Notes under the pieces: model-generated | Told to the model about the DNA's origin: nothing | What the model saw: the letters and a program-made list of their open reading frames with translations, nothing else | Databases searched by the model: none | Source of the DNA: Planctomycetota bacterium | GTDB lineage: Bacteria > Planctomycetota > Phycisphaerae > UBA1845 | NCBI GenBank assembly: GCA_024280855.1 | Contig: JAJRPG010000094.1 | Coordinates: 19,321-83,320 of the forward strand | Direction: 5' to 3' | DNA: 64,000 nucleotides | Made by a program: the position numbers and the translations under genes | In this document: positions 1-64,000 of the stretch, one piece after another | Position numbering within the stretch: position 1 is the first letter of the stretch | Layout: each line of letters begins with the position of its first letter

Positions 1-23
1 TTGAACGTGACGCGACCATTGAT

Positions 24-809
24 TTGCAACTTCCTCGTGAGATCACACTAAAGAAGGTACTCACTGAAGTATTGGAGCAGGCTGGCGGAGGAAAAGTCGA
101 TCTTGGATTTGAAGTTTCCGAAGGCGTCATTACCGTAGCTACGCGCGACCGACTTGATCGTGATGTATTCATGCGCGTCTACGACATCTCAGATTTATTG
201 ATGGAAGTTCCCAACTTTACAAACGCACCGATGGTAGACCTTCGAGATGCAACGGCTGAGCCTAAAACAGAAAAATCAAACATCGTGCCTTGGTCCAGAG
301 GCGACGACGATGACGAGGAATATGAATCCGATCCTGAACGAATGAGTCGGGTTAGAAAAATTATTCGACTGATACAAGATTCGATTCATCCTGATAGTTG
401 GCGTCAAAGCGGTGGCACTGGTGGGTCGATTCGTGAAATCAATGGCCAATTAGTTGTCACACAGAATTCCGCCGTGCAGGGGCAAATTCGCGGCTTGCTG
501 GATCGTTTGCGACAAGAGCGTGCCATTCAGGTAGCCGTCGAAGCGTTATTTATTACGGTGTCCAGCCATTATCTCGAAGAGATGGGCATGGACCTGGACA
601 TCGTGCTCAATGGCGGTAACGCTGGTTTCGATTTTCTCAATGCTGGTGGCGGTCTTGTGACCGATCCTACGCTGGGTAACAACCTTTTGTTGCCGCGAAC
701 CTCTTCTCGATTAGGCTTTACGCCTGTCGTCCCGCCTTTGGGAACGCCTTTGGCGACGGCTGGCGGGGCTGTGAATCAGCCGTTCTCGCAGGCCTTCTTG
801 GTGCCTTAA
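24..809 (+). CDS. Secretin (GspD/PilQ-like), N-terminal part; open to the left window edge; ends at an in-frame TAA
   Basis: Secretin N-domain-like segment IREINGQLVVTQNSAVQGQIRGLLDRLRQERAIQVAVEALFITVSSHYLEEMGMDLD; reading frame is open back to base 3. Confidence 0.75.
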   Translation: MQLPREITLKKVLTEVLEQAGGGKVDLGFEVSEGVITVATRDRLDRDVFMRVYDISDLLMEVPNFTNAPMVDLRDATAEPKTEKSNIVPWSRGDDDDEEYESDPERMSRVRKIIRLIQDSIHPDSWRQSGGTGGSIREINGQLVVTQNSAVQGQIRGLLDRLRQERAIQVAVEALFITVSSHYLEEMGMDLDIVLNGGNAGFDFLNAGGGLVTDPTLGNNLLLPRTSSRLGFTPVVPPLGTPLATAGGAVNQPFSQAFLVP

Positions 810-842
810 GCGACAGGTGGTTCAGGTAGCCAATTTACGCCA

Positions 843-1577
843 GTGCCGGTTCGAACTGGATTGTTAGGGATTACTGATCCATCGGCGCTGCCGAGTGACA
901 TTCCCGGAAGTTTCGGTGGGCAGTCTATTGGGCCTGCACTAAGCATCTTTGGAAGTTTCCTTGATAACATTCAGGTTGACTTCTTAGTTCGAGCCACTCA
1001 GGCTGACTCTCGTTCTACTGTGTTGACCGCGCCAAGATTGGTTGTGTTCAACGGAGGTTCGGCGTGGGTGGCAGTGACGATTCAGCAGAACTTTATCTCT
1101 CAGTTGCGGCCTGTTGTGAATCAGGGAGCAGTCGCTCAGGCTCCTATTACAGGAACGATTGATGCGGGTGCAAGTTTGTTTGTTCGGGCTACAGTTACGG
1201 CTGACAAACGCTATGTCATGATGTTGCTGGCTCCTGGTGTGACTCGTTTGCTCGACTTGCAGACATTCCAGTTTAGTGGTGGTACTGGTGCGAACCAGGC
1301 GTTTATTCAACTGCCAACTTTATCCGCCCAACGTATGCAGACTGTCGTTTCTGTTCCTGACGGTGGTACGTTGCTCATCGGTGGACAAAAGCTTGCGAGT
1401 GAAACTGAAGTTGAAGCCGGTGTACCGATACTTTCAAAAATTCCTGTACTCAAGCGACTTTATTCCGCCCGTTCAATGGTTAAGGACGAACAAACTTTGC
1501 TTATTTTGATTAAGCCAAAGATTCTTATTCAAAGCGAGCAAGAAGAAATTGCGTTCCCTTCGTTTTCGCAGGGGTAA
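843..1577 (+). CDS. Secretin C-terminal beta-domain, same frame as 24..809
   Basis: IQVDFLVRATQADSRSTVLTAPRLVVFNGGSAWVAV and VPDGGTLLIGGQKLASETEVEAGVPILSKIPVLKRLYSARS are typical secretin motifs; in frame with the upstream ORF. Confidence 0.8.
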   Translation: MPVRTGLLGITDPSALPSDIPGSFGGQSIGPALSIFGSFLDNIQVDFLVRATQADSRSTVLTAPRLVVFNGGSAWVAVTIQQNFISQLRPVVNQGAVAQAPITGTIDAGASLFVRATVTADKRYVMMLLAPGVTRLLDLQTFQFSGGTGANQAFIQLPTLSAQRMQTVVSVPDGGTLLIGGQKLASETEVEAGVPILSKIPVLKRLYSARSMVKDEQTLLILIKPKILIQSEQEEIAFPSFSQG

Positions 1578-1672
1578 GGCTCTACTGGGCGTTTTGATAG
1601 CTGAGAAACACTGGTACGTCTTTTGGCGCGCGAGTTGAGCCGCATGCTTTAGCTTGCGCGGCGTTCGGTGGC

Positions 1673-2632
1673 TTGAGGGATGCTCGACAACTCATGACAC
1701 TTAATTCGATTGTTAGCTATGCCATCTATCTGTCAGCTTGTTTGCTGGGGAATCTGGCTATGGCTGATCTGACTGCTGAGCATCAGCAGCCCCAAACTGC
1801 CCAAGCCGGGCAGTTTTCACCAAAGCTATTCAAAGACGATGTGCGCATTGATTGGCTGCGCAACCGCGTGGAGATTGATGCCGAGGTTGTCTTGCGGCGC
1901 GGGCCTCTTGAACTTCTTGTTTGCAGTCCGGGCACGCGCGAACACGAAAGCATTTTTGTCTCGTCAGCTAAGCCTTCTTCAATCTATCAAGCGATGGGAT
2001 TGATTGGCTTAACGCCAGGGCATCCGGTTTCTTATAACCCTAAAACAGAGCAACTGATTCCTCCGGCGGGGGAAAGCCTGAAGTTGAGCGTGCGCTGGCG
2101 CGAAGGTCAGAATCTGACAACCGTGCCGGTTGAGCGGTGGCTTCAGTTACAAGACGAGAAAAAGTCTCCTGCTGAGATGGACTGGATGTTTACGGGGTCA
2201 GTGCGTACCACTGATAACCGATTCGCCGCGGACCTGGAGGGGACCGTCGTGAGCGTCGTGGATTTTGCCTCGGCGCTGATTGCCGTTGGGGCGCTGCATA
2301 GCGACAGCAACGAATTGTTGTGGGTGCAGGCTTTTGAATCGCGAATTCCGCCAGTGGGAACCGCTTGTTCGATCATTATTGAAAGTGCCGAGCGCGTGAC
2401 TGTTGGGGTGGTATTGCAAAAGGGTGGCGAACTCGTTCATGATGGGAAATCTGCAACGCCTCTAGGATTGGCTAAGCTTGTTAAGCAGCAGGTGCGAGAT
2501 CATCACGAAGTGGTCATCAATCTGGGGATAGCTGAGGGGGTTTCGGGAAAACTTGTCGAGAAGACGCTCGCATCGTGGGTTGCGGCTGGGCTGGACCGCT
2601 CGTTAGTGAGCCTGCGTCGTCCTCAATCATGA
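1673..2632 (+). CDS. YdjY-domain-containing protein
   Basis: VEIDAEVVLRRGPLELLVCSPGTREHESIFVSSAKPSSIYQAMGLIGLTPGHPV resembles the YdjY domain; N-terminal hydrophobic signal-like segment. Confidence 0.6.
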   Translation: MRDARQLMTLNSIVSYAIYLSACLLGNLAMADLTAEHQQPQTAQAGQFSPKLFKDDVRIDWLRNRVEIDAEVVLRRGPLELLVCSPGTREHESIFVSSAKPSSIYQAMGLIGLTPGHPVSYNPKTEQLIPPAGESLKLSVRWREGQNLTTVPVERWLQLQDEKKSPAEMDWMFTGSVRTTDNRFAADLEGTVVSVVDFASALIAVGALHSDSNELLWVQAFESRIPPVGTACSIIIESAERVTVGVVLQKGGELVHDGKSATPLGLAKLVKQQVRDHHEVVINLGIAEGVSGKLVEKTLASWVAAGLDRSLVSLRRPQS

Positions 2633-2705
2633 CGAATAATTACGCCGTAAGTCGGCTTATATGGTGAAAGTTGAGTCTCTACGCTTTTTCGCGGATAATT
2701 ACCCC

Positions 2706-3746
2706 ATGCAGCAAGCTTCCATAAAACAATCAGAGGTGAAGGACCAGGCAACTGGGAAAGACCTTTCAGATGAGGCTATTCTCGATCGCGGGAAATCTGT
2801 ATTGGTTGCGGAATCCGAGGCGATTTTAGATGCCCTTTCACGATTGGGGGATGATTTTGTCGGCGCGGTGCGAGAGGTGGTCAACTGTCGTGGTCGTGTT
2901 TGCGTAACTGGCGTTGGCAAAGCTGGCCTGATTGGTGCGAAAATCCAGGCTACACTTGCTAGTACGGGTACGCTCTCCTATAGCTTGCATCCCGTTGAGG
3001 CACTCCATGGCGATCTTGGCATGGCTCACCCTGATGACGTGATCCTGGCACTAAGTAAAAGCGGTGGCTCTGAGTTGGTCCGCTTGCTCCCGCTGCTTAA
3101 AAAGATGGGCTGTAAAGTTATTTTGTTGACGGCTAATGTGGAGTCGTCTGCGGCGGATCATGCCGATTATGTGCTGGACATCGGGGCAACGGAAGAAGCG
3201 TGTCCGTTGCGATTAGCCCCGAGTTCGTCTGCGGCTGCGATGCTAGCCATTGGCGATGCCCTCACCTTGACAGTCATGCAGTGCAAGTCTGTACAGCCTG
3301 AGCAATACGCGACGTATCATCCGGGTGGGGCGCTTGGCCGATTCCTGATGAAAAATGATGAGGTCATGCGGAAAGGTGAGGACTGCCCCTGCGTGAAAGA
3401 GGACGTGACGCTTGGTCAGTGTTACGAGGCGATTCTAAAAGCGCCGCATAGAGCGGGTGCGGCTGCGGTGGTGGATGATAAAGGCCAGTTGGTGGGAATC
3501 ATTACGCACGGTGACTTTTTCCGCATGTTCAAAAATCATGAAAAGGCGGCTGATCGACGAGTGTGCGAGGTGATGACCAAAGACCCGAAGCGTATTCACC
3601 AACATGGCAAGGTCGTAGATGCGTTAGCCCTTATGCGTGAACACGCCATTGACGAATTGCCCGTGGTGGACGACGACAATTTGCTCGTTGGTCTCATCGA
3701 TATTCAAGACCTCGTAGCCAAGGGCTTTCTTGGGGTCGGTGGGTAA
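2706..3746 (+). CDS. kdsD: Arabinose-5-phosphate isomerase, KdsD/KpsF family (SIS + two CBS domains)
   Basis: VCVTGVGKAGLIGAKIQATLASTGTLSYSLHPVEALHGDLGM...LSKSGGSELVRLLPLLKKMG; CBS repeats at C-terminus. Confidence 0.9.
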   Translation: MQQASIKQSEVKDQATGKDLSDEAILDRGKSVLVAESEAILDALSRLGDDFVGAVREVVNCRGRVCVTGVGKAGLIGAKIQATLASTGTLSYSLHPVEALHGDLGMAHPDDVILALSKSGGSELVRLLPLLKKMGCKVILLTANVESSAADHADYVLDIGATEEACPLRLAPSSSAAAMLAIGDALTLTVMQCKSVQPEQYATYHPGGALGRFLMKNDEVMRKGEDCPCVKEDVTLGQCYEAILKAPHRAGAAAVVDDKGQLVGIITHGDFFRMFKNHEKAADRRVCEVMTKDPKRIHQHGKVVDALALMREHAIDELPVVDDDNLLVGLIDIQDLVAKGFLGVGG

Positions 3747-3817
3747 TTTTTTCTGTTTCTTCATCGCATGATTATTGCTGACGTTGACCCTGCGTCAGCC
3801 ACGTCCATAATGCTCAC

Positions 3818-4447
3818 ATGCCATCCGATACGAAATCATGTAACCAGCCCAGTGATGACTTCCTTATCCGCGCGGTGATAAGCGGAGACGCAGCTGCGTT
3901 GCGGGAGCTTATGGATCGATACGATCGGCTGGTGCGGTATTGTGTGTTTCGCGTGTCGAAGAGCCGTTGTCAGGCTGATCCGCATTGGCTTGACGCCATA
4001 GCCTCAGAGGTGTGGTCTGGTTTTGTGGAGCGATGCAAGGCTAAATCAGATGAGTCGGTAAATTCTGTATCGGCTTTGCTTTCGCGGATGGCTAGGAACC
4101 GCAGTATCTCAGCGTTGCGGAGTGCGACCGGAAACGAATCGACACAATCTTTAGATTCAGAAACTAACGCACTCGATCAAACCCTATCAGCTGACGAAGA
4201 CCTTCAGCCAAGCGAAGTTGCTGAGCGGCTGGAACTTCTGGAAATTCTACGAGGCAGCTTATCGGACCTTGATGATGCAGACCGAAGCATATGCGATGAG
4301 CTTGGGCTAATCATGGAACGGCGATGGAAAGAGGCTTCAGGACGTCTGGAAATGAGTGAATCTACCCTGCGGTCACGCTGGAAAGGCATTTTGGGCCAGT
4401 TGAAGCGGACGATATCACGAAAAACTGGAGAAAACTTCGCGCCATAG
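3818..4447 (+). CDS. RNA polymerase sigma factor, ECF-like
   Basis: DDFLIRAVISGDAAALRELMDRYDRLVRYCVFRVSKS region 2 pattern and C-terminal HTH-like ASGRLEMSESTLRSRWKGILGQLKR. Confidence 0.75.
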   Translation: MPSDTKSCNQPSDDFLIRAVISGDAAALRELMDRYDRLVRYCVFRVSKSRCQADPHWLDAIASEVWSGFVERCKAKSDESVNSVSALLSRMARNRSISALRSATGNESTQSLDSETNALDQTLSADEDLQPSEVAERLELLEILRGSLSDLDDADRSICDELGLIMERRWKEASGRLEMSESTLRSRWKGILGQLKRTISRKTGENFAP

Positions 4448-4513
4448 GCCAAGAGCGGCGACTTATAGTGTATAAGACGAGGTGCGGTTTGGGACAGCAT
4501 GGGAATTGGTGAT

Positions 4514-4972
4514 ATGTCAAAATCTGAACATAAACATGAGCTGCTAGAACAGGCGATCGCTGAGCTTGTCGAAGTCGAGCAGGCGGGCGTTTTTCGTCCG
4601 ACACGGCTGGATGAACGCGGGTTGCTGATGGATGCTCAGACGGTGGCTAAGCCTGCTTGGTTGAAGTGGGGCAAGCACTGGGCGGCGCTAGCTGCGATGG
4701 TGGGCATCTCTGTTGTTGTTTGGTCCGTGATGTTCAAGATGCAGTTCGATCAAATCAACTCCGGTAGAAATCAATCGGTCGTAACGAATTCTCCCGATGG
4801 CCGAGCGCCGAATAGTGGTTGCAGCGGCGATTTTCTTAATTGCTTTAACGGGCCTACGAAGTTGGCGATGGTTAGCTGCCAAACATTTGATTACGACCTT
4901 GATGGCGATATCGACATGCTTGATATGCAAACCTATCAGCAAAACTGCCAGGGACTAAGACGCTTGCCTTAG
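4514..4972 (+). CDS. Single-pass membrane protein with dockerin-like Asp-rich C-terminus, next to sigma factor
   Basis: TM segment WAALAAMVGISVVVWSVMF; C-terminal DYDLDGDIDMLDMQTYQQNC. Confidence 0.5.
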   Translation: MSKSEHKHELLEQAIAELVEVEQAGVFRPTRLDERGLLMDAQTVAKPAWLKWGKHWAALAAMVGISVVVWSVMFKMQFDQINSGRNQSVVTNSPDGRAPNSGCSGDFLNCFNGPTKLAMVSCQTFDYDLDGDIDMLDMQTYQQNCQGLRRLP

Positions 4973-5058
4973 CGTCATTGTCTTTTTTTCCCTATACACA
5001 TATACGCAAAAGATCTTCCCCCACCCTTCGGGAGCACCCGAAGAATGGGCACCTGACT

Positions 5059-6162
5059 TTAGGATAAGTCCGCCACCGTCGGGGGGCTTGCGCGATACGG
5101 TCCTGACGGTGGTGGGGCCGGGGCTTGTGGAATGATCTTTTGCTTTCTTCCGACGATTAGCACGATTAGTAGTAAGAAGATTGCGCCAGCTCCCAGGCCT
5201 ATGTACCACGGCTGGTTGTAGATGCTGCATAGTACGTCGCTTACGCCCATAGCTGCGATGGCGGTTACTAAAGCGTAGGGAAGTTGGGTCCATACATGTT
5301 CTTCATGGCGACAGCCGGACGCGATGGATGAGAGGACCGTGGTGTCAGAGATGGGTGAGCAATGGTCTCCGAAAACTGCGCCAGCTAGGACGCTACCAAC
5401 AGCGGCGTAGAAGTATACCAGGGCTTGGTCGGTAGAGAGGTTGGGCGTTTGCTGAATCAAACCTGCGGCTATGACAACGGTTGCAGGACAAAGAATGCCC
5501 ATCGTTCCCCAGGATGAACCCGTTGAGAATGAGATAATCGCGGCTGTTATGAAGACGGTGAGTGAGAGCCAATGTATGGGGAAATTCATGTTTTGTAAGC
5601 GGCTTTTCATTACTTCACCTAGGGCTAAGTCCTGAAGCACCTGCGATAAGGACCACGCCAAAACAAGAATTACAATAGCAGGGAACATGCGGGCCATGCC
5701 GTCCAGGCCGGCGTCTGCGGCGTCTCTGGCACTGCAAGAACCAGCGACGATGGTTAGTATGATGGCGAAAAACGCTGATAAAATGGCACCGTAGAAAATC
5801 GAAAGGGATGAGTCCGCTTTGTTGATGACTTCGAATACTTGTTGCCGAATTGTCATATCATTTGTTATCGCGTCTGCTCCGCCACCGTTATATCCCGTGA
5901 TCCAGAGTACCGTCATGGTCGAGCCGACCAGCATAAGAATGGGGAACACGCCGAGCCACCAACGTGGCACTACTTTTTCGTCTGATGTTGAGGTCTGTGT
6001 GTCGTATGGCAAATCCTGCGTACCATCAGCCGCTTGTTGTTGAGCGCGTTTCATAGGTCCAAAATCTCGGCTTAGCAGTGCGACCAGGAATACCATGAAG
6101 AGCGCGAGGATGGGGTAGAAGCGATATTGCAAACTTCCCACGAATGCATTCATGCCGTTCAT
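5059..6162 (-). CDS. NhaC-family Na+/H+ antiporter, C-terminal part
   Basis: LQYRFYPILALFMVFLVALLSRDFGPM...FSTGSSWGTMGILCPATVVIAAGL...VFGDHCSPISDTTVLSSIASGCRHEEHVWTQLPYAL are NhaC-type motifs. Confidence 0.85.
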   Translation of the reverse strand: MNGMNAFVGSLQYRFYPILALFMVFLVALLSRDFGPMKRAQQQAADGTQDLPYDTQTSTSDEKVVPRWWLGVFPILMLVGSTMTVLWITGYNGGGADAITNDMTIRQQVFEVINKADSSLSIFYGAILSAFFAIILTIVAGSCSARDAADAGLDGMARMFPAIVILVLAWSLSQVLQDLALGEVMKSRLQNMNFPIHWLSLTVFITAAIISFSTGSSWGTMGILCPATVVIAAGLIQQTPNLSTDQALVYFYAAVGSVLAGAVFGDHCSPISDTTVLSSIASGCRHEEHVWTQLPYALVTAIAAMGVSDVLCSIYNQPWYIGLGAGAIFLLLIVLIVGRKQKIIPQAPAPPPSGPYRASPPTVADLS

Positions 6163-6165
6163 GAC

Positions 6166-7077
6166 TTACCCATCTGTGATGAGAAAGTCTGGTGTGCCTT
6201 GAATGGCGATGTCTTTGAGGCCATTATCGATAAAACTAATTTCAGCTCCGACCCAAGTGCCAATCAAGGCAAGCGACGCTACGGGAGCGGCTGTGGAATC
6301 TACGATGTAAGCTAGTTTTGCGCGGGAAATTTTTAAGCGATCGAATACGCCGCGCATGGTCGGGCCTACGATCATGGTGTTGGCGTAATCATCGAAGAAA
6401 ACTATAAGACCGGCAAACCAAGCCGTGAGTGCGCCGCGACGTGGTGAGTTGGTGTTTCCTGCTACAACGCTCACCATGCCTGCGGTGCCTCCGTTGCGGC
6501 CTAGTACGCCGACAGTAAAACCGATGACCACCGTAAAGATGATGATGTATAGATGCGCGTGATTATTTAAGGGGTCAATGATTGCGTTCATCACATATTG
6601 TTCGCAGGTTAATCGAAAGCCTGCGACGATAGAATTTTGCCCGACGTAAGGGCTAGTATTTGGTAAGCAGGGGATCATTAAATACGCGCCGGCGAGTAGG
6701 CCTACCACGAGGGCGGGTACAACTTGGCGAGAAATAATAGCCAGGAAAATAGCGATAATAGCCGGGGCGAGTACCCATAAGCCATAGAGCGTTTGAGGAC
6801 TTTTAGGTTGACGAACTGCCGTGGGGTTGTCAGCTAGAGGTTTAGCTTTAGCCACTGATTTATCAATTGTTGGTGTCGGCGTTGGAGCTTCATGGGCCGG
6901 GGGTTCTGCCGAAATTGCTACAGGTGGCTGTTGAGTCGTTGTGGTTGAGGGGCTGGGTTGGTTAGTTTGCTGTGCGAAGGCGTTTGTAGGGGTTGAGGTA
7001 AAAGCGATTAACGCGAATATGAATCCTACAGCAGGGCAGGATCGCCCGGCTAGTATTCCAGCAATACGTTTTTGCAC
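6166..7077 (-). CDS. NhaC-family Na+/H+ antiporter, N-terminal part (same frame as 5059..6162, separated by TAA)
   Basis: FFDDYANTMIVGPTMRGVFDRLKISRAKLAYIVDSTAAPVASLALIGTWVGAEI; N-terminal signal-like segment and Pro/Thr-rich linker. Confidence 0.85.
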   Translation of the reverse strand: MQKRIAGILAGRSCPAVGFIFALIAFTSTPTNAFAQQTNQPSPSTTTTQQPPVAISAEPPAHEAPTPTPTIDKSVAKAKPLADNPTAVRQPKSPQTLYGLWVLAPAIIAIFLAIISRQVVPALVVGLLAGAYLMIPCLPNTSPYVGQNSIVAGFRLTCEQYVMNAIIDPLNNHAHLYIIIFTVVIGFTVGVLGRNGGTAGMVSVVAGNTNSPRRGALTAWFAGLIVFFDDYANTMIVGPTMRGVFDRLKISRAKLAYIVDSTAAPVASLALIGTWVGAEISFIDNGLKDIAIQGTPDFLITDG

Positions 7078-7258
7078 GGTGACTCCTTTTATTCGCTCGC
7101 GTTACTTCTATCTTTTATCGTATGTCCGCCTACGTCGTGAACTCATTTCCTACGGTAAGGAATTCGTAGACTATCGCATCTTATTTGCATCGGTACAAGT
7201 CCCCGAATCGACTTGCATTCATAGGTCTTCGGCGGGAAAAGTATCATGTCGATGTTGT

Positions 7259-7418
7259 CAGAGCCGCGCGGCGCAAGCCTGCGGGCATGCCCTGCGAGTG
7301 CTTGGACCTTAATTGAAATCGCGTACAACTGTCACCAGGCTCGCGCCAGGTGTTCTGATGGCGTCGTGTTTTACTCATTTCGCAAGGCGTGCCCGCAGGC
7401 TTGCGCCGTGCGGCTCTG
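7259..7418. repeat. Intergenic inverted repeat, 38-nt arms (7259-7296 and 7381-7418), 84-nt spacer
   Basis: CAGAGCCGCGCGGCGCAAGCCTGCGGGCATGCCCTGCG versus reverse complement CAGAGCCGCACGGCGCAAGCCTGCGGGCACGCCTTGCG, 3 mismatches. Confidence 0.85.
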
Positions 7419-7422
7419 GGGA

Positions 7423-8253
7423 TTACTTGTTGGTTGATGGTTCGCGGAAATACGTTACCCACCAGACGGAAAAGCGGTCGATGGTTTCTTGGAGTTTACC
7501 ACGCATGCCTGGGATGTTGTTCATGCGGGCTAGGGGCATGCGTCCTAGGACTGCTTTGATGTCCAGTGTTCGCGTGCCGCGAAGTATTGTAAGTGTGACT
7601 TCTGCGCCAGGGCCTTTGCTTTTTATTTTATTGGCAAAATTTTGCCACAATTGAGGCGCGTTCTGAAGCATAGGTTCGCCGTCTAGTGCCAATATGATGT
7701 CATTTTTAATAATGCCGGCTCGTTGTGCGCCGCCGTCCTGAATGATAGATACGATTTCGATGGCCGCATAACCTTCAGGTATGTGTTGGCGATCCTTGTG
7801 GGTGAGATAAAGTCTACTCTTATCTTTTTCTATGCCAAGAAAGCCATATTTATTTCTGATGTGGGCGTTGATGTAACCCTCGTAGATGATTCGTTCAATT
7901 TGTAGGCTTACCTCTAATTCGTCTGCCTGATGATAAGCGGTGCGCAGTTGCGGAAACGCCGGTGTGCCGATGCCGATGAGGTGGTAGGCTGATTTTTCTC
8001 TTTCTTGATATGTGAAGGCTGCTAGCTGTTTGATTAGCTTGTCGACGAGTTTCTTCGTTTCAGCGTCAATGGGGACGTGGAATTCCGCGTCGGTGATTGG
8101 GGCTGGTTGGTTGGGGGTAATGGCTGGCGGTGCTTGCTTTGGGGGTGTTATTTTCGGTGGCGTTTGGGCCATTAGTAATGGTGTTGTAATTGCCATCGTT
8201 AAGAAAGCAATAATCCACGTTGCGGGTTGTGATGTTTTTTGTGTCACGGTCAT
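7423..8253 (-). CDS. PDZ-domain-containing secreted protein
   Basis: AAIEIVSIIQDGGAQRAGIIKNDIILALDGEPM...VTLTILRGTRTLDIKAVLG; N-terminal signal-like segment. Confidence 0.65.
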   Translation of the reverse strand: MTVTQKTSQPATWIIAFLTMAITTPLLMAQTPPKITPPKQAPPAITPNQPAPITDAEFHVPIDAETKKLVDKLIKQLAAFTYQEREKSAYHLIGIGTPAFPQLRTAYHQADELEVSLQIERIIYEGYINAHIRNKYGFLGIEKDKSRLYLTHKDRQHIPEGYAAIEIVSIIQDGGAQRAGIIKNDIILALDGEPMLQNAPQLWQNFANKIKSKGPGAEVTLTILRGTRTLDIKAVLGRMPLARMNNIPGMRGKLQETIDRFSVWWVTYFREPSTNK

Positions 8254-8371
8254 GGCGTTTCTTGTTATCGTGCGGCAATCATCGTCTCGAAAGATACAGG
8301 CACTCGTGAGTCCGCACAGGCTCCCGATGGATCGGGATTTTATTTCGCCCGCGGCTCGTTTACTGCATATA

Positions 8372-9490
8372 TTATAGCAGTTTCTTTAATGATCCGCATA
8401 TCCGATTTACGTCGTTTTCTGTCAGTTCATGGTGAAACGGTAGGGCGATGGTCCTGGCTGCGAGGTTTTCGCAGATGGGGAAGTCGCCGGGCTTGAAGCC
8501 AAACTCCGAAACGTAGAATGGCTGAAGGTGGATGGGCGCGAAATAATTGCTGCATCCGATGCCGCATTCTGTTAATTCCATAAGGATGCGGTCGCGATCT
8601 TGCTGGTTGTAGCTGTCATTCAGGCGGACAACGAATACGAACCAACTCATGTCCATGTTGGCTACGACTTTTTGCATGTGTACGCGAGATTCGTCCGCGA
8701 GGCGTTCTCGATACATCCGCTCGATCTGGGAGCGGGCTGAAATGATGTCAGCCATGCGCTGTAGTTGGGCGATGCCCATCGCACAGTTTATGTCGCTAAG
8801 ACGATAGTTGAATCCTAGTCGAGGGTGAGCCAGCCAACCTCCTTGTACGTCGCGCCCCTGGTTGCGAAGCGATCGGCAGTGGTCAGCTATTTTTTTGTCA
8901 TCGGTAACGATCATGCCGCCTTCGCCAGTGGTGAGTTGCTTGTTGGGATAAAAGCCGAATACGCCCGCGTGGCCAAAGGCTCCGGCGTTGGTGTTGTTGA
9001 ATTTGGAGCCTAGCGCTTCGCAGGAATCTTCTATGACGAATAATCCATGTTGCTTAGCCAGGGGCAGGATGGTGTCGAAGTCGGCGATTTGGCCAAAGAC
9101 GTCTACGGGGATGATGGCTTTGGTGTTGGGGGTTATGGCTGCTTCGATGTTGGCTGCGTCGATGTTCCAGGTGTCGGGGTCAACGTCAACGAAAACTGGT
9201 TTGCCCCCGGCGAGGAGGATGCAGTTAGCTGAGGCGATGAAGGAAAATGGTGTGGTGATGACTTCGCTCTTGGCATCTACGCCAGCTGCGATCATGAGCA
9301 TGTGCAGGGCTGCGGTTCCGCTGGAACAGGCGACGGCGTGGTCGGTGCGGCAGTAGGTGGCGAAAGCCTGCTCGAACTCGGGCAATTTGGGGCCTAGGCT
9401 CAGATTCGGGCTTTTCAGCACTGCGGTGACGGCGTTGATTTCGAGATCGGTGATGTTGGGTCTAGCTAGGGGTATGAAGGCGTCTGTCAC
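8372..9490 (-). CDS. DegT/DnrJ/EryC1/StrS-family PLP-dependent aminotransferase
   Basis: CSSGTAALHMLMIAAGV, VFVDVDPDTWNID, IEDSCEALGSKF, GFYPNKQLTTGEGGMIVTDD. Confidence 0.92.
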   Translation of the reverse strand: MTDAFIPLARPNITDLEINAVTAVLKSPNLSLGPKLPEFEQAFATYCRTDHAVACSSGTAALHMLMIAAGVDAKSEVITTPFSFIASANCILLAGGKPVFVDVDPDTWNIDAANIEAAITPNTKAIIPVDVFGQIADFDTILPLAKQHGLFVIEDSCEALGSKFNNTNAGAFGHAGVFGFYPNKQLTTGEGGMIVTDDKKIADHCRSLRNQGRDVQGGWLAHPRLGFNYRLSDINCAMGIAQLQRMADIISARSQIERMYRERLADESRVHMQKVVANMDMSWFVFVVRLNDSYNQQDRDRILMELTECGIGCSNYFAPIHLQPFYVSEFGFKPGDFPICENLAARTIALPFHHELTENDVNRICGSLKKLL

Positions 9491-9675
9491 GATGGTTGAT
9501 CTCTACGAAAAAAGTTATGGTTGGCCCAGGTCCGCTTGAGGCATTATAGTGCAGCGGGCTATGGACCGATATCCGGTTGACCAGGCTACGGTCGCACTGG
9601 TCGCAAGTAAGTGTTATCGGGCTAAAGCCCGTTTGAGTAAAGAAGTCGCTACGAAGCTTTCCCTGGGATTGAATT

Positions 9676-11061
9676 TTGTTGTCTATATCTAAGAAAAATA
9701 ACAAGAAATCGCGTACCAATAATTCCAATCGACCCTTATTGCTGTCGCATGCGCAGTGGCAAAATGCGCTGGACAAGAAGACGGCTAGGGTGGCGATTAT
9801 GGGCATGGGCTACGTTGGCCTACCTCTGATGCGCACTTTTTGCTCGGCAGGGTTTAACTGCCTGGGCTTTGATGTGGATGCGGAGAAGGTCAAAAAGCTC
9901 AATAGCGGTAAGAGCTATATCAAACATATTCCCAGCTCGCTGATTAGTCAGGTGGTAGCTGATGGTAAATTCAAAGCGACGGACGACCCGGCTGAGCTTT
10001 ATTCGTGCGATGCGATTTTGGTTTGCGTGCCCACGCCGCTGACCAAAACACGCGACCCGGACATGAGCTATGTGGAGGGTACGGCTCATCTGATCGCAGA
10101 CAATCTTCGGCGCGGGCAACTTATCGTGCTGGAGAGTACGACCTATCCGGGTACGACGCGGGAGCTTGTGAAGCCGATTTTGGAGGCTGGCGGGCTAAAA
10201 GCGGAGAAGGATTTTTTCCTGGCGTATTCACCGGAGAGAGAAGACCCCGGCAGGGTGGATCATAGCACGGAGACGATTCCAAAAGTTGTTGGCGGCATTG
10301 GTCCTAAGAGCGGGAAGATTAGCGCGGCGCTGTATCGGGCTGCGGTGAGTAATGTCGTGCCGGTGAAATCTTGCGAAGTGGCTGAGGCTGCGAAGATTCT
10401 TGAGAATGTTTATCGAAGTGTGAATATCGCGTTGGTTAATGAGATGAAAATGCTCATGGACAGGATGGATATTGATGTGTGGGATGTGATTGAGGCTGCG
10501 GCGACTAAGCCATTTGGTTTTCAGGCGTTTTATCCTGGGCCGGGGTTGGGTGGCCATTGTATTCCGATCGATCCGTTTTATCTGACTTGGCGAGCGCGAC
10601 AATACGATATGAGTACGCGGTTTATTGAGTTAGCTGGTGAGATTAATACTTCGATGCCGGAATATGTTATCTCCAAACTAGCTGATGCGCTCAATATGAA
10701 AAAGAAGGCTATCAACGGCTCGAAAATTCTTATGCTCGGCTTGGCTTATAAAAAAGATGTTGATGACATCCGCGAGTCACCTTCGATTGATCTGATCGAA
10801 AAGCTTAAGGATCGCGGGGCGAAGGTGGATTATAATGATCCGTTCGTACCGCGCACGCCTAAGCAGCGAGAGCATAATCTTAATATGCGCAGTAAAAAGC
10901 TTACGGCTCGCATGTTGGCTTCTTATGATTGTGTGTTGATAGCTACGAATCATAGCGAATATGATTACGATTGGATTACCAAACACGCGAAGCTTATCGT
11001 GGATACCCGCAACGCCTGTGCTGGTGTGAAAGCCGGGAAGAAGAAGGTTGTGAAGGCATAA
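9676..11061 (+). CDS. Nucleotide sugar (UDP-GlcNAc/UDP-ManNAc-type) dehydrogenase
   Basis: VAIMGMGYVGLPLMRTFCSAGFNCLGFDVD; VLESTTYPGTTRELVKPILE; FYPGPGLGGHCIPIDPFYLTWRA; C-terminal DPFVP domain. Confidence 0.92.
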   Translation: MLSISKKNNKKSRTNNSNRPLLLSHAQWQNALDKKTARVAIMGMGYVGLPLMRTFCSAGFNCLGFDVDAEKVKKLNSGKSYIKHIPSSLISQVVADGKFKATDDPAELYSCDAILVCVPTPLTKTRDPDMSYVEGTAHLIADNLRRGQLIVLESTTYPGTTRELVKPILEAGGLKAEKDFFLAYSPEREDPGRVDHSTETIPKVVGGIGPKSGKISAALYRAAVSNVVPVKSCEVAEAAKILENVYRSVNIALVNEMKMLMDRMDIDVWDVIEAAATKPFGFQAFYPGPGLGGHCIPIDPFYLTWRARQYDMSTRFIELAGEINTSMPEYVISKLADALNMKKKAINGSKILMLGLAYKKDVDDIRESPSIDLIEKLKDRGAKVDYNDPFVPRTPKQREHNLNMRSKKLTARMLASYDCVLIATNHSEYDYDWITKHAKLIVDTRNACAGVKAGKKKVVKA

Positions 11062-11065
11062 TCTT

Positions 11066-11241
11066 GTAGGGCAGCGTCGTAGACCTGCCTGTACTATTTT
11101 GTCGTAGCTTTCTTTACATTTATTGCGTCGTTTAGCATTTCGGTTGAACAGTATGTCTTGTCAGTTCGCGGGCGGTATGCACGCCGATAGTTTAAGCAGG
11201 TCAACCTTCCACCAGTAGGCGGAAGAACGACCGTGCCCTAC
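11066..11241. repeat. MITE-like element copy 1 (about 176 bp) with imperfect terminal inverted repeats GTAGGGCA...TGCCCTAC
   Basis: Near-identical to 11898-12075; termini are mutually inverted; internal GACCTGCCT/AGGCAGGTC pairing in copy 2. Confidence 0.8.
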
Positions 11242-11246
11242 GGGGC

Positions 11247-11777
11247 TTATGGATTCGAGGATTTTTCGAGCAATGTCCATTCCACAGGATCATTGGCGTT
11301 GTAAGTTATTTTAGCTAGCCAATCTACCTTTCTGTCTGTTAGCCCATCGCCATCCGTGTCAGCGTATGTCACTGTCGGTTCTGTATTAATATCATCATCA
11401 TTTTTGGGATAGCGATTTACATGGTAGATGCCTCTTGAGTGGTTTACATTTATCCAAGGACGTTGGGCGTTGTCACAGATACCTGAAGATTGTAAAGTTT
11501 TGTAATGCTTTGATTGGAAATGAAATGTCCCCACTATTTTGCCGTTGACGGTTGCAAAGAGCGCATTCGGTTCGATGTCCGCCATGTTATGCTTATCACT
11601 CCACTTTACGAAACACATATCGCCTCGTGCTTCTACAAATCCTTCTTGAATCGTTTTTGGTCCAGCGTATTGTGTAAGCAGAAATACATTAACGATTGTG
11701 CCCGCGAGAACTACGAAAATAGCAAGAATCGTAGGTAACCATTGGCGATTGTTATCGCTAAATTTATTGTCCATATC
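11247..11777 (-). CDS. Membrane-anchored hypothetical protein, bracketed by the two MITE-like copies
   Basis: TM segment WLPTILAIFVVLAGTIVNVFLLT; Asp-rich calcium-loop-like DTDGDGLTD near C-terminus. Confidence 0.6.
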   Translation of the reverse strand, partial: DMDNKFSDNNRQWLPTILAIFVVLAGTIVNVFLLTQYAGPKTIQEGFVEARGDMCFVKWSDKHNMADIEPNALFATVNGKIVGTFHFQSKHYKTLQSSGICDNAQRPWINVNHSRGIYHVNRYPKNDDDINTEPTVTYADTDGDGLTDRKVDWLAKITYNANDPVEWTLLEKSSNP

Positions 11778-11897
11778 ATTATACCTCCTCTTCGTACACA
11801 TCTGAGTCATCTCTCAGTATCAGTCATATGTTGCATATTGACGTAATGCTGCATGGTGATGCAATTATAGTTTGAACAATTTATTATAAACCGCTTT

Positions 11898-12075
11898 GTA
11901 GGGCAGCGTCGTAGACCTGCCTTTACTATTTTGCCTCAGCAGCTTTTTATTCGGTATTGCGGTGTTTAGCATATCAGTTGAATAGCATGTCTTGTTAGTT
12001 CGCGGGCGGTATGCTCGCCGATAGTTTAGGCAGGTCAACCTTCCACCAGTAGGCGGAAGAACGACCGTGCCCTAC
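11898..12075. repeat. MITE-like element copy 2 (about 178 bp), direct orientation relative to copy 1
   Basis: Shares GTAGGGCAGCGTCGTAGACCTGCCT...AGGCAGGTCAACCTTCCACCAGTAGGCGGAAGAACGACCGTGCCCTAC. Confidence 0.8.
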
Positions 12076-12096
12076 GGGGCTATGAACACGAACATC

Positions 12097-12876
12097 TTAT
12101 TTTTTCCAAAATCTTACGGCGTTGTTGAAGATGGTTAGGCCATCGGGGGTGATGGCTGAATCTCTTTTTGTCCACTGGGGATGGTGGGCGTTGTCGAAGT
12201 GGCGGTCGGGGTGGGGCATGAGGCCAAAGACTCTTCCGGTGGTGTCGCATAGGCCGGCGATGCCGGAGGTGCTGCCGTTGGGGTTAGCTGGGTAGGTGTC
12301 GGTGCGACCATCGCTATCTATATATCGAACGGCGATTTGGCCTGCTTTTTCTAGCTTGGCTACCACTTCTTTGTTGGTGGTTACTACTTTTCCTTCTGCG
12401 TGTTCTATGGGGAGTTCGAGTAAAGCATTATCTTTTGAATTCAAGAATGGGCAGTTGTCTGTACAAACTTTTAGCTTTACCCAGCGGGCTTCGAATTTGC
12501 TGGAGTTGTTGTAGGTGACGGTGACTTGGTCGTGGCCGAAATCCTGGCCGGGGAGAAGTCCCATTTTTACCAATACCTGAAACCCGTTGCAGATGCCGAG
12601 GATGCCGCCGCCTCGCTCGACCAATTGGCGTAATGGCTTAGCCACGTCTTGCATGAGTCGGCGGGCGAGGATTACGCCTGCGCCTAAATCGTCGCCGTAA
12701 CTAAACCCGCCTGGGATAGTTACGATGGTGAAGTCATCAATAACCGAAGGAGTCTTGGCTAATTCGTTGACGTGCATGAGCGTAGGGGTTGCGCCGGCTA
12801 ATTGCCAACAGTGCATCACCTCTTCGTCGCAGTTGATACCGGCTGCCCGCAAAACTAAAACTCGTAAATCACTCAT
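12097..12876 (-). CDS. purQ: Phosphoribosylformylglycinamidine synthase, glutaminase subunit
   Basis: VLVLRAAGINCDEEV, TIPGGFSYGDDLGAG, GGGILGICNGFQVLVKMGLLPG; overlaps the purL stop (TAATG). Confidence 0.95.
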   Translation of the reverse strand: MSDLRVLVLRAAGINCDEEVMHCWQLAGATPTLMHVNELAKTPSVIDDFTIVTIPGGFSYGDDLGAGVILARRLMQDVAKPLRQLVERGGGILGICNGFQVLVKMGLLPGQDFGHDQVTVTYNNSSKFEARWVKLKVCTDNCPFLNSKDNALLELPIEHAEGKVVTTNKEVVAKLEKAGQIAVRYIDSDGRTDTYPANPNGSTSGIAGLCDTTGRVFGLMPHPDRHFDNAHHPQWTKRDSAITPDGLTIFNNAVRFWKK

Positions 12877-15848
12877 TAGGATTGACCTCCGCCTTGAGAA
12901 AGTGGCGTCCGCCAAGCGTGGGCGAGTTTATCAATGCTGAGGTTTAGCACTTCGGTTCCTTCATTTGTCAAAACAAAATTTGAATCTTTTATTATATGGC
13001 CAATGACCGGTAAGCCAGCTTCGAGTGCATCTTTTTCGGTCATTTCTAATGCATAAGTTGTTGATGGTTCGTCGAATAATTCGTGTGCGTAATGTTCAGT
13101 TGATACATTGGCGGTGATGCCCAGGCCGCTGGCGATGCACATTTCAGCGAGCGCGACAGCTAATCCTCCGTCGCTTACGTCGTGGGCGGCGACTATTTTT
13201 CCTTCGGCGATTAGGGAGGCTACTTTTTTGTGTAGTTGAAAAGCTGAGTCCAAGTCGTTTTGGCGGATGTCAGCTGAGGCGATGGCGATTACGTTGCCTG
13301 CGGATTTTAAGTCCATCGTTATGCAGCGAGCCGTGTCATCTACGATGCCTAATGCGCTAATTAACAGTGTTGGTGGAATGGCGATGCTCTTGGGTAATCC
13401 GGTGCGGGCGGATTCGGCGTCGCTCATAGTGAATTCGTTGTTGAGCGAATCTTTGCCGGAGATAAAGGGCAGGCCATAGACCATCGCGGCGTCGTATGCG
13501 CCGCGACATGCGCGGACTAGCGTGCCCATCGAATGCTCTGTGTCTACCTTGGGCCAACAGAAGTTGTCTAAGATGGCGGTGCGGTTTGGATTCGCCCCGA
13601 CGCAGATGATATTTCTAAGTGCCTCGTCGATGGCATAGATAGCCATCCAGTATGGGTCGTCGCCTAACTGGGGGCATAGGCCACAACCTAGTGCGATGCC
13701 TTGTTTGCTGGTGTAAATGGGGCGGAGGACAGCTGCGTCGGATGGGCCTGATAGTGGGCCTGCTAAGGGTTTGATGACGCTTCGGCCTTGTACTTCGTGG
13801 TCGTATTGGCGGATGACCCATTCTTTTGAGGCGGTGGACCATTCGGAAAGGGCGGCGAGGAGTTGGTCGTTACCAGAAGATTTTTGATTAGGTGTTGATG
13901 GTTTTGCCTGTGATTCTGAGGCGGTCCATTTGGCTTTGCGAATGGCTTTCGGCAGTCCATCGTGGAGAAAGGCCATGTCTAATTCGCAGACGATGGTGTC
14001 GTCGTATCGAACGCGAAGTTTCTTGTCGTCGGTAAAGTCGCCAATGACTGTGGCTTCGACATCTTCCTGGGCGAAGAGGGCTAGGAATTTATCGATATTT
14101 TCCGGTGGTACGGAATAGACCATGCGTTCCTGAGCTTCGGAAATCCATATTTCGTCGTAACGCAAGCCGGAGTATTTTAAGGGGACGTTTTTGAGTTCCA
14201 CATCTGCCCCGGTTTGTTCGCCCATCTCGCCGACGGCGCTGCTTAATCCGCCTGCGCCACAATCCGTGATGGAGGAGTAGAGACAGCCATCTGCGTGGTC
14301 GCGGGCGAGAAGTTGGGCGTCGAGTAGTTTTTTCTCTTCGATCGCGTTACCGATTTGAACGGCGTGAGAAAATTCATCGGCGTGGGTGTCGGTTAATTCT
14401 GCGGAGGAAAAAGTTGCGCCGTGGATACCGTCGCGTCCGGTGCGCCCACCAGCTACGACAATTTTGTCGCCGGGGCGTGGGGCTTTGTCAATGAACTTTC
14501 TGGGGATTAAACCGACGCAGCCGCAGAAGACCAGGGGGTTAGCGAGATATCGTTCGTCGAAGTAAATCGCGCCGTTGACCGTGGGGATGCCCATGCGATT
14601 GCCGTAATCGCGCACGCCGCCGACTACGCCTTTGAGTACGCGGCGGGGGTGGATGACGTCTTTGGGAAGTTTGCTGGCGTCGAAGTCTGGCGGGGCGAGG
14701 CAGAAGACGTCGGTGGAGGCGATTGGTTTTGCGCCCAGCCCACAACCCATGACGTCGCGGATGCAGCCGCCGGTTCCGGTAGCGGCTCCGCCATAAGGTT
14801 CGATGGCGGAAGGGTGGTTGTGTGTTTCAGCTTTGAAGGCGATACCCCAGAAGTCGTCGAAAGCTATGACGCCAGCGTTGTCTACGAAGACGGATAAGCA
14901 CCAGTCGCGGTCTAAATCTGTCGTGGCTTTGACGATTGTTTCTTTGAGCAAATTGTCAAAGCTGACACGCACTTGTCCTGGTTTGCCGAAGTCGTCGCCT
15001 TCGTAGTCGATAGCGCTTTTGAGTGTTTTGTGAACGCAGTGTTCGGACCAGGTCTGGGCGAGTGTTTCCAGTTCGAGGTCGGTTGGCTCGCGGTTAAGGT
15101 CTTGGTAAAAGGCCTGGATGGTTTTCATTTCCTCAAGCGAGAGAAACAGATGGCCTTCGCGCGAGAGTTTTGTTAGTTGGGTGTCGTCGAGTTTTAGTAA
15201 AGAAACATGTCGAAGCTCGAATGGTAATGTTGGCGGGGTGGGGAAATCTTCGGGTAACACGTCGGCTCGGCCAGGGGCTTGTATGTACCACTTTTCCATA
15301 CAACTATTGGCGAGGTTGTGCGAGGCGATGCGTTCTAATTCATCTGCGTTTTTGGCTCCGAGGATTTGATATCGTCGGGCGGTGCGCACTTCGACGGTTG
15401 GGGCGACGTTGTCGTTGGTGTGTTCGAGTAGGCGACGGATGGCTTGCTCGGCGCTGAGGGCGACGGGGTCCATGACGCCGGGTAGTGATTGAACTTCGAT
15501 GACATCGGTTGGGTCGGTTCGGTCGGTTCGGTCGGTGAAGTTTTCAGCGATTTCGAATCGCTCGCTGACAGGGTCGGCGAATAGATTCGTGGCTAATTGC
15601 TGCGCGTCGGTAGCTGTGATATTTCCGCGTAACAGGTAAATACGGCTGGTGCGCACGGCTTCAATGTGGGATAGGGGTAATTGGCGAATGTCGGCGAGAA
15701 TGGATTGGCCTAGCCCGTCCATGGCGTCTGTGCGCGGATATATGCGTATAGACCATCTTTTCGACACTCGATCCTTGGTTTGCATGACGTTAGTACCTGT
15801 CAAAGTGTGTCCTTCGCGTATCCTTTGTAGCCTTGAAGCAGTATAATA
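12876..15848 (-). CDS. purL: Phosphoribosylformylglycinamidine synthase, synthetase subunit (exact start uncertain)
   Basis: TLAQTWSEHCVHKTLKSAI, FKAETHNHPSAIEPYGGAATGTGGCIRDVMG, SGKDSLNNE, VAAHDVSDGGLAVALAEM. Confidence 0.95.
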   Translation of the reverse strand, partial: YYTASRLQRIREGHTLTGTNVMQTKDRVSKRWSIRIYPRTDAMDGLGQSILADIRQLPLSHIEAVRTSRIYLLRGNITATDAQQLATNLFADPVSERFEIAENFTDRTDRTDPTDVIEVQSLPGVMDPVALSAEQAIRRLLEHTNDNVAPTVEVRTARRYQILGAKNADELERIASHNLANSCMEKWYIQAPGRADVLPEDFPTPPTLPFELRHVSLLKLDDTQLTKLSREGHLFLSLEEMKTIQAFYQDLNREPTDLELETLAQTWSEHCVHKTLKSAIDYEGDDFGKPGQVRVSFDNLLKETIVKATTDLDRDWCLSVFVDNAGVIAFDDFWGIAFKAETHNHPSAIEPYGGAATGTGGCIRDVMGCGLGAKPIASTDVFCLAPPDFDASKLPKDVIHPRRVLKGVVGGVRDYGNRMGIPTVNGAIYFDERYLANPLVFCGCVGLIPRKFIDKAPRPGDKIVVAGGRTGRDGIHGATFSSAELTDTHADEFSHAVQIGNAIEEKKLLDAQLLARDHADGCLYSSITDCGAGGLSSAVGEMGEQTGADVELKNVPLKYSGLRYDEIWISEAQERMVYSVPPENIDKFLALFAQEDVEATVIGDFTDDKKLRVRYDDTIVCELDMAFLHDGLPKAIRKAKWTASESQAKPSTPNQKSSGNDQLLAALSEWSTASKEWVIRQYDHEVQGRSVIKPLAGPLSGPSDAAVLRPIYTSKQGIALGCGLCPQLGDDPYWMAIYAIDEALRNIICVGANPNRTAILDNFCWPKVDTEHSMGTLVRACRGAYDAAMVYGLPFISGKDSLNNEFTMSDAESARTGLPKSIAIPPTLLISALGIVDDTARCITMDLKSAGNVIAIASADIRQNDLDSAFQLHKKVASLIAEGKIVAAHDVSDGGLAVALAEMCIASGLGITANVSTEHYAHELFDEPSTTYALEMTEKDALEAGLPVIGHIIKDSNFVLTNEGTEVLNLSIDKLAHAWRTPLSQGGGQS

Positions 15849-15950
15849 GAACATATCGCGGAACATGGAGTTCTGCTAGTGCATGTTATGATAATTTCAT
15901 GACTAGATGTGCCGCCAAAAAGTTATGGCGGTTTGTTAAGAGTACCACCA

Positions 15951-17135
15951 ATGCGATTTGCCTCAGCGATTACGAGTCAACACGAAGCCAAGTCAGCCGT
16001 CGAGCATTTGTTGAGAGATATTGATTCTCAAATGACGACGGGCATGGCAGACTTGGCTATGTTTTTTTCGACGGCTCATTTTGAAGATGAGCTTGAAGAT
16101 GTTACGCAGATGCTTACGGATGCGTTGCCTCAGGCTCAGCTTTTTGGATGTACGGCTGAGGGGACTATTGGCGGCGACCGAGAGCTGGAGCGGGTTCCGT
16201 CTATGTCGTTGTTGGTGGGGGAAATGCCCGGTGTACAGATTCGGCCTTTTCACATTGTTCAATCTCAATTGGAAAGCAGCCAATCGATCTTTGATTGGGA
16301 ACGGCTGGTAGGCGTCTCGCCGGAGAGCAATCCGGTGTTTATATGTTTTGCTGATCCATTTCAGGCTGATGTTCAGCAGTTTGTTGGCGATGTCAACAAG
16401 ATGTATCCCAACGCGCCGCTGGTTGGTGGGATAGCTAGTGCTGCACGAGCGCCGGGCGAGAACCGGATGATTACTTCGGGGCAGGTTATGCGCGAGGGGA
16501 TTGTGGGGGTGACGCTGACCGGGAATATCGTAGTGGATACAGTCGTATCTCAGGGGTGTCGGCCTATTGGTGAGCCTTATGTGATTACGAAGGGCGATCG
16601 GAATGTGATTCAGGAGCTTGGCGGTAAGCCCGCGCTGCGACGATTGCAGGATACGATCGTGAACTTGTCAGACGATGATGAAGAGCTAGCTAAGCAGGCG
16701 CTGTTTGTGGGGCGGGTGATTGATGAGCATAAAGCCACTTTTTCGCACGGCGATTTTTTGATTCATAATATCGTCGGGGCTGATCGAAAGAATGGGGCTA
16801 TTGGGATTGCAGGCTTGGCGCGGGTGGGGGCGACGGTGCAGTTTCATGTGCGCGATCGTAAAAGTGCTGACCAAGACCTTCGCAATTTACTGATGCCGCA
16901 TGTGGGATCGGATGTGCGGGCGGCCATGCTTTTTGGATGTAATGGCCGGGGTAGCAATATGTGGGACAAAGCCGGGCACGATATTGGCGTCGTTCGAGAA
17001 CTATTAGGCGATGTTCCCACGGCGGGTTTTTTCTGCGGTGGAGAGTTTGGCCCGGTAGGCGGCAGTAATTTTATTCATGGGTTTACAGCTAGCATTGCGC
17101 TGCTCCGTGAACCATCAATTCGTGAATCTGCTTAA
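15951..17135 (+). CDS. FIST-domain signal transduction protein
   Basis: LPQAQLFGCTAEGTIGGDRE...NAPLVGGIASA; C-terminal VRAAMLFGCNGRGSNMWDKAGHDIGVVRELLGDVPTAGFFCGGEFGPVGGSNFIHGFTASI (FIST_C). Confidence 0.85.
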   Translation: MRFASAITSQHEAKSAVEHLLRDIDSQMTTGMADLAMFFSTAHFEDELEDVTQMLTDALPQAQLFGCTAEGTIGGDRELERVPSMSLLVGEMPGVQIRPFHIVQSQLESSQSIFDWERLVGVSPESNPVFICFADPFQADVQQFVGDVNKMYPNAPLVGGIASAARAPGENRMITSGQVMREGIVGVTLTGNIVVDTVVSQGCRPIGEPYVITKGDRNVIQELGGKPALRRLQDTIVNLSDDDEELAKQALFVGRVIDEHKATFSHGDFLIHNIVGADRKNGAIGIAGLARVGATVQFHVRDRKSADQDLRNLLMPHVGSDVRAAMLFGCNGRGSNMWDKAGHDIGVVRELLGDVPTAGFFCGGEFGPVGGSNFIHGFTASIALLREPSIRESA

Positions 17136-17231
17136 TAATTATGGTGTAATCGTAGGGCAGTAAGTAACGCCGTAAATCCAGATGTGCCGCATATCAGGGT
17201 GTGAATGACTCGTTATGCAGGAGATTGATAC

Positions 17232-18365
17232 ATGAATTGGCTAAGATTATCGCTAATAAGTGCAACTATGCTCTTCGCCTGTGTGCAACCCACTCGTGGG
17301 CAAATCCCGCCTTGGCCAATCACAACCGCTACCACCATCGACAATGCTTTAGCTTACCTCGCTACAGGTTCCGCGGCTGACGGCGGCTGGCAGGCGTTTG
17401 GGCGATCTCACCCGGCTATCTCCGCGCTTGTTCTCAAAGCATTATTACAAGACAAAAATTACGGCCCACAGCACCCCGTCGTGAAGCGAGGGTTGGGTTT
17501 TATCATGCGATTCGTCCAAAGCGACGGCGGTATTTATGTCCCTGGCGAGGGCATGCGAAACTACCACACCAGTGTCTGCCTGCTGGCATTGTCAGCTACG
17601 AAGGATGCCCAATATGAAAAGACCATTCTTAACGCTCAGCGATTCTTAAAGAAATTACAATGGGACGAAGCCGAAGATCACGATCCATCAAGCAGTTGGT
17701 ACGGCGGGCAAGGTTATGGTAAACACAAAAGACCCGACCTATCCAACACTCAACTAATGTTAGAAGCTTTGCATCAAAGCGGTTTATCGCACGACGACCC
17801 GGCCTATCATAAAGCATTGGCTTTCGTGTCGCGTTGCCAGATGTTAAGTGAAACCAACGACCAATCTTTCGCCAGAGGAAGTGATGATGGCGGATTCGTT
17901 TATACGCCGGTTGGTCAGGGTGAGTCCAAAGCCGGAACGGAAATTGTTGATGGCAAGCCGCGACTAAGAAGCTACGGCTCTATGACCTACGCAGGCTTTA
18001 AGAGCATGCTATACGCTCAGGTTGGGCGTGATGATGTGCGTATCAAGCGTGCGTTATCTTGGATGCAGAAACATTACACGCTCGATCACAATCCCAACAT
18101 GCCCACCGCTCAGTCCAGGGAAGGCCTATACTATTATTACCATACATTTGCTCGAGCCTTAGATGCTTGGGGAGAAGATGTTTTAGTAGATGCCAAGGGC
18201 AAGTCACATCAATGGCGGCGCGAGTTATGCGAAAAGCTAATCGATTTGCAACGCCCAGACGGAAGCTTCAGCAACCCAGCCGACCGCTGGTTTGAGGGGA
18301 ATCCACATCTAGTTACGGCTTATGCAGTATTAGCCATGCAAACCGCTATAAATGATGTTAAATAA
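17232..18365 (+). CDS. Prenyltransferase/squalene-oxidase repeat protein, secreted
   Basis: Signal-like N-terminus; repeats such as ADGGWQAFGRSHPAISALVLKALL and QRPDGSFSNPADRWFEGNPHLVTAYAVLAMQ. Confidence 0.75.
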   Translation: MNWLRLSLISATMLFACVQPTRGQIPPWPITTATTIDNALAYLATGSAADGGWQAFGRSHPAISALVLKALLQDKNYGPQHPVVKRGLGFIMRFVQSDGGIYVPGEGMRNYHTSVCLLALSATKDAQYEKTILNAQRFLKKLQWDEAEDHDPSSSWYGGQGYGKHKRPDLSNTQLMLEALHQSGLSHDDPAYHKALAFVSRCQMLSETNDQSFARGSDDGGFVYTPVGQGESKAGTEIVDGKPRLRSYGSMTYAGFKSMLYAQVGRDDVRIKRALSWMQKHYTLDHNPNMPTAQSREGLYYYYHTFARALDAWGEDVLVDAKGKSHQWRRELCEKLIDLQRPDGSFSNPADRWFEGNPHLVTAYAVLAMQTAINDVK

Positions 18366-18371
18366 CAGGCT

Positions 18372-18456
18372 GGGTGGCATGCCCAAGCCCCTAGGCGCGG
18401 GCATGGTCAATCGGATGTTAAACATGCTCGCGCCTAGAGGCTTGAGCATGCCACCC
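18372..18456. repeat. Intergenic inverted repeat, 34-nt arms, 17-nt loop
   Basis: GGGTGGCATGCCCAAGCCCCTAGGCGCGGGCATG (18372-18405) and its reverse complement with 3 transitions (18423-18456). Confidence 0.9.
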
Positions 18457-18540
18457 GGGACGTCAAAATTTTCGTGTAGCTACTATGCAAGATCAATGGC
18501 ACTGGCCATGCTGTCGAGATTGATGCGTGCAAATAGTCTA

Positions 18541-18588
18541 GGCAGGTCAACCTTCCGCCTTGGGGGCGAAAGAACGACCATGCCCTAC
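18541..18588. repeat. Truncated MITE-like copy (right end only)
   Basis: GGCAGGTCAACCTTCCGCC...GAAAGAACGACCATGCCCTAC matches the right ends of copies 1 and 2. Confidence 0.65.
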
Positions 18589-18637
18589 AAGAATTTCGTC
18601 ACATAGCTGTTAGTGATGTGGTATCATTGGAGGTATT

Positions 18638-19213
18638 ATGACAAACATCAGCAGATCAAGACGCATAACCAGAATTCAATTGATGGCGTTGTGTGCGTTT
18701 ACTCTCATCGTTGGCTTTGCCACTTCATCGCTCACGCTATTGGCGGTTCAGATTTTTGTTGGTGGGATTCCTCTTGGTACAGCATATGCAGACATCATTT
18801 TCCAGCAGTTCGCTACAGGACACAATTTGTTCATCTTTGCCCTGATTGGCCTCATTCCGTTTGTCGCACTTCTTATGAAGATGTTATCCATATCTAAGAA
18901 ATACAATGCCCGGAAGTGTTATGCTCTATATCTTAGTGGGCTAATCGGAATACTCGGCTTCATGATTCCATCCCATGTCGATGTGTGGTATCCATTGTAT
19001 GGGCCTGGTCGAATGTCTTCGACAGCAGTAGTTGCATTCATGTTCATACCATTCTGGTGCATTGGTACGATGCTTATTGGCATGTTCGTTGGTCGCCAAA
19101 TTATTAAGATAAAATGGTTTCAAGCATTCCCGGCCGGGCACTGCCAACACTGTGGCTACAACCTCACCGAAAACGTATCCGGAAAATGCTCCGAATGTGG
19201 GAAAGCAATATGA
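18638..19213 (+). CDS. Array gene A: membrane protein with C-terminal zinc ribbon (HCGYNLTENVSGKCSECG)
   Basis: GGAGG upstream of ATG; hydrophobic segments; C-terminal CxxC pair. Confidence 0.8.
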   Translation: MTNISRSRRITRIQLMALCAFTLIVGFATSSLTLLAVQIFVGGIPLGTAYADIIFQQFATGHNLFIFALIGLIPFVALLMKMLSISKKYNARKCYALYLSGLIGILGFMIPSHVDVWYPLYGPGRMSSTAVVAFMFIPFWCIGTMLIGMFVGRQIIKIKWFQAFPAGHCQHCGYNLTENVSGKCSECGKAI

Positions 19214-19800
19214 TCCGTAAGGCTTTCACTAATTTTCGTAGCATCGCTATCTGGTTTATGACGTTAATTTTATGTCTATCGGCGATGGCGGCGTTGGTTG
19301 GGGGGTTCTATCCTCTTGGTTTAACTTTGGTGCAAGATGGTGTTAGTGAAACTTACGTCGGGCTTCGTGCAGAATCAGGTGCAACGGGTTTGTTCATACA
19401 ATTTGTCACAGACCTCCCACAAGATTCTGAAAAAAACACGGTACTAATGATTGGTGAATCGCTGACATCCAATCCGACAGGTGTTGCATGCTTTGTCAAC
19501 AGAATAGAACCCGTAACATGGGATACGTCGCATGTTGAGAATCGCAGCGGATTCCCATTTTCTCAGTCTTTCGAAACCGCTGATTTTCCCTCTAAAATAG
19601 TGCATGGTATGCGACACACAATCATGGTTAGCATACATTGCATACCATTGATTGCGTGCGCTACGCTTGTAGCATTTTTCGTATGTCGCGGTCCTTGGCG
19701 TCGTTGGAATCGACGTCGTTTGGGCCTTTGTCTTCATTGCGGATACAATCTGACGGGAAATGTGTCCGGCAAATGCTCCGAATGTGGGAAAGCCATATGA
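19210..19800 (+). CDS. Array gene B: membrane protein with C-terminal zinc ribbon
   Basis: ATGA overlap with gene A; LCLHCGYNLTGNVSGKCSECGKAI. Confidence 0.8.
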   Translation: MIRKAFTNFRSIAIWFMTLILCLSAMAALVGGFYPLGLTLVQDGVSETYVGLRAESGATGLFIQFVTDLPQDSEKNTVLMIGESLTSNPTGVACFVNRIEPVTWDTSHVENRSGFPFSQSFETADFPSKIVHGMRHTIMVSIHCIPLIACATLVAFFVCRGPWRRWNRRRLGLCLHCGYNLTGNVSGKCSECGKAI

Positions 19801-20360
19801 TCCGCAAGGCAATTGTCGCCATCTTATTTACGGCAAGTCTTATGGTTTGTTTCTGTTGGGCCACGAGTTATGACAACGTGACTCGTCAGAATTGGCCACA
19901 AGGATTGGACTCTTATACTTATTACCCTAATCCGCAAAAATGCTTCTATCTCACTTCATTGCGGGGATGGGTGAGAGTTGGCAAAATTCAGATGAATAAG
20001 CCGTTCAGAGTCCCGTCGGCCAACGATCGAGACGGTTGGATGTGGTTCGGGTTACGTACGTTTCCAGATCCTGACCTAAGGAGTACTAGATTTGGCTCAG
20101 TGATCTTTAGTCACTGCGGCGGTTTGTGGTATACTTTTGGGGGCCCCTTTGCGTCGGGCACTATTAGTGCCATCTCTGTGCCGCATTGGGCATTGTTCAT
20201 TATTCTGATCGCATACCCAGCCACCGCGTGTACCTGCGGATTGTTGCGACGAAGGCGACGACTTCGAAAGCATCTATGTCGTAACTGCGGCTACAATCTC
20301 ACCGGCAACGTATCCGGCAAATGCTCCGAATGTGGCCAACTAATCTCGGAGGAGGTATGA
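19797..20360 (+). CDS. Array gene C: membrane protein with C-terminal zinc ribbon
   Basis: ATGA overlap with gene B; LCRNCGYNLTGNVSGKCSECGQLI. Confidence 0.8.
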   Translation: MIRKAIVAILFTASLMVCFCWATSYDNVTRQNWPQGLDSYTYYPNPQKCFYLTSLRGWVRVGKIQMNKPFRVPSANDRDGWMWFGLRTFPDPDLRSTRFGSVIFSHCGGLWYTFGGPFASGTISAISVPHWALFIILIAYPATACTCGLLRRRRRLRKHLCRNCGYNLTGNVSGKCSECGQLISEEV

Positions 20361-20803
20361 CCGTAAAATTTCGAACATTTCGGCGACGAACAAAAGTTGC
20401 GATGGCTCTTTCCATCGTTTTTTTACTTGTCACCGTATTCAGTTTTACGGCAGTTCAGCATTTCTATATTGACCATTACATTATTGGAATAGCGGGTGGT
20501 GGAATCGACTTTTATGATGTGATATTCAAAGTTGGCTCAATTGAGCCAAGCATCAGTTTCACTACTTGGTCAATTAGATGGCTGCCTGAAATTGAGAATA
20601 ATCCATCTTCTAAATTCTATAATTGCACAGCATTTATTCCTGTATGGATGGTTGCGCCGCTTGTATTCATACCAACATACCTGCTATGGCGAAAAGATCG
20701 ACGTACCCCGAAGGGACACTGCAAAAATTGCGGATACAACCTCATCGGCAACGTATCTGGTAAATGCTCCGAATGTGGCCAACCAATCTCGGAGGTGTCA
20801 TGA
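20357..20803 (+). CDS. Array gene D: membrane protein with C-terminal zinc ribbon
   Basis: ATGA overlap with gene C; GGAGG just upstream; HCKNCGYNLIGNVSGKCSECGQPI. Confidence 0.8.
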   Translation: MTVKFRTFRRRTKVAMALSIVFLLVTVFSFTAVQHFYIDHYIIGIAGGGIDFYDVIFKVGSIEPSISFTTWSIRWLPEIENNPSSKFYNCTAFIPVWMVAPLVFIPTYLLWRKDRRTPKGHCKNCGYNLIGNVSGKCSECGQPISEVS

Positions 20804-21234
20804 CAGCAACACGCAGATCACTTAGGTTGCGTACGAAAATTGCACTGATACTATCTGCTGTGTTAGTACTCATTACCGTAACAAGCTTCACGACAACCAT
20901 TTATGGCTTATTCGATCATTGCGCAATCACTATTGGATACGGTGGAACTGTTTTCAGTCCGAGGACTGAGGGGAGAAGAAATGGTTTCAAGATTAAGGAG
21001 GCTTCACCAATTATATTTTGGCTGCCATGGATCCAGACCGACACAATTGGTAGCACAAATCCTACGACAAGAATGTTTCTTCCCATGTGGATGATTGCGC
21101 CATTCGTATTCATCCCTACTTTTCTCTTGTGGCGAAAAGATCGACGTACTCCGGAGGGGCACTGCCCAAACTGTGACTACGATTTAACCGGCAACGTATC
21201 CGGCAAATGCTCTGAATGTGGAGTGACTATATGA
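20800..21234 (+). CDS. Array gene E: membrane protein with C-terminal zinc ribbon
   Basis: ATGA overlap with gene D; HCPNCDYDLTGNVSGKCSECGVTI. Confidence 0.8.
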   Translation: MTATRRSLRLRTKIALILSAVLVLITVTSFTTTIYGLFDHCAITIGYGGTVFSPRTEGRRNGFKIKEASPIIFWLPWIQTDTIGSTNPTTRMFLPMWMIAPFVFIPTFLLWRKDRRTPEGHCPNCDYDLTGNVSGKCSECGVTI

Positions 21235-21713
21235 TTCGCAAATTTGCCATTTTTATTCTCTTGCTGTGTGCTGCTGCTACGACATATTTTACCGTTGTTA
21301 GCTTCCACCCACGTTACTTTTATTGTGGGGCAATAACTGAATTTGATACCTTGCAAGCACAAATCAAGTTCGGATCTGTCATGTTAGTATACATGCATAC
21401 CGACACGCCGCGCCCGATGGAAACAAGTATCCACAAATTCCGGACTCAAGACCTACCGGACGATGCATTGAAGGCATCGCTGGAGAATATGATTCTATAT
21501 AAAATCAGGTGGTATCGTCCGACCATCTATGGGAATGGTAAAGGTTTTTCGCATGCAATAATTTTACCGTTTTGGGTTCCATTGGGATTGTTCATGCTCT
21601 ACCCTTCCATCGTATTCATCCATGCTCGACGTCGCCGGCGTAGGCGTCGATTAAAGGGGCTGTGCCTCATCTTAAAAGAAAAGGGGTTTTGCGCATCTTG
21701 CCGATTCTCGTAA
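21231..21713 (+). CDS. Array gene F: paralogous membrane protein with zinc ribbon lost; 3' end altered by the prophage junction
   Basis: ATGA overlap with gene E; TM-Arg-rich RRRRRRLKGLCL, then similarity to the paralogs stops before the ribbon. Confidence 0.65.
   Translation: MIRKFAIFILLLCAAATTYFTVVSFHPRYFYCGAITEFDTLQAQIKFGSVMLVYMHTDTPRPMETSIHKFRTQDLPDDALKASLENMILYKIRWYRPTIYGNGKGFSHAIILPFWVPLGLFMLYPSIVFIHARRRRRRRRLKGLCLILKEKGFCASCRFS
21694..21698. repeat. Proposed 5-bp target-site duplication CATCT, left
   Basis: CATCT directly before TG at 21699; matching CATCT at 63307-63311 directly after CA at 63305-63306. Confidence 0.65.
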
Positions 21714-21922
21714 GTCGTTTGTTTATCAGGGGTTACGTTAGAATTGGCGGTTTTTTGGTTCTGCGCGGCGCAGATTGAATCGAGGGGACGCGAAGTGGTT
21801 TGGCATTTCTTGCCGTTGCTCTAAGTACTTTAGAAATCATAGACTTACGACACGAATGCCAAACCTGAGAAAGCGCAATGCGCAATGGAAAACGCAATGA
21901 AACGCGATTATATGCCATTCCT

Positions 21923-22234
21923 TTATTCGTAATCAGGGGAATCACGAATCGCGAAATGGTGTGACAAAACGGCGTCGATCGCATGACACAGTTCGCTGGC
22001 CTCAGCATCGCTCAAGGCCGGCTCATCGTAAAATTCAAGCACACAGCAACTATCGCCAGAGGCTAGGCTGAAAGAGACGTTTGTGCCGACACCGATGAAA
22101 CTTTCATTCGCAGGGATCAACTCCGCGACAAAGCGCGGGGAAATCGTGTGCATGATGAACACACGGGCGTCGCCGGGTTCGGCGGTGTCGTCGATTATGA
22201 ATCTCGGAATCTGTCGGTTGTTGTTTTTGACCAT
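21923..22234 (-). CDS. Hypothetical prophage protein
   Basis: Coding-like ORF in early-strand orientation. Confidence 0.5.
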   Translation of the reverse strand: MVKNNNRQIPRFIIDDTAEPGDARVFIMHTISPRFVAELIPANESFIGVGTNVSFSLASGDSCCVLEFYDEPALSDAEASELCHAIDAVLSHHFAIRDSPDYE

Positions 22235-22782
22235 TACGCTCTTTTCAATACTGAATCAAAATGTTCAATCGTATGATCGTCGCCACTTGAATTCATAGCA
22301 AGTGAAATATCTTCGGAGCAATAGCATGAGCCGTGGTCACTGATGCGTAATTTGATAGTCTGGCAATCGCAATCGCTCAAGTCATCAGCCCCGCTAGCAC
22401 ACAACCCGCATGTTTTGGTTAATTCGTAATATCTTGAATTTGTGTTAAAGCCGCCAGAACAAATGGCTGGCATGTCCCAGCCGTTAGATTCGCAAAGCTT
22501 CCGGACTTGTTTTTCAGTCGATTCTATCCAATCCATCACCGTTTTATTGCGATTGCAATCGTCGCAGTAAATGTCATCGTTGGATTCTTCTATCCACTCA
22601 TTTTTTTCAAGGGTTTTGTCGCAATCACAGCATGATGCCGATACATACATGGCTTCACTGCAAATAGGGCACATAGGTTGTCCTTTGCCAGTCAATTTGC
22701 AATCGGCATAATCCTTGTCGATTTCGCAATCTGAACAGTATATGTTGGCGTTTTTGTTCATTAACATAATACGATTATACAC
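22234..22782 (-). CDS. Cys-rich zinc-ribbon-type hypothetical protein
   Basis: Many CxxC pairs: YCSDCEIDKDYADC, CPICSEAMYVSASCCDCDKTL, YCDDCNRN. Confidence 0.6.
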   Translation of the reverse strand: MYNRIMLMNKNANIYCSDCEIDKDYADCKLTGKGQPMCPICSEAMYVSASCCDCDKTLEKNEWIEESNDDIYCDDCNRNKTVMDWIESTEKQVRKLCESNGWDMPAICSGGFNTNSRYYELTKTCGLCASGADDLSDCDCQTIKLRISDHGSCYCSEDISLAMNSSGDDHTIEHFDSVLKRA

Positions 22783-22840
22783 GTTATTAAGACAGAAGCA
22801 CTGTATAATAATGGGGAAAATTTGTAAGGAGGCTGAGGTG

Positions 22841-24112
22841 TCATAGCGGTTTTCTCGCGCGGGGCTTTGGGCGGTTTAGCTGTTGGTAGAACATTAGCGT
22901 GATGCGTTTTTGGGCTACTGGACTGTCGATGGCTGTGTTGTGGTCTTTGCACCACTGCTCGACCTTGGCTTGGATGTTGTGCGTTTCCGGGCACTGCAAA
23001 TCTGGCCACCACAAGGCGAAGGTTGCTGATGCCTCTTTTCTGGCGTGCTGCTCGCCGCGAGCGGCTCGGAATAGCATGGATCGGTAGTTGCTCTCCAGCT
23101 TGACCATTGCGTCGTGTAGTGAGGCGGCTGGCTCGGCCATGATCGATCCGGGCTGAGCCGCGACCTGGTCGGCGGCGTGGTCGAATCCGATCGATCTCAA
23201 AAACTGGTCGGTGTCTTTTACTAATACCTGTCGGTTCTGGTTGGATGGCGAGGTGACTGGATCGCGGTGCTGGACCTGCTTGGATAATTTGCTGATAGCT
23301 GTCTTGGCAGTGCTGCTGTTGGTGTCGCGTTTACGCGCTTTGGCGGCGGCACGCGAGGCTTGGATGTCGGCACATTTTATCATCTTAAAATACCAATCGG
23401 CATAATCGTACTTGGACCATTTGGCAAAAATCTTGAATGGGTAAATACTGCGGTTGGTGTCGTACTCGTAATAGCATTCGATTGTTTTAAGCACGTCGTC
23501 GATGTTGTATTTTTGGCCATCGGGCTTGAGTAGATTGAGCAGACCTGCGGCGCGTGTCATCATGGGCGTGTCGATGACCTCGCTGTTGTTAATCCGCCAG
23601 GACCACCACATGCAAATCATCATGGCCTCTTTGGCATTGGCCGGATCGACGACTAACAACTTTTTGATCGGCTTAACGTACTTATCTCGCAAGCCGTCGA
23701 TGCCATGAAGCTCGTACATTTTTAGCCATCGGCGAACGCTGCCTGCTTTGCCAATGCGGGCAGCCAAGACCGACTTGGATACGTCAGGGTTGATTTTGAC
23801 CAGGTGTTGATAGCGTTGAACCAAGTCGAGCTTTAGCTTCAACTTTTTGTCGATGGGAACATCGCCGCCTGGCTGCGGTGCTGTTGATCGATAATCGATG
23901 GGCGTGTCCTGACGATTAAACTGAGGCGGAAACTCAACGCGACCTGTTACATGATCGCCATCACGAACGATGTAACAATACATCCCTGCAAATTCAAAAG
24001 TGCCTTGCTGGACCGATGGCCGATCCACTGGCGTGGTTTGAGTCACTGACGTGGTTTGAACGCCGATCGAAGGCGGTTCGATCGGCGTTCGAGTTGGTGT
24101 TGAAGTCGTCAT
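22841..24112 (-). CDS. Hypothetical early prophage protein with helix-turn-helix-like segment
   Basis: NPDVSKSVLAARIGKAGSVRRWLKMYELHGIDGLRDKY resembles transposase/IS-type HTH. Confidence 0.6.
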   Translation of the reverse strand: MTTSTPTRTPIEPPSIGVQTTSVTQTTPVDRPSVQQGTFEFAGMYCYIVRDGDHVTGRVEFPPQFNRQDTPIDYRSTAPQPGGDVPIDKKLKLKLDLVQRYQHLVKINPDVSKSVLAARIGKAGSVRRWLKMYELHGIDGLRDKYVKPIKKLLVVDPANAKEAMMICMWWSWRINNSEVIDTPMMTRAAGLLNLLKPDGQKYNIDDVLKTIECYYEYDTNRSIYPFKIFAKWSKYDYADWYFKMIKCADIQASRAAAKARKRDTNSSTAKTAISKLSKQVQHRDPVTSPSNQNRQVLVKDTDQFLRSIGFDHAADQVAAQPGSIMAEPAASLHDAMVKLESNYRSMLFRAARGEQHARKEASATFALWWPDLQCPETHNIQAKVEQWCKDHNTAIDSPVAQKRITLMFYQQLNRPKPRARKPL

Positions 24113-24131
24113 TTTTGTCGTACTTCTAAAA

Positions 24132-24737
24132 CTAGGCCAGTATGGCTTTGTCCGTTTCCTTCTTCATGCGCTTCATGGATTTCTCAAGCATGTTGATGCG
24201 TCGATCGGCTCGTTCAAAATTCTGCGTCATATCGCGTAACGCGCTTTTCAGCCCTTGGTTTATACTTGCGTAAGATTTAACAGTAGCGATTAGATCATCG
24301 ATCGTATCTTCAGGAGACTTCGGTTCTTTAGGCAGTGGAGGCAATGGCGTATCGAGCAATAGTTTCCTTGTGGCCTTGACCCGTTTTTGGCCCAAGACGA
24401 TTTCACCACGCTCGACGTATTCCTTTTCCGTGACACCGGATTCGATGGCTGCGAAAATACGTTGGCGGGTTTCGTTCATGTGTTCGATCAACTCGAAGTT
24501 CTCGTTCATCCATGTTTCGATGGATTTTCCTTCGCTATGGATCATGTCGAGCAGCTTGTTGTGATAATGCTTCTGCATCATCATGATATTCCACGCGAAG
24601 CGATAAGCTGCGCGTCGCACGGCTCGCACGCCGCTCACTAGCTTACGTGTTCCGGTCGCAAGATTGCCCGATTCTTTGAGGGCGTCATGCCACAGATTGT
24701 CGAACTTTGGAACTTGAACTGTTTTCTTGTTGGACAT
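24132..24737 (-). CDS. Hypothetical early prophage protein (coiled-coil C-terminus)
   Basis: Internal ATG (MSNKKTVQV) with GGAG spaced upstream; heptad-like C-terminus FERADRRINMLEKSMKRMKKE. Confidence 0.5.
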   Translation of the reverse strand: MSNKKTVQVPKFDNLWHDALKESGNLATGTRKLVSGVRAVRRAAYRFAWNIMMMQKHYHNKLLDMIHSEGKSIETWMNENFELIEHMNETRQRIFAAIESGVTEKEYVERGEIVLGQKRVKATRKLLLDTPLPPLPKEPKSPEDTIDDLIATVKSYASINQGLKSALRDMTQNFERADRRINMLEKSMKRMKKETDKAILA

Positions 24738-25421
24738 TTGAATTACTCCTTTTTTTTTATACCAACCTCTATGCTTTGAACAATAGAACCCTGTTTTGTT
24801 AATCCTGATTTGACTTGGAGATCGTGGACCAGTATCGCAATTACAAATTACGCATTTGGTATTACATGCGCCCTTATTTCTGAGAAAACCGTGACGTTTA
24901 TTTGCGCAGCTTCTGCATCTGTTACCCGACTCCTGATTGATTCTATGGGGTTTCAGCCATCCGAGTGGATGATTGCAATCTTCACAGTAACAAATCCTGC
25001 CACCTTTGTAGCACGGAGCATGTACGCCATGTTGGTGTTTAACGACGCAGGATCGACAGCGATTTCCTGCTTGAAAATTGATCTGGGCAGGTGAAAACCA
25101 TCCGAGAGATTTGTTGCAATCTTTACAATAGACAAATTGCCCGCCTGACCACGATGGGTGTCGCTCACCAATACAAAGCGTAGACGGGATAACCCCCTTG
25201 AGTAAACGGGTTGTTCGTGCATAACAATTTTGGCACATGCCTTTTGCGTAGTGTTTTGTTAATACTGAGCATTCAGGGCATACAATTAGTTTTCGAGCTT
25301 GCCTTATCATAGCGAAATGGCATTTCCGGCAACGCGATGCTTGGGGTTTTTTTCCCCCACCACAATCAGGGCACACGCGTGCTTGCTTAGTCTTCGGTTT
25401 GTCTGTTGTCGAAGCAGTCAT
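24132..25421 (-). CDS. Long form: repeated zinc-ribbon protein continuing in frame into 24132..24737
   Basis: Repeated CKDCNKSLGWFSPAQINFQAGNRCRSC / CEDCNHPLGWLKPHRINQESGNRCRSC; no stop before the MSNKK start. Confidence 0.5.
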   Translation of the reverse strand: MTASTTDKPKTKQARVCPDCGGGKKPQASRCRKCHFAMIRQARKLIVCPECSVLTKHYAKGMCQNCYARTTRLLKGVIPSTLCIGERHPSWSGGQFVYCKDCNKSLGWFSPAQINFQAGNRCRSCVVKHQHGVHAPCYKGGRICYCEDCNHPLGWLKPHRINQESGNRCRSCANKRHGFLRNKGACNTKCVICNCDTGPRSPSQIRINKTGFYCSKHRGWYKKKGVIQMSNKKTVQVPKFDNLWHDALKESGNLATGTRKLVSGVRAVRRAAYRFAWNIMMMQKHYHNKLLDMIHSEGKSIETWMNENFELIEHMNETRQRIFAAIESGVTEKEYVERGEIVLGQKRVKATRKLLLDTPLPPLPKEPKSPEDTIDDLIATVKSYASINQGLKSALRDMTQNFERADRRINMLEKSMKRMKKETDKAILA

Positions 25422-25422
25422 T

Positions 25423-25743
25423 TTATGAACACGTCGCCTGTAATAAGTAGTAGTCGTATAGATCGACGTCGCCGTCTTTGTCGGCGTCGAATAGTCGCTC
25501 GCAACCCTCTGGCAAATTGGGCGTCCACGGTCCCCATTCACACAGTGGGTTGAATATGTCCTCGCCCGTGGCAGTTCGATCATCAACAAATCCACTCACG
25601 CCTTGCGGGCATTGCCCCGACCTTCCCCATGACGGTGTCATGTTCATGGGCGTGTCAATGATGCGTACATGGACGATGTTGCCAGGGCCATAAATGCACG
25701 TGCCGAATGCGAAAAGTGCTGCGCATAATTTAATCGGTGTCAT
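25423..25743 (-). CDS. Small secreted-type protein with dockerin-like C-terminus
   Basis: N-terminal hydrophobic segment; C-terminal LFDADKDGDVDLYDYYLLQATC; ATGA overlap with the RecQ-like gene. Confidence 0.5.
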   Translation of the reverse strand: MTPIKLCAALFAFGTCIYGPGNIVHVRIIDTPMNMTPSWGRSGQCPQGVSGFVDDRTATGEDIFNPLCEWGPWTPNLPEGCERLFDADKDGDVDLYDYYLLQATCS

Positions 25744-27032
25744 CGGTGTGACCTCAAATTCTCGTAGTAGATACACCTGTCACAGGCGCTGCAAAATTCG
25801 CGGTCATAAGTGCCGCCAAAATGGTGAACCAACTGATGGTGCAAGCATACGCCGCGTTCGCAAAAACTATCCATGTGCGATAGCGCGCAGTTACGAGCAT
25901 TTGTAATGTCGGGGCTAAGATTTTTTTCTAACTCGTCGATCTCGAACAGGCACATCCAATAATGGTAGTCACGTTTGTGGTGGAACATGATGCAGTCGGC
26001 TGGCTCGCCATCACGACCGGCTCGACCAATCTCCTGATGATAAGTCTCGATCGAGGATGGCATACAAGTGTGGACGACATAGCGGACGTCGGGCTTATCG
26101 ACGCCCATGCCGAACGCGATGGTGGCGACGACGATTTTAATCTCATCAGCCATGAAACGATCTTGCACGTCGCGGCGATCGGCATCGTCCATGCCCGCGT
26201 GGTACGCGGCGGCACTGTAGCCTTTAACACGCAAGGCTTCGGCGATGCCTTCGGTCTCGCCACGGGTGGGGCAATAGATGATGCCCGCGTGACCTTTTTG
26301 GCCGGTGTGTGGGTAGACAGCCTCTCGCAAAAGCTGGTCGGCTAAATCCTGACGGAAAATCAACGATAGGTTTAGGTTGGGGCGGTCGAAGTCACCCACA
26401 TATATCGCGGCGGCATCTAAGCCGAGAATGCTTATGATTTCGTTGCGGACCTCTAGCGTGGCGGTGGCAGTGAATGCCGCTATGGTGGCATTGTTATACA
26501 CGACGCGAAGGCGGTTGAGCTTCTGATAATCGGGCCGGAAATCATGGCCCCATTGACTAATGCAATGGGCCTCGTCGATGACGACATAGCCAACTTGGGA
26601 TGGTCCAATCGCCGTGATGAAAGCTGGCGTCAACACGCGCTCTGGCGAAACGTATAAAATGTCTAACAAGCCCTTGCTGGCCTGATCGTAAATCTCGGCG
26701 TGCTGGCGATGGTCCTGGCCGCTGTGCATGTAAGCGGCCTCCATTTCGATCGAGGCGAGCTTGCATATTTGATCTTCCATCAGCGCTTTGAGCGGTGAGA
26801 CAACGATCATCAAACCGCTGGTGTATTTGGCTACGCCTTGAAAGATCAGGCTCTTGCCACTGCCCGTTGGCAGCACCGCGAGCAAATCGCGGTCGTCTTC
26901 GATTAGCGCCTCAATGCACTCATGCTGAAGCGGGCGAAACTCTTTATGGCCCCAGTCGTGCAGGATGCGATCGTAAACCGTTACGCCGGGCCTTGAGCCG
27001 AGCGGGATATCAGATGGGAAGGTGATTGTCAT
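25740..27032 (-). CDS. RecQ-like superfamily 2 DNA helicase
   Basis: FRPLQHECIEALIEDDRDLLAVLPTGSGKSLIFQ, VVSPLKALMEDQ, VVIDEAHCISQWGHDFRPDY, HQEIGRAGRDGEPADC, Cys cluster near C-terminus. Confidence 0.9.
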   Translation of the reverse strand: MTITFPSDIPLGSRPGVTVYDRILHDWGHKEFRPLQHECIEALIEDDRDLLAVLPTGSGKSLIFQGVAKYTSGLMIVVSPLKALMEDQICKLASIEMEAAYMHSGQDHRQHAEIYDQASKGLLDILYVSPERVLTPAFITAIGPSQVGYVVIDEAHCISQWGHDFRPDYQKLNRLRVVYNNATIAAFTATATLEVRNEIISILGLDAAAIYVGDFDRPNLNLSLIFRQDLADQLLREAVYPHTGQKGHAGIIYCPTRGETEGIAEALRVKGYSAAAYHAGMDDADRRDVQDRFMADEIKIVVATIAFGMGVDKPDVRYVVHTCMPSSIETYHQEIGRAGRDGEPADCIMFHHKRDYHYWMCLFEIDELEKNLSPDITNARNCALSHMDSFCERGVCLHHQLVHHFGGTYDREFCSACDRCIYYENLRSHR

Positions 27033-27484
27033 GCAGATGGTTCCTTTCGTTTCAACATGTTCTTGAGGACGCGGATGATTTCACCGGCACGTTTCGAGGT
27101 TTCGATTTGCGATGGTGTGGGAAACCCGAAGTTGTTGAATAGCCATCGCTCGAACGCTGCCTCATCGTCGAAACATTGCGAACCGAGCCGGGCGATCTGC
27201 TGCACCTGGTCATCGGTGCGCATGCGCAATCCTTTGGGCTTGCCCTTGTACGCCGATGGTTTTTTGCCGGGTGGGTTGGCCGGGTCTTTGCCAGATAAAC
27301 GCTTAATCATGTCACTCGCGCCTGCGCTCGAAAGATCGTGCAAGCGAGAGCCTGCCATGTCACGCACCTGGTCAACGGATAAGCCGCGACGACGGGCGGC
27401 GATCATGATCGTCTTACGCTGCAAAGCCGTTGACGAACCGGGATTCGTTTTCAATGATGCCATCAGGTAAAAAGTTTCCTCCAT
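27029..27484 (-). CDS. GemA-like (DUF1018-type) Mu-like early protein
   Basis: RKTIMIAARRRGLSVDQVRDMAG...RMRTDDQVQQIARLGSQCF; ATGA overlap with the helicase gene. Confidence 0.5.
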   Translation of the reverse strand: MEETFYLMASLKTNPGSSTALQRKTIMIAARRRGLSVDQVRDMAGSRLHDLSSAGASDMIKRLSGKDPANPPGKKPSAYKGKPKGLRMRTDDQVQQIARLGSQCFDDEAAFERWLFNNFGFPTPSQIETSKRAGEIIRVLKNMLKRKEPSA

Positions 27485-27654
27485 ATACGATCGATGATTT
27501 CTGTTCGCTGCTCATTCACGGACAAACCATATTGGCTATGCGCGTAATCCAATTTCATCTTGGCGATGAAATGCCTCTCCGATGAAGTCATCGCTCGACC
27601 TGCGATGGGCTTAGCCTCAAAAATCTGTAATAGTTTGTTGCACGCATCTAACAT
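27463..27654 (-). CDS. Small hypothetical protein, paralog of 27665..27853
   Basis: Shared pattern AGRAMTSSERHFI / DGRRMTDWELDFV and EIIDRIWRKL / VIITRIWNKV. Confidence 0.5.
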   Translation of the reverse strand: MLDACNKLLQIFEAKPIAGRAMTSSERHFIAKMKLDYAHSQYGLSVNEQRTEIIDRIWRKLFT

Positions 27655-27664
27655 TGGTGGTTTC

Positions 27665-27853
27665 CTACCGACAAACTTTGTTCCAGATACGAGTGATTAT
27701 TACAAGACGATTGGGTGTCATCTGTAGTCCGAATTTTGAGCAGCGTTGACGTTGAGCGCTTTCCACGAAATCCAATTCCCAGTCGGTCATCCTTCGACCA
27801 TCGTCAGGATTGTGTTCTAAAATTTCCGATAGCATGTCGTGAGCGTCTGGCAT
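27665..27853 (-). CDS. Small hypothetical protein, paralog of 27463..27654
   Basis: See paired ORF; start at MPDAHDML preferred. Confidence 0.5.
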   Translation of the reverse strand: MPDAHDMLSEILEHNPDDGRRMTDWELDFVESAQRQRCSKFGLQMTPNRLVIITRIWNKVCR

Positions 27854-27863
27854 TAGTGATCCT

Positions 27864-28085
27864 TTAGTTGCGAGAGATTTCACTTACTAGATTTGGGACA
27901 TTTATATGGCTTGGGAGTTTATGACCGGGCCTGACTTGCCCACTCCATCGACCTTCGTTGAACTTGATGATGCGTATGTTTATACCGGGTGGCCATGGCG
28001 CATCCAGCGGATTTCTCTTGGGACGTTTGCCCTTAGAAAAATCCAGTATCTGACAATCAGATTGTACTTTTTCGTGATCCTTCAT
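27864..28085 (-). CDS. Small hypothetical early prophage protein
   Basis: ORF in operon orientation. Confidence 0.4.
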   Translation of the reverse strand: MKDHEKVQSDCQILDFSKGKRPKRNPLDAPWPPGINIRIIKFNEGRWSGQVRPGHKLPSHINVPNLVSEISRN

Positions 28086-28115
28086 TTGTTCCTCCTCGAA
28101 CTAGGTGCGTTGGTA

Positions 28116-29261
28116 CTATGTTCCAGTCGCCGCTGTGCGTGCCGAGGTTTGACGCCTGAGATTGACGCGGTCCTGGTCGGTGTGCGTAGGACGCAACTTG
28201 GATTCCACCCACACCAAATCATGAGCCGTTATTTTGACCTTGTCGCCATCGCTAAGACCTTGTTTTTTACGGGCTTTGCGGGCCGCGTTTTTCAATAGCG
28301 ACTTGCAGCGACGTAGCGATCCCTCGCCTATACGGTTGGCGACATCTTGTAGATACTTCACCGCATCGATCGATAGCTTGATTGGTGTACGGTCGTAAAG
28401 CTTTCGGATTTCCTCTACGCTGAACAACGGCTTACCGCCGGTGTAGACATCCTTGCCCTCGGTCAAATGGTGAATCACGTCGTATCGGCTATATAGCTGA
28501 CCATGATCGGGACCGATGGTGGCCACCAACCGATCGTGTAGATCGGCAGTGGCAAATAGCAACACAGGCACGCCGGTCGTATCGTGAATGTCGCGCAAGA
28601 ATTCTAACGCGGAGTCGTTTAGTTTTTGGGCCTCGTCGATTATCAACATGCGATCGCTATCAAGTAATCTATCCATGATGCGCTCGATGCGGGTCATGGA
28701 ACGATGCCCCGCAACTGTTGTGCCGAGCAAGTCAAGCTTTAGAGAAATCGCATGAGCCAATCCACGTGGATGGTGATAGCTATCTATGATGCGCACATAA
28801 ACCGATCCCACGTAATTATGATTGATGGCCTGGGCGCAGCGACTTTTACCAACGCCGGACGGTGCGAGCAACAACCCCATTGTCCTGTTTTCGTGAACCA
28901 ATCGAGCGGCGGCGAGTATGGCTTTGGCTACGCGGGTCTCGACATATTCTTCGTCGATGGACGCAGCCTTGGCACGGGCGTGCTGCTCGATCCGTGCGTT
29001 GAGTGTGCGAATGTATTTGTCGGCGTTCTCACGCCATTTGCGATCCATCAACTCGCGGATCGTGGTGTTGCCTGGCTTGCCAAGCTGCTTCGCCACATCT
29101 TTGGGTTGGATGTTGTTGCGATCAATATACTCGATGAAATTGTTCATCGCCAAGCATCGCTCTTGATCCGTCAATTCGCCGGTATTGGGCAGCGTCCATG
29201 CAGCCATGAGTATTTGATCCTTATCCTGTAGGATGTCTGTTAAGTTGTGTTGATCGGTCAT
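28116..29261 (-). CDS. MuB-like AAA+ ATPase (transposition target activator)
   Basis: N-terminal HTH-like; MGLLLAPSGVGKSRCAQAI Walker A; DRMLIIDEAQKL Walker B; ATGA overlap with transposase. Confidence 0.85.
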   Translation of the reverse strand: MTDQHNLTDILQDKDQILMAAWTLPNTGELTDQERCLAMNNFIEYIDRNNIQPKDVAKQLGKPGNTTIRELMDRKWRENADKYIRTLNARIEQHARAKAASIDEEYVETRVAKAILAAARLVHENRTMGLLLAPSGVGKSRCAQAINHNYVGSVYVRIIDSYHHPRGLAHAISLKLDLLGTTVAGHRSMTRIERIMDRLLDSDRMLIIDEAQKLNDSALEFLRDIHDTTGVPVLLFATADLHDRLVATIGPDHGQLYSRYDVIHHLTEGKDVYTGGKPLFSVEEIRKLYDRTPIKLSIDAVKYLQDVANRIGEGSLRRCKSLLKNAARKARKKQGLSDGDKVKITAHDLVWVESKLRPTHTDQDRVNLRRQTSARTAATGT

Positions 29262-31462
29262 AACAATGACGACAAGTCATCTGACAAGTCGTTGGCGTCA
29301 TCCGTAACCGTTTCCTCATTATCAACGAACAGGTCATCCATGCCCTGGTCTTCCTCGTGATGGTCCCAATTGGTTTCTGGCACTTCGTCTTCAAACAAAT
29401 CTTCCAAGTCGTCGGTGTCGATCGGGACGGGTTTGAACGCCGTTCGATCGGTTCTCGAAACGCTATCGACGCCAAGATGAACGGGCACGATGTTGACGAC
29501 ATTTTTATCGTCGGTGCCGGTTTTCATGACGTGCGTATGCTTCTCGTTGTGTATGTGCATGGCTTCCTGCTCGACGCTGCGAGACTGCGTGATACGATTA
29601 CGCTGCACCTTGTTGGCCTCCTTACGACTGCCCTGAACGCGACGCTGGGCCTCGCGTAAATCGTCTACATGCGTACCGGGCGGTAGCTGTTTGTTGGCCT
29701 CTAGCCGACCAAGCAGGCGGCGGGTTTCGATGTCCAGCACATGCACGTGTTCGCAATGCTCAACATCCAACGCGACCAGCACCTTGCGACCTTTTAAGCT
29801 CTTGAGACAAGCTGCATATTGACCGTACGTCACACTGACGCCTCCGGCTGTTATGGTCACACCGTTGGCCCCGACCTTATACGCCCCGCGCATGTCCATC
29901 ATTAAAAGTAACTGATCTTCGACGGCCTTACGCAATCGAGAGGCGGTGTGCCACACGGCCAGCGGGGCTTGATTATTTAGCCCGCTATGCTCGGTGCGGT
30001 GATAAGTGTCTATGTACTCGCATATGTGCTTACGGGCGTCGTCGAAGCTTGGCACGTTGGCGATGTCCTTACGCAACTCCTCTACATAGTCGGGCTTATA
30101 GTCTGATGATTTGCCGCAATAAGTGGCAAAATCCTTGTCGCACTGATCGTGCATCGTGCCGTACCAACGCTCCTGAATGCCCTTCGACCAAGGCGCGTAC
30201 GGTATGGCGTAGTGGACCTTAATGCCTAACTCTTCGTACAAACCTAGCCAGCGGGCGTCGTTGGCGTCGAGCAAGCCGTCGCTCTTTTTAGCCACCTTTT
30301 CCCAATCGTCACCGTGGGTACGTTTTAGCGCATCCATCTGACGCTTGGTGATACCCGCAAATAGCTTCGATCTAAAATCCTTGCCGTTATCGAGTTTGAT
30401 ATGCTCGCAAATAGCCCAATCCCGAAACGCCATACGCAGTGCCGACATGATGGCATCTTGATGGGGCGACTTACCCAAATGCCAGCCGACGACACAACGC
30501 GATCGGCAGTCCATAATGGTGGTGAGCCACGGGCGGATCGTTTTGCCACGATGTCTTACCCAATAGTCGCAGATGGTGTGATCGGCTACATACCATTCGC
30601 CTGGCTCTACCGTGGTCCAGTCGATGCTTATGAATGACATGTACTTTCGCTGCCAAGATTCTTTGCCCTCACGCATCAAACAGGTCAACGCCAGGTCATC
30701 ACTTTTCTTTAGCCAGAGCTGCGTTGATCGTGCCGACGTGGGCCAGGCCAGGTCGTGCTTTTCGGCGTCGCGCAAGGTGGCGTCGTGACAATACTTGATC
30801 GATCGCCGCTTTTGCGTGTGCCACAAGAAATAGAAGTGTTCGATCGACTCTTCACACCGGCCACTTTGTGGCTCGCTCCCTGACAATCCGTCGTCGCCAC
30901 CACCATCGCCGCTACCGTATTTGGGGATCAACGACTCGACGCCTGCGATGTGACCGCTGGTTGTCATGCGGTTGTAGTCTCGCCACCATGTTTGCAAGCT
31001 ACGCGGCGAAATCTTAAACGGAGCTGGCTCCGCATGTATGGCATCAGCGGAAACTTCGTAGGCGATTTTAATGGCCAAGTGGCCATCTCGATTAAACGAT
31101 AGCCGCTTACGCCATACATGCATCCAATGAGCCTTGCGATAGGCACGCTCGACGTGATGTTGCGGGTAGCTGTGGAGCAAGGACGCTTGGTCTCTGTCGT
31201 CGCGGGTGTTGTTGTTGGGGCAGGTCGATAACCTGGGATCGATGCGGCGATGTAACCACCAACAACACTTGCCCTTACCATTGCGTGGTGGCGCCTTGCG
31301 TGCCCTGCCCTGCTTTTGCAAGTAGCTATTGCACTGCCACGACAACGTGCGTGCGGCTACGCCCATGAGCGACGACGCCTCGTCTATGGGAACCCAGGCG
31401 TCGGCGGCTTTGATGTCGCTGCGCGAGCGAAACGAATCAGATTGTCTGATTGCTATAGCCAT
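29258..31462 (-). CDS. MuA-like DDE transposase
   Basis: WYVADHTICDYWVRHRGKTIRPWLTTIMDCRSRCVVGWHLG...HIKLDNGKDFRSK...YAPWSKGIQERWYGTMHDQCDKDF. Confidence 0.9.
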   Translation of the reverse strand: MAIAIRQSDSFRSRSDIKAADAWVPIDEASSLMGVAARTLSWQCNSYLQKQGRARKAPPRNGKGKCCWWLHRRIDPRLSTCPNNNTRDDRDQASLLHSYPQHHVERAYRKAHWMHVWRKRLSFNRDGHLAIKIAYEVSADAIHAEPAPFKISPRSLQTWWRDYNRMTTSGHIAGVESLIPKYGSGDGGGDDGLSGSEPQSGRCEESIEHFYFLWHTQKRRSIKYCHDATLRDAEKHDLAWPTSARSTQLWLKKSDDLALTCLMREGKESWQRKYMSFISIDWTTVEPGEWYVADHTICDYWVRHRGKTIRPWLTTIMDCRSRCVVGWHLGKSPHQDAIMSALRMAFRDWAICEHIKLDNGKDFRSKLFAGITKRQMDALKRTHGDDWEKVAKKSDGLLDANDARWLGLYEELGIKVHYAIPYAPWSKGIQERWYGTMHDQCDKDFATYCGKSSDYKPDYVEELRKDIANVPSFDDARKHICEYIDTYHRTEHSGLNNQAPLAVWHTASRLRKAVEDQLLLMMDMRGAYKVGANGVTITAGGVSVTYGQYAACLKSLKGRKVLVALDVEHCEHVHVLDIETRRLLGRLEANKQLPPGTHVDDLREAQRRVQGSRKEANKVQRNRITQSRSVEQEAMHIHNEKHTHVMKTGTDDKNVVNIVPVHLGVDSVSRTDRTAFKPVPIDTDDLEDLFEDEVPETNWDHHEEDQGMDDLFVDNEETVTDDANDLSDDLSSLL

Positions 31463-31468
31463 GATTAC

Positions 31469-31732
31469 TTACGCAGCGACTACGCGGGCTTTCTCCATGT
31501 TGGCTAGAAATTTTTCCATCAAGTCCGGTCTTGTGGACCTGCTGTAATTGATCGTGATTTTACGGTGCCATTCGCCTTCAATAATTGCGTACAAAGTTTC
31601 AATCCCTCGCTTGCAAAAATCACAATACAAATAGGTGATGCGTTGGGAGCCGAGATCGTCTACCACAAAATGCTCGCAGTCCACGCAACCGTTGCAGGTG
31701 GGGCAATGTTGGATCGGGGAAAATTCACGCAT
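31469..31732 (-). CDS. Small zinc-ribbon hypothetical protein
   Basis: CPTCNGCVDCEHFV...YLYCDFCKRG. Confidence 0.5.
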   Translation of the reverse strand: MREFSPIQHCPTCNGCVDCEHFVVDDLGSQRITYLYCDFCKRGIETLYAIIEGEWHRKITINYSRSTRPDLMEKFLANMEKARVVAA

Positions 31733-31994
31733 GAGACAAATCTCCTTGAGATAAATCCCTGTTACGGGATAATTCTCCGTTATGATTTTTGGAGGCTCGA
31801 CAAAAAACGCATAGCTCAGATAAGGTTTGGCGGATACGCACCTCGTCGGAGGCGTCGAATAAAAGTAGCTCTTGTGATTGATGGCGACCGCAGCGGCATG
31901 ACACGATGGTTTTCTTGTGGATCGGTTCGCCGAGCCAACAAGCCAAGAACGCCATCGCCGGTAGCGAGAGACTGAAAATTATGATATCGATCAT
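31725..31994 (-). CDS. Small hypothetical protein with N-terminal TM segment
   Basis: MIDIIIFSLSLPAMAFLACWLGEP; overlaps neighbours as in an operon. Confidence 0.4.
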   Translation of the reverse strand: MIDIIIFSLSLPAMAFLACWLGEPIHKKTIVSCRCGRHQSQELLLFDASDEVRIRQTLSELCVFCRASKNHNGELSRNRDLSQGDLSHA

Positions 31995-32515
31995 AGGTTG
32001 TGTACCTTTCGATCGAATGACTTGGCGTGTGCTTGCATGATGTACGCATGTAACTGCGCGTCACGGACGCGGTGCAACTGGTGGGTGTGGTGATATTTAA
32101 CCACGGACTCTTTATCCACATCGTCCACGCGACCGTCGGCGATGATGTCAGCCAGGTGCATCATTTGCTTATGATGTAGACCTTCTTGCTCAACGGCGGC
32201 TCTGAACATGTCGCCGGGACTTAGCGGATCGATGAAATCGTTATGAATGATTTCGTACTTGCCAGAGTTGCCGAGTAGTAATTCCAAGATGCGCAAGTCG
32301 AAGCTATGCTCTAACCAACAGCGCCAGAAATAGATGGGGATGTTGTACTTGCCGGTTCCGTAATCGCTGATGGTTTGCAGAGACTTGCCGGTCCATGATG
32401 CGACTAGCTTGCGCGATAGGGCGTAAGTCACACCAGTGATGCAATCGGTGACGATAGGCGACTGATCGAATAGTTCGTTTAGTAGTTGTGCGTCGGTATT
32501 CATCTCGTAATGCAT
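31991..32515 (-). CDS. Possible phage regulatory protein with HTH-like segment
   Basis: RKLVASWTGKSLQTISDYGTGKYNIPIYFWRCWLE; first gene of the leftward early operon. Confidence 0.45.
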   Translation of the reverse strand: MHYEMNTDAQLLNELFDQSPIVTDCITGVTYALSRKLVASWTGKSLQTISDYGTGKYNIPIYFWRCWLEHSFDLRILELLLGNSGKYEIIHNDFIDPLSPGDMFRAAVEQEGLHHKQMMHLADIIADGRVDDVDKESVVKYHHTHQLHRVRDAQLHAYIMQAHAKSFDRKVHNL

Positions 32516-32611
32516 TAGGCGTCCCTACCTCTTCCGGATATTCAGGCTCGCCAATCCGTTGGCGTTGCCGTTGCTGCGTGATATAAGTTTTTCGTTAGCA
32601 CTAGGAGCCAA

Positions 32612-32699
32612 CCGGGGCGGCGTTACTCGGTTACAAACAACGCCGCGCCGGACTGGGCATCCAAGGTGACACAATCTTCCGGCGGGACCGCCCCGCCGG
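32612..32699. other. Two adjacent hairpins in the regulatory intergenic region
   Basis: CCGGGGCGGCGTT (32612-32624)/AACGCCGCGCCGG (32639-32651); CCGGCGGG (32679-32686)/CCCGCCGG (32692-32699). Confidence 0.7.
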
Positions 32700-32713
32700 A
32701 CTGGACGAAACTC

Positions 32714-32902
32714 TTAACGCCGCTTGTGGCGGCGGTCGTTTAAGCTTGTGGTGCGGAAACGCCTGGCCAGGGCAGCCGCGCCTTCCTGAGCTACGCGAGC
32801 CAGGTCGCGCTCGAAAACCGTGATGGAAATCGATTGGCCGGTTTCATTGGAACGAAAGGAGGCTGTTACTGTAGGTCGAGGTTTTTTAGGGCGATTGGGC
32901 AT
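32714..32902 (-). CDS. Small basic hypothetical protein
   Basis: ORF; ends just beside the hairpin pair. Confidence 0.4.
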   Translation of the reverse strand: MPNRPKKPRPTVTASFRSNETGQSISITVFERDLARVAQEGAAALARRFRTTSLNDRRHKRR

Positions 32903-32904
32903 TA

Positions 32905-33066
32905 TTAGCCTGCCTTCCTTAATTTTTTAACCAGAGCCTCCGCCAGAATTTTTTGGGCCTGCTTGGGCGTGAATCCCTCAACCGTGAGAGATTCGCTCTT
33001 TCTGCGGCGTTTCCGGTCGCGTATTTCGATGTATACGGCGTCAGATTTCTTCTTCGATAATTTCAT
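32905..33066 (-). CDS. Small basic hypothetical protein (start at MKLSKKKSD preferred)
   Basis: MKLSKKKSDAVYIEIRDRKRRRKSESLTVEGFTPKQAQKILAEALVKKLRKAG. Confidence 0.4.
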   Translation of the reverse strand: MKLSKKKSDAVYIEIRDRKRRRKSESLTVEGFTPKQAQKILAEALVKKLRKAG

Positions 33067-33139
33067 TGCAATCAATGCTACCAATGATAGCGATGAATGT
33101 CGAATTGATTCCGGAAAAAAATCCGCAATAATATCAACG

Positions 33140-33487
33140 ATGGAAAAAATAACGAAAGAACCGACTAAACCTTTGCAGTTAAGACTGCCAAGCTCTGTGT
33201 TTGATCGACTAGAGCAAAGATATCGTGCGAGCGGCGTAGACAAACAACTACAGGCGTTGGCCGGTATAATTGCAATTGAATCACTCGATCTTGCCCGTAG
33301 AAACGAGGCAATAAATTTTGCTACGCGGATTTCACTAGGCGAAATATCAATGGACGAGGTAGTTGATCTATATCAGATGAAAGACACGGGTCAGGGGTAT
33401 TCTGATGGATTGATTGATGCCCTAAGGCAACTAGAGCGGGATGCTGTACCCACAAAAACAAAGCGTCGGCGGGCATCAGGTCAATAA
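33140..33487 (+). CDS. Hypothetical protein, candidate regulator, divergent from the early operon
   Basis: MEKITKEPTKPLQLRLPSSVFDRLEQRYRASG, RHH-like N-terminus. Confidence 0.45.
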   Translation: MEKITKEPTKPLQLRLPSSVFDRLEQRYRASGVDKQLQALAGIIAIESLDLARRNEAINFATRISLGEISMDEVVDLYQMKDTGQGYSDGLIDALRQLERDAVPTKTKRRRASGQ

Positions 33488-33769
33488 GTTTGTGAGCTTT
33501 TTCACGGGCTAAGACAATTTCGTCGCGTAGAGGTAGCGTTAGCCGATCCATCGGTTGCCTCCAGAATGGTGCGTGCTCGACGGGTGTCATCCATGACATC
33601 GCAATTCCTTGGCCACCGCCAAGCACAAAAGATGAGTTGCTGGCATGGCCACGACTGTAAGCCATTGTTTGCAGTGTATGGGTTATGTTAGGGCAAGTCA
33701 AGCCGCAATATGTAGGGGATGGATTATGGGATTTTACTGCACCGAGTGTGACACCCGAGGGATAATGCG

Positions 33770-34672
33770 ATGACGAAACGTAACCGCAAACGCATTACCA
33801 ATGCTAAACCTTCTTGGTCGGAATTGAAGGAGCAATGCTATCAAAATTTTTCTCAACGAATTGCGGAACTCCACGATACAGAGCTAATCGTGATCCAAAA
33901 GACCGTCGTACAGATATTGTCAGGTATAGAGTCGGGAATGTACGTCAAGGACGTTTTCAATGTGCTTCAACAAATAGGGCCAATTGTTTCAAGGGGAAAT
34001 ATGTTGTTAGGTTGCCAATCAATTGTAAGGGATGTAGATCATTACAGGTCGAGAGTTGGAGCTGCGGATCGACCTATCGAACCTGATCCCGATATTGGCA
34101 ATACGTTTCCGTATCTGAGATATTACACGGTTGGGAACGGGACGCCCGGAACGAATATGGTCAAAGAATCACATGCTAAGCTGCATCGTATTATAGTTCA
34201 TCGTGATGACGAGTTTTGGAAATATCATACACCACCTTGGGAGGATGGCTGTAGATGTATGTGTTCCCCATTAACGAAAGGGCAAGTCGAGCGCGAAGGG
34301 TTGCCGGTACGAAATTTGGAGTATGTACGTAATGTGCTCGGTGTAGAAGTTGGCCCTGAGGAATTCCACCTTGGTAATATGGATATCGAATCATCAAGGA
34401 AGATTTTTAAGGCTAGATTTGAATGCGCCATATATAAAGCCATGTTGGCATATGTAGATAATCCACTCAAGCAGTTGTTGGACGGTGCTGTTAGTAGTGA
34501 GCAGACTCGACAAGTGTCGTGTGAGTCTGTGGATAGATGGAAGTCCTTAAATGCAGAATTGAAAACCACTGACAGCCCGGTCACTGCATTGGCAACAGCC
34601 GAAGACAAACTCACCACATGGAAAGAGCAGTTGGAATTTGTTGAAATGAGAATGTCAGAAAAAAAACTTTGA
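33770..34672 (+). CDS. Second MuF-like (phage Mu head morphogenesis F-like) protein with extended C-terminus
   Basis: FPYLRYYTVGNGTPGTNMVKESHAKLHRIIVHRDDEFWKYHTPPWEDGCRCMCSPLTKGQV parallels FRFRRYSTVGNGVPGTNRVRADHAILHGKVFRWNDPFWNTFTPPWDFGCRCTMQALTAGQV at 41510..42262. Confidence 0.75.
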   Translation: MTKRNRKRITNAKPSWSELKEQCYQNFSQRIAELHDTELIVIQKTVVQILSGIESGMYVKDVFNVLQQIGPIVSRGNMLLGCQSIVRDVDHYRSRVGAADRPIEPDPDIGNTFPYLRYYTVGNGTPGTNMVKESHAKLHRIIVHRDDEFWKYHTPPWEDGCRCMCSPLTKGQVEREGLPVRNLEYVRNVLGVEVGPEEFHLGNMDIESSRKIFKARFECAIYKAMLAYVDNPLKQLLDGAVSSEQTRQVSCESVDRWKSLNAELKTTDSPVTALATAEDKLTTWKEQLEFVEMRMSEKKL

Positions 34673-34680
34673 GAGAACGC

Positions 34681-34709
34681 TTGACTTTTGCGCGCGTCCC
34701 GGGTTATAA
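34681..34709 (+). promoter_or_regulatory. Candidate sigma70-type promoter TTGACT-17 bp-TTATAA
   Basis: TTGACT 34681-34686, TTATAA 34704-34709, 17-bp spacing. Confidence 0.5.
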
Positions 34710-34987
34710 GAGGAATCGATAATTAAAAGGGCGTCTGGACGCGCCCTGAAAAGCAACATACAAATCTTAAACCTAAAGCCTTAACGGCACGCACGGGCAC
34801 TGCGCCCGCAGCATGAAGCCGCTATCGCCTTACGGGCCATAACTGGCCTTCTAGGTTCTAACGATTGCCACAAAACTGGGTATCCCCGATGCACATCGGG
34901 TGGCCTGGTTATTTTTTTGTAGGCATCCCCCGGTGAGCATCGTGGATAAAACAAAACTGGATTCCGCTCCCGCATAAGGAATGAACT

Positions 34988-35485
34988 ATGACTGATCCGC
35001 AATATCAATTGCACTTGAAAGCGTTAGGGAAAATCGCTCGGCTATGGGACGACGGTGGACTCGATACGGCATCACTGAAGCTGCTCGCGTCAAGACTGTT
35101 CGATCAAATAGCTACGGGTGAAACGGTGTCATACGAAGGCGTTATTGTCGTTAGCACCTATGCCCCGAGTCTGAATAATGCCATCAATGGTGGCCAGAAT
35201 CCCGTGCGGTCAACGGCTCAAATAATGGCAGAACAATACCTGATACAAGTTCTTACCATCGACCTGACCACGCAACCAGTAGGCACGGACGCTAAGAGTG
35301 TTCTTGAGGCGTTACAAACTGAAATGAGCGTTGGCGTAGATGGGAAAACATTGACTGATAAATCTACCACAGGATTCGTGAACTTTTTCGATACGCTGTG
35401 GTCGCCATCCGGTACATGGAATACAGAAGCAGATGTAACCGCAGATTACAAGGATAGTATTTTTGTGGTTACGACCATCGTTTGA
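34988..35485 (+). CDS. Hypothetical prophage protein
   Basis: ATG preceded by aaggaatgaact; coding-like composition. Confidence 0.5.
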   Translation: MTDPQYQLHLKALGKIARLWDDGGLDTASLKLLASRLFDQIATGETVSYEGVIVVSTYAPSLNNAINGGQNPVRSTAQIMAEQYLIQVLTIDLTTQPVGTDAKSVLEALQTEMSVGVDGKTLTDKSTTGFVNFFDTLWSPSGTWNTEADVTADYKDSIFVVTTIV

Positions 35486-35509
35486 TGGGGCAAGTGAACT
35501 AAAGACTGG

Positions 35510-35529
35510 ATTCCCGCCTGCGCGGGAAT
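35510..35529. repeat. REP-like palindrome ATTCCCGCCTGCGCGGGAAT
   Basis: Stem ATTCCCGC/GCGGGAAT; related copies near 49471-49546. Confidence 0.75.
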
Positions 35530-35574
35530 GACGGACACATAAGCAAGGATGCTGATGTTGCGAAGGATCGCACG

Positions 35575-35659
35575 ACAACCAAGCCTTACCTCCTGTGAAG
35601 GGGACGCCTGCGCGGCGACGCCTAACCCCCGTCGCCGTGCGGGTTCCTTCGCTGGTTGT
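35575..35659. ncRNA. Candidate structured non-coding element
   Basis: 14-bp stem CCTGCGCGGCGACG (35607-35620)/CGTCGCCGTGCGGG (35630-35643) with G-U pairs, enclosed by ACAACCA (35575-35581)/TGGTTGT (35653-35659); strand unknown. Confidence 0.35.
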
Positions 35660-36103
35660 ATGAGTCGAAGATCATCGACTGCCCCAGGTCCGAAGGACAT
35701 GGGCCACCCAGCCCGTATTCCGAAAATGCCGGTCCGGCGAGACTGCCATCCATCCGACTTACTCCGGATTGGAAATGTCTTGACCCCAACCCAAGCGGTA
35801 GTAGTGCGCCCATCCTCGCATGTTGCCGGACCGGCATCTCCATTTACCCAAATTAACACAGCGAAGATATTCGTCGAGTCGCGATCACGCGACAACTGCT
35901 GCCCTGGGAACATACGGCCCCTGGACCCGACGTCGGGGGCGGGGAACCACGTTCACCCCCGACCACTTATCAGAAAAACATGCGGGCGCATGTCAAAGAG
36001 TGACAACCCAGCGGCACGGACGCCGTCGCACGCGTGTGAAAATATCACGAAAAGATCAACGGCAGTTAACCAACTGCTTAACCCTTTTGGAAGGAGTGAC
36101 AAC

Positions 36104-36499
36104 ATGAAGTCATCTCGGTTTGGAGCTTTGTTAGTAGCGGTTTTGATGGGTGTCACGACGTGGCACTGTGTAGGTTGTGCGAGTGACGCAGAGGCGTCAA
36201 TCGTTATGCAGCAGAACATGAGAATGATTAGCGACTTCGCCGACGACAACGATATGAGCGTCGTGGTGCAGGTGGCGAGCGATGGCCGATTCGGCTTCAC
36301 CTGGGACCAGTTCCTTGGTGTCAATACCGGCCTGACGATGAATGCCACGCTGACGGCACGCGGCGATGATGGACCATCAACGGCTAAGACGGTCGACGGA
36401 AAGGCAGGCAATAGCCTGCCCTACGAGGAGACATCGGCGAACACGCCCACTGCGGAGGACGCGGTAAACCCCACGAAACAAGACTCGAACGACGACTGA
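36104..36499 (+). CDS. Putative phage lipoprotein
   Basis: aaggagtgac RBS; signal-like MKSSRFGALLVAVLMGVTTWHCVGCASDAEA. Confidence 0.55.
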   Translation: MKSSRFGALLVAVLMGVTTWHCVGCASDAEASIVMQQNMRMISDFADDNDMSVVVQVASDGRFGFTWDQFLGVNTGLTMNATLTARGDDGPSTAKTVDGKAGNSLPYEETSANTPTAEDAVNPTKQDSNDD

Positions 36500-36708
36500 C
36501 CGCCCGAAACGGCGACGCCAGCGAAGGCCGGGATGCCACGACGGTGAAGCCTTCGACCGTGACCGGGGCGGACCTCGGCGGAGGACGGGGCCATAAATGG
36601 CTTTAAGGGCGAAGAAAACGGCGGGCTATAGCCGCTGGACGAGGCTTGTTGGTGGCACGAGCCAAAGCAGACCGGCCACGCCGGAACCGGCAATGCCGGG
36701 AAGTAAAC

Positions 36709-37071
36709 ATGGAAATTCAGGCAGCAAAATTCGAGTCTTTGATGCGGCGGTTGCAAGAGCGATCGCCGCATCGGCCTGTTCCAGCCGTGGAAATCGCCGC
36801 CCTGTGCGGGGCGGACGGCAGCCGGGAAACCCGGCGACGACGGGTGCGAAGCCTCGTGCAAATGGCTCGATTGGCCGGCCTGCGAATCTGTGCCGAGTCG
36901 CGTGGATACTGGCTGGCACGCAGCGACGCCGAATGGAAGGCCTACTGCGAAGCGGTCAAAAACAAGGCGATTTATAAATTTGTCGCACTGGCCAAACAAC
37001 AGAAAGCGGCGAACGAAACGCGAAACGGACAAGGGAAATTGTTCGACATGACACCTATTTTTGCAGGTTGA
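36709..37071 (+). CDS. Hypothetical phage protein, possible winged-helix
   Basis: VPAVEIAALCGADGSRETRRRRVRSLVQMARLAGLRICAESRGYWLA. Confidence 0.5.
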   Translation: MEIQAAKFESLMRRLQERSPHRPVPAVEIAALCGADGSRETRRRRVRSLVQMARLAGLRICAESRGYWLARSDAEWKAYCEAVKNKAIYKFVALAKQQKAANETRNGQGKLFDMTPIFAG

Positions 37072-37093
37072 ACCTGTTTGTGCGAGATAAACA

Positions 37094-37378
37094 TTGAACG
37101 AATCACAGCAATTTGAACGAGCTATACGGGTGGCTGACTCGCTACGAGACCTGCAACTGGTCATCGGGAAAATGATCGCCTCCGTGCCGATTGATGCGTG
37201 CACCGTAGGCACAAGAGTTGGCGGGCTTCGCGCCGTTAGCGAGCAAATGATCCGCGATGTGACCGAAGTATTACACCCGTACATCCCCGAAATAACCGTG
37301 GACTTTGGCGAGTCGCCGTGCGGCGAGCGCCGCAAAAGTATGACCTGCCAATGGCAGGAAAAGGCGGGGACATGTTAG
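37094..37378 (+). CDS. Small hypothetical protein (TTG start)
   Basis: ORF overlapping the next gene by a few bases. Confidence 0.4.
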   Translation: MNESQQFERAIRVADSLRDLQLVIGKMIASVPIDACTVGTRVGGLRAVSEQMIRDVTEVLHPYIPEITVDFGESPCGERRKSMTCQWQEKAGTC

Positions 37379-37698
37379 CGGAAGTGACGCTTAGTTTATC
37401 TGACTTTGGCGCAATGGCTGCTATTCTCGCGGTGTTTATGGTTCCAGTATTGGCCATGCTGCGTGGCTGTAACCAGCGCATCGCCGCTGCCGAAACGCGA
37501 ATCAAAGATGTTGAAGATGACAAGGCCGATAAAGTCGTTTGCGTTCGTGGCGCGATGGCTAATAGAAACGCTATTGATCGTGTGGCTATACAGCTCGCCG
37601 AAATGAAAGGGCGTATCGATGCGTCAATCGGGTTTCAGGGCGCAACGAAACGCATGGCAGATGCCGTCGAAAAAGTGGTAGAGGAACTGACTAAATGA
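37372..37698 (+). CDS. Small membrane protein with coiled-coil tail (DUF2730-like position)
   Basis: N-terminal TM FGAMAAILAVFMVPVLAML; charged coiled-coil C-terminus; ATGA overlap with next gene. Confidence 0.5.
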   Translation: MLAEVTLSLSDFGAMAAILAVFMVPVLAMLRGCNQRIAAAETRIKDVEDDKADKVVCVRGAMANRNAIDRVAIQLAEMKGRIDASIGFQGATKRMADAVEKVVEELTK

Positions 37699-37997
37699 AT
37701 CCAACTGAAGCGAGAGCTAGACTCATCAAGCAATGCCGACGGGAAACGCTCTCGGTATTGCTCAACGTTTATCCAAGTGCATTTAGCTTTGAAGACATCT
37801 TCAACACGCTGCTGTACCTCGAAGTGGAAGAAGACCACGTCAAACGTGACCTGGCCTACCTTCAAGAAAAAGGATATGTGCAATGCGTGAATAACGAAGA
37901 TGGTCGTATGCCATTTAGCAAACGTAAATTCAAGCTGACCGCTAGCGGCGATGAAATCGCAAATAAGATCACAACTGACATCGCACTGGAACCATAA
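37695..37997 (+). CDS. Small winged-helix-like phage protein (VpaChn25_0724-like)
   Basis: SFEDIFNTLLYLEVEEDHVKRDLAYLQEKGYVQ; position before the terminase genes. Confidence 0.5.
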   Translation: MNPTEARARLIKQCRRETLSVLLNVYPSAFSFEDIFNTLLYLEVEEDHVKRDLAYLQEKGYVQCVNNEDGRMPFSKRKFKLTASGDEIANKITTDIALEP

Positions 37998-37999
37998 AC

Positions 38000-38473
38000 A
38001 TGGCGAGGGAACCTTGGTGGACAGAACTAGGCGAAGACACACTGGAGCGCATCAACGAGCTGCTCACGGAAGGATGGGACAATGCGGACATTCTCCGCGA
38101 ATTATTCATCCCGACCAGCAAGCTGCGGTCGCTGCAAATATACGCCCAAAAGTTTGGACCACGACGAAGGCTGGAAAAGTTTGCCCAGTTCAAAAACGCG
38201 ATACTCGATCGACTGCCCGAAATGGCTCCGAAATTCATGGATGCCCTGCAACTGGTCGCGTCCAAAGCGGTGTCGCCCAGTGTGAAAGACTCGACCCAAC
38301 TGCGTGCCCAGGAACTCATGAACGACTTCATGGCGAAAATCGCCAAGGTGATGATCGTCGATGCGAAAACAGAAGAGAAACGAATACGTGATGAATCAAC
38401 TAAATCCATTGACGTGCAAGATGCTATTGATCGCCTTTACGATGCTTATGGGATTGACTCCGATCATGGCTAA
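38000..38473 (+). CDS. Mu gp27-like (DUF3486) small terminase-type protein
   Basis: LERINELLTEGWDNADILREL HTH-like; precedes and overlaps the large terminase gene. Confidence 0.6.
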   Translation: MAREPWWTELGEDTLERINELLTEGWDNADILRELFIPTSKLRSLQIYAQKFGPRRRLEKFAQFKNAILDRLPEMAPKFMDALQLVASKAVSPSVKDSTQLRAQELMNDFMAKIAKVMIVDAKTEEKRIRDESTKSIDVQDAIDRLYDAYGIDSDHG

Positions 38474-39890
38474 TGGCCGCCCGCATATCCAAGTAAGCGA
38501 CCCCACGCAACAGCTAATGGCGGCGATGGAGAAGATTCTGCTTCCCTACCAAAAGCTGGACATCGCTTCCGATGCCCGGTTTAGACTTTGCCGCTGGTCT
38601 CGACAGACAGGCAAGAGCTTTTCCAAAACACTGCGCCGCATTTTGCGGGGCGCAAGACGCAACCGCAATCAGATTTTCCTATCAGCCGGTGAACGACAGA
38701 GTAAGGAACTCATCGCCAAGGCCAAGCAACACCTGCAGGCGATGGAGATTCTATTTGAATATGAAGAAAACGTATTCAAAGATACCGACATCAAACAAAT
38801 GGAAATCATTCTACCGTCAGCCTTTGGCGGTATCCGCATCATCGGCCTGCCCGCTAACCCGGACACCGCTCGCGGATTCACCGGCGATCTGTTTCTGGAC
38901 GAATTTGCTATCCATAAAAAGAGCCGCGAAATCTGGGCGGCTGCCTATCCGTCCGTGATGCGAAAAGGTGGCGAAGTTGATGTGGCTTCCACGCCTAAAG
39001 GCAAACGCGGCATGTTCTACGACCTGGACATGAACCCGACCTTTGAGAGCGATGTACTTACGATCTATGACGCTGTGGAACAAGGACTCGAAGTTGACCT
39101 CGAAGCACTCAAGGCAGGCGCCGTGGATAGCGAACTGTGGCGACAAGAATTTCTATGCGAATATATCGACGAGGCGTCGGCATTCCTACCCTATGAACTC
39201 ATCGCGGCGTGCATGGACGACAAACTACCGCGACAACTCGACGTCGAAGCACTCGCGCAAATCAGTAACGACGTTTACGTCGGGATCGATATTGGTCGCA
39301 AGCATGACCTGACCGCGCTGTGGGCGTTCGAGCAAGTGGGTAGCCAACTCATTAGCCTTGGCCTTATCGAACTGCGTTCGACGCCGTTTCGATTGCAGTT
39401 TGAAATCATATCTCACGTACTCAACCAACGGTGCGTGAGGCGATGTGCCATCGATAACACCGGACTCGGAATGCAACTGGCCGAACAACTGGTCGAACGG
39501 TTCGGCGACTATCGCGTTGAGGCGGTGACGTTCACGGGCAGAGTTAAAGAAAATATCGCTGGCAAGATGCGGGTGAAATTTGAAGATAGAAACATTCGCA
39601 TCCCCGCCTTCCCAGAACTACGCGAAGACCTGCACAGCGTAGAAAAAAGCGTGACGCTGGCTGGCAATGTACGGCTGCAAGCCGCCCGCGAAGGCGGGAG
39701 CCATGCGGACAGGTTTTGGGCAGGGGCGTTGGCGGTGTATGCGGGGAGTGATGGTCAAGCCGGACCTATTAGTTTTACGCCTGGCGATAGACGGAATCAT
39801 CCGGGCATGGATGGCGGTGGTGACGATCTCGATTGGCAAGATCAGGCAGATGATGAATTCGCCTCCATTTACGAAGTTGGATCACGATGA
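38466..39890 (+). CDS. Terminase large subunit, Mu gp28-like
   Basis: LCRWSRQTGKSFSKTLRRIL, FTGDLFLDEFAIHKKSREIW, GIDIGRKHDLTALWAFE. Confidence 0.85.
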   Translation: MANGRPHIQVSDPTQQLMAAMEKILLPYQKLDIASDARFRLCRWSRQTGKSFSKTLRRILRGARRNRNQIFLSAGERQSKELIAKAKQHLQAMEILFEYEENVFKDTDIKQMEIILPSAFGGIRIIGLPANPDTARGFTGDLFLDEFAIHKKSREIWAAAYPSVMRKGGEVDVASTPKGKRGMFYDLDMNPTFESDVLTIYDAVEQGLEVDLEALKAGAVDSELWRQEFLCEYIDEASAFLPYELIAACMDDKLPRQLDVEALAQISNDVYVGIDIGRKHDLTALWAFEQVGSQLISLGLIELRSTPFRLQFEIISHVLNQRCVRRCAIDNTGLGMQLAEQLVERFGDYRVEAVTFTGRVKENIAGKMRVKFEDRNIRIPAFPELREDLHSVEKSVTLAGNVRLQAAREGGSHADRFWAGALAVYAGSDGQAGPISFTPGDRRNHPGMDGGGDDLDWQDQADDEFASIYEVGSR

Positions 39891-41215
39891 GTATGAGCTT
39901 GACTTATAACAATGTGAAGCGAGGCGTGCGGGATGCGTACCAGGCGTTTCGGTCTAATTTTTCCGGCTCACTATTTCCGCCGGATGGAACGATCGTTACG
40001 CCGTCGGCGACGCTCGATGCACACCTGCACCTGCTTAGCGATAACTTGGATTTCAAGCGGCTGCGCAGCATTGTCAACTCAGCCCTGCGCGGTGACCTGG
40101 AAGTTGGGCTGACACTGTTTAGCGAGATGCAGCGTAAAGACCCGCGACTGCAAGCGGTGGCCAACATTCGACGCATGGCCCTCACGCTACTCGATTACGA
40201 AATTGTCAGTGCTGCCGAGGACGAAGATGATGGTGTCGATCGAACCCTCGCCGATGAAGCTGCCCAATTTGTACGCGAGCAAATCTCTGACTTGATGCCA
40301 TTTGGTCGGGCACTCGAACATATGGCCAGAGGCATTGGCCCTAACCTCGCGGTGCTCGAAAAGGTTTGGGAAGGTCGTAAGCTGGTTGACCTCATACCCG
40401 TTCATGAAACACGCCTCGCCACAGACTCGAAAGAGCCGTGGCGGATACGCATTCGCACCGACGACAACCACGTTGGTGTATTCGCCACGCCGGAAAAATT
40501 CGTCATTCATATGCCGCACGGGGAAGATCGCTTTCCGTTTCGACTGTCGCCGCTGATTTCGATTGCCCCTTACTGGCTTGGGAAATCAATCTCGTTTGCT
40601 GATCTGATTATCTATAACGAGATATTCGGGATGCCCATGCGATGGGTGAAGCATCGAGCGAATGCGTCCAAGTCAGAGATCAATACGCTGATGAAAATGC
40701 TCAAGAGTATGGGCAGTAGCGCGTTCGGTGCGTTCAGCGAAAACGTGGACTTGTCGCTATTGGAATCTTCACAGCGCGGCACGTCACCGCATACGGCCAC
40801 CATCGAACTATGCGACCGACAATATGCCGTAGCATTCCTCGGCGGAAACCTCACGACGGATACCACGGGCGGGACGGGAACCTTCGCCGCTGCGTCGGTG
40901 CAAGATGAAGTACGCGACGACATACGCGATGACGATATACAAAAAGAAGCACGCACCATACGCGAACAAATCATCGAACCCATGTGCCGCTATCAGTTCT
41001 GGCGAGGCGATGTGCCGTGCCCGCATTTTAGACGCAACAAAAAACAAGTCGTCACCGTGCAAGACATCAAAGACGCACAACTGGCTGGCATTGACATGCC
41101 CAAAGATTGGGCCTTGGCACGATTGGGCATACCCAAGCTCAAGGATGGCGAAGAAAAACTAGAGCCTATGACGGGATTTTTCGGTGATGCAGTTAGCGAA
41201 GGGTTCGACGCATGA
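39887..41215 (+). CDS. Portal protein, Mu gp29-like (DUF935)
   Basis: RLRSIVNSALRGDLEVGLTLFSEMQRKDPRLQAVANIRRMALT; RMPLRWVKHRA-type middle region. Confidence 0.8.
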   Translation: MSMSLTYNNVKRGVRDAYQAFRSNFSGSLFPPDGTIVTPSATLDAHLHLLSDNLDFKRLRSIVNSALRGDLEVGLTLFSEMQRKDPRLQAVANIRRMALTLLDYEIVSAAEDEDDGVDRTLADEAAQFVREQISDLMPFGRALEHMARGIGPNLAVLEKVWEGRKLVDLIPVHETRLATDSKEPWRIRIRTDDNHVGVFATPEKFVIHMPHGEDRFPFRLSPLISIAPYWLGKSISFADLIIYNEIFGMPMRWVKHRANASKSEINTLMKMLKSMGSSAFGAFSENVDLSLLESSQRGTSPHTATIELCDRQYAVAFLGGNLTTDTTGGTGTFAAASVQDEVRDDIRDDDIQKEARTIREQIIEPMCRYQFWRGDVPCPHFRRNKKQVVTVQDIKDAQLAGIDMPKDWALARLGIPKLKDGEEKLEPMTGFFGDAVSEGFDA

Positions 41216-41502
41216 AGCTGCGAAACAGCAAAGACGTGATCGGTGGTGTGACCGTACTCGGCGAACGAGCCATTCGCCAAATTGGTGATGGCTACCAGGC
41301 CATCACCGATCCGCTGGTAGATGCGATCGAATCAGCCAAAGGGTTTGGCGATTTGAAAAAGCGAATGAGTAAACGATTGATAAACAAAATGGATAGCACG
41401 GTCATCGAAGAGGCGCTCGAAACGGTGGGCACGCAAGCGGGGCTGATCGGCGTGGTTACGGCGACGCCGATCAAGATGTCGAAGGTCGAAGGTAAAGGTT
41501 AA
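41212..41502 (+). CDS. Small hypothetical protein between portal and MuF
   Basis: ATGA overlap with portal gene. Confidence 0.5.
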   Translation: MKLRNSKDVIGGVTVLGERAIRQIGDGYQAITDPLVDAIESAKGFGDLKKRMSKRLINKMDSTVIEEALETVGTQAGLIGVVTATPIKMSKVEGKG

Positions 41503-41509
41503 ATGATAG

Positions 41510-42262
41510 ATGCCCATCAACGTATTAGCCCAGCACGACTTCAAGCCCAAGACGCTGGACGATCTGGCCAAGCGGTTTCGGGGCAAGCTGGCCGTGGATT
41601 CGGATACGTTCGATCGGATCAGCCGCGAGCAAAAGGCCAAGGCGTTTCGCATTGCCACGGTTCACAAAGTGCAACTGGTGCAAAAGGCCCGCGACCTGGT
41701 AGCGGACGCCCTCGAAACGGGCACGCCATTTTCAGAGTTTCGAGCGAAGCTGCTCGCGCTGTTCGATCGCCAAGGCGTCGCACCTCCAGCACTGCATCGA
41801 TTGCAACTGGCGTTTCGGCAAAACCTTTTGCAGAGCTACAGCGACGCGCGGCGGGAAACACTGGACGATCCGGAAATCTCGTCGGTGTTTCGGTTCCGTC
41901 GTTATTCAACTGTCGGCAACGGTGTGCCAGGGACCAACCGGGTACGAGCCGATCACGCGATATTGCACGGCAAGGTGTTTCGATGGAACGACCCGTTCTG
42001 GAACACGTTCACGCCACCGTGGGACTTCGGATGCCGCTGCACTATGCAGGCGCTTACCGCAGGTCAAGTGCGACGCGGGCGTATGACTGTGTGGACACTC
42101 AAGGGCGGCGTGATTGTGCCAGCGGCCACGCGCAACGCCAAGGGCAAACAAAAAGGGATCAAGCTCAAACGCAATCCCAACTTCGTGGGCAGTGTGTTGG
42201 ATTTCGGGACGAAGTCGCTGGATAAAGATTTACGCGAACTGGTAGAGGAACTGACGAAATGA
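41510..42262 (+). CDS. Head morphogenesis protein, Mu F-like
   Basis: RRYSTVGNGVPGTNRVRADHAILHGKVFRWNDPFWNTFTPPWDFGCRCTMQAL. Confidence 0.85.
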   Translation: MPINVLAQHDFKPKTLDDLAKRFRGKLAVDSDTFDRISREQKAKAFRIATVHKVQLVQKARDLVADALETGTPFSEFRAKLLALFDRQGVAPPALHRLQLAFRQNLLQSYSDARRETLDDPEISSVFRFRRYSTVGNGVPGTNRVRADHAILHGKVFRWNDPFWNTFTPPWDFGCRCTMQALTAGQVRRGRMTVWTLKGGVIVPAATRNAKGKQKGIKLKRNPNFVGSVLDFGTKSLDKDLRELVEELTK

Positions 42263-43494
42263 CCAAGCAATATGAAGATCAACCGTTGCATTTGATTGCA
42301 TGTGAGATTGATGCCAGTGCTGCTACGGTAGAGGTACTCATAGCACCATTCGGCGAAGTCGAATCTGTGAATGGTAGCTTTATCATCGATGAAGAAGGAT
42401 TCGCTTTAATCATGGAAGCCTTTAAGGCTCATGGTGTAGACATCCCCTTTGACCTGGAACATCACACCGTTGGTGGAGAGTATTCCGCGCCGGATGGAAG
42501 CGCTGATGCACAAGGTTGGATCACGGATATGCGTCTGGAAAAAGGGCGTGGCATCGTGGCCACGGTGGAGTGGAACAAAGAAGGACGTGAGCGTGTTCTA
42601 TCGAAAAAGTATAAATACTCCTCGCCCACACTCGCAGTGCGCGAATCAGATAAACGTGCGGTCCGATTACACTCGGTCGCTATGACCAATAAGCCAGCGA
42701 TACCTCGTATGGAACCGCTGGTAGCAAAGCAATCTATCAATATGAAGGAGACGAAAACTATGGTCCCAGAAACAGTACTAGGACAAGAGACGGGTGAAGT
42801 CAATGAACAGGCGCTGCTAGGCGCGTTAGCTGAGACGCTTGACTTAAAGATGGAGCAACTGCAAGGACCGAACTTGCTGCCCGCCATCTTGGAGGCGGTG
42901 AAAGCCTTGAAGGGTAGTGGCGATAAAACCGGCGCGGGCGAGAAAAAGGCTGACGGCGAGAAAAAGGCCGACGAGGCTGAAACTGCCGTGGCCAATAGTG
43001 CATGGGGCGCACTGGGACTTGACAAAGGCTCGGACGCCAACGCCGTAACGATGGCGATCAACACACTCAAGCAGGGCGGGAAAAACTTGGTTGCCATGAA
43101 ACAAGAAATTGCGACGTTGTCCGAAAAAATAGCCAATGGCGAACGCAAAGAAATGCTCCTGCCTTTCAAGGATGTCATCGGCCTTGGTGATAGCGAAGAG
43201 GCTCGCAAGAAGGACCACGAAGTGATTATGGCCCTGGCGGCATCATCCCCTGAGCAATGCAAGCACATGCTTCAGCAGCGCAAGGCGCAGCTACCGCCAC
43301 AGGGGGCAACCAACGAGCCAACGCCTACGGTAACGAGCGATGACCGAATGTCCATCATCGCTAACGCGGCGAAGGAATACGACGCCAATGACATGCAGAT
43401 CGGCTCGAAGCCCGGTTATGTCATGCAAGTTCTTAAAGAGAAAAAGTTGTCGCCAATGACAGAGGACGAACATAAGAAGTTGGTCGCGGTTTAA
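42259..43494 (+). CDS. Phage protease/scaffold, Mu I-like
   Basis: VDIPFDLEHHTVGGEYSAPDGSADAQGWITDMRLEKGRGIVATVEW...KYKYSSPTLAV...VAMTNKPAIP. Confidence 0.85.
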   Translation: MTKQYEDQPLHLIACEIDASAATVEVLIAPFGEVESVNGSFIIDEEGFALIMEAFKAHGVDIPFDLEHHTVGGEYSAPDGSADAQGWITDMRLEKGRGIVATVEWNKEGRERVLSKKYKYSSPTLAVRESDKRAVRLHSVAMTNKPAIPRMEPLVAKQSINMKETKTMVPETVLGQETGEVNEQALLGALAETLDLKMEQLQGPNLLPAILEAVKALKGSGDKTGAGEKKADGEKKADEAETAVANSAWGALGLDKGSDANAVTMAINTLKQGGKNLVAMKQEIATLSEKIANGERKEMLLPFKDVIGLGDSEEARKKDHEVIMALAASSPEQCKHMLQQRKAQLPPQGATNEPTPTVTSDDRMSIIANAAKEYDANDMQIGSKPGYVMQVLKEKKLSPMTEDEHKKLVAV

Positions 43495-43583
43495 CGGATT
43501 TAACCGGCACCAAAATTGAATTAGATAACAGCCATACGGCTTAGCCGTAAACAAAGTGGCTTAGCCACGACAAGGAGGTCAAT

Positions 43584-44432
43584 ATGCTGACTGCAGATAG
43601 AAGTTTGGATTTCAAGTTGAACACGGACCCGATTGGTAACTCGGTAGAGTTGCTAGTCGCGGCGACGGCGAAAATTTACCATGGTGCATTCGTCGGAATC
43701 GACGCTACGGGCTTTGCCAAGCCCTACGACAATGCCACACCGGCTACCACGCTGGCGGGTGGCGATCGTATCGTAGGCGTAGCCGCCTACGCCGCAGACA
43801 ACACCAGTGGTATCGACGGTGACAAAACCGTGAAGGTCATGATTAGCGGCGCATTCGATCATGTCATTACTGGGCTAGTTGCTGCCGATGTGGGTACGCC
43901 GATCTACGCAAGTGACGACGGTACGCTTACCAAGGTCGCCCTGGGCAACGCCTTTGTGGGTTGGGTGGAACGGTTTGTTTCTGCCGGGCTTGGCACAGTA
44001 CGCTTGCAAGGACTTGAGAGTGGCGGACCTATGATCCATCGCACGTCCGCAGCCATCGACTGTGACGCTGCCAACGAAGCGATGCTCATCCATCCGACTG
44101 AAAATCAAAATGGTTTGCTCCTGCTTTGGGCGGGCGCCATCGTCACTGAAGTGTTCGCCGGTGCTACCGAGGACCAGGGCATTGTCACGTTGCAAGACAC
44201 GGACGGCACGACGCTAGGTGCGACGTTCACCGCCAGCAACGCGGCGGCGGATGTGGTCAATGACATTATTGCCCCGCTGGCCAACAAGGTCGCTATCGGT
44301 GCTGCCACCGGCAGTTTGCTGGTTATTGTTCCTGCGGGCAAAGGTGTGAAAGCCAAAGTGACGCAACTGACAAGTGGTGCTGGCGCGGCGGGTGCGATGA
44401 AGGTTATCGCTATCGCCATTCCCATTGCCTAA
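43584..44432 (+). CDS. Head decoration-type protein (DUF2190-like N-terminal region)
   Basis: AKIYHGAFVGIDATGFAKPYDN...GDKTVKVMISGAFDHVITGLVAADVGTPIYASDDGTLT. Confidence 0.6.
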   Translation: MLTADRSLDFKLNTDPIGNSVELLVAATAKIYHGAFVGIDATGFAKPYDNATPATTLAGGDRIVGVAAYAADNTSGIDGDKTVKVMISGAFDHVITGLVAADVGTPIYASDDGTLTKVALGNAFVGWVERFVSAGLGTVRLQGLESGGPMIHRTSAAIDCDAANEAMLIHPTENQNGLLLLWAGAIVTEVFAGATEDQGIVTLQDTDGTTLGATFTASNAAADVVNDIIAPLANKVAIGAATGSLLVIVPAGKGVKAKVTQLTSGAGAAGAMKVIAIAIPIA

Positions 44433-44513
44433 TCGGAAAACGATTACGAACATAACCCTTTGAGGTTTGTAAAAATACATGCGGTTCAGCCGCCAGAATA
44501 GGAGAGAAAACAG

Positions 44514-45458
44514 ATGACTTGGCATCCAACAGCAACCACTGTACGCGGGATACGCGGCGACATTGAAGAGCGCCTTAATGCGTTTCCCGAACTGTGGAAA
44601 CCCCACGTGACGAACGTGGACTCGACGACACAAGTGGAACCCTTTGCTTTCAGTGGCGCAGTACCTAAGCCACGCGAAATGAAAGATGGTCGTAAGACGC
44701 AAGGTCTCAGCCAGTTTTCGTTCAATATCGAAAATGGTGAACATGAACTTACGCTACTGATCGATCGCAAGAACTTTGAAGATCAACAAACTGACAGTGT
44801 CAAACGACGCATCGGCGAAATGAGCGGCGCCTGGGCACCGTACAAAGATGAGATATTCAACGAGATGCTCGAAAAGGGTAACACGACCACGCAAGGTACG
44901 CCGCACGATGGTCTTAGCTTTTTCCACGACACGCGGTCGCAGGGTGATAGCGGTACGATCGACAACAACTTAACTGGCGTGGTGGCGGCGGCGGATGCTA
45001 TCCCGACGTCATCAGAGTTTTTGGCGGCGATGAACCAGTGCAAACGAACGATGGCACTTTACGCCGATGACCAAGGTCGTAAGGGTACGCAAATGGCTGC
45101 GATGATGCAGCTTCGCGTGATTGCGGAAGTCGATCTGGAGCGTCCGATGCGTGAGGCATTGCAATCTACGCTGATCGATAACACCGACAACGTGTACGGT
45201 CGCAATATCGCAGAGCCGGACTTTAGCCCTTACCTCACCCCGGACGCCACACCGACTAAGGCGATGTATGTTCATGCTGTCGGTTCGGACGATTTCAAAG
45301 GCATCATTTATCAAGAGCGCACGCCGCTTGAAATTTTGATCTGGGATGATCCACATTGGATGGACAAGCACAACGGCTTGCTTATCACCATGCGTCAGCG
45401 ATTCGCTTTCGCGTATGGCAATTTCCGACGCATGATTAAGTATACCTTCACGACATAA
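44514..45458 (+). CDS. Major capsid protein, Mu gpT-like
   Basis: Position after protease; TLLIDRKNFEDQQTDSVKRRIGEM, KGIIYQERTPLEILIWDDPHWM. Confidence 0.75.
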   Translation: MTWHPTATTVRGIRGDIEERLNAFPELWKPHVTNVDSTTQVEPFAFSGAVPKPREMKDGRKTQGLSQFSFNIENGEHELTLLIDRKNFEDQQTDSVKRRIGEMSGAWAPYKDEIFNEMLEKGNTTTQGTPHDGLSFFHDTRSQGDSGTIDNNLTGVVAAADAIPTSSEFLAAMNQCKRTMALYADDQGRKGTQMAAMMQLRVIAEVDLERPMREALQSTLIDNTDNVYGRNIAEPDFSPYLTPDATPTKAMYVHAVGSDDFKGIIYQERTPLEILIWDDPHWMDKHNGLLITMRQRFAFAYGNFRRMIKYTFTT

Positions 45459-45532
45459 GCCAGGCGGGCAAGGCCGAAGGTCAAGAAAATTAGTCGAACG
45501 TCTGAGACGTTTTAATTTATGGAGCAATGAGT

Positions 45533-45718
45533 ATGGCAAAAAACAGTAAGCCTGGCGTGGATAAGCGAAAGCTTACCCGCGAAGAGGCGTATCAAAAAAT
45601 AGTGGCCACTGTGAAGCAGGCTTACGCTGAATCAGAGGATGCCCACAACGGTAGAGAGGTGACTCAGGCGATTGCTGCCGAGTGGGCAAGGTGGAAGAAG
45701 GCCAACGAGCCTGCGTAA
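45533..45718 (+). CDS. Small hypothetical protein
   Basis: Start ATGGCAAAAAAC with upstream GGAGCAATGAGT; ORF. Confidence 0.4.
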   Translation: MAKNSKPGVDKRKLTREEAYQKIVATVKQAYAESEDAHNGREVTQAIAAEWARWKKANEPA

Positions 45719-45735
45719 GGAAAGCGTAAACGCTT

Positions 45736-46152
45736 ATGAATTATATCACCAGCCAAAACGTGATCGATCGGATCGGCAATGATAAGGCCGCTCAGCTAAC
45801 TACTGATGCCGGATCAACGCCGGATACCGTCAAGATTGATGCAATCATTGCGGAAAAGGAGGGGCGGGCCAATAGCTACATCAGTAGCCGGGTGTCCGTC
45901 CCTGTTTCCGCGAGCGACTATCCCCATACCTACGCCGCACTGAAAGGCGCAGTGATGGACATGGTGCTGTGCGCCTTGCACTCGTTGCGTTCGCCAGCCC
46001 CTACGGACATCAAAGGTAGCCATGACCGGGCGATTGAATGGCTCAAGGGTGTGGCCGATGGCAGTGTCTCACTGCCCGATGCCGGGCTGGTGTCAAACGA
46101 CGGTCAGTGGAACTCGGAAACGAAGTCCACATCACGCGAGGATATGATTTAA
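45736..46152 (+). CDS. Mu gp36-like (DUF1320) head-tail connector
   Basis: IDAIIAEKEGRANSYISSRVSVPVSASDYPHTYAALKGAVMDMVLCAL. Confidence 0.7.
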   Translation: MNYITSQNVIDRIGNDKAAQLTTDAGSTPDTVKIDAIIAEKEGRANSYISSRVSVPVSASDYPHTYAALKGAVMDMVLCALHSLRSPAPTDIKGSHDRAIEWLKGVADGSVSLPDAGLVSNDGQWNSETKSTSREDMI

Positions 46153-46758
46153 GTGACGTCACTTACGCTTAGATTGACGGGCGATCGAAACATGTTCGAG
46201 CGGGCCTCGAAGGCCCTTCGAGCGCCGCGAAAGCTGATGCGACAAATTGGTATACTCGAAATGATATCTGCCGAACGGCGCCTTGAGGTGTTGCTTGCTC
46301 AAAAGGCGGACGGAGGTGTTCGCAGTGGAAAACTAAAGGCGTCAATCACCGCTGGCACGCAAGGTCGCGGTGGTGGTGACACAATCTTTTCGCTGAGCGA
46401 TGAATCGGTGGAAGTGGGATCGAACTTGCCCTATGCGGCGATACGGCAATTCGGTGGGACTATCCTACCGAAAAAACCGGGCGGGGCGTTGGCCATACCA
46501 CTGACCGATCAACTCAAACGTAGTGGTCAGTCGCCGACAGAATTCGATCTGTCGTTTGTGCCGATCACCGGCGGAGCCAGCGGTAACGTGTTCGGGTTAC
46601 TGGTTGATAAAAAAAATAAAAAGGATGGCAAGGGTGAGCCACTCTACGCACTGGCCCGCGAAGTGACACAGGCAGGCACGCCGTATCTGTTTATCTCGGA
46701 TGATGACCTGCGCGTAATTCAAGAAGAACTATGGCCGGAATTTTTGGGATTTTCATAA
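46153..46758 (+). CDS. Virion morphogenesis protein (Mu gpG/tail-completion type), GTG start
   Basis: VEVGSNLPYAAIRQFGGTILPKK; gene order. Confidence 0.6.
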   Translation: MTSLTLRLTGDRNMFERASKALRAPRKLMRQIGILEMISAERRLEVLLAQKADGGVRSGKLKASITAGTQGRGGGDTIFSLSDESVEVGSNLPYAAIRQFGGTILPKKPGGALAIPLTDQLKRSGQSPTEFDLSFVPITGGASGNVFGLLVDKKNKKDGKGEPLYALAREVTQAGTPYLFISDDDLRVIQEELWPEFLGFS

Positions 46759-47238
46759 ATGGTAAACGACGGATCGCTGGCAACCCTGGTCGAAGAATGG
46801 ATCGTGACGCAAATACGCGCCCTGGCGGAATTTGCGGATGATGCGGTTGAAGTGTTTCCGGGGAACGAAGTGGTCTCCGGTCAACAAGTGATCGACGAAC
46901 TGACCAAAAAACGCAGCCCCTATGCCACGGTGTTTTTTAGAGGCGACCAACCACTGCCACTTGAAGAAGGTGAGCAGGCCTACGACCCGACCTATGTGAT
47001 TTGGATTGTGGTGCAAAACCATCGGCCTGGTACGGCGCGGTTTGGAGACGGCACGTCGCCAGGCACGAACCAGATGCGGGATGTCTTACGGACTGCCCTG
47101 CACGACAAATTCCCTAACCTTACCGCCAACGGTTTTTATACCGATGGCACCAAGTTTGGTGGTGTGAAAATTATTTTTCAACGCAAAGATGCGTGGATAC
47201 TCGAAGCTACGCTGGTGATACGAGAGACGCCGACGTAG
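46759..47238 (+). CDS. Tail terminator-like/minor tail hypothetical protein
   Basis: Gene order; size about 160 aa. Confidence 0.45.
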   Translation: MVNDGSLATLVEEWIVTQIRALAEFADDAVEVFPGNEVVSGQQVIDELTKKRSPYATVFFRGDQPLPLEEGEQAYDPTYVIWIVVQNHRPGTARFGDGTSPGTNQMRDVLRTALHDKFPNLTANGFYTDGTKFGGVKIIFQRKDAWILEATLVIRETPT

Positions 47239-47281
47239 GCCGCTCGCGTTTACAGGCCGCTTGCGGCGAAAGGAATGAATC

Positions 47282-48166
47282 ATGGCAAACAAAAGAGCCT
47301 TTTTGGCACAGGGACTGGTGACCAACGGTGTGAGTGTGGGCGGACTGGCCAACCTTGACTTCGACGCTAGTTACGTGGACGTCATCGAAAGCCCGCCGAA
47401 CAGCGCGTTCGGGGTTGAAGATGTGGATCGCGGCGGACTCAAAATCGGTGCGTCCATGAGCTGTACGGACATCACCAAAGCCAACGCCATCCTTAATTCC
47501 ACGCCTGGGACTACGACCTTCTCCGGTAGGGAGAGCGGGCTGGCTACCTACAAGGATTATGTGACGCAGGCTATCGTCTGGTCGGGCATGGATATGACGC
47601 TGGCGAAAAACGCTGATGGTCAACTCAACTGTAATGGCACATTACGATTTGCGGCGAATACCACCGCACTGGCTAATGCTATTGCGGTTACTCCGACACA
47701 AACGGCGCCAACCTTCGTTGCCCCTGTCAGGCTCTACCGCCCTAACAGCGCATCATTTAATCCAGGCGTAGCCATTGCACCGGGACATGTGCAGTCGGTG
47801 CGGCTGGCGCTGGCTGGTAACCTCGAGGAAGACTACGGCGATGATGACATTGGGCACACGGCAGTTGACTTAAAATCTTGGGGATCACTTAAAACCACAC
47901 TGGTGTTCCGCGATGCCAGCGACGCCGCGACCAGCGACGTCGCGTCGCAACTGATGGCGGCGGCGAAAGGCGTACTCACCGTGACGCTGCTTGGCAGGGG
48001 CGGGGCGGCGAGCCAGACGCTGACGGTCAATAACCTGCTGTGGACCAACGTCAAGAAAACGCAAGGTGAAGGCTACTTTGAATATACGATGAGCGGCGTG
48101 AGCGGATGGAAAAACGGCGTGACGCTGTATGACATGTCGGCGTCGAAATTGTTTAGCATCGCCTAA
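47282..48166 (+). CDS. Candidate major tail tube protein
   Basis: Gene order before tape measure; beta-rich sequence. Confidence 0.5.
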   Translation: MANKRAFLAQGLVTNGVSVGGLANLDFDASYVDVIESPPNSAFGVEDVDRGGLKIGASMSCTDITKANAILNSTPGTTTFSGRESGLATYKDYVTQAIVWSGMDMTLAKNADGQLNCNGTLRFAANTTALANAIAVTPTQTAPTFVAPVRLYRPNSASFNPGVAIAPGHVQSVRLALAGNLEEDYGDDDIGHTAVDLKSWGSLKTTLVFRDASDAATSDVASQLMAAAKGVLTVTLLGRGGAASQTLTVNNLLWTNVKKTQGEGYFEYTMSGVSGWKNGVTLYDMSASKLFSIA

Positions 48167-48179
48167 AAGGAATTAGTGC

Positions 48180-49460
48180 GTGGGAACTGGTAGAGAAGAA
48201 CTCAAGATCAAAGCAACGCTCGAAGGTGGTAAACAAACCGCCGACGGGCTGAAGGATATTGCAGGCGCACAGGCGGCGGTGAATACCGGTAATCAGGAGG
48301 CGGCCCAACCTGTTAAAGAAGCCACCGCCGCCCAGGAAGATTTGAATGCGTCGGAGAGTGATTACATTCAACTGCTGACGCAGATCAGCCCGGTGCTAGG
48401 ACGATTTGTTGATGCGGCGATCAAAGGCAGCAAAGTGGCAGGAGACCTGGCCACTCAAAATATCAATCTTACGGGGGCATTCAAGAAGGCCAAGGCTGCC
48501 ATCACTGCTAACGCCGGTGCGCTGAAGCTGCTGACCGCAGGTGGTGCGGCGGTTGTGGGCTTGGTGCTGATCTCGAAAGCATTTACGGCTATCAAAAAAG
48601 AGGCCGAAGAGGCGACCAAAGCCATTAACGGAACCATCGAAGCGCAAACACGTTTGAGAAACGAAGCGATCGATCGCAAACAATCCATTGAAGACATTGC
48701 CGACGCGCGACGCGAAGGTGGGTTTAACGCTGGCGAGGCCCGGCAAGCGTCGGACAAGGCCAGGCTAATCGGAGAGGCCAACCCGTCGCTGCAAGATGGC
48801 GCAGTCAACCAAGCCCTTGCGTTGGGCGGCGTCGAACGTAGCGTTGAAGAGCTATCAAAGATCGCCTTCCTTTTACAAAGCGGAAAGATCAATCTTGACG
48901 GCGGGCAACGCAGTGAAACACGAGATCGTGTCATCGAGCGGGCGTTAGAACGAAATGCCGAAGTCATAGACAAGGCTTTTGCACGCGAAGATGTGCAAGC
49001 CAAAGAAACACGCGATGAGGCTAAGACGCAGGCGAAGTCTGCGAGCGGTGGCAATCTGGCAGAACTAATTAAAATCATCGAACCGTTTATAAAAGGCACT
49101 GACCTGAACCCCGAAGACATCGCCAAGATTATCCAGGTGTTACCCGCCGTCGATGAAAACAGGGGCAAGCCCCTAAAAGGTGTGCCGATCACTTCGTTTT
49201 TCGCCAACACTGAACGCTCCAGGGTAGAAGGTGAACTTGGGGCTGCAGGATTAGATACTTCGGGTGTCGGGGCACCATCCCAGGTAGCTATTAACGTTGC
49301 ACGCAAAGTGTTAAATGAGCTACGAGATAAGCCAGCTCCCATCACCATCGTCAACAACAACCAAGGCGCAACCTTAAACGGTTCGGACGCGGCGTCACGG
49401 CAACAGCGAGAAGCGGCATCAGGCATAGGCGAAAACGCGAGCGTGTTGGCGGAGAATTGA
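48180..49460 (+). CDS. Candidate short tail tape measure protein (GTG start)
   Basis: Helical, Ala-rich, hydrophobic segment GALKLLTAGGAAVVGLVLISKAF; position after tail tube. Confidence 0.5.
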   Translation: MGTGREELKIKATLEGGKQTADGLKDIAGAQAAVNTGNQEAAQPVKEATAAQEDLNASESDYIQLLTQISPVLGRFVDAAIKGSKVAGDLATQNINLTGAFKKAKAAITANAGALKLLTAGGAAVVGLVLISKAFTAIKKEAEEATKAINGTIEAQTRLRNEAIDRKQSIEDIADARREGGFNAGEARQASDKARLIGEANPSLQDGAVNQALALGGVERSVEELSKIAFLLQSGKINLDGGQRSETRDRVIERALERNAEVIDKAFAREDVQAKETRDEAKTQAKSASGGNLAELIKIIEPFIKGTDLNPEDIAKIIQVLPAVDENRGKPLKGVPITSFFANTERSRVEGELGAAGLDTSGVGAPSQVAINVARKVLNELRDKPAPITIVNNNQGATLNGSDAASRQQREAASGIGENASVLAEN

Positions 49461-49470
49461 ATAAGACTGG

Positions 49471-49546
49471 ATACCCGCCTGCGCGGGTATGACGGCAAGA
49501 CTGGATTCCCGCCCCGCCACAGGCGGTCTGAAAAGCGGGTATGACG
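49471..49546. repeat. REP-like palindromes (one perfect, one enlarged)
   Basis: ATACCCGCCTGCGCGGGTAT at 49471-49490, then GACTGGATTCCCGC...GCGGGTATGACG. Confidence 0.7.
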
Positions 49547-49618
49547 AGGTACTGAACGAAGTAATACAAGGAGCTAGCTCTGGCTGGTGGACATCCACAA
49601 TTTGGCGGATTTAACAGT

Positions 49619-50074
49619 GTGACACTACTTGACCTTGGTCAAGAAGGTGGCGTGCGGGCGATGGCGTCAAAGGCCGACTTTGTGGGTGTACAGGTGCATC
49701 AACAACCGGCAGCGGTTGCCCAGAACATACGCGCGGTGCCAGAGTCGGGGTTGGTACTATCCACGCGACTCGGACAACGAGGACGCAAGGTGACTATCAC
49801 CGGACTTATCAAAGCCAAGGACCAGGCCGAACTGCGCAAGATCATCGGCGAGATCGACCAGAAACGACATGGGCAACCGACCGACGCCATGACGGGGATG
49901 CTGGGCACTATCGAACTTAGCGAGATGAAACCGACCACGCTGACCTCTTTTGACGGGGCAGCCCTGAGCAATCGAGCGGTTATGAACGACTGGAAAAAAG
50001 TGGGAAGAGCGACGAAAAACCCGGCGGGATTGATCCTGCAAAAAATTGAACTGACGTTTACTTTGCTGGCGTAA
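49619..50074 (+). CDS. Hypothetical tail protein (start uncertain, may be upstream)
   Basis: ORF in tail module. Confidence 0.45.
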   Translation: MTLLDLGQEGGVRAMASKADFVGVQVHQQPAAVAQNIRAVPESGLVLSTRLGQRGRKVTITGLIKAKDQAELRKIIGEIDQKRHGQPTDAMTGMLGTIELSEMKPTTLTSFDGAALSNRAVMNDWKKVGRATKNPAGLILQKIELTFTLLA

Positions 50075-50079
50075 CGAAT

Positions 50080-52509
50080 ATGGGAACTATTGCACCATCA
50101 CTATCTGCGGCACCTCCGACCAGAACCCGCACGCGCGTCTCCCGAACCGTGCCCAGCGACTACAGCTATCGGCTCGCACCGACGGTGGTGCAAGTCGAAA
50201 CCGGCTACCAGACCAACAACTATATGCCACTACCAGACGCCGTTACCTGGACCAATATCACGGAAGCGATGGACGGAAACGACACCACCGCGACACTCAC
50301 CGTCAGCGGACTCGACCCGGAAAAACTCACTGTGCCCGGAAGCATTGGCAACGAACACTTCAGGCACCTACTCGAATACCTGCGACCTGACCGACGCATC
50401 CGCATCGGCTTAGGGTTCAACGGGGTAGGTACGGAAATATATTTCGTGGGCTACCCGATGGTCAATGACATTGCCTGGACCGGCGACAGCCAAACGATCA
50501 CCTGCCGATGTACGTCCGAAGCGGATGAATTGCTCTCTACCCACCCGGAAGCGATGGTGCAAGGCAGGTACATGCGATTCGACCCGACGCTGACGTGGGA
50601 TGAAACCAACCCCGACGCGCGGCTGGTGCGCAGCTTGGCGCCAACCTTTAACGCGGGACTCAAACCCAACCGCAGCCAGGAACCTGTGCCGGTTACGATT
50701 GGCGGATTGACCCAAGACATCTATCTGTTCGTGGAAGATGATGCCGACGGTGCGGCCCATTGGAATGTGGCTAACGCCTTGCGGTATCTGGCGTATTTTT
50801 ACCTTGTGAAACATGGCAAGTTTGATCGCATTGATGTGCTTCGATTTTTTGATGCGACCGAGCGATTGACTGGTGTGCCGCAATCCCTATCCGATCCGTT
50901 TTCGCAATCCATGACAACCGTACTTGAAGAACTTTCGGTGAGGGGATCAAACGCCAAGGAAGCGCTGTGGTGGGTTTGCCAGGTTACGAGCCTGCATATG
51001 TGGTTCCCCATTAAAATCATCGCTTCAACGCCTTCGCCTATACCGTCAGGCGTTGGCCCTGACGGCACAACCGAATTGATGATCTTCCGCTCGCCACGCG
51101 ACGCCAACGAAGCCGCGCGACTGCCAGACGCCCGCGTATATGACCTGCCCCGACAAGCACCCTACACCGACCAAACGGGTAAGACCGTAACCGAAGTCAT
51201 CGACAAGAACATCGCGGGTTTTGATGCGAGCCTTTCGATCGATTCTAAAGTTATTACGGCTCCAGTATTTTTGGGCGCACCTAACCGCTACGAAGTGACG
51301 CTGCTACTCAGGCCAGGATGGAAACCTTTTCAATGGCTTGATGATGTTGGTTTTGTCAATGGCAGTATGCTGACTGGGAACGCGCTTAAAACCGCGAACA
51401 ATGCGGCGATGAATTTCTGGGAAACCCAGTTCGAGAAAGGCGATGAATGGGAAACCGACGCCAACGGCCAATACACCGGTGTGCCGACCAGCCTCTACCA
51501 CGGCAAACATCCCGATCATCAAGCCGTAAGCGACGTTGGTCGGCTGTGGATATTCCCGGACTCGACGCGGTACATCAGCGTTACGCCCTGCGATAAAACG
51601 GTTGACCCTAACTGCACCGACGAGGTGGACAGCGCGTGGGCACGTCAGCAGATATGGACGAAGGAATTATACAGCCCCTACAGCGATGACATTCTTGGCC
51701 GCGCGTTGGTGTACCAATCTCATGCTATCGGTGGTGGCATCCCGTTTCTGCGGTCGGTGCAATGGACGCCGCGTAACCGACCCTTCTTTGATACCATTGG
51801 CAGGCTGGCACTGGCTACGGATCAATCGCCGATTGTGCATCTTACGTTTGATGCGGTGGGCGACCCGATGAAAGCTTTGACCGACGCGACCTGGTCCAGG
51901 TACAACGGCACACCAGAGATCGACGCAACGCGGGCGGCGATACGATTCACCGATGATAACCTGCTTAACACACCGAACCTGAAAAACAACCCCGACGTTG
52001 GCCCGAACTACGATGACAGCACCATGATCGAAGCCTATATCAAAGGCACGTTCATGGTGGCGATTACCTGCACGATCGAAGGCGATAGCCGACTCATCCA
52101 GATACCCAACCTGGCGGTGACTGCCAGCCAGCGCAAGCGAGCTACGGTCATCGATGTGGCTGATCGATTTCGCCATGACAACCGACGCGGACAAAACAGC
52201 TTCCTCAACGCGCAACCAACCGACGAACCACTCTACGAGGGTCGTGACGATACGCTGGCACTGCAATGGTATGCCCTGCGGTGGCGGCAGACGATGCAAC
52301 GATCACCCGTGGCCGGTCCGTTCGTGATCCCGTGGATCGACGGACGCTACGAACCGGGCGACGTGTTCAGCGGTGTGGCTGGACTCGGTATCAACTTTGA
52401 TGATTACCCCACCATCATCAATCGCGTTACGACCAACTCGCCTGATGGGCAAGCGACAAGACTGGTCCTATCAGACCTGCGTCAGTCACCGGAGGTGCGC
52501 AATGGCTAA
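50080..52509 (+). CDS. Large tail protein, candidate hub/baseplate component
   Basis: Size, position after tape measure; ITEAMDGNDTTATLTVSGLDPEKL. Confidence 0.45.
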   Translation: MGTIAPSLSAAPPTRTRTRVSRTVPSDYSYRLAPTVVQVETGYQTNNYMPLPDAVTWTNITEAMDGNDTTATLTVSGLDPEKLTVPGSIGNEHFRHLLEYLRPDRRIRIGLGFNGVGTEIYFVGYPMVNDIAWTGDSQTITCRCTSEADELLSTHPEAMVQGRYMRFDPTLTWDETNPDARLVRSLAPTFNAGLKPNRSQEPVPVTIGGLTQDIYLFVEDDADGAAHWNVANALRYLAYFYLVKHGKFDRIDVLRFFDATERLTGVPQSLSDPFSQSMTTVLEELSVRGSNAKEALWWVCQVTSLHMWFPIKIIASTPSPIPSGVGPDGTTELMIFRSPRDANEAARLPDARVYDLPRQAPYTDQTGKTVTEVIDKNIAGFDASLSIDSKVITAPVFLGAPNRYEVTLLLRPGWKPFQWLDDVGFVNGSMLTGNALKTANNAAMNFWETQFEKGDEWETDANGQYTGVPTSLYHGKHPDHQAVSDVGRLWIFPDSTRYISVTPCDKTVDPNCTDEVDSAWARQQIWTKELYSPYSDDILGRALVYQSHAIGGGIPFLRSVQWTPRNRPFFDTIGRLALATDQSPIVHLTFDAVGDPMKALTDATWSRYNGTPEIDATRAAIRFTDDNLLNTPNLKNNPDVGPNYDDSTMIEAYIKGTFMVAITCTIEGDSRLIQIPNLAVTASQRKRATVIDVADRFRHDNRRGQNSFLNAQPTDEPLYEGRDDTLALQWYALRWRQTMQRSPVAGPFVIPWIDGRYEPGDVFSGVAGLGINFDDYPTIINRVTTNSPDGQATRLVLSDLRQSPEVRNG

Positions 52510-52984
52510 CCAAACCATGCAACTACGGGTGACGATCGATTCGACCTGGAAGGCTGGGACCACACTGCAAGTCTACAGCGACTTGGGGAGCGGCACAGTG
52601 GACTTTAACACGCCACTACTAGCTAAACCCCAGCCCGTGTTTATATCGCAGCCAATCGCTCGCCAGCCGTTTGATGGTTTTGGTGGGCGCATGACGCGGG
52701 TGCTGCCTAGCTATCCGCAACGCATGAGCTTTGACCGTGGCTCGATTTTCGACCGGAGCCTTAGCAACGCACCAGGCTATGTGGATGTTGTCTTTGATGT
52801 GCCAGCCGCTTACGGGCTGCACAAATTCGTGGTCAAAGCGATCGACCTGGAAGGCAATATCCAAACGGCAGCCGCTGCCGAAAGATCGCAGTTTGTTTCC
52901 AGCACCGAAGCCGATTCGGTGGCGACGTTTGATTTTAATTCGTTCGACGCAGGGACGCGTCGAGCTACGTTTAGTATCACATGA
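52502..52984 (+). CDS. Hypothetical tail protein
   Basis: Overlaps the preceding gene; starts MANQTMQLRVTIDSTW. Confidence 0.45.
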   Translation: MANQTMQLRVTIDSTWKAGTTLQVYSDLGSGTVDFNTPLLAKPQPVFISQPIARQPFDGFGGRMTRVLPSYPQRMSFDRGSIFDRSLSNAPGYVDVVFDVPAAYGLHKFVVKAIDLEGNIQTAAAAERSQFVSSTEADSVATFDFNSFDAGTRRATFSIT

Positions 52985-52997
52985 TGGAGCGCAGCTC

Positions 52998-54635
52998 ATG
53001 GCTAATCCAGTACAGGCAAATTTGACCAACGCCCAGGCGTCGGCACTATCGGGACTTGTCAATACAGATGTTGGCATTACACGCATCAGCGCGACCGCCG
53101 ACGATCAAGGCGACCCCAACATGTTTGCGCAGTTCATGACCATGAACGAAAATACCTGGGGGCTGATGAAAACATTGGTCGCTGGTACAGTGTTGGCCGG
53201 AGCCGGGCTATCGTGCAACGCCTTTGCCATCGACTATCGATTGGTCGCTACCAACTACACCTACCCAGGCGGATCAATCACACTCGCGCTAAACGACACC
53301 CACTACCTCTATCTGGACTCAGCCCAAACGCTCAAGAGCGCTACGGGAACTTGGCCCAGCGATAACGTTTATAAACTTGCGATTGTCACGACCGACGCCA
53401 CGGTGGTGACGGCGATCAAAGACGCCAGGCACATGAATTATAACGTGGGGGTGAACACGAGCTGGTTTAATGTATTGCCGACATCCGCCATAGACTTTAA
53501 CGGGCAGGACATCAAGAACTTTGCTGACCTAAAACCCGCTGACCCGACAGAACTTACCATTGCGGCTGGCGTGATTACACCGACGCAGATGTATCATACG
53601 GTGGCTTCAGAAGGCGGCGCTCCATTTGATGACCTCGTTACCATCACTGCTGATCCTAATAAAATAGGCCGGTCGCTGTATCTTAAAAAAGCGATCGGTG
53701 AAACTTGGAATTTGAAATCCACTGGCAACGTAACTGTATTGCAGGAGTCCGTTGGGGCAACGGTTATTATGACTTTGGATTCGATGGTCATACAACTGAT
53801 ACAGGCCACCGCCACGACGTGGGTGACGGTTGCCGTGCCTCAGCCAAAAATCGCAACGCTCGCCAGTGATCTGGATGTCAACAACAAAAACCTGCACACC
53901 ATTAGAGGCTTGAATTTGTGGCCTATAGAAGAGACTATTTCCGCCGGAAATGTGCTGGTAGATAATGGCCATATGTTGCTTAACCTGTTGGCCGAATCGG
54001 GTGCGGCGGATGACCTGGACACCGTGGGCCCGACGTCTCCCAGTGTCCTTGGTGCGACCAGTGACCTCTTAATCGTTCGGCGATCGCAGGGCAATACCAT
54101 AACCGTGAAGCACTCGCCTGGCACGGCGAATGGATTCAATTTGCAAGGCGGTGTTGATTTCGTGATGTCGAGTGATGCAGATTTGCTGCTGTGTATATTC
54201 GATAATGGTGCTGCTAACAGTTGGCAAGAAATCGCTCGCTTCCCACGCCTGGCCTCCGACCTGGCGGGAAGCGACGAGGCCATCTACGCGCCGATGACCA
54301 TTCACATTCCCGGCACGCCAACCGCTGGTAACGATACGCGGGTGCTAATACTCGACGCCGACTGCATCATCAAGAGCGCGACCATGTATGCCGCGACCGC
54401 GCCCAGTACCGGCGACGCGGTCGTTGACATTATCGTGGACGGTGTGTCCATGTTCGCGGACCAAAGCGAAATGCCACACGTACTCAACGGGGCCAATAGC
54501 GATGACAGCGCCATCAAGAACAAGGCCGTGACCAAAGGCATGACCATCCGTCTCGAACCGGAACTGATTAACGCTGCGGCGGATATTACGGTCACGCTGC
54601 ACATTTACATGAAGCCGCAAGTGCCGCCGGTATAG
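52998..54635 (+). CDS. Tail fibre/tail-associated protein
   Basis: Start MANPVQANLTNAQASAL; beta-rich low-complexity; tail module. Confidence 0.5.
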   Translation: MANPVQANLTNAQASALSGLVNTDVGITRISATADDQGDPNMFAQFMTMNENTWGLMKTLVAGTVLAGAGLSCNAFAIDYRLVATNYTYPGGSITLALNDTHYLYLDSAQTLKSATGTWPSDNVYKLAIVTTDATVVTAIKDARHMNYNVGVNTSWFNVLPTSAIDFNGQDIKNFADLKPADPTELTIAAGVITPTQMYHTVASEGGAPFDDLVTITADPNKIGRSLYLKKAIGETWNLKSTGNVTVLQESVGATVIMTLDSMVIQLIQATATTWVTVAVPQPKIATLASDLDVNNKNLHTIRGLNLWPIEETISAGNVLVDNGHMLLNLLAESGAADDLDTVGPTSPSVLGATSDLLIVRRSQGNTITVKHSPGTANGFNLQGGVDFVMSSDADLLLCIFDNGAANSWQEIARFPRLASDLAGSDEAIYAPMTIHIPGTPTAGNDTRVLILDADCIIKSATMYAATAPSTGDAVVDIIVDGVSMFADQSEMPHVLNGANSDDSAIKNKAVTKGMTIRLEPELINAAADITVTLHIYMKPQVPPV

Positions 54636-54744
54636 CCCGCGAGCGGGCTTGAGGCCACGCTGTGGCTTTGAGGCCAAGAGTGGCTTTGAGGCCGCGAGTG
54701 GCTAGGAGAGTGATCGATGTTTTTTGGACGATTGGAAGTTTAGT

Positions 54745-56382
54745 ATGGCCTGGAACAGTCTTACCGATACGATTAGCGTGGCGGCGATCCGCGTGGCGGC
54801 GCCCAGCGCTACCGGCATCCAAACCATCACCATATCGGGAAGCGCAGGCATCGTCCCAGTAGCGGCACTTATCAAAATGTCGGGGGCCACGGTCAATGGT
54901 ACGCTGGCTGCCCATGCACGCATGTCTATAGGTGCTACTGATGGCACTAACGAGCGGATGGCATCGTGCTTCGCCGAGGATAATGCACCGCTGTCAGCCG
55001 CCATTGTAGCGACGACTGCGGCTACGCCAGTAAGCGTTGAGTCTACTGGCCACAATTTGACGACTGGTCAATACGTCGTACCGAGCGGCACGGGCAACTC
55101 GGACATCGACGACAACCCCTACCTTATCACTGTCACTGACGCTAACAATTACACGCTCGACGGATCGTCATCCGCATCAACTAGCACCGGCGGATCGTGG
55201 GACTTACGCAAAAACAATTACAAAGGATCGAGCAACGCCCACGTCTGCGGCTTGCTTGACACCACCAAAAACATTGGTGGCACGATCGCTTGGGAAAGCT
55301 ACGCCGAATTAGATTCATTCACCGCTGATAGCATAAAAATAAACTGGACGAAAGTTTCGGGGGCTGGAGGCGAGTTTGTAACCGTGCTACTACTCGGTGG
55401 TACGCATCTCAAGGCTTACGTCGGTGATACGGTTAGCGCCAGCCCGGCGACTGCCGTTACTGGTCCTGGTTGGCCTCCTGATATTGTTTTACCGTTTGGT
55501 CATCAAGATGGATTTTCATTTTCGGCGACGAGTGCATCGAGCCTTGGGCATAGTTGCGACATCCAAATGGGGGCCGTGGCTAACGGTGGCGGTAAGGGCG
55601 GCTTAGCGCTGTCGGCACTTAATGGTATCAGCCAAGATTTGTCCGGTAACAAAACGGTTGTGGCTAATCGCGTGCAAGACCAGTATGCAAGCTACTTTGT
55701 CAAGGATGATGAGTTACTCGGCAAGACACCGTTTACACGGGCAGTTGCCACTATCAATAATTTTAACGCGCTCGGATTCGACGTGCTACAGGAATCAATT
55801 GGCGATGGTGTAGCCAATCCGTTTGCGTATCTGGCTTTGAAATTCGACAAGCAAACAGCGGACATCAAAGTAAGTTTAGAATCCTGGCAAACAGGATCAG
55901 GCTTTGGTGGCAAAACCACTACAGGGTTTGGATTCAAACCACAGGCGTTGATAATTATTTCGTCCAACATTTCAACGAGTCAAAAAAATACCACGATCAG
56001 TGATGGTCGTGCCGGCACGTTTGGCATTGCCTTTGTGACTAGCTCGACCGACGAGTACTCCACGTTTATTTCAGTTGAAGATGGTATTGCAGGTACAAAC
56101 AAAAACAAAACATCGGCCATATGCACGGACAAAATTGTTAAGCATTATTACCACGATGACACCGGACCGAAACAAGAAAATAGCTTCACTTCGTTTGGCA
56201 CTGATGGTTTTAATTGGACGCGCGACAATTACGCCACGCCGGTAGCGAACAAATCGTTTATCTGCGTTGCAATTGGCGAGGCCAAAGCACCGACCGAACC
56301 GGTGGTAAGTGGCAACACAAGGTTAGTTAATCGTGAGCGATTATCAGGCGGATTAGTCAATGGCGGATTAGTAAGGGCATAA
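54745..56382 (+). CDS. Tail fibre-like protein with FCCH-like module
   Basis: VSVESTGHNLTTGQYVVPSGTGNSDIDDNPYLITVTDANNYTLDGSSSASTSTGGSW. Confidence 0.5.
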   Translation: MAWNSLTDTISVAAIRVAAPSATGIQTITISGSAGIVPVAALIKMSGATVNGTLAAHARMSIGATDGTNERMASCFAEDNAPLSAAIVATTAATPVSVESTGHNLTTGQYVVPSGTGNSDIDDNPYLITVTDANNYTLDGSSSASTSTGGSWDLRKNNYKGSSNAHVCGLLDTTKNIGGTIAWESYAELDSFTADSIKINWTKVSGAGGEFVTVLLLGGTHLKAYVGDTVSASPATAVTGPGWPPDIVLPFGHQDGFSFSATSASSLGHSCDIQMGAVANGGGKGGLALSALNGISQDLSGNKTVVANRVQDQYASYFVKDDELLGKTPFTRAVATINNFNALGFDVLQESIGDGVANPFAYLALKFDKQTADIKVSLESWQTGSGFGGKTTTGFGFKPQALIIISSNISTSQKNTTISDGRAGTFGIAFVTSSTDEYSTFISVEDGIAGTNKNKTSAICTDKIVKHYYHDDTGPKQENSFTSFGTDGFNWTRDNYATPVANKSFICVAIGEAKAPTEPVVSGNTRLVNRERLSGGLVNGGLVRA

Positions 56383-56383
56383 C

Positions 56384-58543
56384 ATGTATTTAGGAAACTT
56401 GGCTGACAACGAACCAGTACGGCGATATTTTTCGTCCACTAAATCCGACGGTGACGCCATTACAATGGCCACCGATGGCGATCTGTTTGTGCATAAGCAT
56501 TCGACGTTGTCCGGTGTGGTTATTTCGAGCGTTGTGACTGTTGGTTCAGTTGTCTGTACGACCGCCACGGTGCATGGCTTAGCCACCAACGACTACGTCA
56601 ACATCACCGGCGCTCTCGGCATGACAGAGCTTAACGGATTTTGGAAAGTTACTGTGACTAATACGACACAGTTCACTCTCAAGGCTGCACTAACGGGGGG
56701 TTCTGATCCAACGGGTAGCGGCTGGGGAACTTATACGGCAAGCTCCGCGTCAACCGACGGATTACAACTTACAAAAGTTGGTATCACGTTCACCGAGGAT
56801 TATTTATTTACGACTGGGTTGCACCTTCTTGAGATAATCACGACGGATGCTTTCTACGCGACCGGCAACGAGTACACGCTAATTCTAATAGGTGCAGTGG
56901 TGGACGCGCTAACTGTTAGTACGCCGGTTTTGAGTTGGTCGGTAGAGAATCGATATATGCGTGGCACGGATGGAGCGAACACAGTTGTACCTCGCACCGC
57001 TCAGCAAAACCGCGATGCGATGAAGCTCGCACCGTCGGCAGGCGCTCCGGGCACAGGCTCGGTGGATGAACACTTAGACAACATACCACTGACGGCCATG
57101 CGTGGTACGGACAACGCGGCGTTGGCTAGCGGCGTACAGCTTAACGCCCAAGGCAAGCTAGATGTTAACGCAGAATGTGATACGGCCTTGGCTGACTACG
57201 GCGCAAACAAGGTGACGCCATTGACTGCCCTGCAAGTCAACGCCGAGGCCGATACAGCCTTGGTAGATGCGGGCGTTACTGCGACCCGAATGGGTTATGT
57301 TGACAATCTCAACATCGGTGGCTCGGCCGCATCATCATCCGAAGTCACGGCTATATCAACAAACACCAGAGTTCGCGTGGTCATCCCTGAGCAAATGCAA
57401 CTGCCAGCGTCTGGCACTATTGATTACGTTCTCGACTTGTACATCTACGACACCAATGGCAATATGGAGGCTCCAGACTCGCTGCCTACGATTACGGCTG
57501 CGAACAATGCCGACGTGAATAGATCGTCAGCGCTTGGCACGGTCACGCTAGTTAGCACCGGCGTTTATAAAGTGACTTACACCGTCGCAGCGGCTGATGC
57601 TCAAGAGCAATTACGGTTTGAGTGGTCAATCGTCGAGGGTGGTAGCACAACCAAGCACGGTCGTTCTGGTTGGGTTGTCGATGCGGTCAATGTAGGCTTC
57701 ACACCGAGCGACCGTAGCAATCAAGATGCCATAAAGGCTGTGACGGATGTGTTGCCCGACGCTGGAGCGCTAACCACGATAGGCACAGACACGGCACGAC
57801 TCACAGCAACCAGGGCACAAGTGATTGACGATTGGATTAACGGCGGTCGGCTAGATTTAATCATCGATGGTATCAAGGCAGAGACTGCGTCCGTATTAAA
57901 CGACACCGCAAACACGCTCGACACCTTGATCCGCGAGATACAAGGGACCGGGTTCTTAACCGCGAACGACTCTCTTAAAGCAATAAGGGATCGTGGCGAT
58001 GCGGCATGGATAACCGGTGGTGGCGGTGGAACCGATGGCGACATCGTCAACAACGGAACCGCACAAGGCGGATCGATCAGTACCATCACGCTGGCAGCCG
58101 GGGCATCGGCTCAAGATGATAACTATCAAAACGATCTGATCGTCATCGTCTCGGGCACAGGCGCCGGACAATCCGAAGCGGCCAGCAGCTATGTGGGGGC
58201 AACCAAGGTCGTCACGATGGCGGCGAACTGGAAGGTCGCGCCGGATAATACGTCAGTCTATAAAGTTTATGGTCGTGGAACCGTAGCCGGAGCGACTGCA
58301 CCAACTACCGGGCAAATCGCCGACGCCGTACTTAATGAGCTGATGAGCGGGCACGATGTCACCGGATCATTCGCGGCATACATCCGAGACGCTGTCGAAC
58401 GCATGGCAGGTAACACCGAATTCGATCGCACGACCAACAAACTGACCATCAAAAATACGGACACAACGACAAGGTACGCATTGCAAACGCGCGAACAGCC
58501 AGGCGACACCAACGTGCAGGAGGTCGTGCGAACCGCATCATGA
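56384..58543 (+). CDS. Tail fibre-like protein with FCCH-like module
   Basis: VVCTTATVHGLATNDYVNITGALGMTELNGFWKVTVTNTTQFTLKAALTGGSDPTGSGWGTY. Confidence 0.5.
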   Translation: MYLGNLADNEPVRRYFSSTKSDGDAITMATDGDLFVHKHSTLSGVVISSVVTVGSVVCTTATVHGLATNDYVNITGALGMTELNGFWKVTVTNTTQFTLKAALTGGSDPTGSGWGTYTASSASTDGLQLTKVGITFTEDYLFTTGLHLLEIITTDAFYATGNEYTLILIGAVVDALTVSTPVLSWSVENRYMRGTDGANTVVPRTAQQNRDAMKLAPSAGAPGTGSVDEHLDNIPLTAMRGTDNAALASGVQLNAQGKLDVNAECDTALADYGANKVTPLTALQVNAEADTALVDAGVTATRMGYVDNLNIGGSAASSSEVTAISTNTRVRVVIPEQMQLPASGTIDYVLDLYIYDTNGNMEAPDSLPTITAANNADVNRSSALGTVTLVSTGVYKVTYTVAAADAQEQLRFEWSIVEGGSTTKHGRSGWVVDAVNVGFTPSDRSNQDAIKAVTDVLPDAGALTTIGTDTARLTATRAQVIDDWINGGRLDLIIDGIKAETASVLNDTANTLDTLIREIQGTGFLTANDSLKAIRDRGDAAWITGGGGGTDGDIVNNGTAQGGSISTITLAAGASAQDDNYQNDLIVIVSGTGAGQSEAASSYVGATKVVTMAANWKVAPDNTSVYKVYGRGTVAGATAPTTGQIADAVLNELMSGHDVTGSFAAYIRDAVERMAGNTEFDRTTNKLTIKNTDTTTRYALQTREQPGDTNVQEVVRTAS

Positions 58544-59259
58544 AACTAATCGACCATCACAACGCCAACGCCGATCCACTTATGCTTGGACAACTAACCG
58601 CTGACCACGCACTGCTGGGCTATGGACTCACGCTCGGCGCACATTATCCGTGGGTGGATGGTGGTGTCGCCTTGCAACGACGCCGACTCTACCCCACACC
58701 GGAAACCATCTGGACGTTCTGCGGCATGGCACGACCAGGCGAGGCTACCATCATCAGCAACGACGGGGTGCAACACGACAGCAACCACGCGTATCAATAT
58801 CGAGCCGCAAAGTTTCACGGTAATGGCTATGTCGGAGAGTTTTCGGAGCCGGTTCGATTGGACTTCGATAACGCCGGTAATCAGATACTGCCACTGATGC
58901 CTATGCCACCGATCGGGCTGGCCGCTGCAGCTATCGACGGTGGTAAGATCAGGGTGTGCTTCGCCTACGAAGCGTTTGGCCAGGGCGGATACCCCACCGA
59001 CTTTCAGGTGTTCGAGGGAGCGACTGCTGCGACGATAGATTACAACACGCCGCTGGGCACAATCGCATTCGATAACACCAAACGCCGCTACGAATTTACC
59101 ACCACTGCGTTTGCAGATAGCACGCCGCACGTCCTTGTTGTGCGGGCACGCAACAGCGGGGGCGTGGCCGAACAAAACATACAACCTACCGACATCATCA
59201 CCGCAGTCACGGGCGGCATTGCCGCTGCTGTGATCGCTCAAGCGATAGTAAGGAGTTAG
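58540..59259 (+). CDS. Hypothetical tail-associated protein, FnIII-like
   Basis: PMPPIGLAAAAIDGGKIRVCFAYEAFGQGGYPTDFQVFEG; ATGA overlap with preceding gene. Confidence 0.4.
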   Translation: MKLIDHHNANADPLMLGQLTADHALLGYGLTLGAHYPWVDGGVALQRRRLYPTPETIWTFCGMARPGEATIISNDGVQHDSNHAYQYRAAKFHGNGYVGEFSEPVRLDFDNAGNQILPLMPMPPIGLAAAAIDGGKIRVCFAYEAFGQGGYPTDFQVFEGATAATIDYNTPLGTIAFDNTKRRYEFTTTAFADSTPHVLVVRARNSGGVAEQNIQPTDIITAVTGGIAAAVIAQAIVRS

Positions 59260-59321
59260 GCATCAAAGCACGTAACAGACAATCAATACGCAGTGACCAG
59301 GAACGCAAGCGGATCGCCGAG

Positions 59322-59780
59322 ATGCCTCAGCAAACCAGGCCGTCAGCCACGACGGACCATTACAACGCGACGCCTGCCATGCGTGCAGCGGCATTACGGT
59401 TTGTTGATCTGGACCTCAACATTGCCTACGCCCAGGAAATCCAATATGCCGATCCGCGATTTCCACTCGAAGGACAACTAAAAGTCGTGGGTGATTGGGA
59501 AAGAGTCTATCCGCGTGAAGGCGATTTCTATAAGACAATGGTTCCGTTTTTATCCCCGCTGTTTAACAGCTCGACCGGGGCGATGATTACCGACCCTGAC
59601 ACCTACAAAACGCTGCGCGACAACAATGAAATTACACCCGAAGCACTTGGCCTGGAAATCGCTACCGTCGAACTGGTACGACACGGACTCTACAGCGTGG
59701 TGATGCTCGTTGATAAGTTGCCCGCTGATGATGGCACGATTGATCCATCTAAAATTCTGGTAGGGAGCTACGGTGCCTAA
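59322..59780 (+). CDS. Hypothetical phage structural protein
   Basis: ORF in operon orientation overlapping the next gene. Confidence 0.45.
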   Translation: MPQQTRPSATTDHYNATPAMRAAALRFVDLDLNIAYAQEIQYADPRFPLEGQLKVVGDWERVYPREGDFYKTMVPFLSPLFNSSTGAMITDPDTYKTLRDNNEITPEALGLEIATVELVRHGLYSVVMLVDKLPADDGTIDPSKILVGSYGA

Positions 59781-60549
59781 CGCTGACCTCAACCCTGACA
59801 TGATTATGGTCAAGCGACTCGTTGATGTCGTGGACGCGGGCGATGTGCGCAGCTACGCCTTTGATACCGGGCAGCTTATGCCTTTCGATAATTCATTCAG
59901 CGGTAAACGTAAGCGATTTAATCTGCCAGCACCTGAGCCATCTATTACGCCGGTCAACTTTAATTTTGAAGCGATGGGAGACCTGGCTGATGGTGGGCGG
60001 GTACAGTTCAGACTTGGCGGTAGAATACTATTCTTTGCCTTTGATGATAAGGCACGCACCCAATGCCAAACGCCTGACACACCTGAAAAAGATTTTCGGC
60101 AAATCTCTGCGGGCACGTTTAATGACTTGATTGTGTCTGGTAATGATATGCCAGTCGAACTGCTGAACTTCAAACAGGCGCGATTCTGCAACGACCCGAC
60201 AACCTACATCCGGATGTCGATGGACTATGCGTATCGCGGTCCGAGCTTTGATGGTGGCGCGGTGAAACGAACCATCTATCAAACGTATCATCAAACACTT
60301 GTGGGTGGCATGGGCGAACCAAACGTGGTTTCGGGCAAGCACCAACGCGATCCACATACGGGTGGATTCGTTGTCACGCACGATAACGGCGATCTTAGGC
60401 GCAACAGACTATCGCTAGGCGGACGAGGTGTGTTCCGCGAACTGCTTCCAGATGGTTCCATCCGTAGCTTCACGGGTATACGCAGTCGTGGCGAACTGCA
60501 CGGGCAGATGGTGTCGTTCAGCACATCGGGTCAGTGTGTGCTTGTATGA
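59773..60549 (+). CDS. Hypothetical phage structural protein
   Basis: ORF in operon orientation. Confidence 0.45.
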   Translation: MPNADLNPDMIMVKRLVDVVDAGDVRSYAFDTGQLMPFDNSFSGKRKRFNLPAPEPSITPVNFNFEAMGDLADGGRVQFRLGGRILFFAFDDKARTQCQTPDTPEKDFRQISAGTFNDLIVSGNDMPVELLNFKQARFCNDPTTYIRMSMDYAYRGPSFDGGAVKRTIYQTYHQTLVGGMGEPNVVSGKHQRDPHTGGFVVTHDNGDLRRNRLSLGGRGVFRELLPDGSIRSFTGIRSRGELHGQMVSFSTSGQCVLV

Positions 60550-62144
60550 GTTCACATAACTTTGTCGTCACCTGTTTGGATAGCTTAACGCACCATCACT
60601 GCAACGCCTGGATTGCGAGTGATGACACCATGCCTGTGTGCATAACCTGTACGCCGTTGATGCAGGGCGCTGCGTTTCAACCTGCGGAGAGACCGTGCCA
60701 AATCGAATATGTGGGTACCAGCTTTTCCGAGACGCAACTATGTCAAACGTTCAGCATCGGTGGCGGACGCGGGGTGATGCCGATCCCGCGCGGATTCGAG
60801 ATGAGCTATGCAGCGCGTAACCATGATATTGTCGGTGATTCGTTTCCGTTTTTTGCTGGACCTGGTGCGGTTGCTGGCGGGCCTTACTTCCAGGTGCGCT
60901 ACTACCTCACGCCCGCCGTTAATATGTACGTCGATCCATGTCATCCAGCTTATTGTAATGGCAGCTTCCCCGGTGTTCTCGTATTGTGTCGGGCAATGCT
61001 TTGCCATCTATCGGGCAAGGCATGGGATTTGTGGTGTAACCCGCTGATACATGGTCCACAAGGCGGGGGCACGCCAAACATACCCGAACTCATGGCCCCT
61101 CGGCCTATCAGTTTTTCGTTAGATGATAATGGTCAAATTGGCTTGATCCATTTTACGACTACGGGCGGCGGCCACTGCTTCCCGTTTGAGGAACAGTTCT
61201 GCTTCACGAAAAAATGCGGACCAACCGTTCTGCCGGAAACGGTTTGGGAATGCCTCGGCTCTGAAGAAGGCGGTTCCGGGTTCGACCAGCTAACTGATTT
61301 GGATCGTCTGCTGATACAAGTCGAAGCAAAAATGTCGGAAGATCAAGACGCCTATCCGATGTTTAATCCTGCTGATGTGGTACTCAAAAACCAAACGCTG
61401 GCGATGCTTGGCGTTTACCTCGACCAGTTGGATATAAATGGGCATGACAACAACAAGGACTATGACGATGTGTCTATCAATCGCTGGACGCATCTCGAAG
61501 ACTACACGGCTACGCCGCCACCAGGCGACCCGCGTCTGCAACCACCGCCAGTAACAGTAGACGGCACGCGCACCGGAACGCCTGTTGATATACAATGCCA
61601 GATTGCACATACCAACATTTATCTGCCAGCCGAACTAACGCTACACGAAGTGATCGTTGGTCTAAACATGAGCGTCGAGTCAGCACCCGGGGCGATCGCT
61701 AGTAGCGGCTCGGGACTCTCAAGACGTATGTTGGGGAACATCGATATAGACTTGACCTGCGATATCAAGCTCAAGCCCGAAGCTTATGACCTGGCGGCAC
61801 CATTTAAGTTCATGTTCCCCGATAAGCCGCTGGACCTGCGACTCGAAGACCCTGACAACCCAGGCCAGCAGCATCCAAACACGTTTCTGATTCCGCGCGG
61901 ACCCGACGGTTGCCGCGTGCCGTTGGCACTGCACTGGCGAGGCATTCGGGGCTATCACCCATTTGCTAAAGAGCCTACGTACCAGAATGTCCTTTACAAC
62001 AAAAACAAAAGCGTGATATGCCGAGGCGGTATCCAGGTAATACATGGCTCTACGTTTTTTGGGGAAGTTAACCGTCACTACGACCCGGCAGGACCGCAGC
62101 GCTACGATGGATCGGTGACTGTTATGGTGGAGAGCGAGCTATGA
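60546..62144 (+). CDS. Cys-rich large hypothetical virion-associated protein
   Basis: ATGA overlap with previous gene; CLDSLTHHHCNAW...VCITCTPL...YVDPCHPAYCNGSFPGVLVLCRAMLCHL. Confidence 0.5.
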   Translation: MSSHNFVVTCLDSLTHHHCNAWIASDDTMPVCITCTPLMQGAAFQPAERPCQIEYVGTSFSETQLCQTFSIGGGRGVMPIPRGFEMSYAARNHDIVGDSFPFFAGPGAVAGGPYFQVRYYLTPAVNMYVDPCHPAYCNGSFPGVLVLCRAMLCHLSGKAWDLWCNPLIHGPQGGGTPNIPELMAPRPISFSLDDNGQIGLIHFTTTGGGHCFPFEEQFCFTKKCGPTVLPETVWECLGSEEGGSGFDQLTDLDRLLIQVEAKMSEDQDAYPMFNPADVVLKNQTLAMLGVYLDQLDINGHDNNKDYDDVSINRWTHLEDYTATPPPGDPRLQPPPVTVDGTRTGTPVDIQCQIAHTNIYLPAELTLHEVIVGLNMSVESAPGAIASSGSGLSRRMLGNIDIDLTCDIKLKPEAYDLAAPFKFMFPDKPLDLRLEDPDNPGQQHPNTFLIPRGPDGCRVPLALHWRGIRGYHPFAKEPTYQNVLYNKNKSVICRGGIQVIHGSTFFGEVNRHYDPAGPQRYDGSVTVMVESEL

Positions 62145-62554
62145 TATCTAATCGCGAAAAGGGAACCAATCTCGTACTAACACTTGTCGTCATGTTTTTG
62201 TTTTGGCTGGCAACTTTCGGCTGTGTGTCTGGCAGCAAAGGCCTGGACCTATCACGTCAGACCAAGAGCGGGCAGCGGACAGAAGTTGTATCCACTGCTG
62301 GCGATAACAGCCGCATCACCACCATAAACCTCATTGGGCAAAACAGCGGATGGATCATCAGTGGCTTAACTACCCTTGGCTGGGGGACCGCGTGGATGGG
62401 ACGACGACGTTCGACCAAAGCCGTTGATCGGTTGGTGCGTGCTATTGGTGTAGATTATATGGAACCAGTCAAGAAGCGCGTGAAGCAAATGGGCAAGATC
62501 AGCGATCGAACCGAAGCGTGTATCAACGAAAGGATTCGTGTGGTATGCAGATGA
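62141..62554 (+). CDS. Small membrane/lipoprotein-like hypothetical protein
   Basis: N-terminal LVLTLVVMFLFWLATFGCVSGSKG; ATGA overlap. Confidence 0.45.
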   Translation: MISNREKGTNLVLTLVVMFLFWLATFGCVSGSKGLDLSRQTKSGQRTEVVSTAGDNSRITTINLIGQNSGWIISGLTTLGWGTAWMGRRRSTKAVDRLVRAIGVDYMEPVKKRVKQMGKISDRTEACINERIRVVCR

Positions 62555-63129
62555 CGCCTCAACAACGTAGAGATGTTGCCGGGAAGTTTGCAGCTCAACA
62601 ACACGACCAATCCATGCGAATCGCTAATGGCGAGCGCATGCCGATTTATGAGCCGATCATTCTCGACCCCGAAATGCACGCATGGTTCCAGGGATGGATC
62701 AAGGTGGGTAGCTCTATTGGGCGTTGGTATCTGAGTAATAGCCGTGAGGGGAAGCGGATCGATGCCTTTATTCTATTTGCTGTGCCGCGTGCTTTGCTGC
62801 TTATGTTGATGAAATTCTCTGAGTTGGCTTATGTGAATGCAACTAGCTTTGCTTGGGCACATGCGGGCGGGCTTGTCAGTAAAGACGCTCAAGTAGAGCG
62901 AGCAAAAGCGTGTGGGGTATGCGACCAAAGGTTCGAGAGCGGTGGACATTATTACTGTCACGCCTTCCAGAAATCATGCAGCTCTTGCCCGACTAAGTCT
63001 TGGTGGATGTTTTCCAGGCTGTTCTGGCGAGCTTCGCTACGCAATCAATCGTGCCCAAAGGGGCTTTGGGATAAGCGTCGGTTTAGGGCTGGTATAGCTC
63101 GGAAAGTAAACCGCTCGAAAGCGGTTTGA
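62545..63129 (+). CDS. Hypothetical protein with CxxC cluster, last gene of late operon
   Basis: ACGVCDQRFESGGHYYCHAFQKSCSSCPTKSWW. Confidence 0.5.
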   Translation: MQMTPQQRRDVAGKFAAQQHDQSMRIANGERMPIYEPIILDPEMHAWFQGWIKVGSSIGRWYLSNSREGKRIDAFILFAVPRALLLMLMKFSELAYVNATSFAWAHAGGLVSKDAQVERAKACGVCDQRFESGGHYYCHAFQKSCSSCPTKSWWMFSRLFWRASLRNQSCPKGLWDKRRFRAGIARKVNRSKAV

Positions 63130-63229
63130 ACTGGGTTCGACGCCGGTTCGACAATTAGTTGATATCTGCCCGACGGGGTCCGTTTAACAAGTTATAGGAC
63201 CACGCCGGGCATTTTACGCGCTATGGGGC

Positions 63230-63292
63230 GTGCGCCAAACCATTGCGCTGTGCGCCAAACCGTGGTGCGCCTTAGACGTGGTGCGCCTTAGA
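63230..63292. repeat. Four iterons with core GTGCGCC near the right prophage end
   Basis: GTGCGCCAAACC at 63230 and 63250; GTGGTGCGCCTTAGA at 63262 and 63278. Confidence 0.8.
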
Positions 63293-63306
63293 ACGCGGGC
63301 CACCAC

Positions 63307-63311
63307 ATCTA
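63307..63311. repeat. Proposed 5-bp target-site duplication CATCT, right
   Basis: See 21694-21698. Confidence 0.65.
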
Positions 63312-63373
63312 GTCTCACAGGCTAGCCGTCGCGCAAAAAAATCAACTTTAAGCAAAATTTGCCGTTTTTTTTG

Positions 63374-63401
63374 TTGACGAAGTGGGGCCTCGTGCTAAAC
63401 T
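63374..63401 (+). promoter_or_regulatory. Candidate mraZ promoter TTGACG-16 bp-TAAACT
   Basis: TTGACG 63374-63379, TAAACT 63396-63401, 43 bp upstream of mraZ ATG. Confidence 0.5.
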
Positions 63402-63443
63402 ATACCACGCCAGACCTAGGTTTGGGCTGGGAAACTTAAATTT

Positions 63444-63926
63444 ATGCGGATTTTCACGGGTCAACATGAGCGATCGATTGATGCAAAGAATCGACTCACT
63501 TTACCAACGCAGCTTCGAGCGGCGTTGGGGCCGGACCGTGAAGGGAACGGGGTGTACATCACCCTCGGCGAGCATCGAGGCACGCTCTCCGTATTTACCG
63601 AGCAGGGTTACAAAGCGATGGCCAGTCGCAGTGGAACGGAGTTCACGCCTGGCCCAGAATCGCGCAGCTTCGAGTTGCAGTATTATTCGATCAGCGAATA
63701 TGTCGAGTTGGATAAGCAGGGACGCATCGTCCTGCCCGGCAGGCTGCGACGCAAAGCGAAGCTGTGTGATGAGGCGCTTTTAGTAGGGCAGAAAAACCGG
63801 TTCGATATTTGGAACCGGGCTGAGTTCGAGAAAGTCTTGGGCATTGATTGGGAAAGCGACGATTGGCCAGATTGGCAGGGCTTCCTGCGGATGAAACCAG
63901 GCCAAGCGGAGCAGGCGGGTCAATAA
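63444..63926 (+). CDS. mraZ: MraZ, division/cell wall cluster regulator
   Basis: FTGQHERSIDAKNRLTLPTQLRAAL...YYSISEYVELDKQGRIVLPGRLRRKAKL. Confidence 0.92.
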   Translation: MRIFTGQHERSIDAKNRLTLPTQLRAALGPDREGNGVYITLGEHRGTLSVFTEQGYKAMASRSGTEFTPGPESRSFELQYYSISEYVELDKQGRIVLPGRLRRKAKLCDEALLVGQKNRFDIWNRAEFEKVLGIDWESDDWPDWQGFLRMKPGQAEQAGQ

Positions 63927-64000
63927 GTTGCAGTTGCGTAGTTGGAAGGATTCGATTTCGCAGCGAGTGGTTTTTGGCGCGGTGTGTTAGGTGTTGAACA

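Follow-up and report, generated by a model that had tools for sequence, protein, structure and literature searches.

In the pilS/pilE and vlsE cassette families, variable blocks are flanked by constant blocks, which recombine. A cysteine ribbon attached to a membrane segment is found in the LITAF-type zinc domain, where a hydrophobic segment sits between the two knuckles. Two rubredoxin/ribbon-type CxxC knuckles are likewise present in the Pfam families DUF7129 (PF23455), Zn_ribbon_15 (PF17032) and DZR (PF12773), and in rubre_like_arch of NCBIfam. SHOCT is not a cysteine ribbon. It was described as a short promiscuous terminal domain (PMC3581485). At the level of gene organisation, short overlaps are enriched for subunits of heteromeric complexes (in E. 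coli, 30% versus 7%, PMC10666635), and strict coupling from short overlaps was found in 13 of the 14 pairs tested (PMC6728339).

We analysed a stretch of 64,000 nucleotides, hereafter the window, which is contig 7 of a planctomycete genome of 4.56 Mb whose relatives are Phycisphaerae MAGs. At 18638-21713 it contains six ORFs on the + strand, A to F, joined by five ATGA overlaps in which each downstream ATG (B to F) shares 4 nt with the preceding TGA. A preliminary description, made from the letters of the window, had reported this arrangement, and its coordinates were found to be exact. The −4 overlap occurs at all five of these consecutive, one-strand junctions, versus none of 10 pairs of same-strand neighbours in the window's host DNA and 5 out of 23 in its prophage part. 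The overlap pattern in the array exceeds chance.

Table 1. Features of the array, its flanks and the adjoining prophage, in window coordinates.
Feature	Position	Strand	Remarks
SQHop_cyclase_C-like repeat protein	17232..18365	+	Upstream syntenic marker, 83-88% identity in two congeners
Palindromic REP/MITE-like dispersed repeat	18372..18456		Between upstream gene and A
GGAGG Shine-Dalgarno of gene A	18629..18633	+
Gene A	18638..19213	+	191 aa, four TM helices predicted, ribbon at C-terminus (codons 19142-19198)
Gene B	19210..19800	+	196 aa, MIRK-type, 2 TM, ectodomain of ~110 aa, ribbon (codons 19729-19785)
Gene C	19797..20360	+	187 aa, MIRK-type, 2 TM, ribbon (codons 20277-20333)
GGAGGAGG Shine-Dalgarno of D	20348..20355	+	Within final codons of C (tail ISEEV)
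Gene D	20357..20803	+	148 aa, D-type, 2 TM, ribbon (codons 20720-20776)
GGAGG upstream of E	20791-20795		In final codons of D; resembles Shine-Dalgarno of D
Gene E	20800..21234	+	144 aa, D-type, ribbon (codons 21163-21219)
Gene F	21231..21713	+	160 aa, MIRK-type, without ribbon; final codons are prophage DNA
Mu-like prophage, ~41.6 kb	21670..63295 (edges approximate)		Between array and mraZ
MuB-like ATPase	28116-29261	-	Prophage gene
rve transposase	29258-31462	-	Prophage gene
Terminase	38361-39890		Prophage gene
Portal	39887-41215		Prophage gene
Protease	42259-43494		Prophage gene
Major head protein	44514-45458		Prophage gene
mraZ	63444..63923	+	Downstream syntenic marker, 95.6% identity to G002; adjoins array in congeners

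The genes are in tandem, as had been claimed, but they are not six equal paralogues. Judged by their sequences, they fall into three types: A; the true paralogues D and E, which are 56% identical; and B, C and F, a second type with a MIRK start and a common pattern in the second TM segment. Hydropathy predicted two TM helices in B to E and four in A, which is a different protein. Overall identity of A to its neighbours B and D is 34-37%, with the tail supplying most of the alignment, and A-type paralogues are found elsewhere in the genome, on contigs 40 (43% identity) and 5 (38%).

A nearly constant ribbon, CxxC[GD]Y[ND]LxxNVSGKCSEC, terminates A to E, the five copies in which it had been noticed, and is absent from F; F-type genes with a ribbon exist on contigs 107 and 5. 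Its four cysteines, putative zinc ligands, are invariant across 24 aligned proteins, and the CxxC knuckles are separated by about 11 residues, which are polar. Among eight D-type proteins, mean identity was 45% over the N-terminus and TM1, 76% in TM2, 77% in the linker and 81% in the ribbon, versus 21%, with 16% gaps, in the ectodomain. This agrees with the earlier statement that the segment between the TM helices varies while the tail stays constant. A typical member consists of a basic N-terminus, which is short, followed by TM1, a variable ectodomain, TM2, an Arg-rich stretch and the constant ribbon. By the positive-inside rule, the basic N-terminus and the Arg-rich stretch after TM2 suggest that both termini are cytosolic, a placement of the tail that would suit a reduced zinc ribbon.

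Membrane proteins predicted to have as many as 8 TM segments also carry ribbons, at either the C-terminus or the N-terminus; related ribbons in the N-terminal position are seen on polytopic proteins of the host genome (L031:1456-2283, L030:1447-2256 and L056:1150-1632). A single ORF (L123:9918-10859) carries two ribbons, as though adjacent array genes had fused in frame. When the other ribbon proteins of the genome were searched in Pfam for fused enzymatic domains, only ribbons were returned.

Sequence searches of the array proteins in Pfam, NCBIfam, PADLOC and PDB gave nothing above cut-off. The zinc-ribbon families with similar knuckles scored well below their curated cut-offs (best ~17 bits versus ~29), and none of their models spans the TM-ectodomain-TM-ribbon layout. 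D had a weak score against LITAF in Pfam (16.9, for a cut-off of 23.8); this domain was rejected, because the array knuckles are close together, polar in between, and have no hydrophobic segment between them. Like SHOCT, the array ribbon is a short module at the C-terminus of many proteins that are otherwise unrelated, and has no assigned function; unlike SHOCT, it comes after TM2 and an Arg-rich stretch and is common to tandem arrays. Structure prediction had been proposed as a check and was run on D and C. AlphaFold2 returned a low-confidence model of D (pLDDT 68), with a TM helix, three strands, a TM helix and the ribbon, and no predicted structure for the ectodomain of C. Confidence in both ectodomains was below what a fold search would need.

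On inspection of the sequence, genes B, C and F have no Shine-Dalgarno, so these three should rely most on reinitiation. A single message, translated by termination-reinitiation, is the probable source of the array proteins. A promoter scan gave a result at chance level, and terminator-like sites were just slightly more numerous than the shuffled expectation. A hairpin followed by a T run, terminator-like, is present at 20399-20418, at the start of the D coding sequence.

In the congeners G001 and G002, the order of the locus is SQHop-like gene, array, mraZ, rsmH. The Mu-like prophage, with its head genes on the + strand, lies between array and mraZ in the window and so places them 42 kb apart. 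Homology of F to its ribbon-bearing relatives ends near position 21669, and on contig 62 a related stretch begins at 21673, which indicates that the prophage edge is where F lost its ribbon. The ribbon-less F would then be the remnant left when the prophage landed in the gene. At the right edge, the remainder of F and the spacer are missing, about 100 bp as judged against G001, and no target duplication was identified at the prophage edges. One prophage ORF (24132-25595) is zinc-finger-rich, with several CxxC pairs, and has no Pfam match. The palindromic repeat upstream of A is 82-128 bp long, with ends GGGTGGCATGC[CT]CAAGCC, and occurs at about 20 loci of the genome (L153-L171); it lies beside a ribbon gene at about 5 of these 20, where a rough estimate would give about 0.55.

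At this same site, the array comprises six genes in the window, two in G001 (a D-type followed by a MIRK-type gene) and a single D-type gene in G002. Between congeners, the flanking genes are 83-96% identical and the array proteins 46-50%, so the array either evolves much faster than its surroundings or turns over. Near the lone array gene of G002, a small ParE-like/antitoxin-like gene pair was noticed by eye (L101:10475-11175).

The family is not limited to this locus. In the host genome, 53 places matched the ribbon query under a loose threshold, 46 places matched D, and further array fragments lie at the ends of contigs 107, 112 and 5. Matches, many of them in tandem, were obtained in 37 of 40 relatives. 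A profile of 24 sequences, run on 294 genomes of the phylum, detected the family in at least 14 genomes of the host's class, the host genome itself among them, and in at least one outside it, these counts being lower bounds as 13 candidates were scored per genome. Six relatives searched in full gave 5 to 47 matches each; copy numbers in this search ranged from 5 to 20 in the genus and reached 47 in the taxonomic family. The commonest spacing of tandem ribbon genes was −4 (18 of 36 close pairs, four of them from the window), and tandem pairs with this overlap recur in several further genera. Many family members are solitary genes. Beside the arrays, no conserved partner gene was found beyond within-genus synteny and a few common flanks.

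The survey of relatives that had been proposed thus revealed copy-number variation at one site and widespread tandems. It also modified the view of the array as an undescribed system of the window: the family does appear undescribed, no description of it having been found in the literature searched on Phycisphaerae and zinc ribbon, but the array is not a one-off, the family to which it belongs being widespread at the level of the class. Its anatomy, spread and turnover are, as far as sequence data go, well supported.

Evidence on how the copies diversify comes from a pair of F-type genes, one on contig 107 and one on contig 5, which share about 94% identity over 332 nt and diverge abruptly at the first CxxC. 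In the ribbon, 11 of 16 sites show synonymous differences, versus 8 of 64 upstream (p=2e-5), in what is a single clean breakpoint, from a MAG in which contig 5 starts within its gene copy. Past the first CxxC only ribbon-level similarity is left, and the DNA beyond the ribbon is unrelated. Such an abrupt divergence inside the ribbon marks ribbon DNA as a recombination junction, and it is the trace to be expected if two different genes had crossed over at their ribbons. In an all-against-all DNA comparison within each genome, many matches consisted of TM2 and the ribbon, or ran from TM2 through the ribbon and the stop/start into the TM1 of the next gene, and those between paralogues skipped the ectodomain. 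Since each gene ends in the same block (TM2, ribbon, stop/next start), recombination there would add, delete or swap whole in-frame genes, and would shuffle ectodomains over a fixed scaffold. This candidate mechanism of diversification is partly shown. The likeness to pilS/pilE and vlsE lies in the tandem variable blocks between conserved blocks and in the breakpoint within a constant block; unlike in those families, the array copies are complete coupled ORFs, and neither a single expression site nor silent cassettes were seen.

Synonymous codons of the ribbon were more similar within loci than between loci in the host genome (p=0.005), and not significantly so in four other genomes; gene conversion inside arrays was therefore rejected as a general rule. 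The tree of the D family is star-like within the genus, and positional orthologues do not cluster. A 145 bp repeat (97.9% identity) is found 3' of two ribbon genes on different contigs (L066:4494-4638 and L074:3773-3917). The dN/dS comparison suggested earlier was made on the ectodomain of the close pair from contigs 107 and 5, and gave a dN of 0.057 and a dS of 0.125 (dN/dS ~0.46). This suggests that the genes are maintained, and no positive selection was seen in this pair. The word diversifying, used of the set in the preliminary description, is apt for a family with a fast-diverging ectodomain, a constant tail and six, two or one copies at one site.

We give about even credence to the following explanation: a Phycisphaerae family of small inner-membrane proteins, whose ectodomains are shuffled by recombination in the ribbon block, and which would form receptor or sensor complexes. 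A D-type gene directly precedes a MIRK-type gene in six cases versus one for the reverse order with strict counting, and in eight versus two with relaxed counting, in several genera (p ~0.06, the cases not being independent). This order weakly fits subunits of a hetero-oligomer and, together with the known enrichment of overlaps for heteromeric subunits, favours hetero-oligomeric receptors or subunits with ribbon docking. As to function proper, we propose tentatively, at somewhat less than even confidence, that the proteins are subunits of envelope receptor/sensor complexes, which would be assembled co-translationally and in which the shared ribbon would serve for docking or oligomerisation on the cytosolic side. 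Given the solitary members and the N-terminal ribbons on polytopic proteins, the formation of complexes cannot be obligatory. The same observations keep alive another reading, in which the ribbon serves as a tag for sorting or quality control, recognised by one shared factor in the cytosol (an insertase, protease or scaffold), and the jobs of the array proteins are unrelated. A module that can sit at either terminus of a membrane protein would resemble SHOCT in this respect (PMC3581485); however, no candidate reader was found, and the NVSGKCSEC type of tail is mostly confined to the array types, so that we consider a tag unlikely. Lineage-specific expansion with birth-and-death turnover is a possible explanation, though one we lean against: the genes would encode redundant small membrane proteins with no common function or complex, and the overlaps would reflect compact packing. 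Copy numbers in the genus and family, the lack of conserved neighbours, the ungrouped positional orthologues, and the frequency of −4 overlaps among prokaryotes at large all agree with it. It accounts less well for a ribbon and a TM2 that are strongly constrained while the ectodomain varies, for −4 junctions that recur in distant genera, and for the apparent purifying selection on the ectodomain of the close pair.

The preliminary description had raised the idea of a defence or recognition module. A system of this kind, serving defence or telling self from non-self by means of diversifying ectodomains, would be in line with the rapid ectodomain divergence, the modular shuffling and the restricted distribution. 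PADLOC did not bear it out, its one match having an E of 0.057 over 26 residues only; moreover, the neighbours typed by Pfam include no defence genes, synteny marks the adjoining prophage as a chance insertion, and positive selection was not seen. We hold this module to be improbable. Carriage of the genes by a phage or another mobile element is very improbable. The prophage does abut the array, and palindromic repeats lie near several ribbon genes, but the array is outside the prophage, congeners have mraZ directly beside it, and only 3 related loci were found in 2.9 million viral contigs. Synteny and this rarity largely refute a phage origin of the array.

To return to the shuffled receptor or sensor complexes, their widest form, a class-wide, recombination-driven repertoire of two-TM receptors with crossovers in the ribbon block, co-translated hetero-oligomers and one common cytosolic partner that would recognise every product by its ribbon, seems to us unlikely. 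The family, which many Phycisphaerae, members of an environmentally common class, carry in dozens of copies per genome, stands without a name, a domain model or an assigned function. Its combination of a constant membrane-ribbon block, a variable outer block and coupled genes would explain how it expands without breakage of the reading frame, and this layout makes it testable whether Phycisphaerae maintain a diversifying repertoire of envelope receptors.
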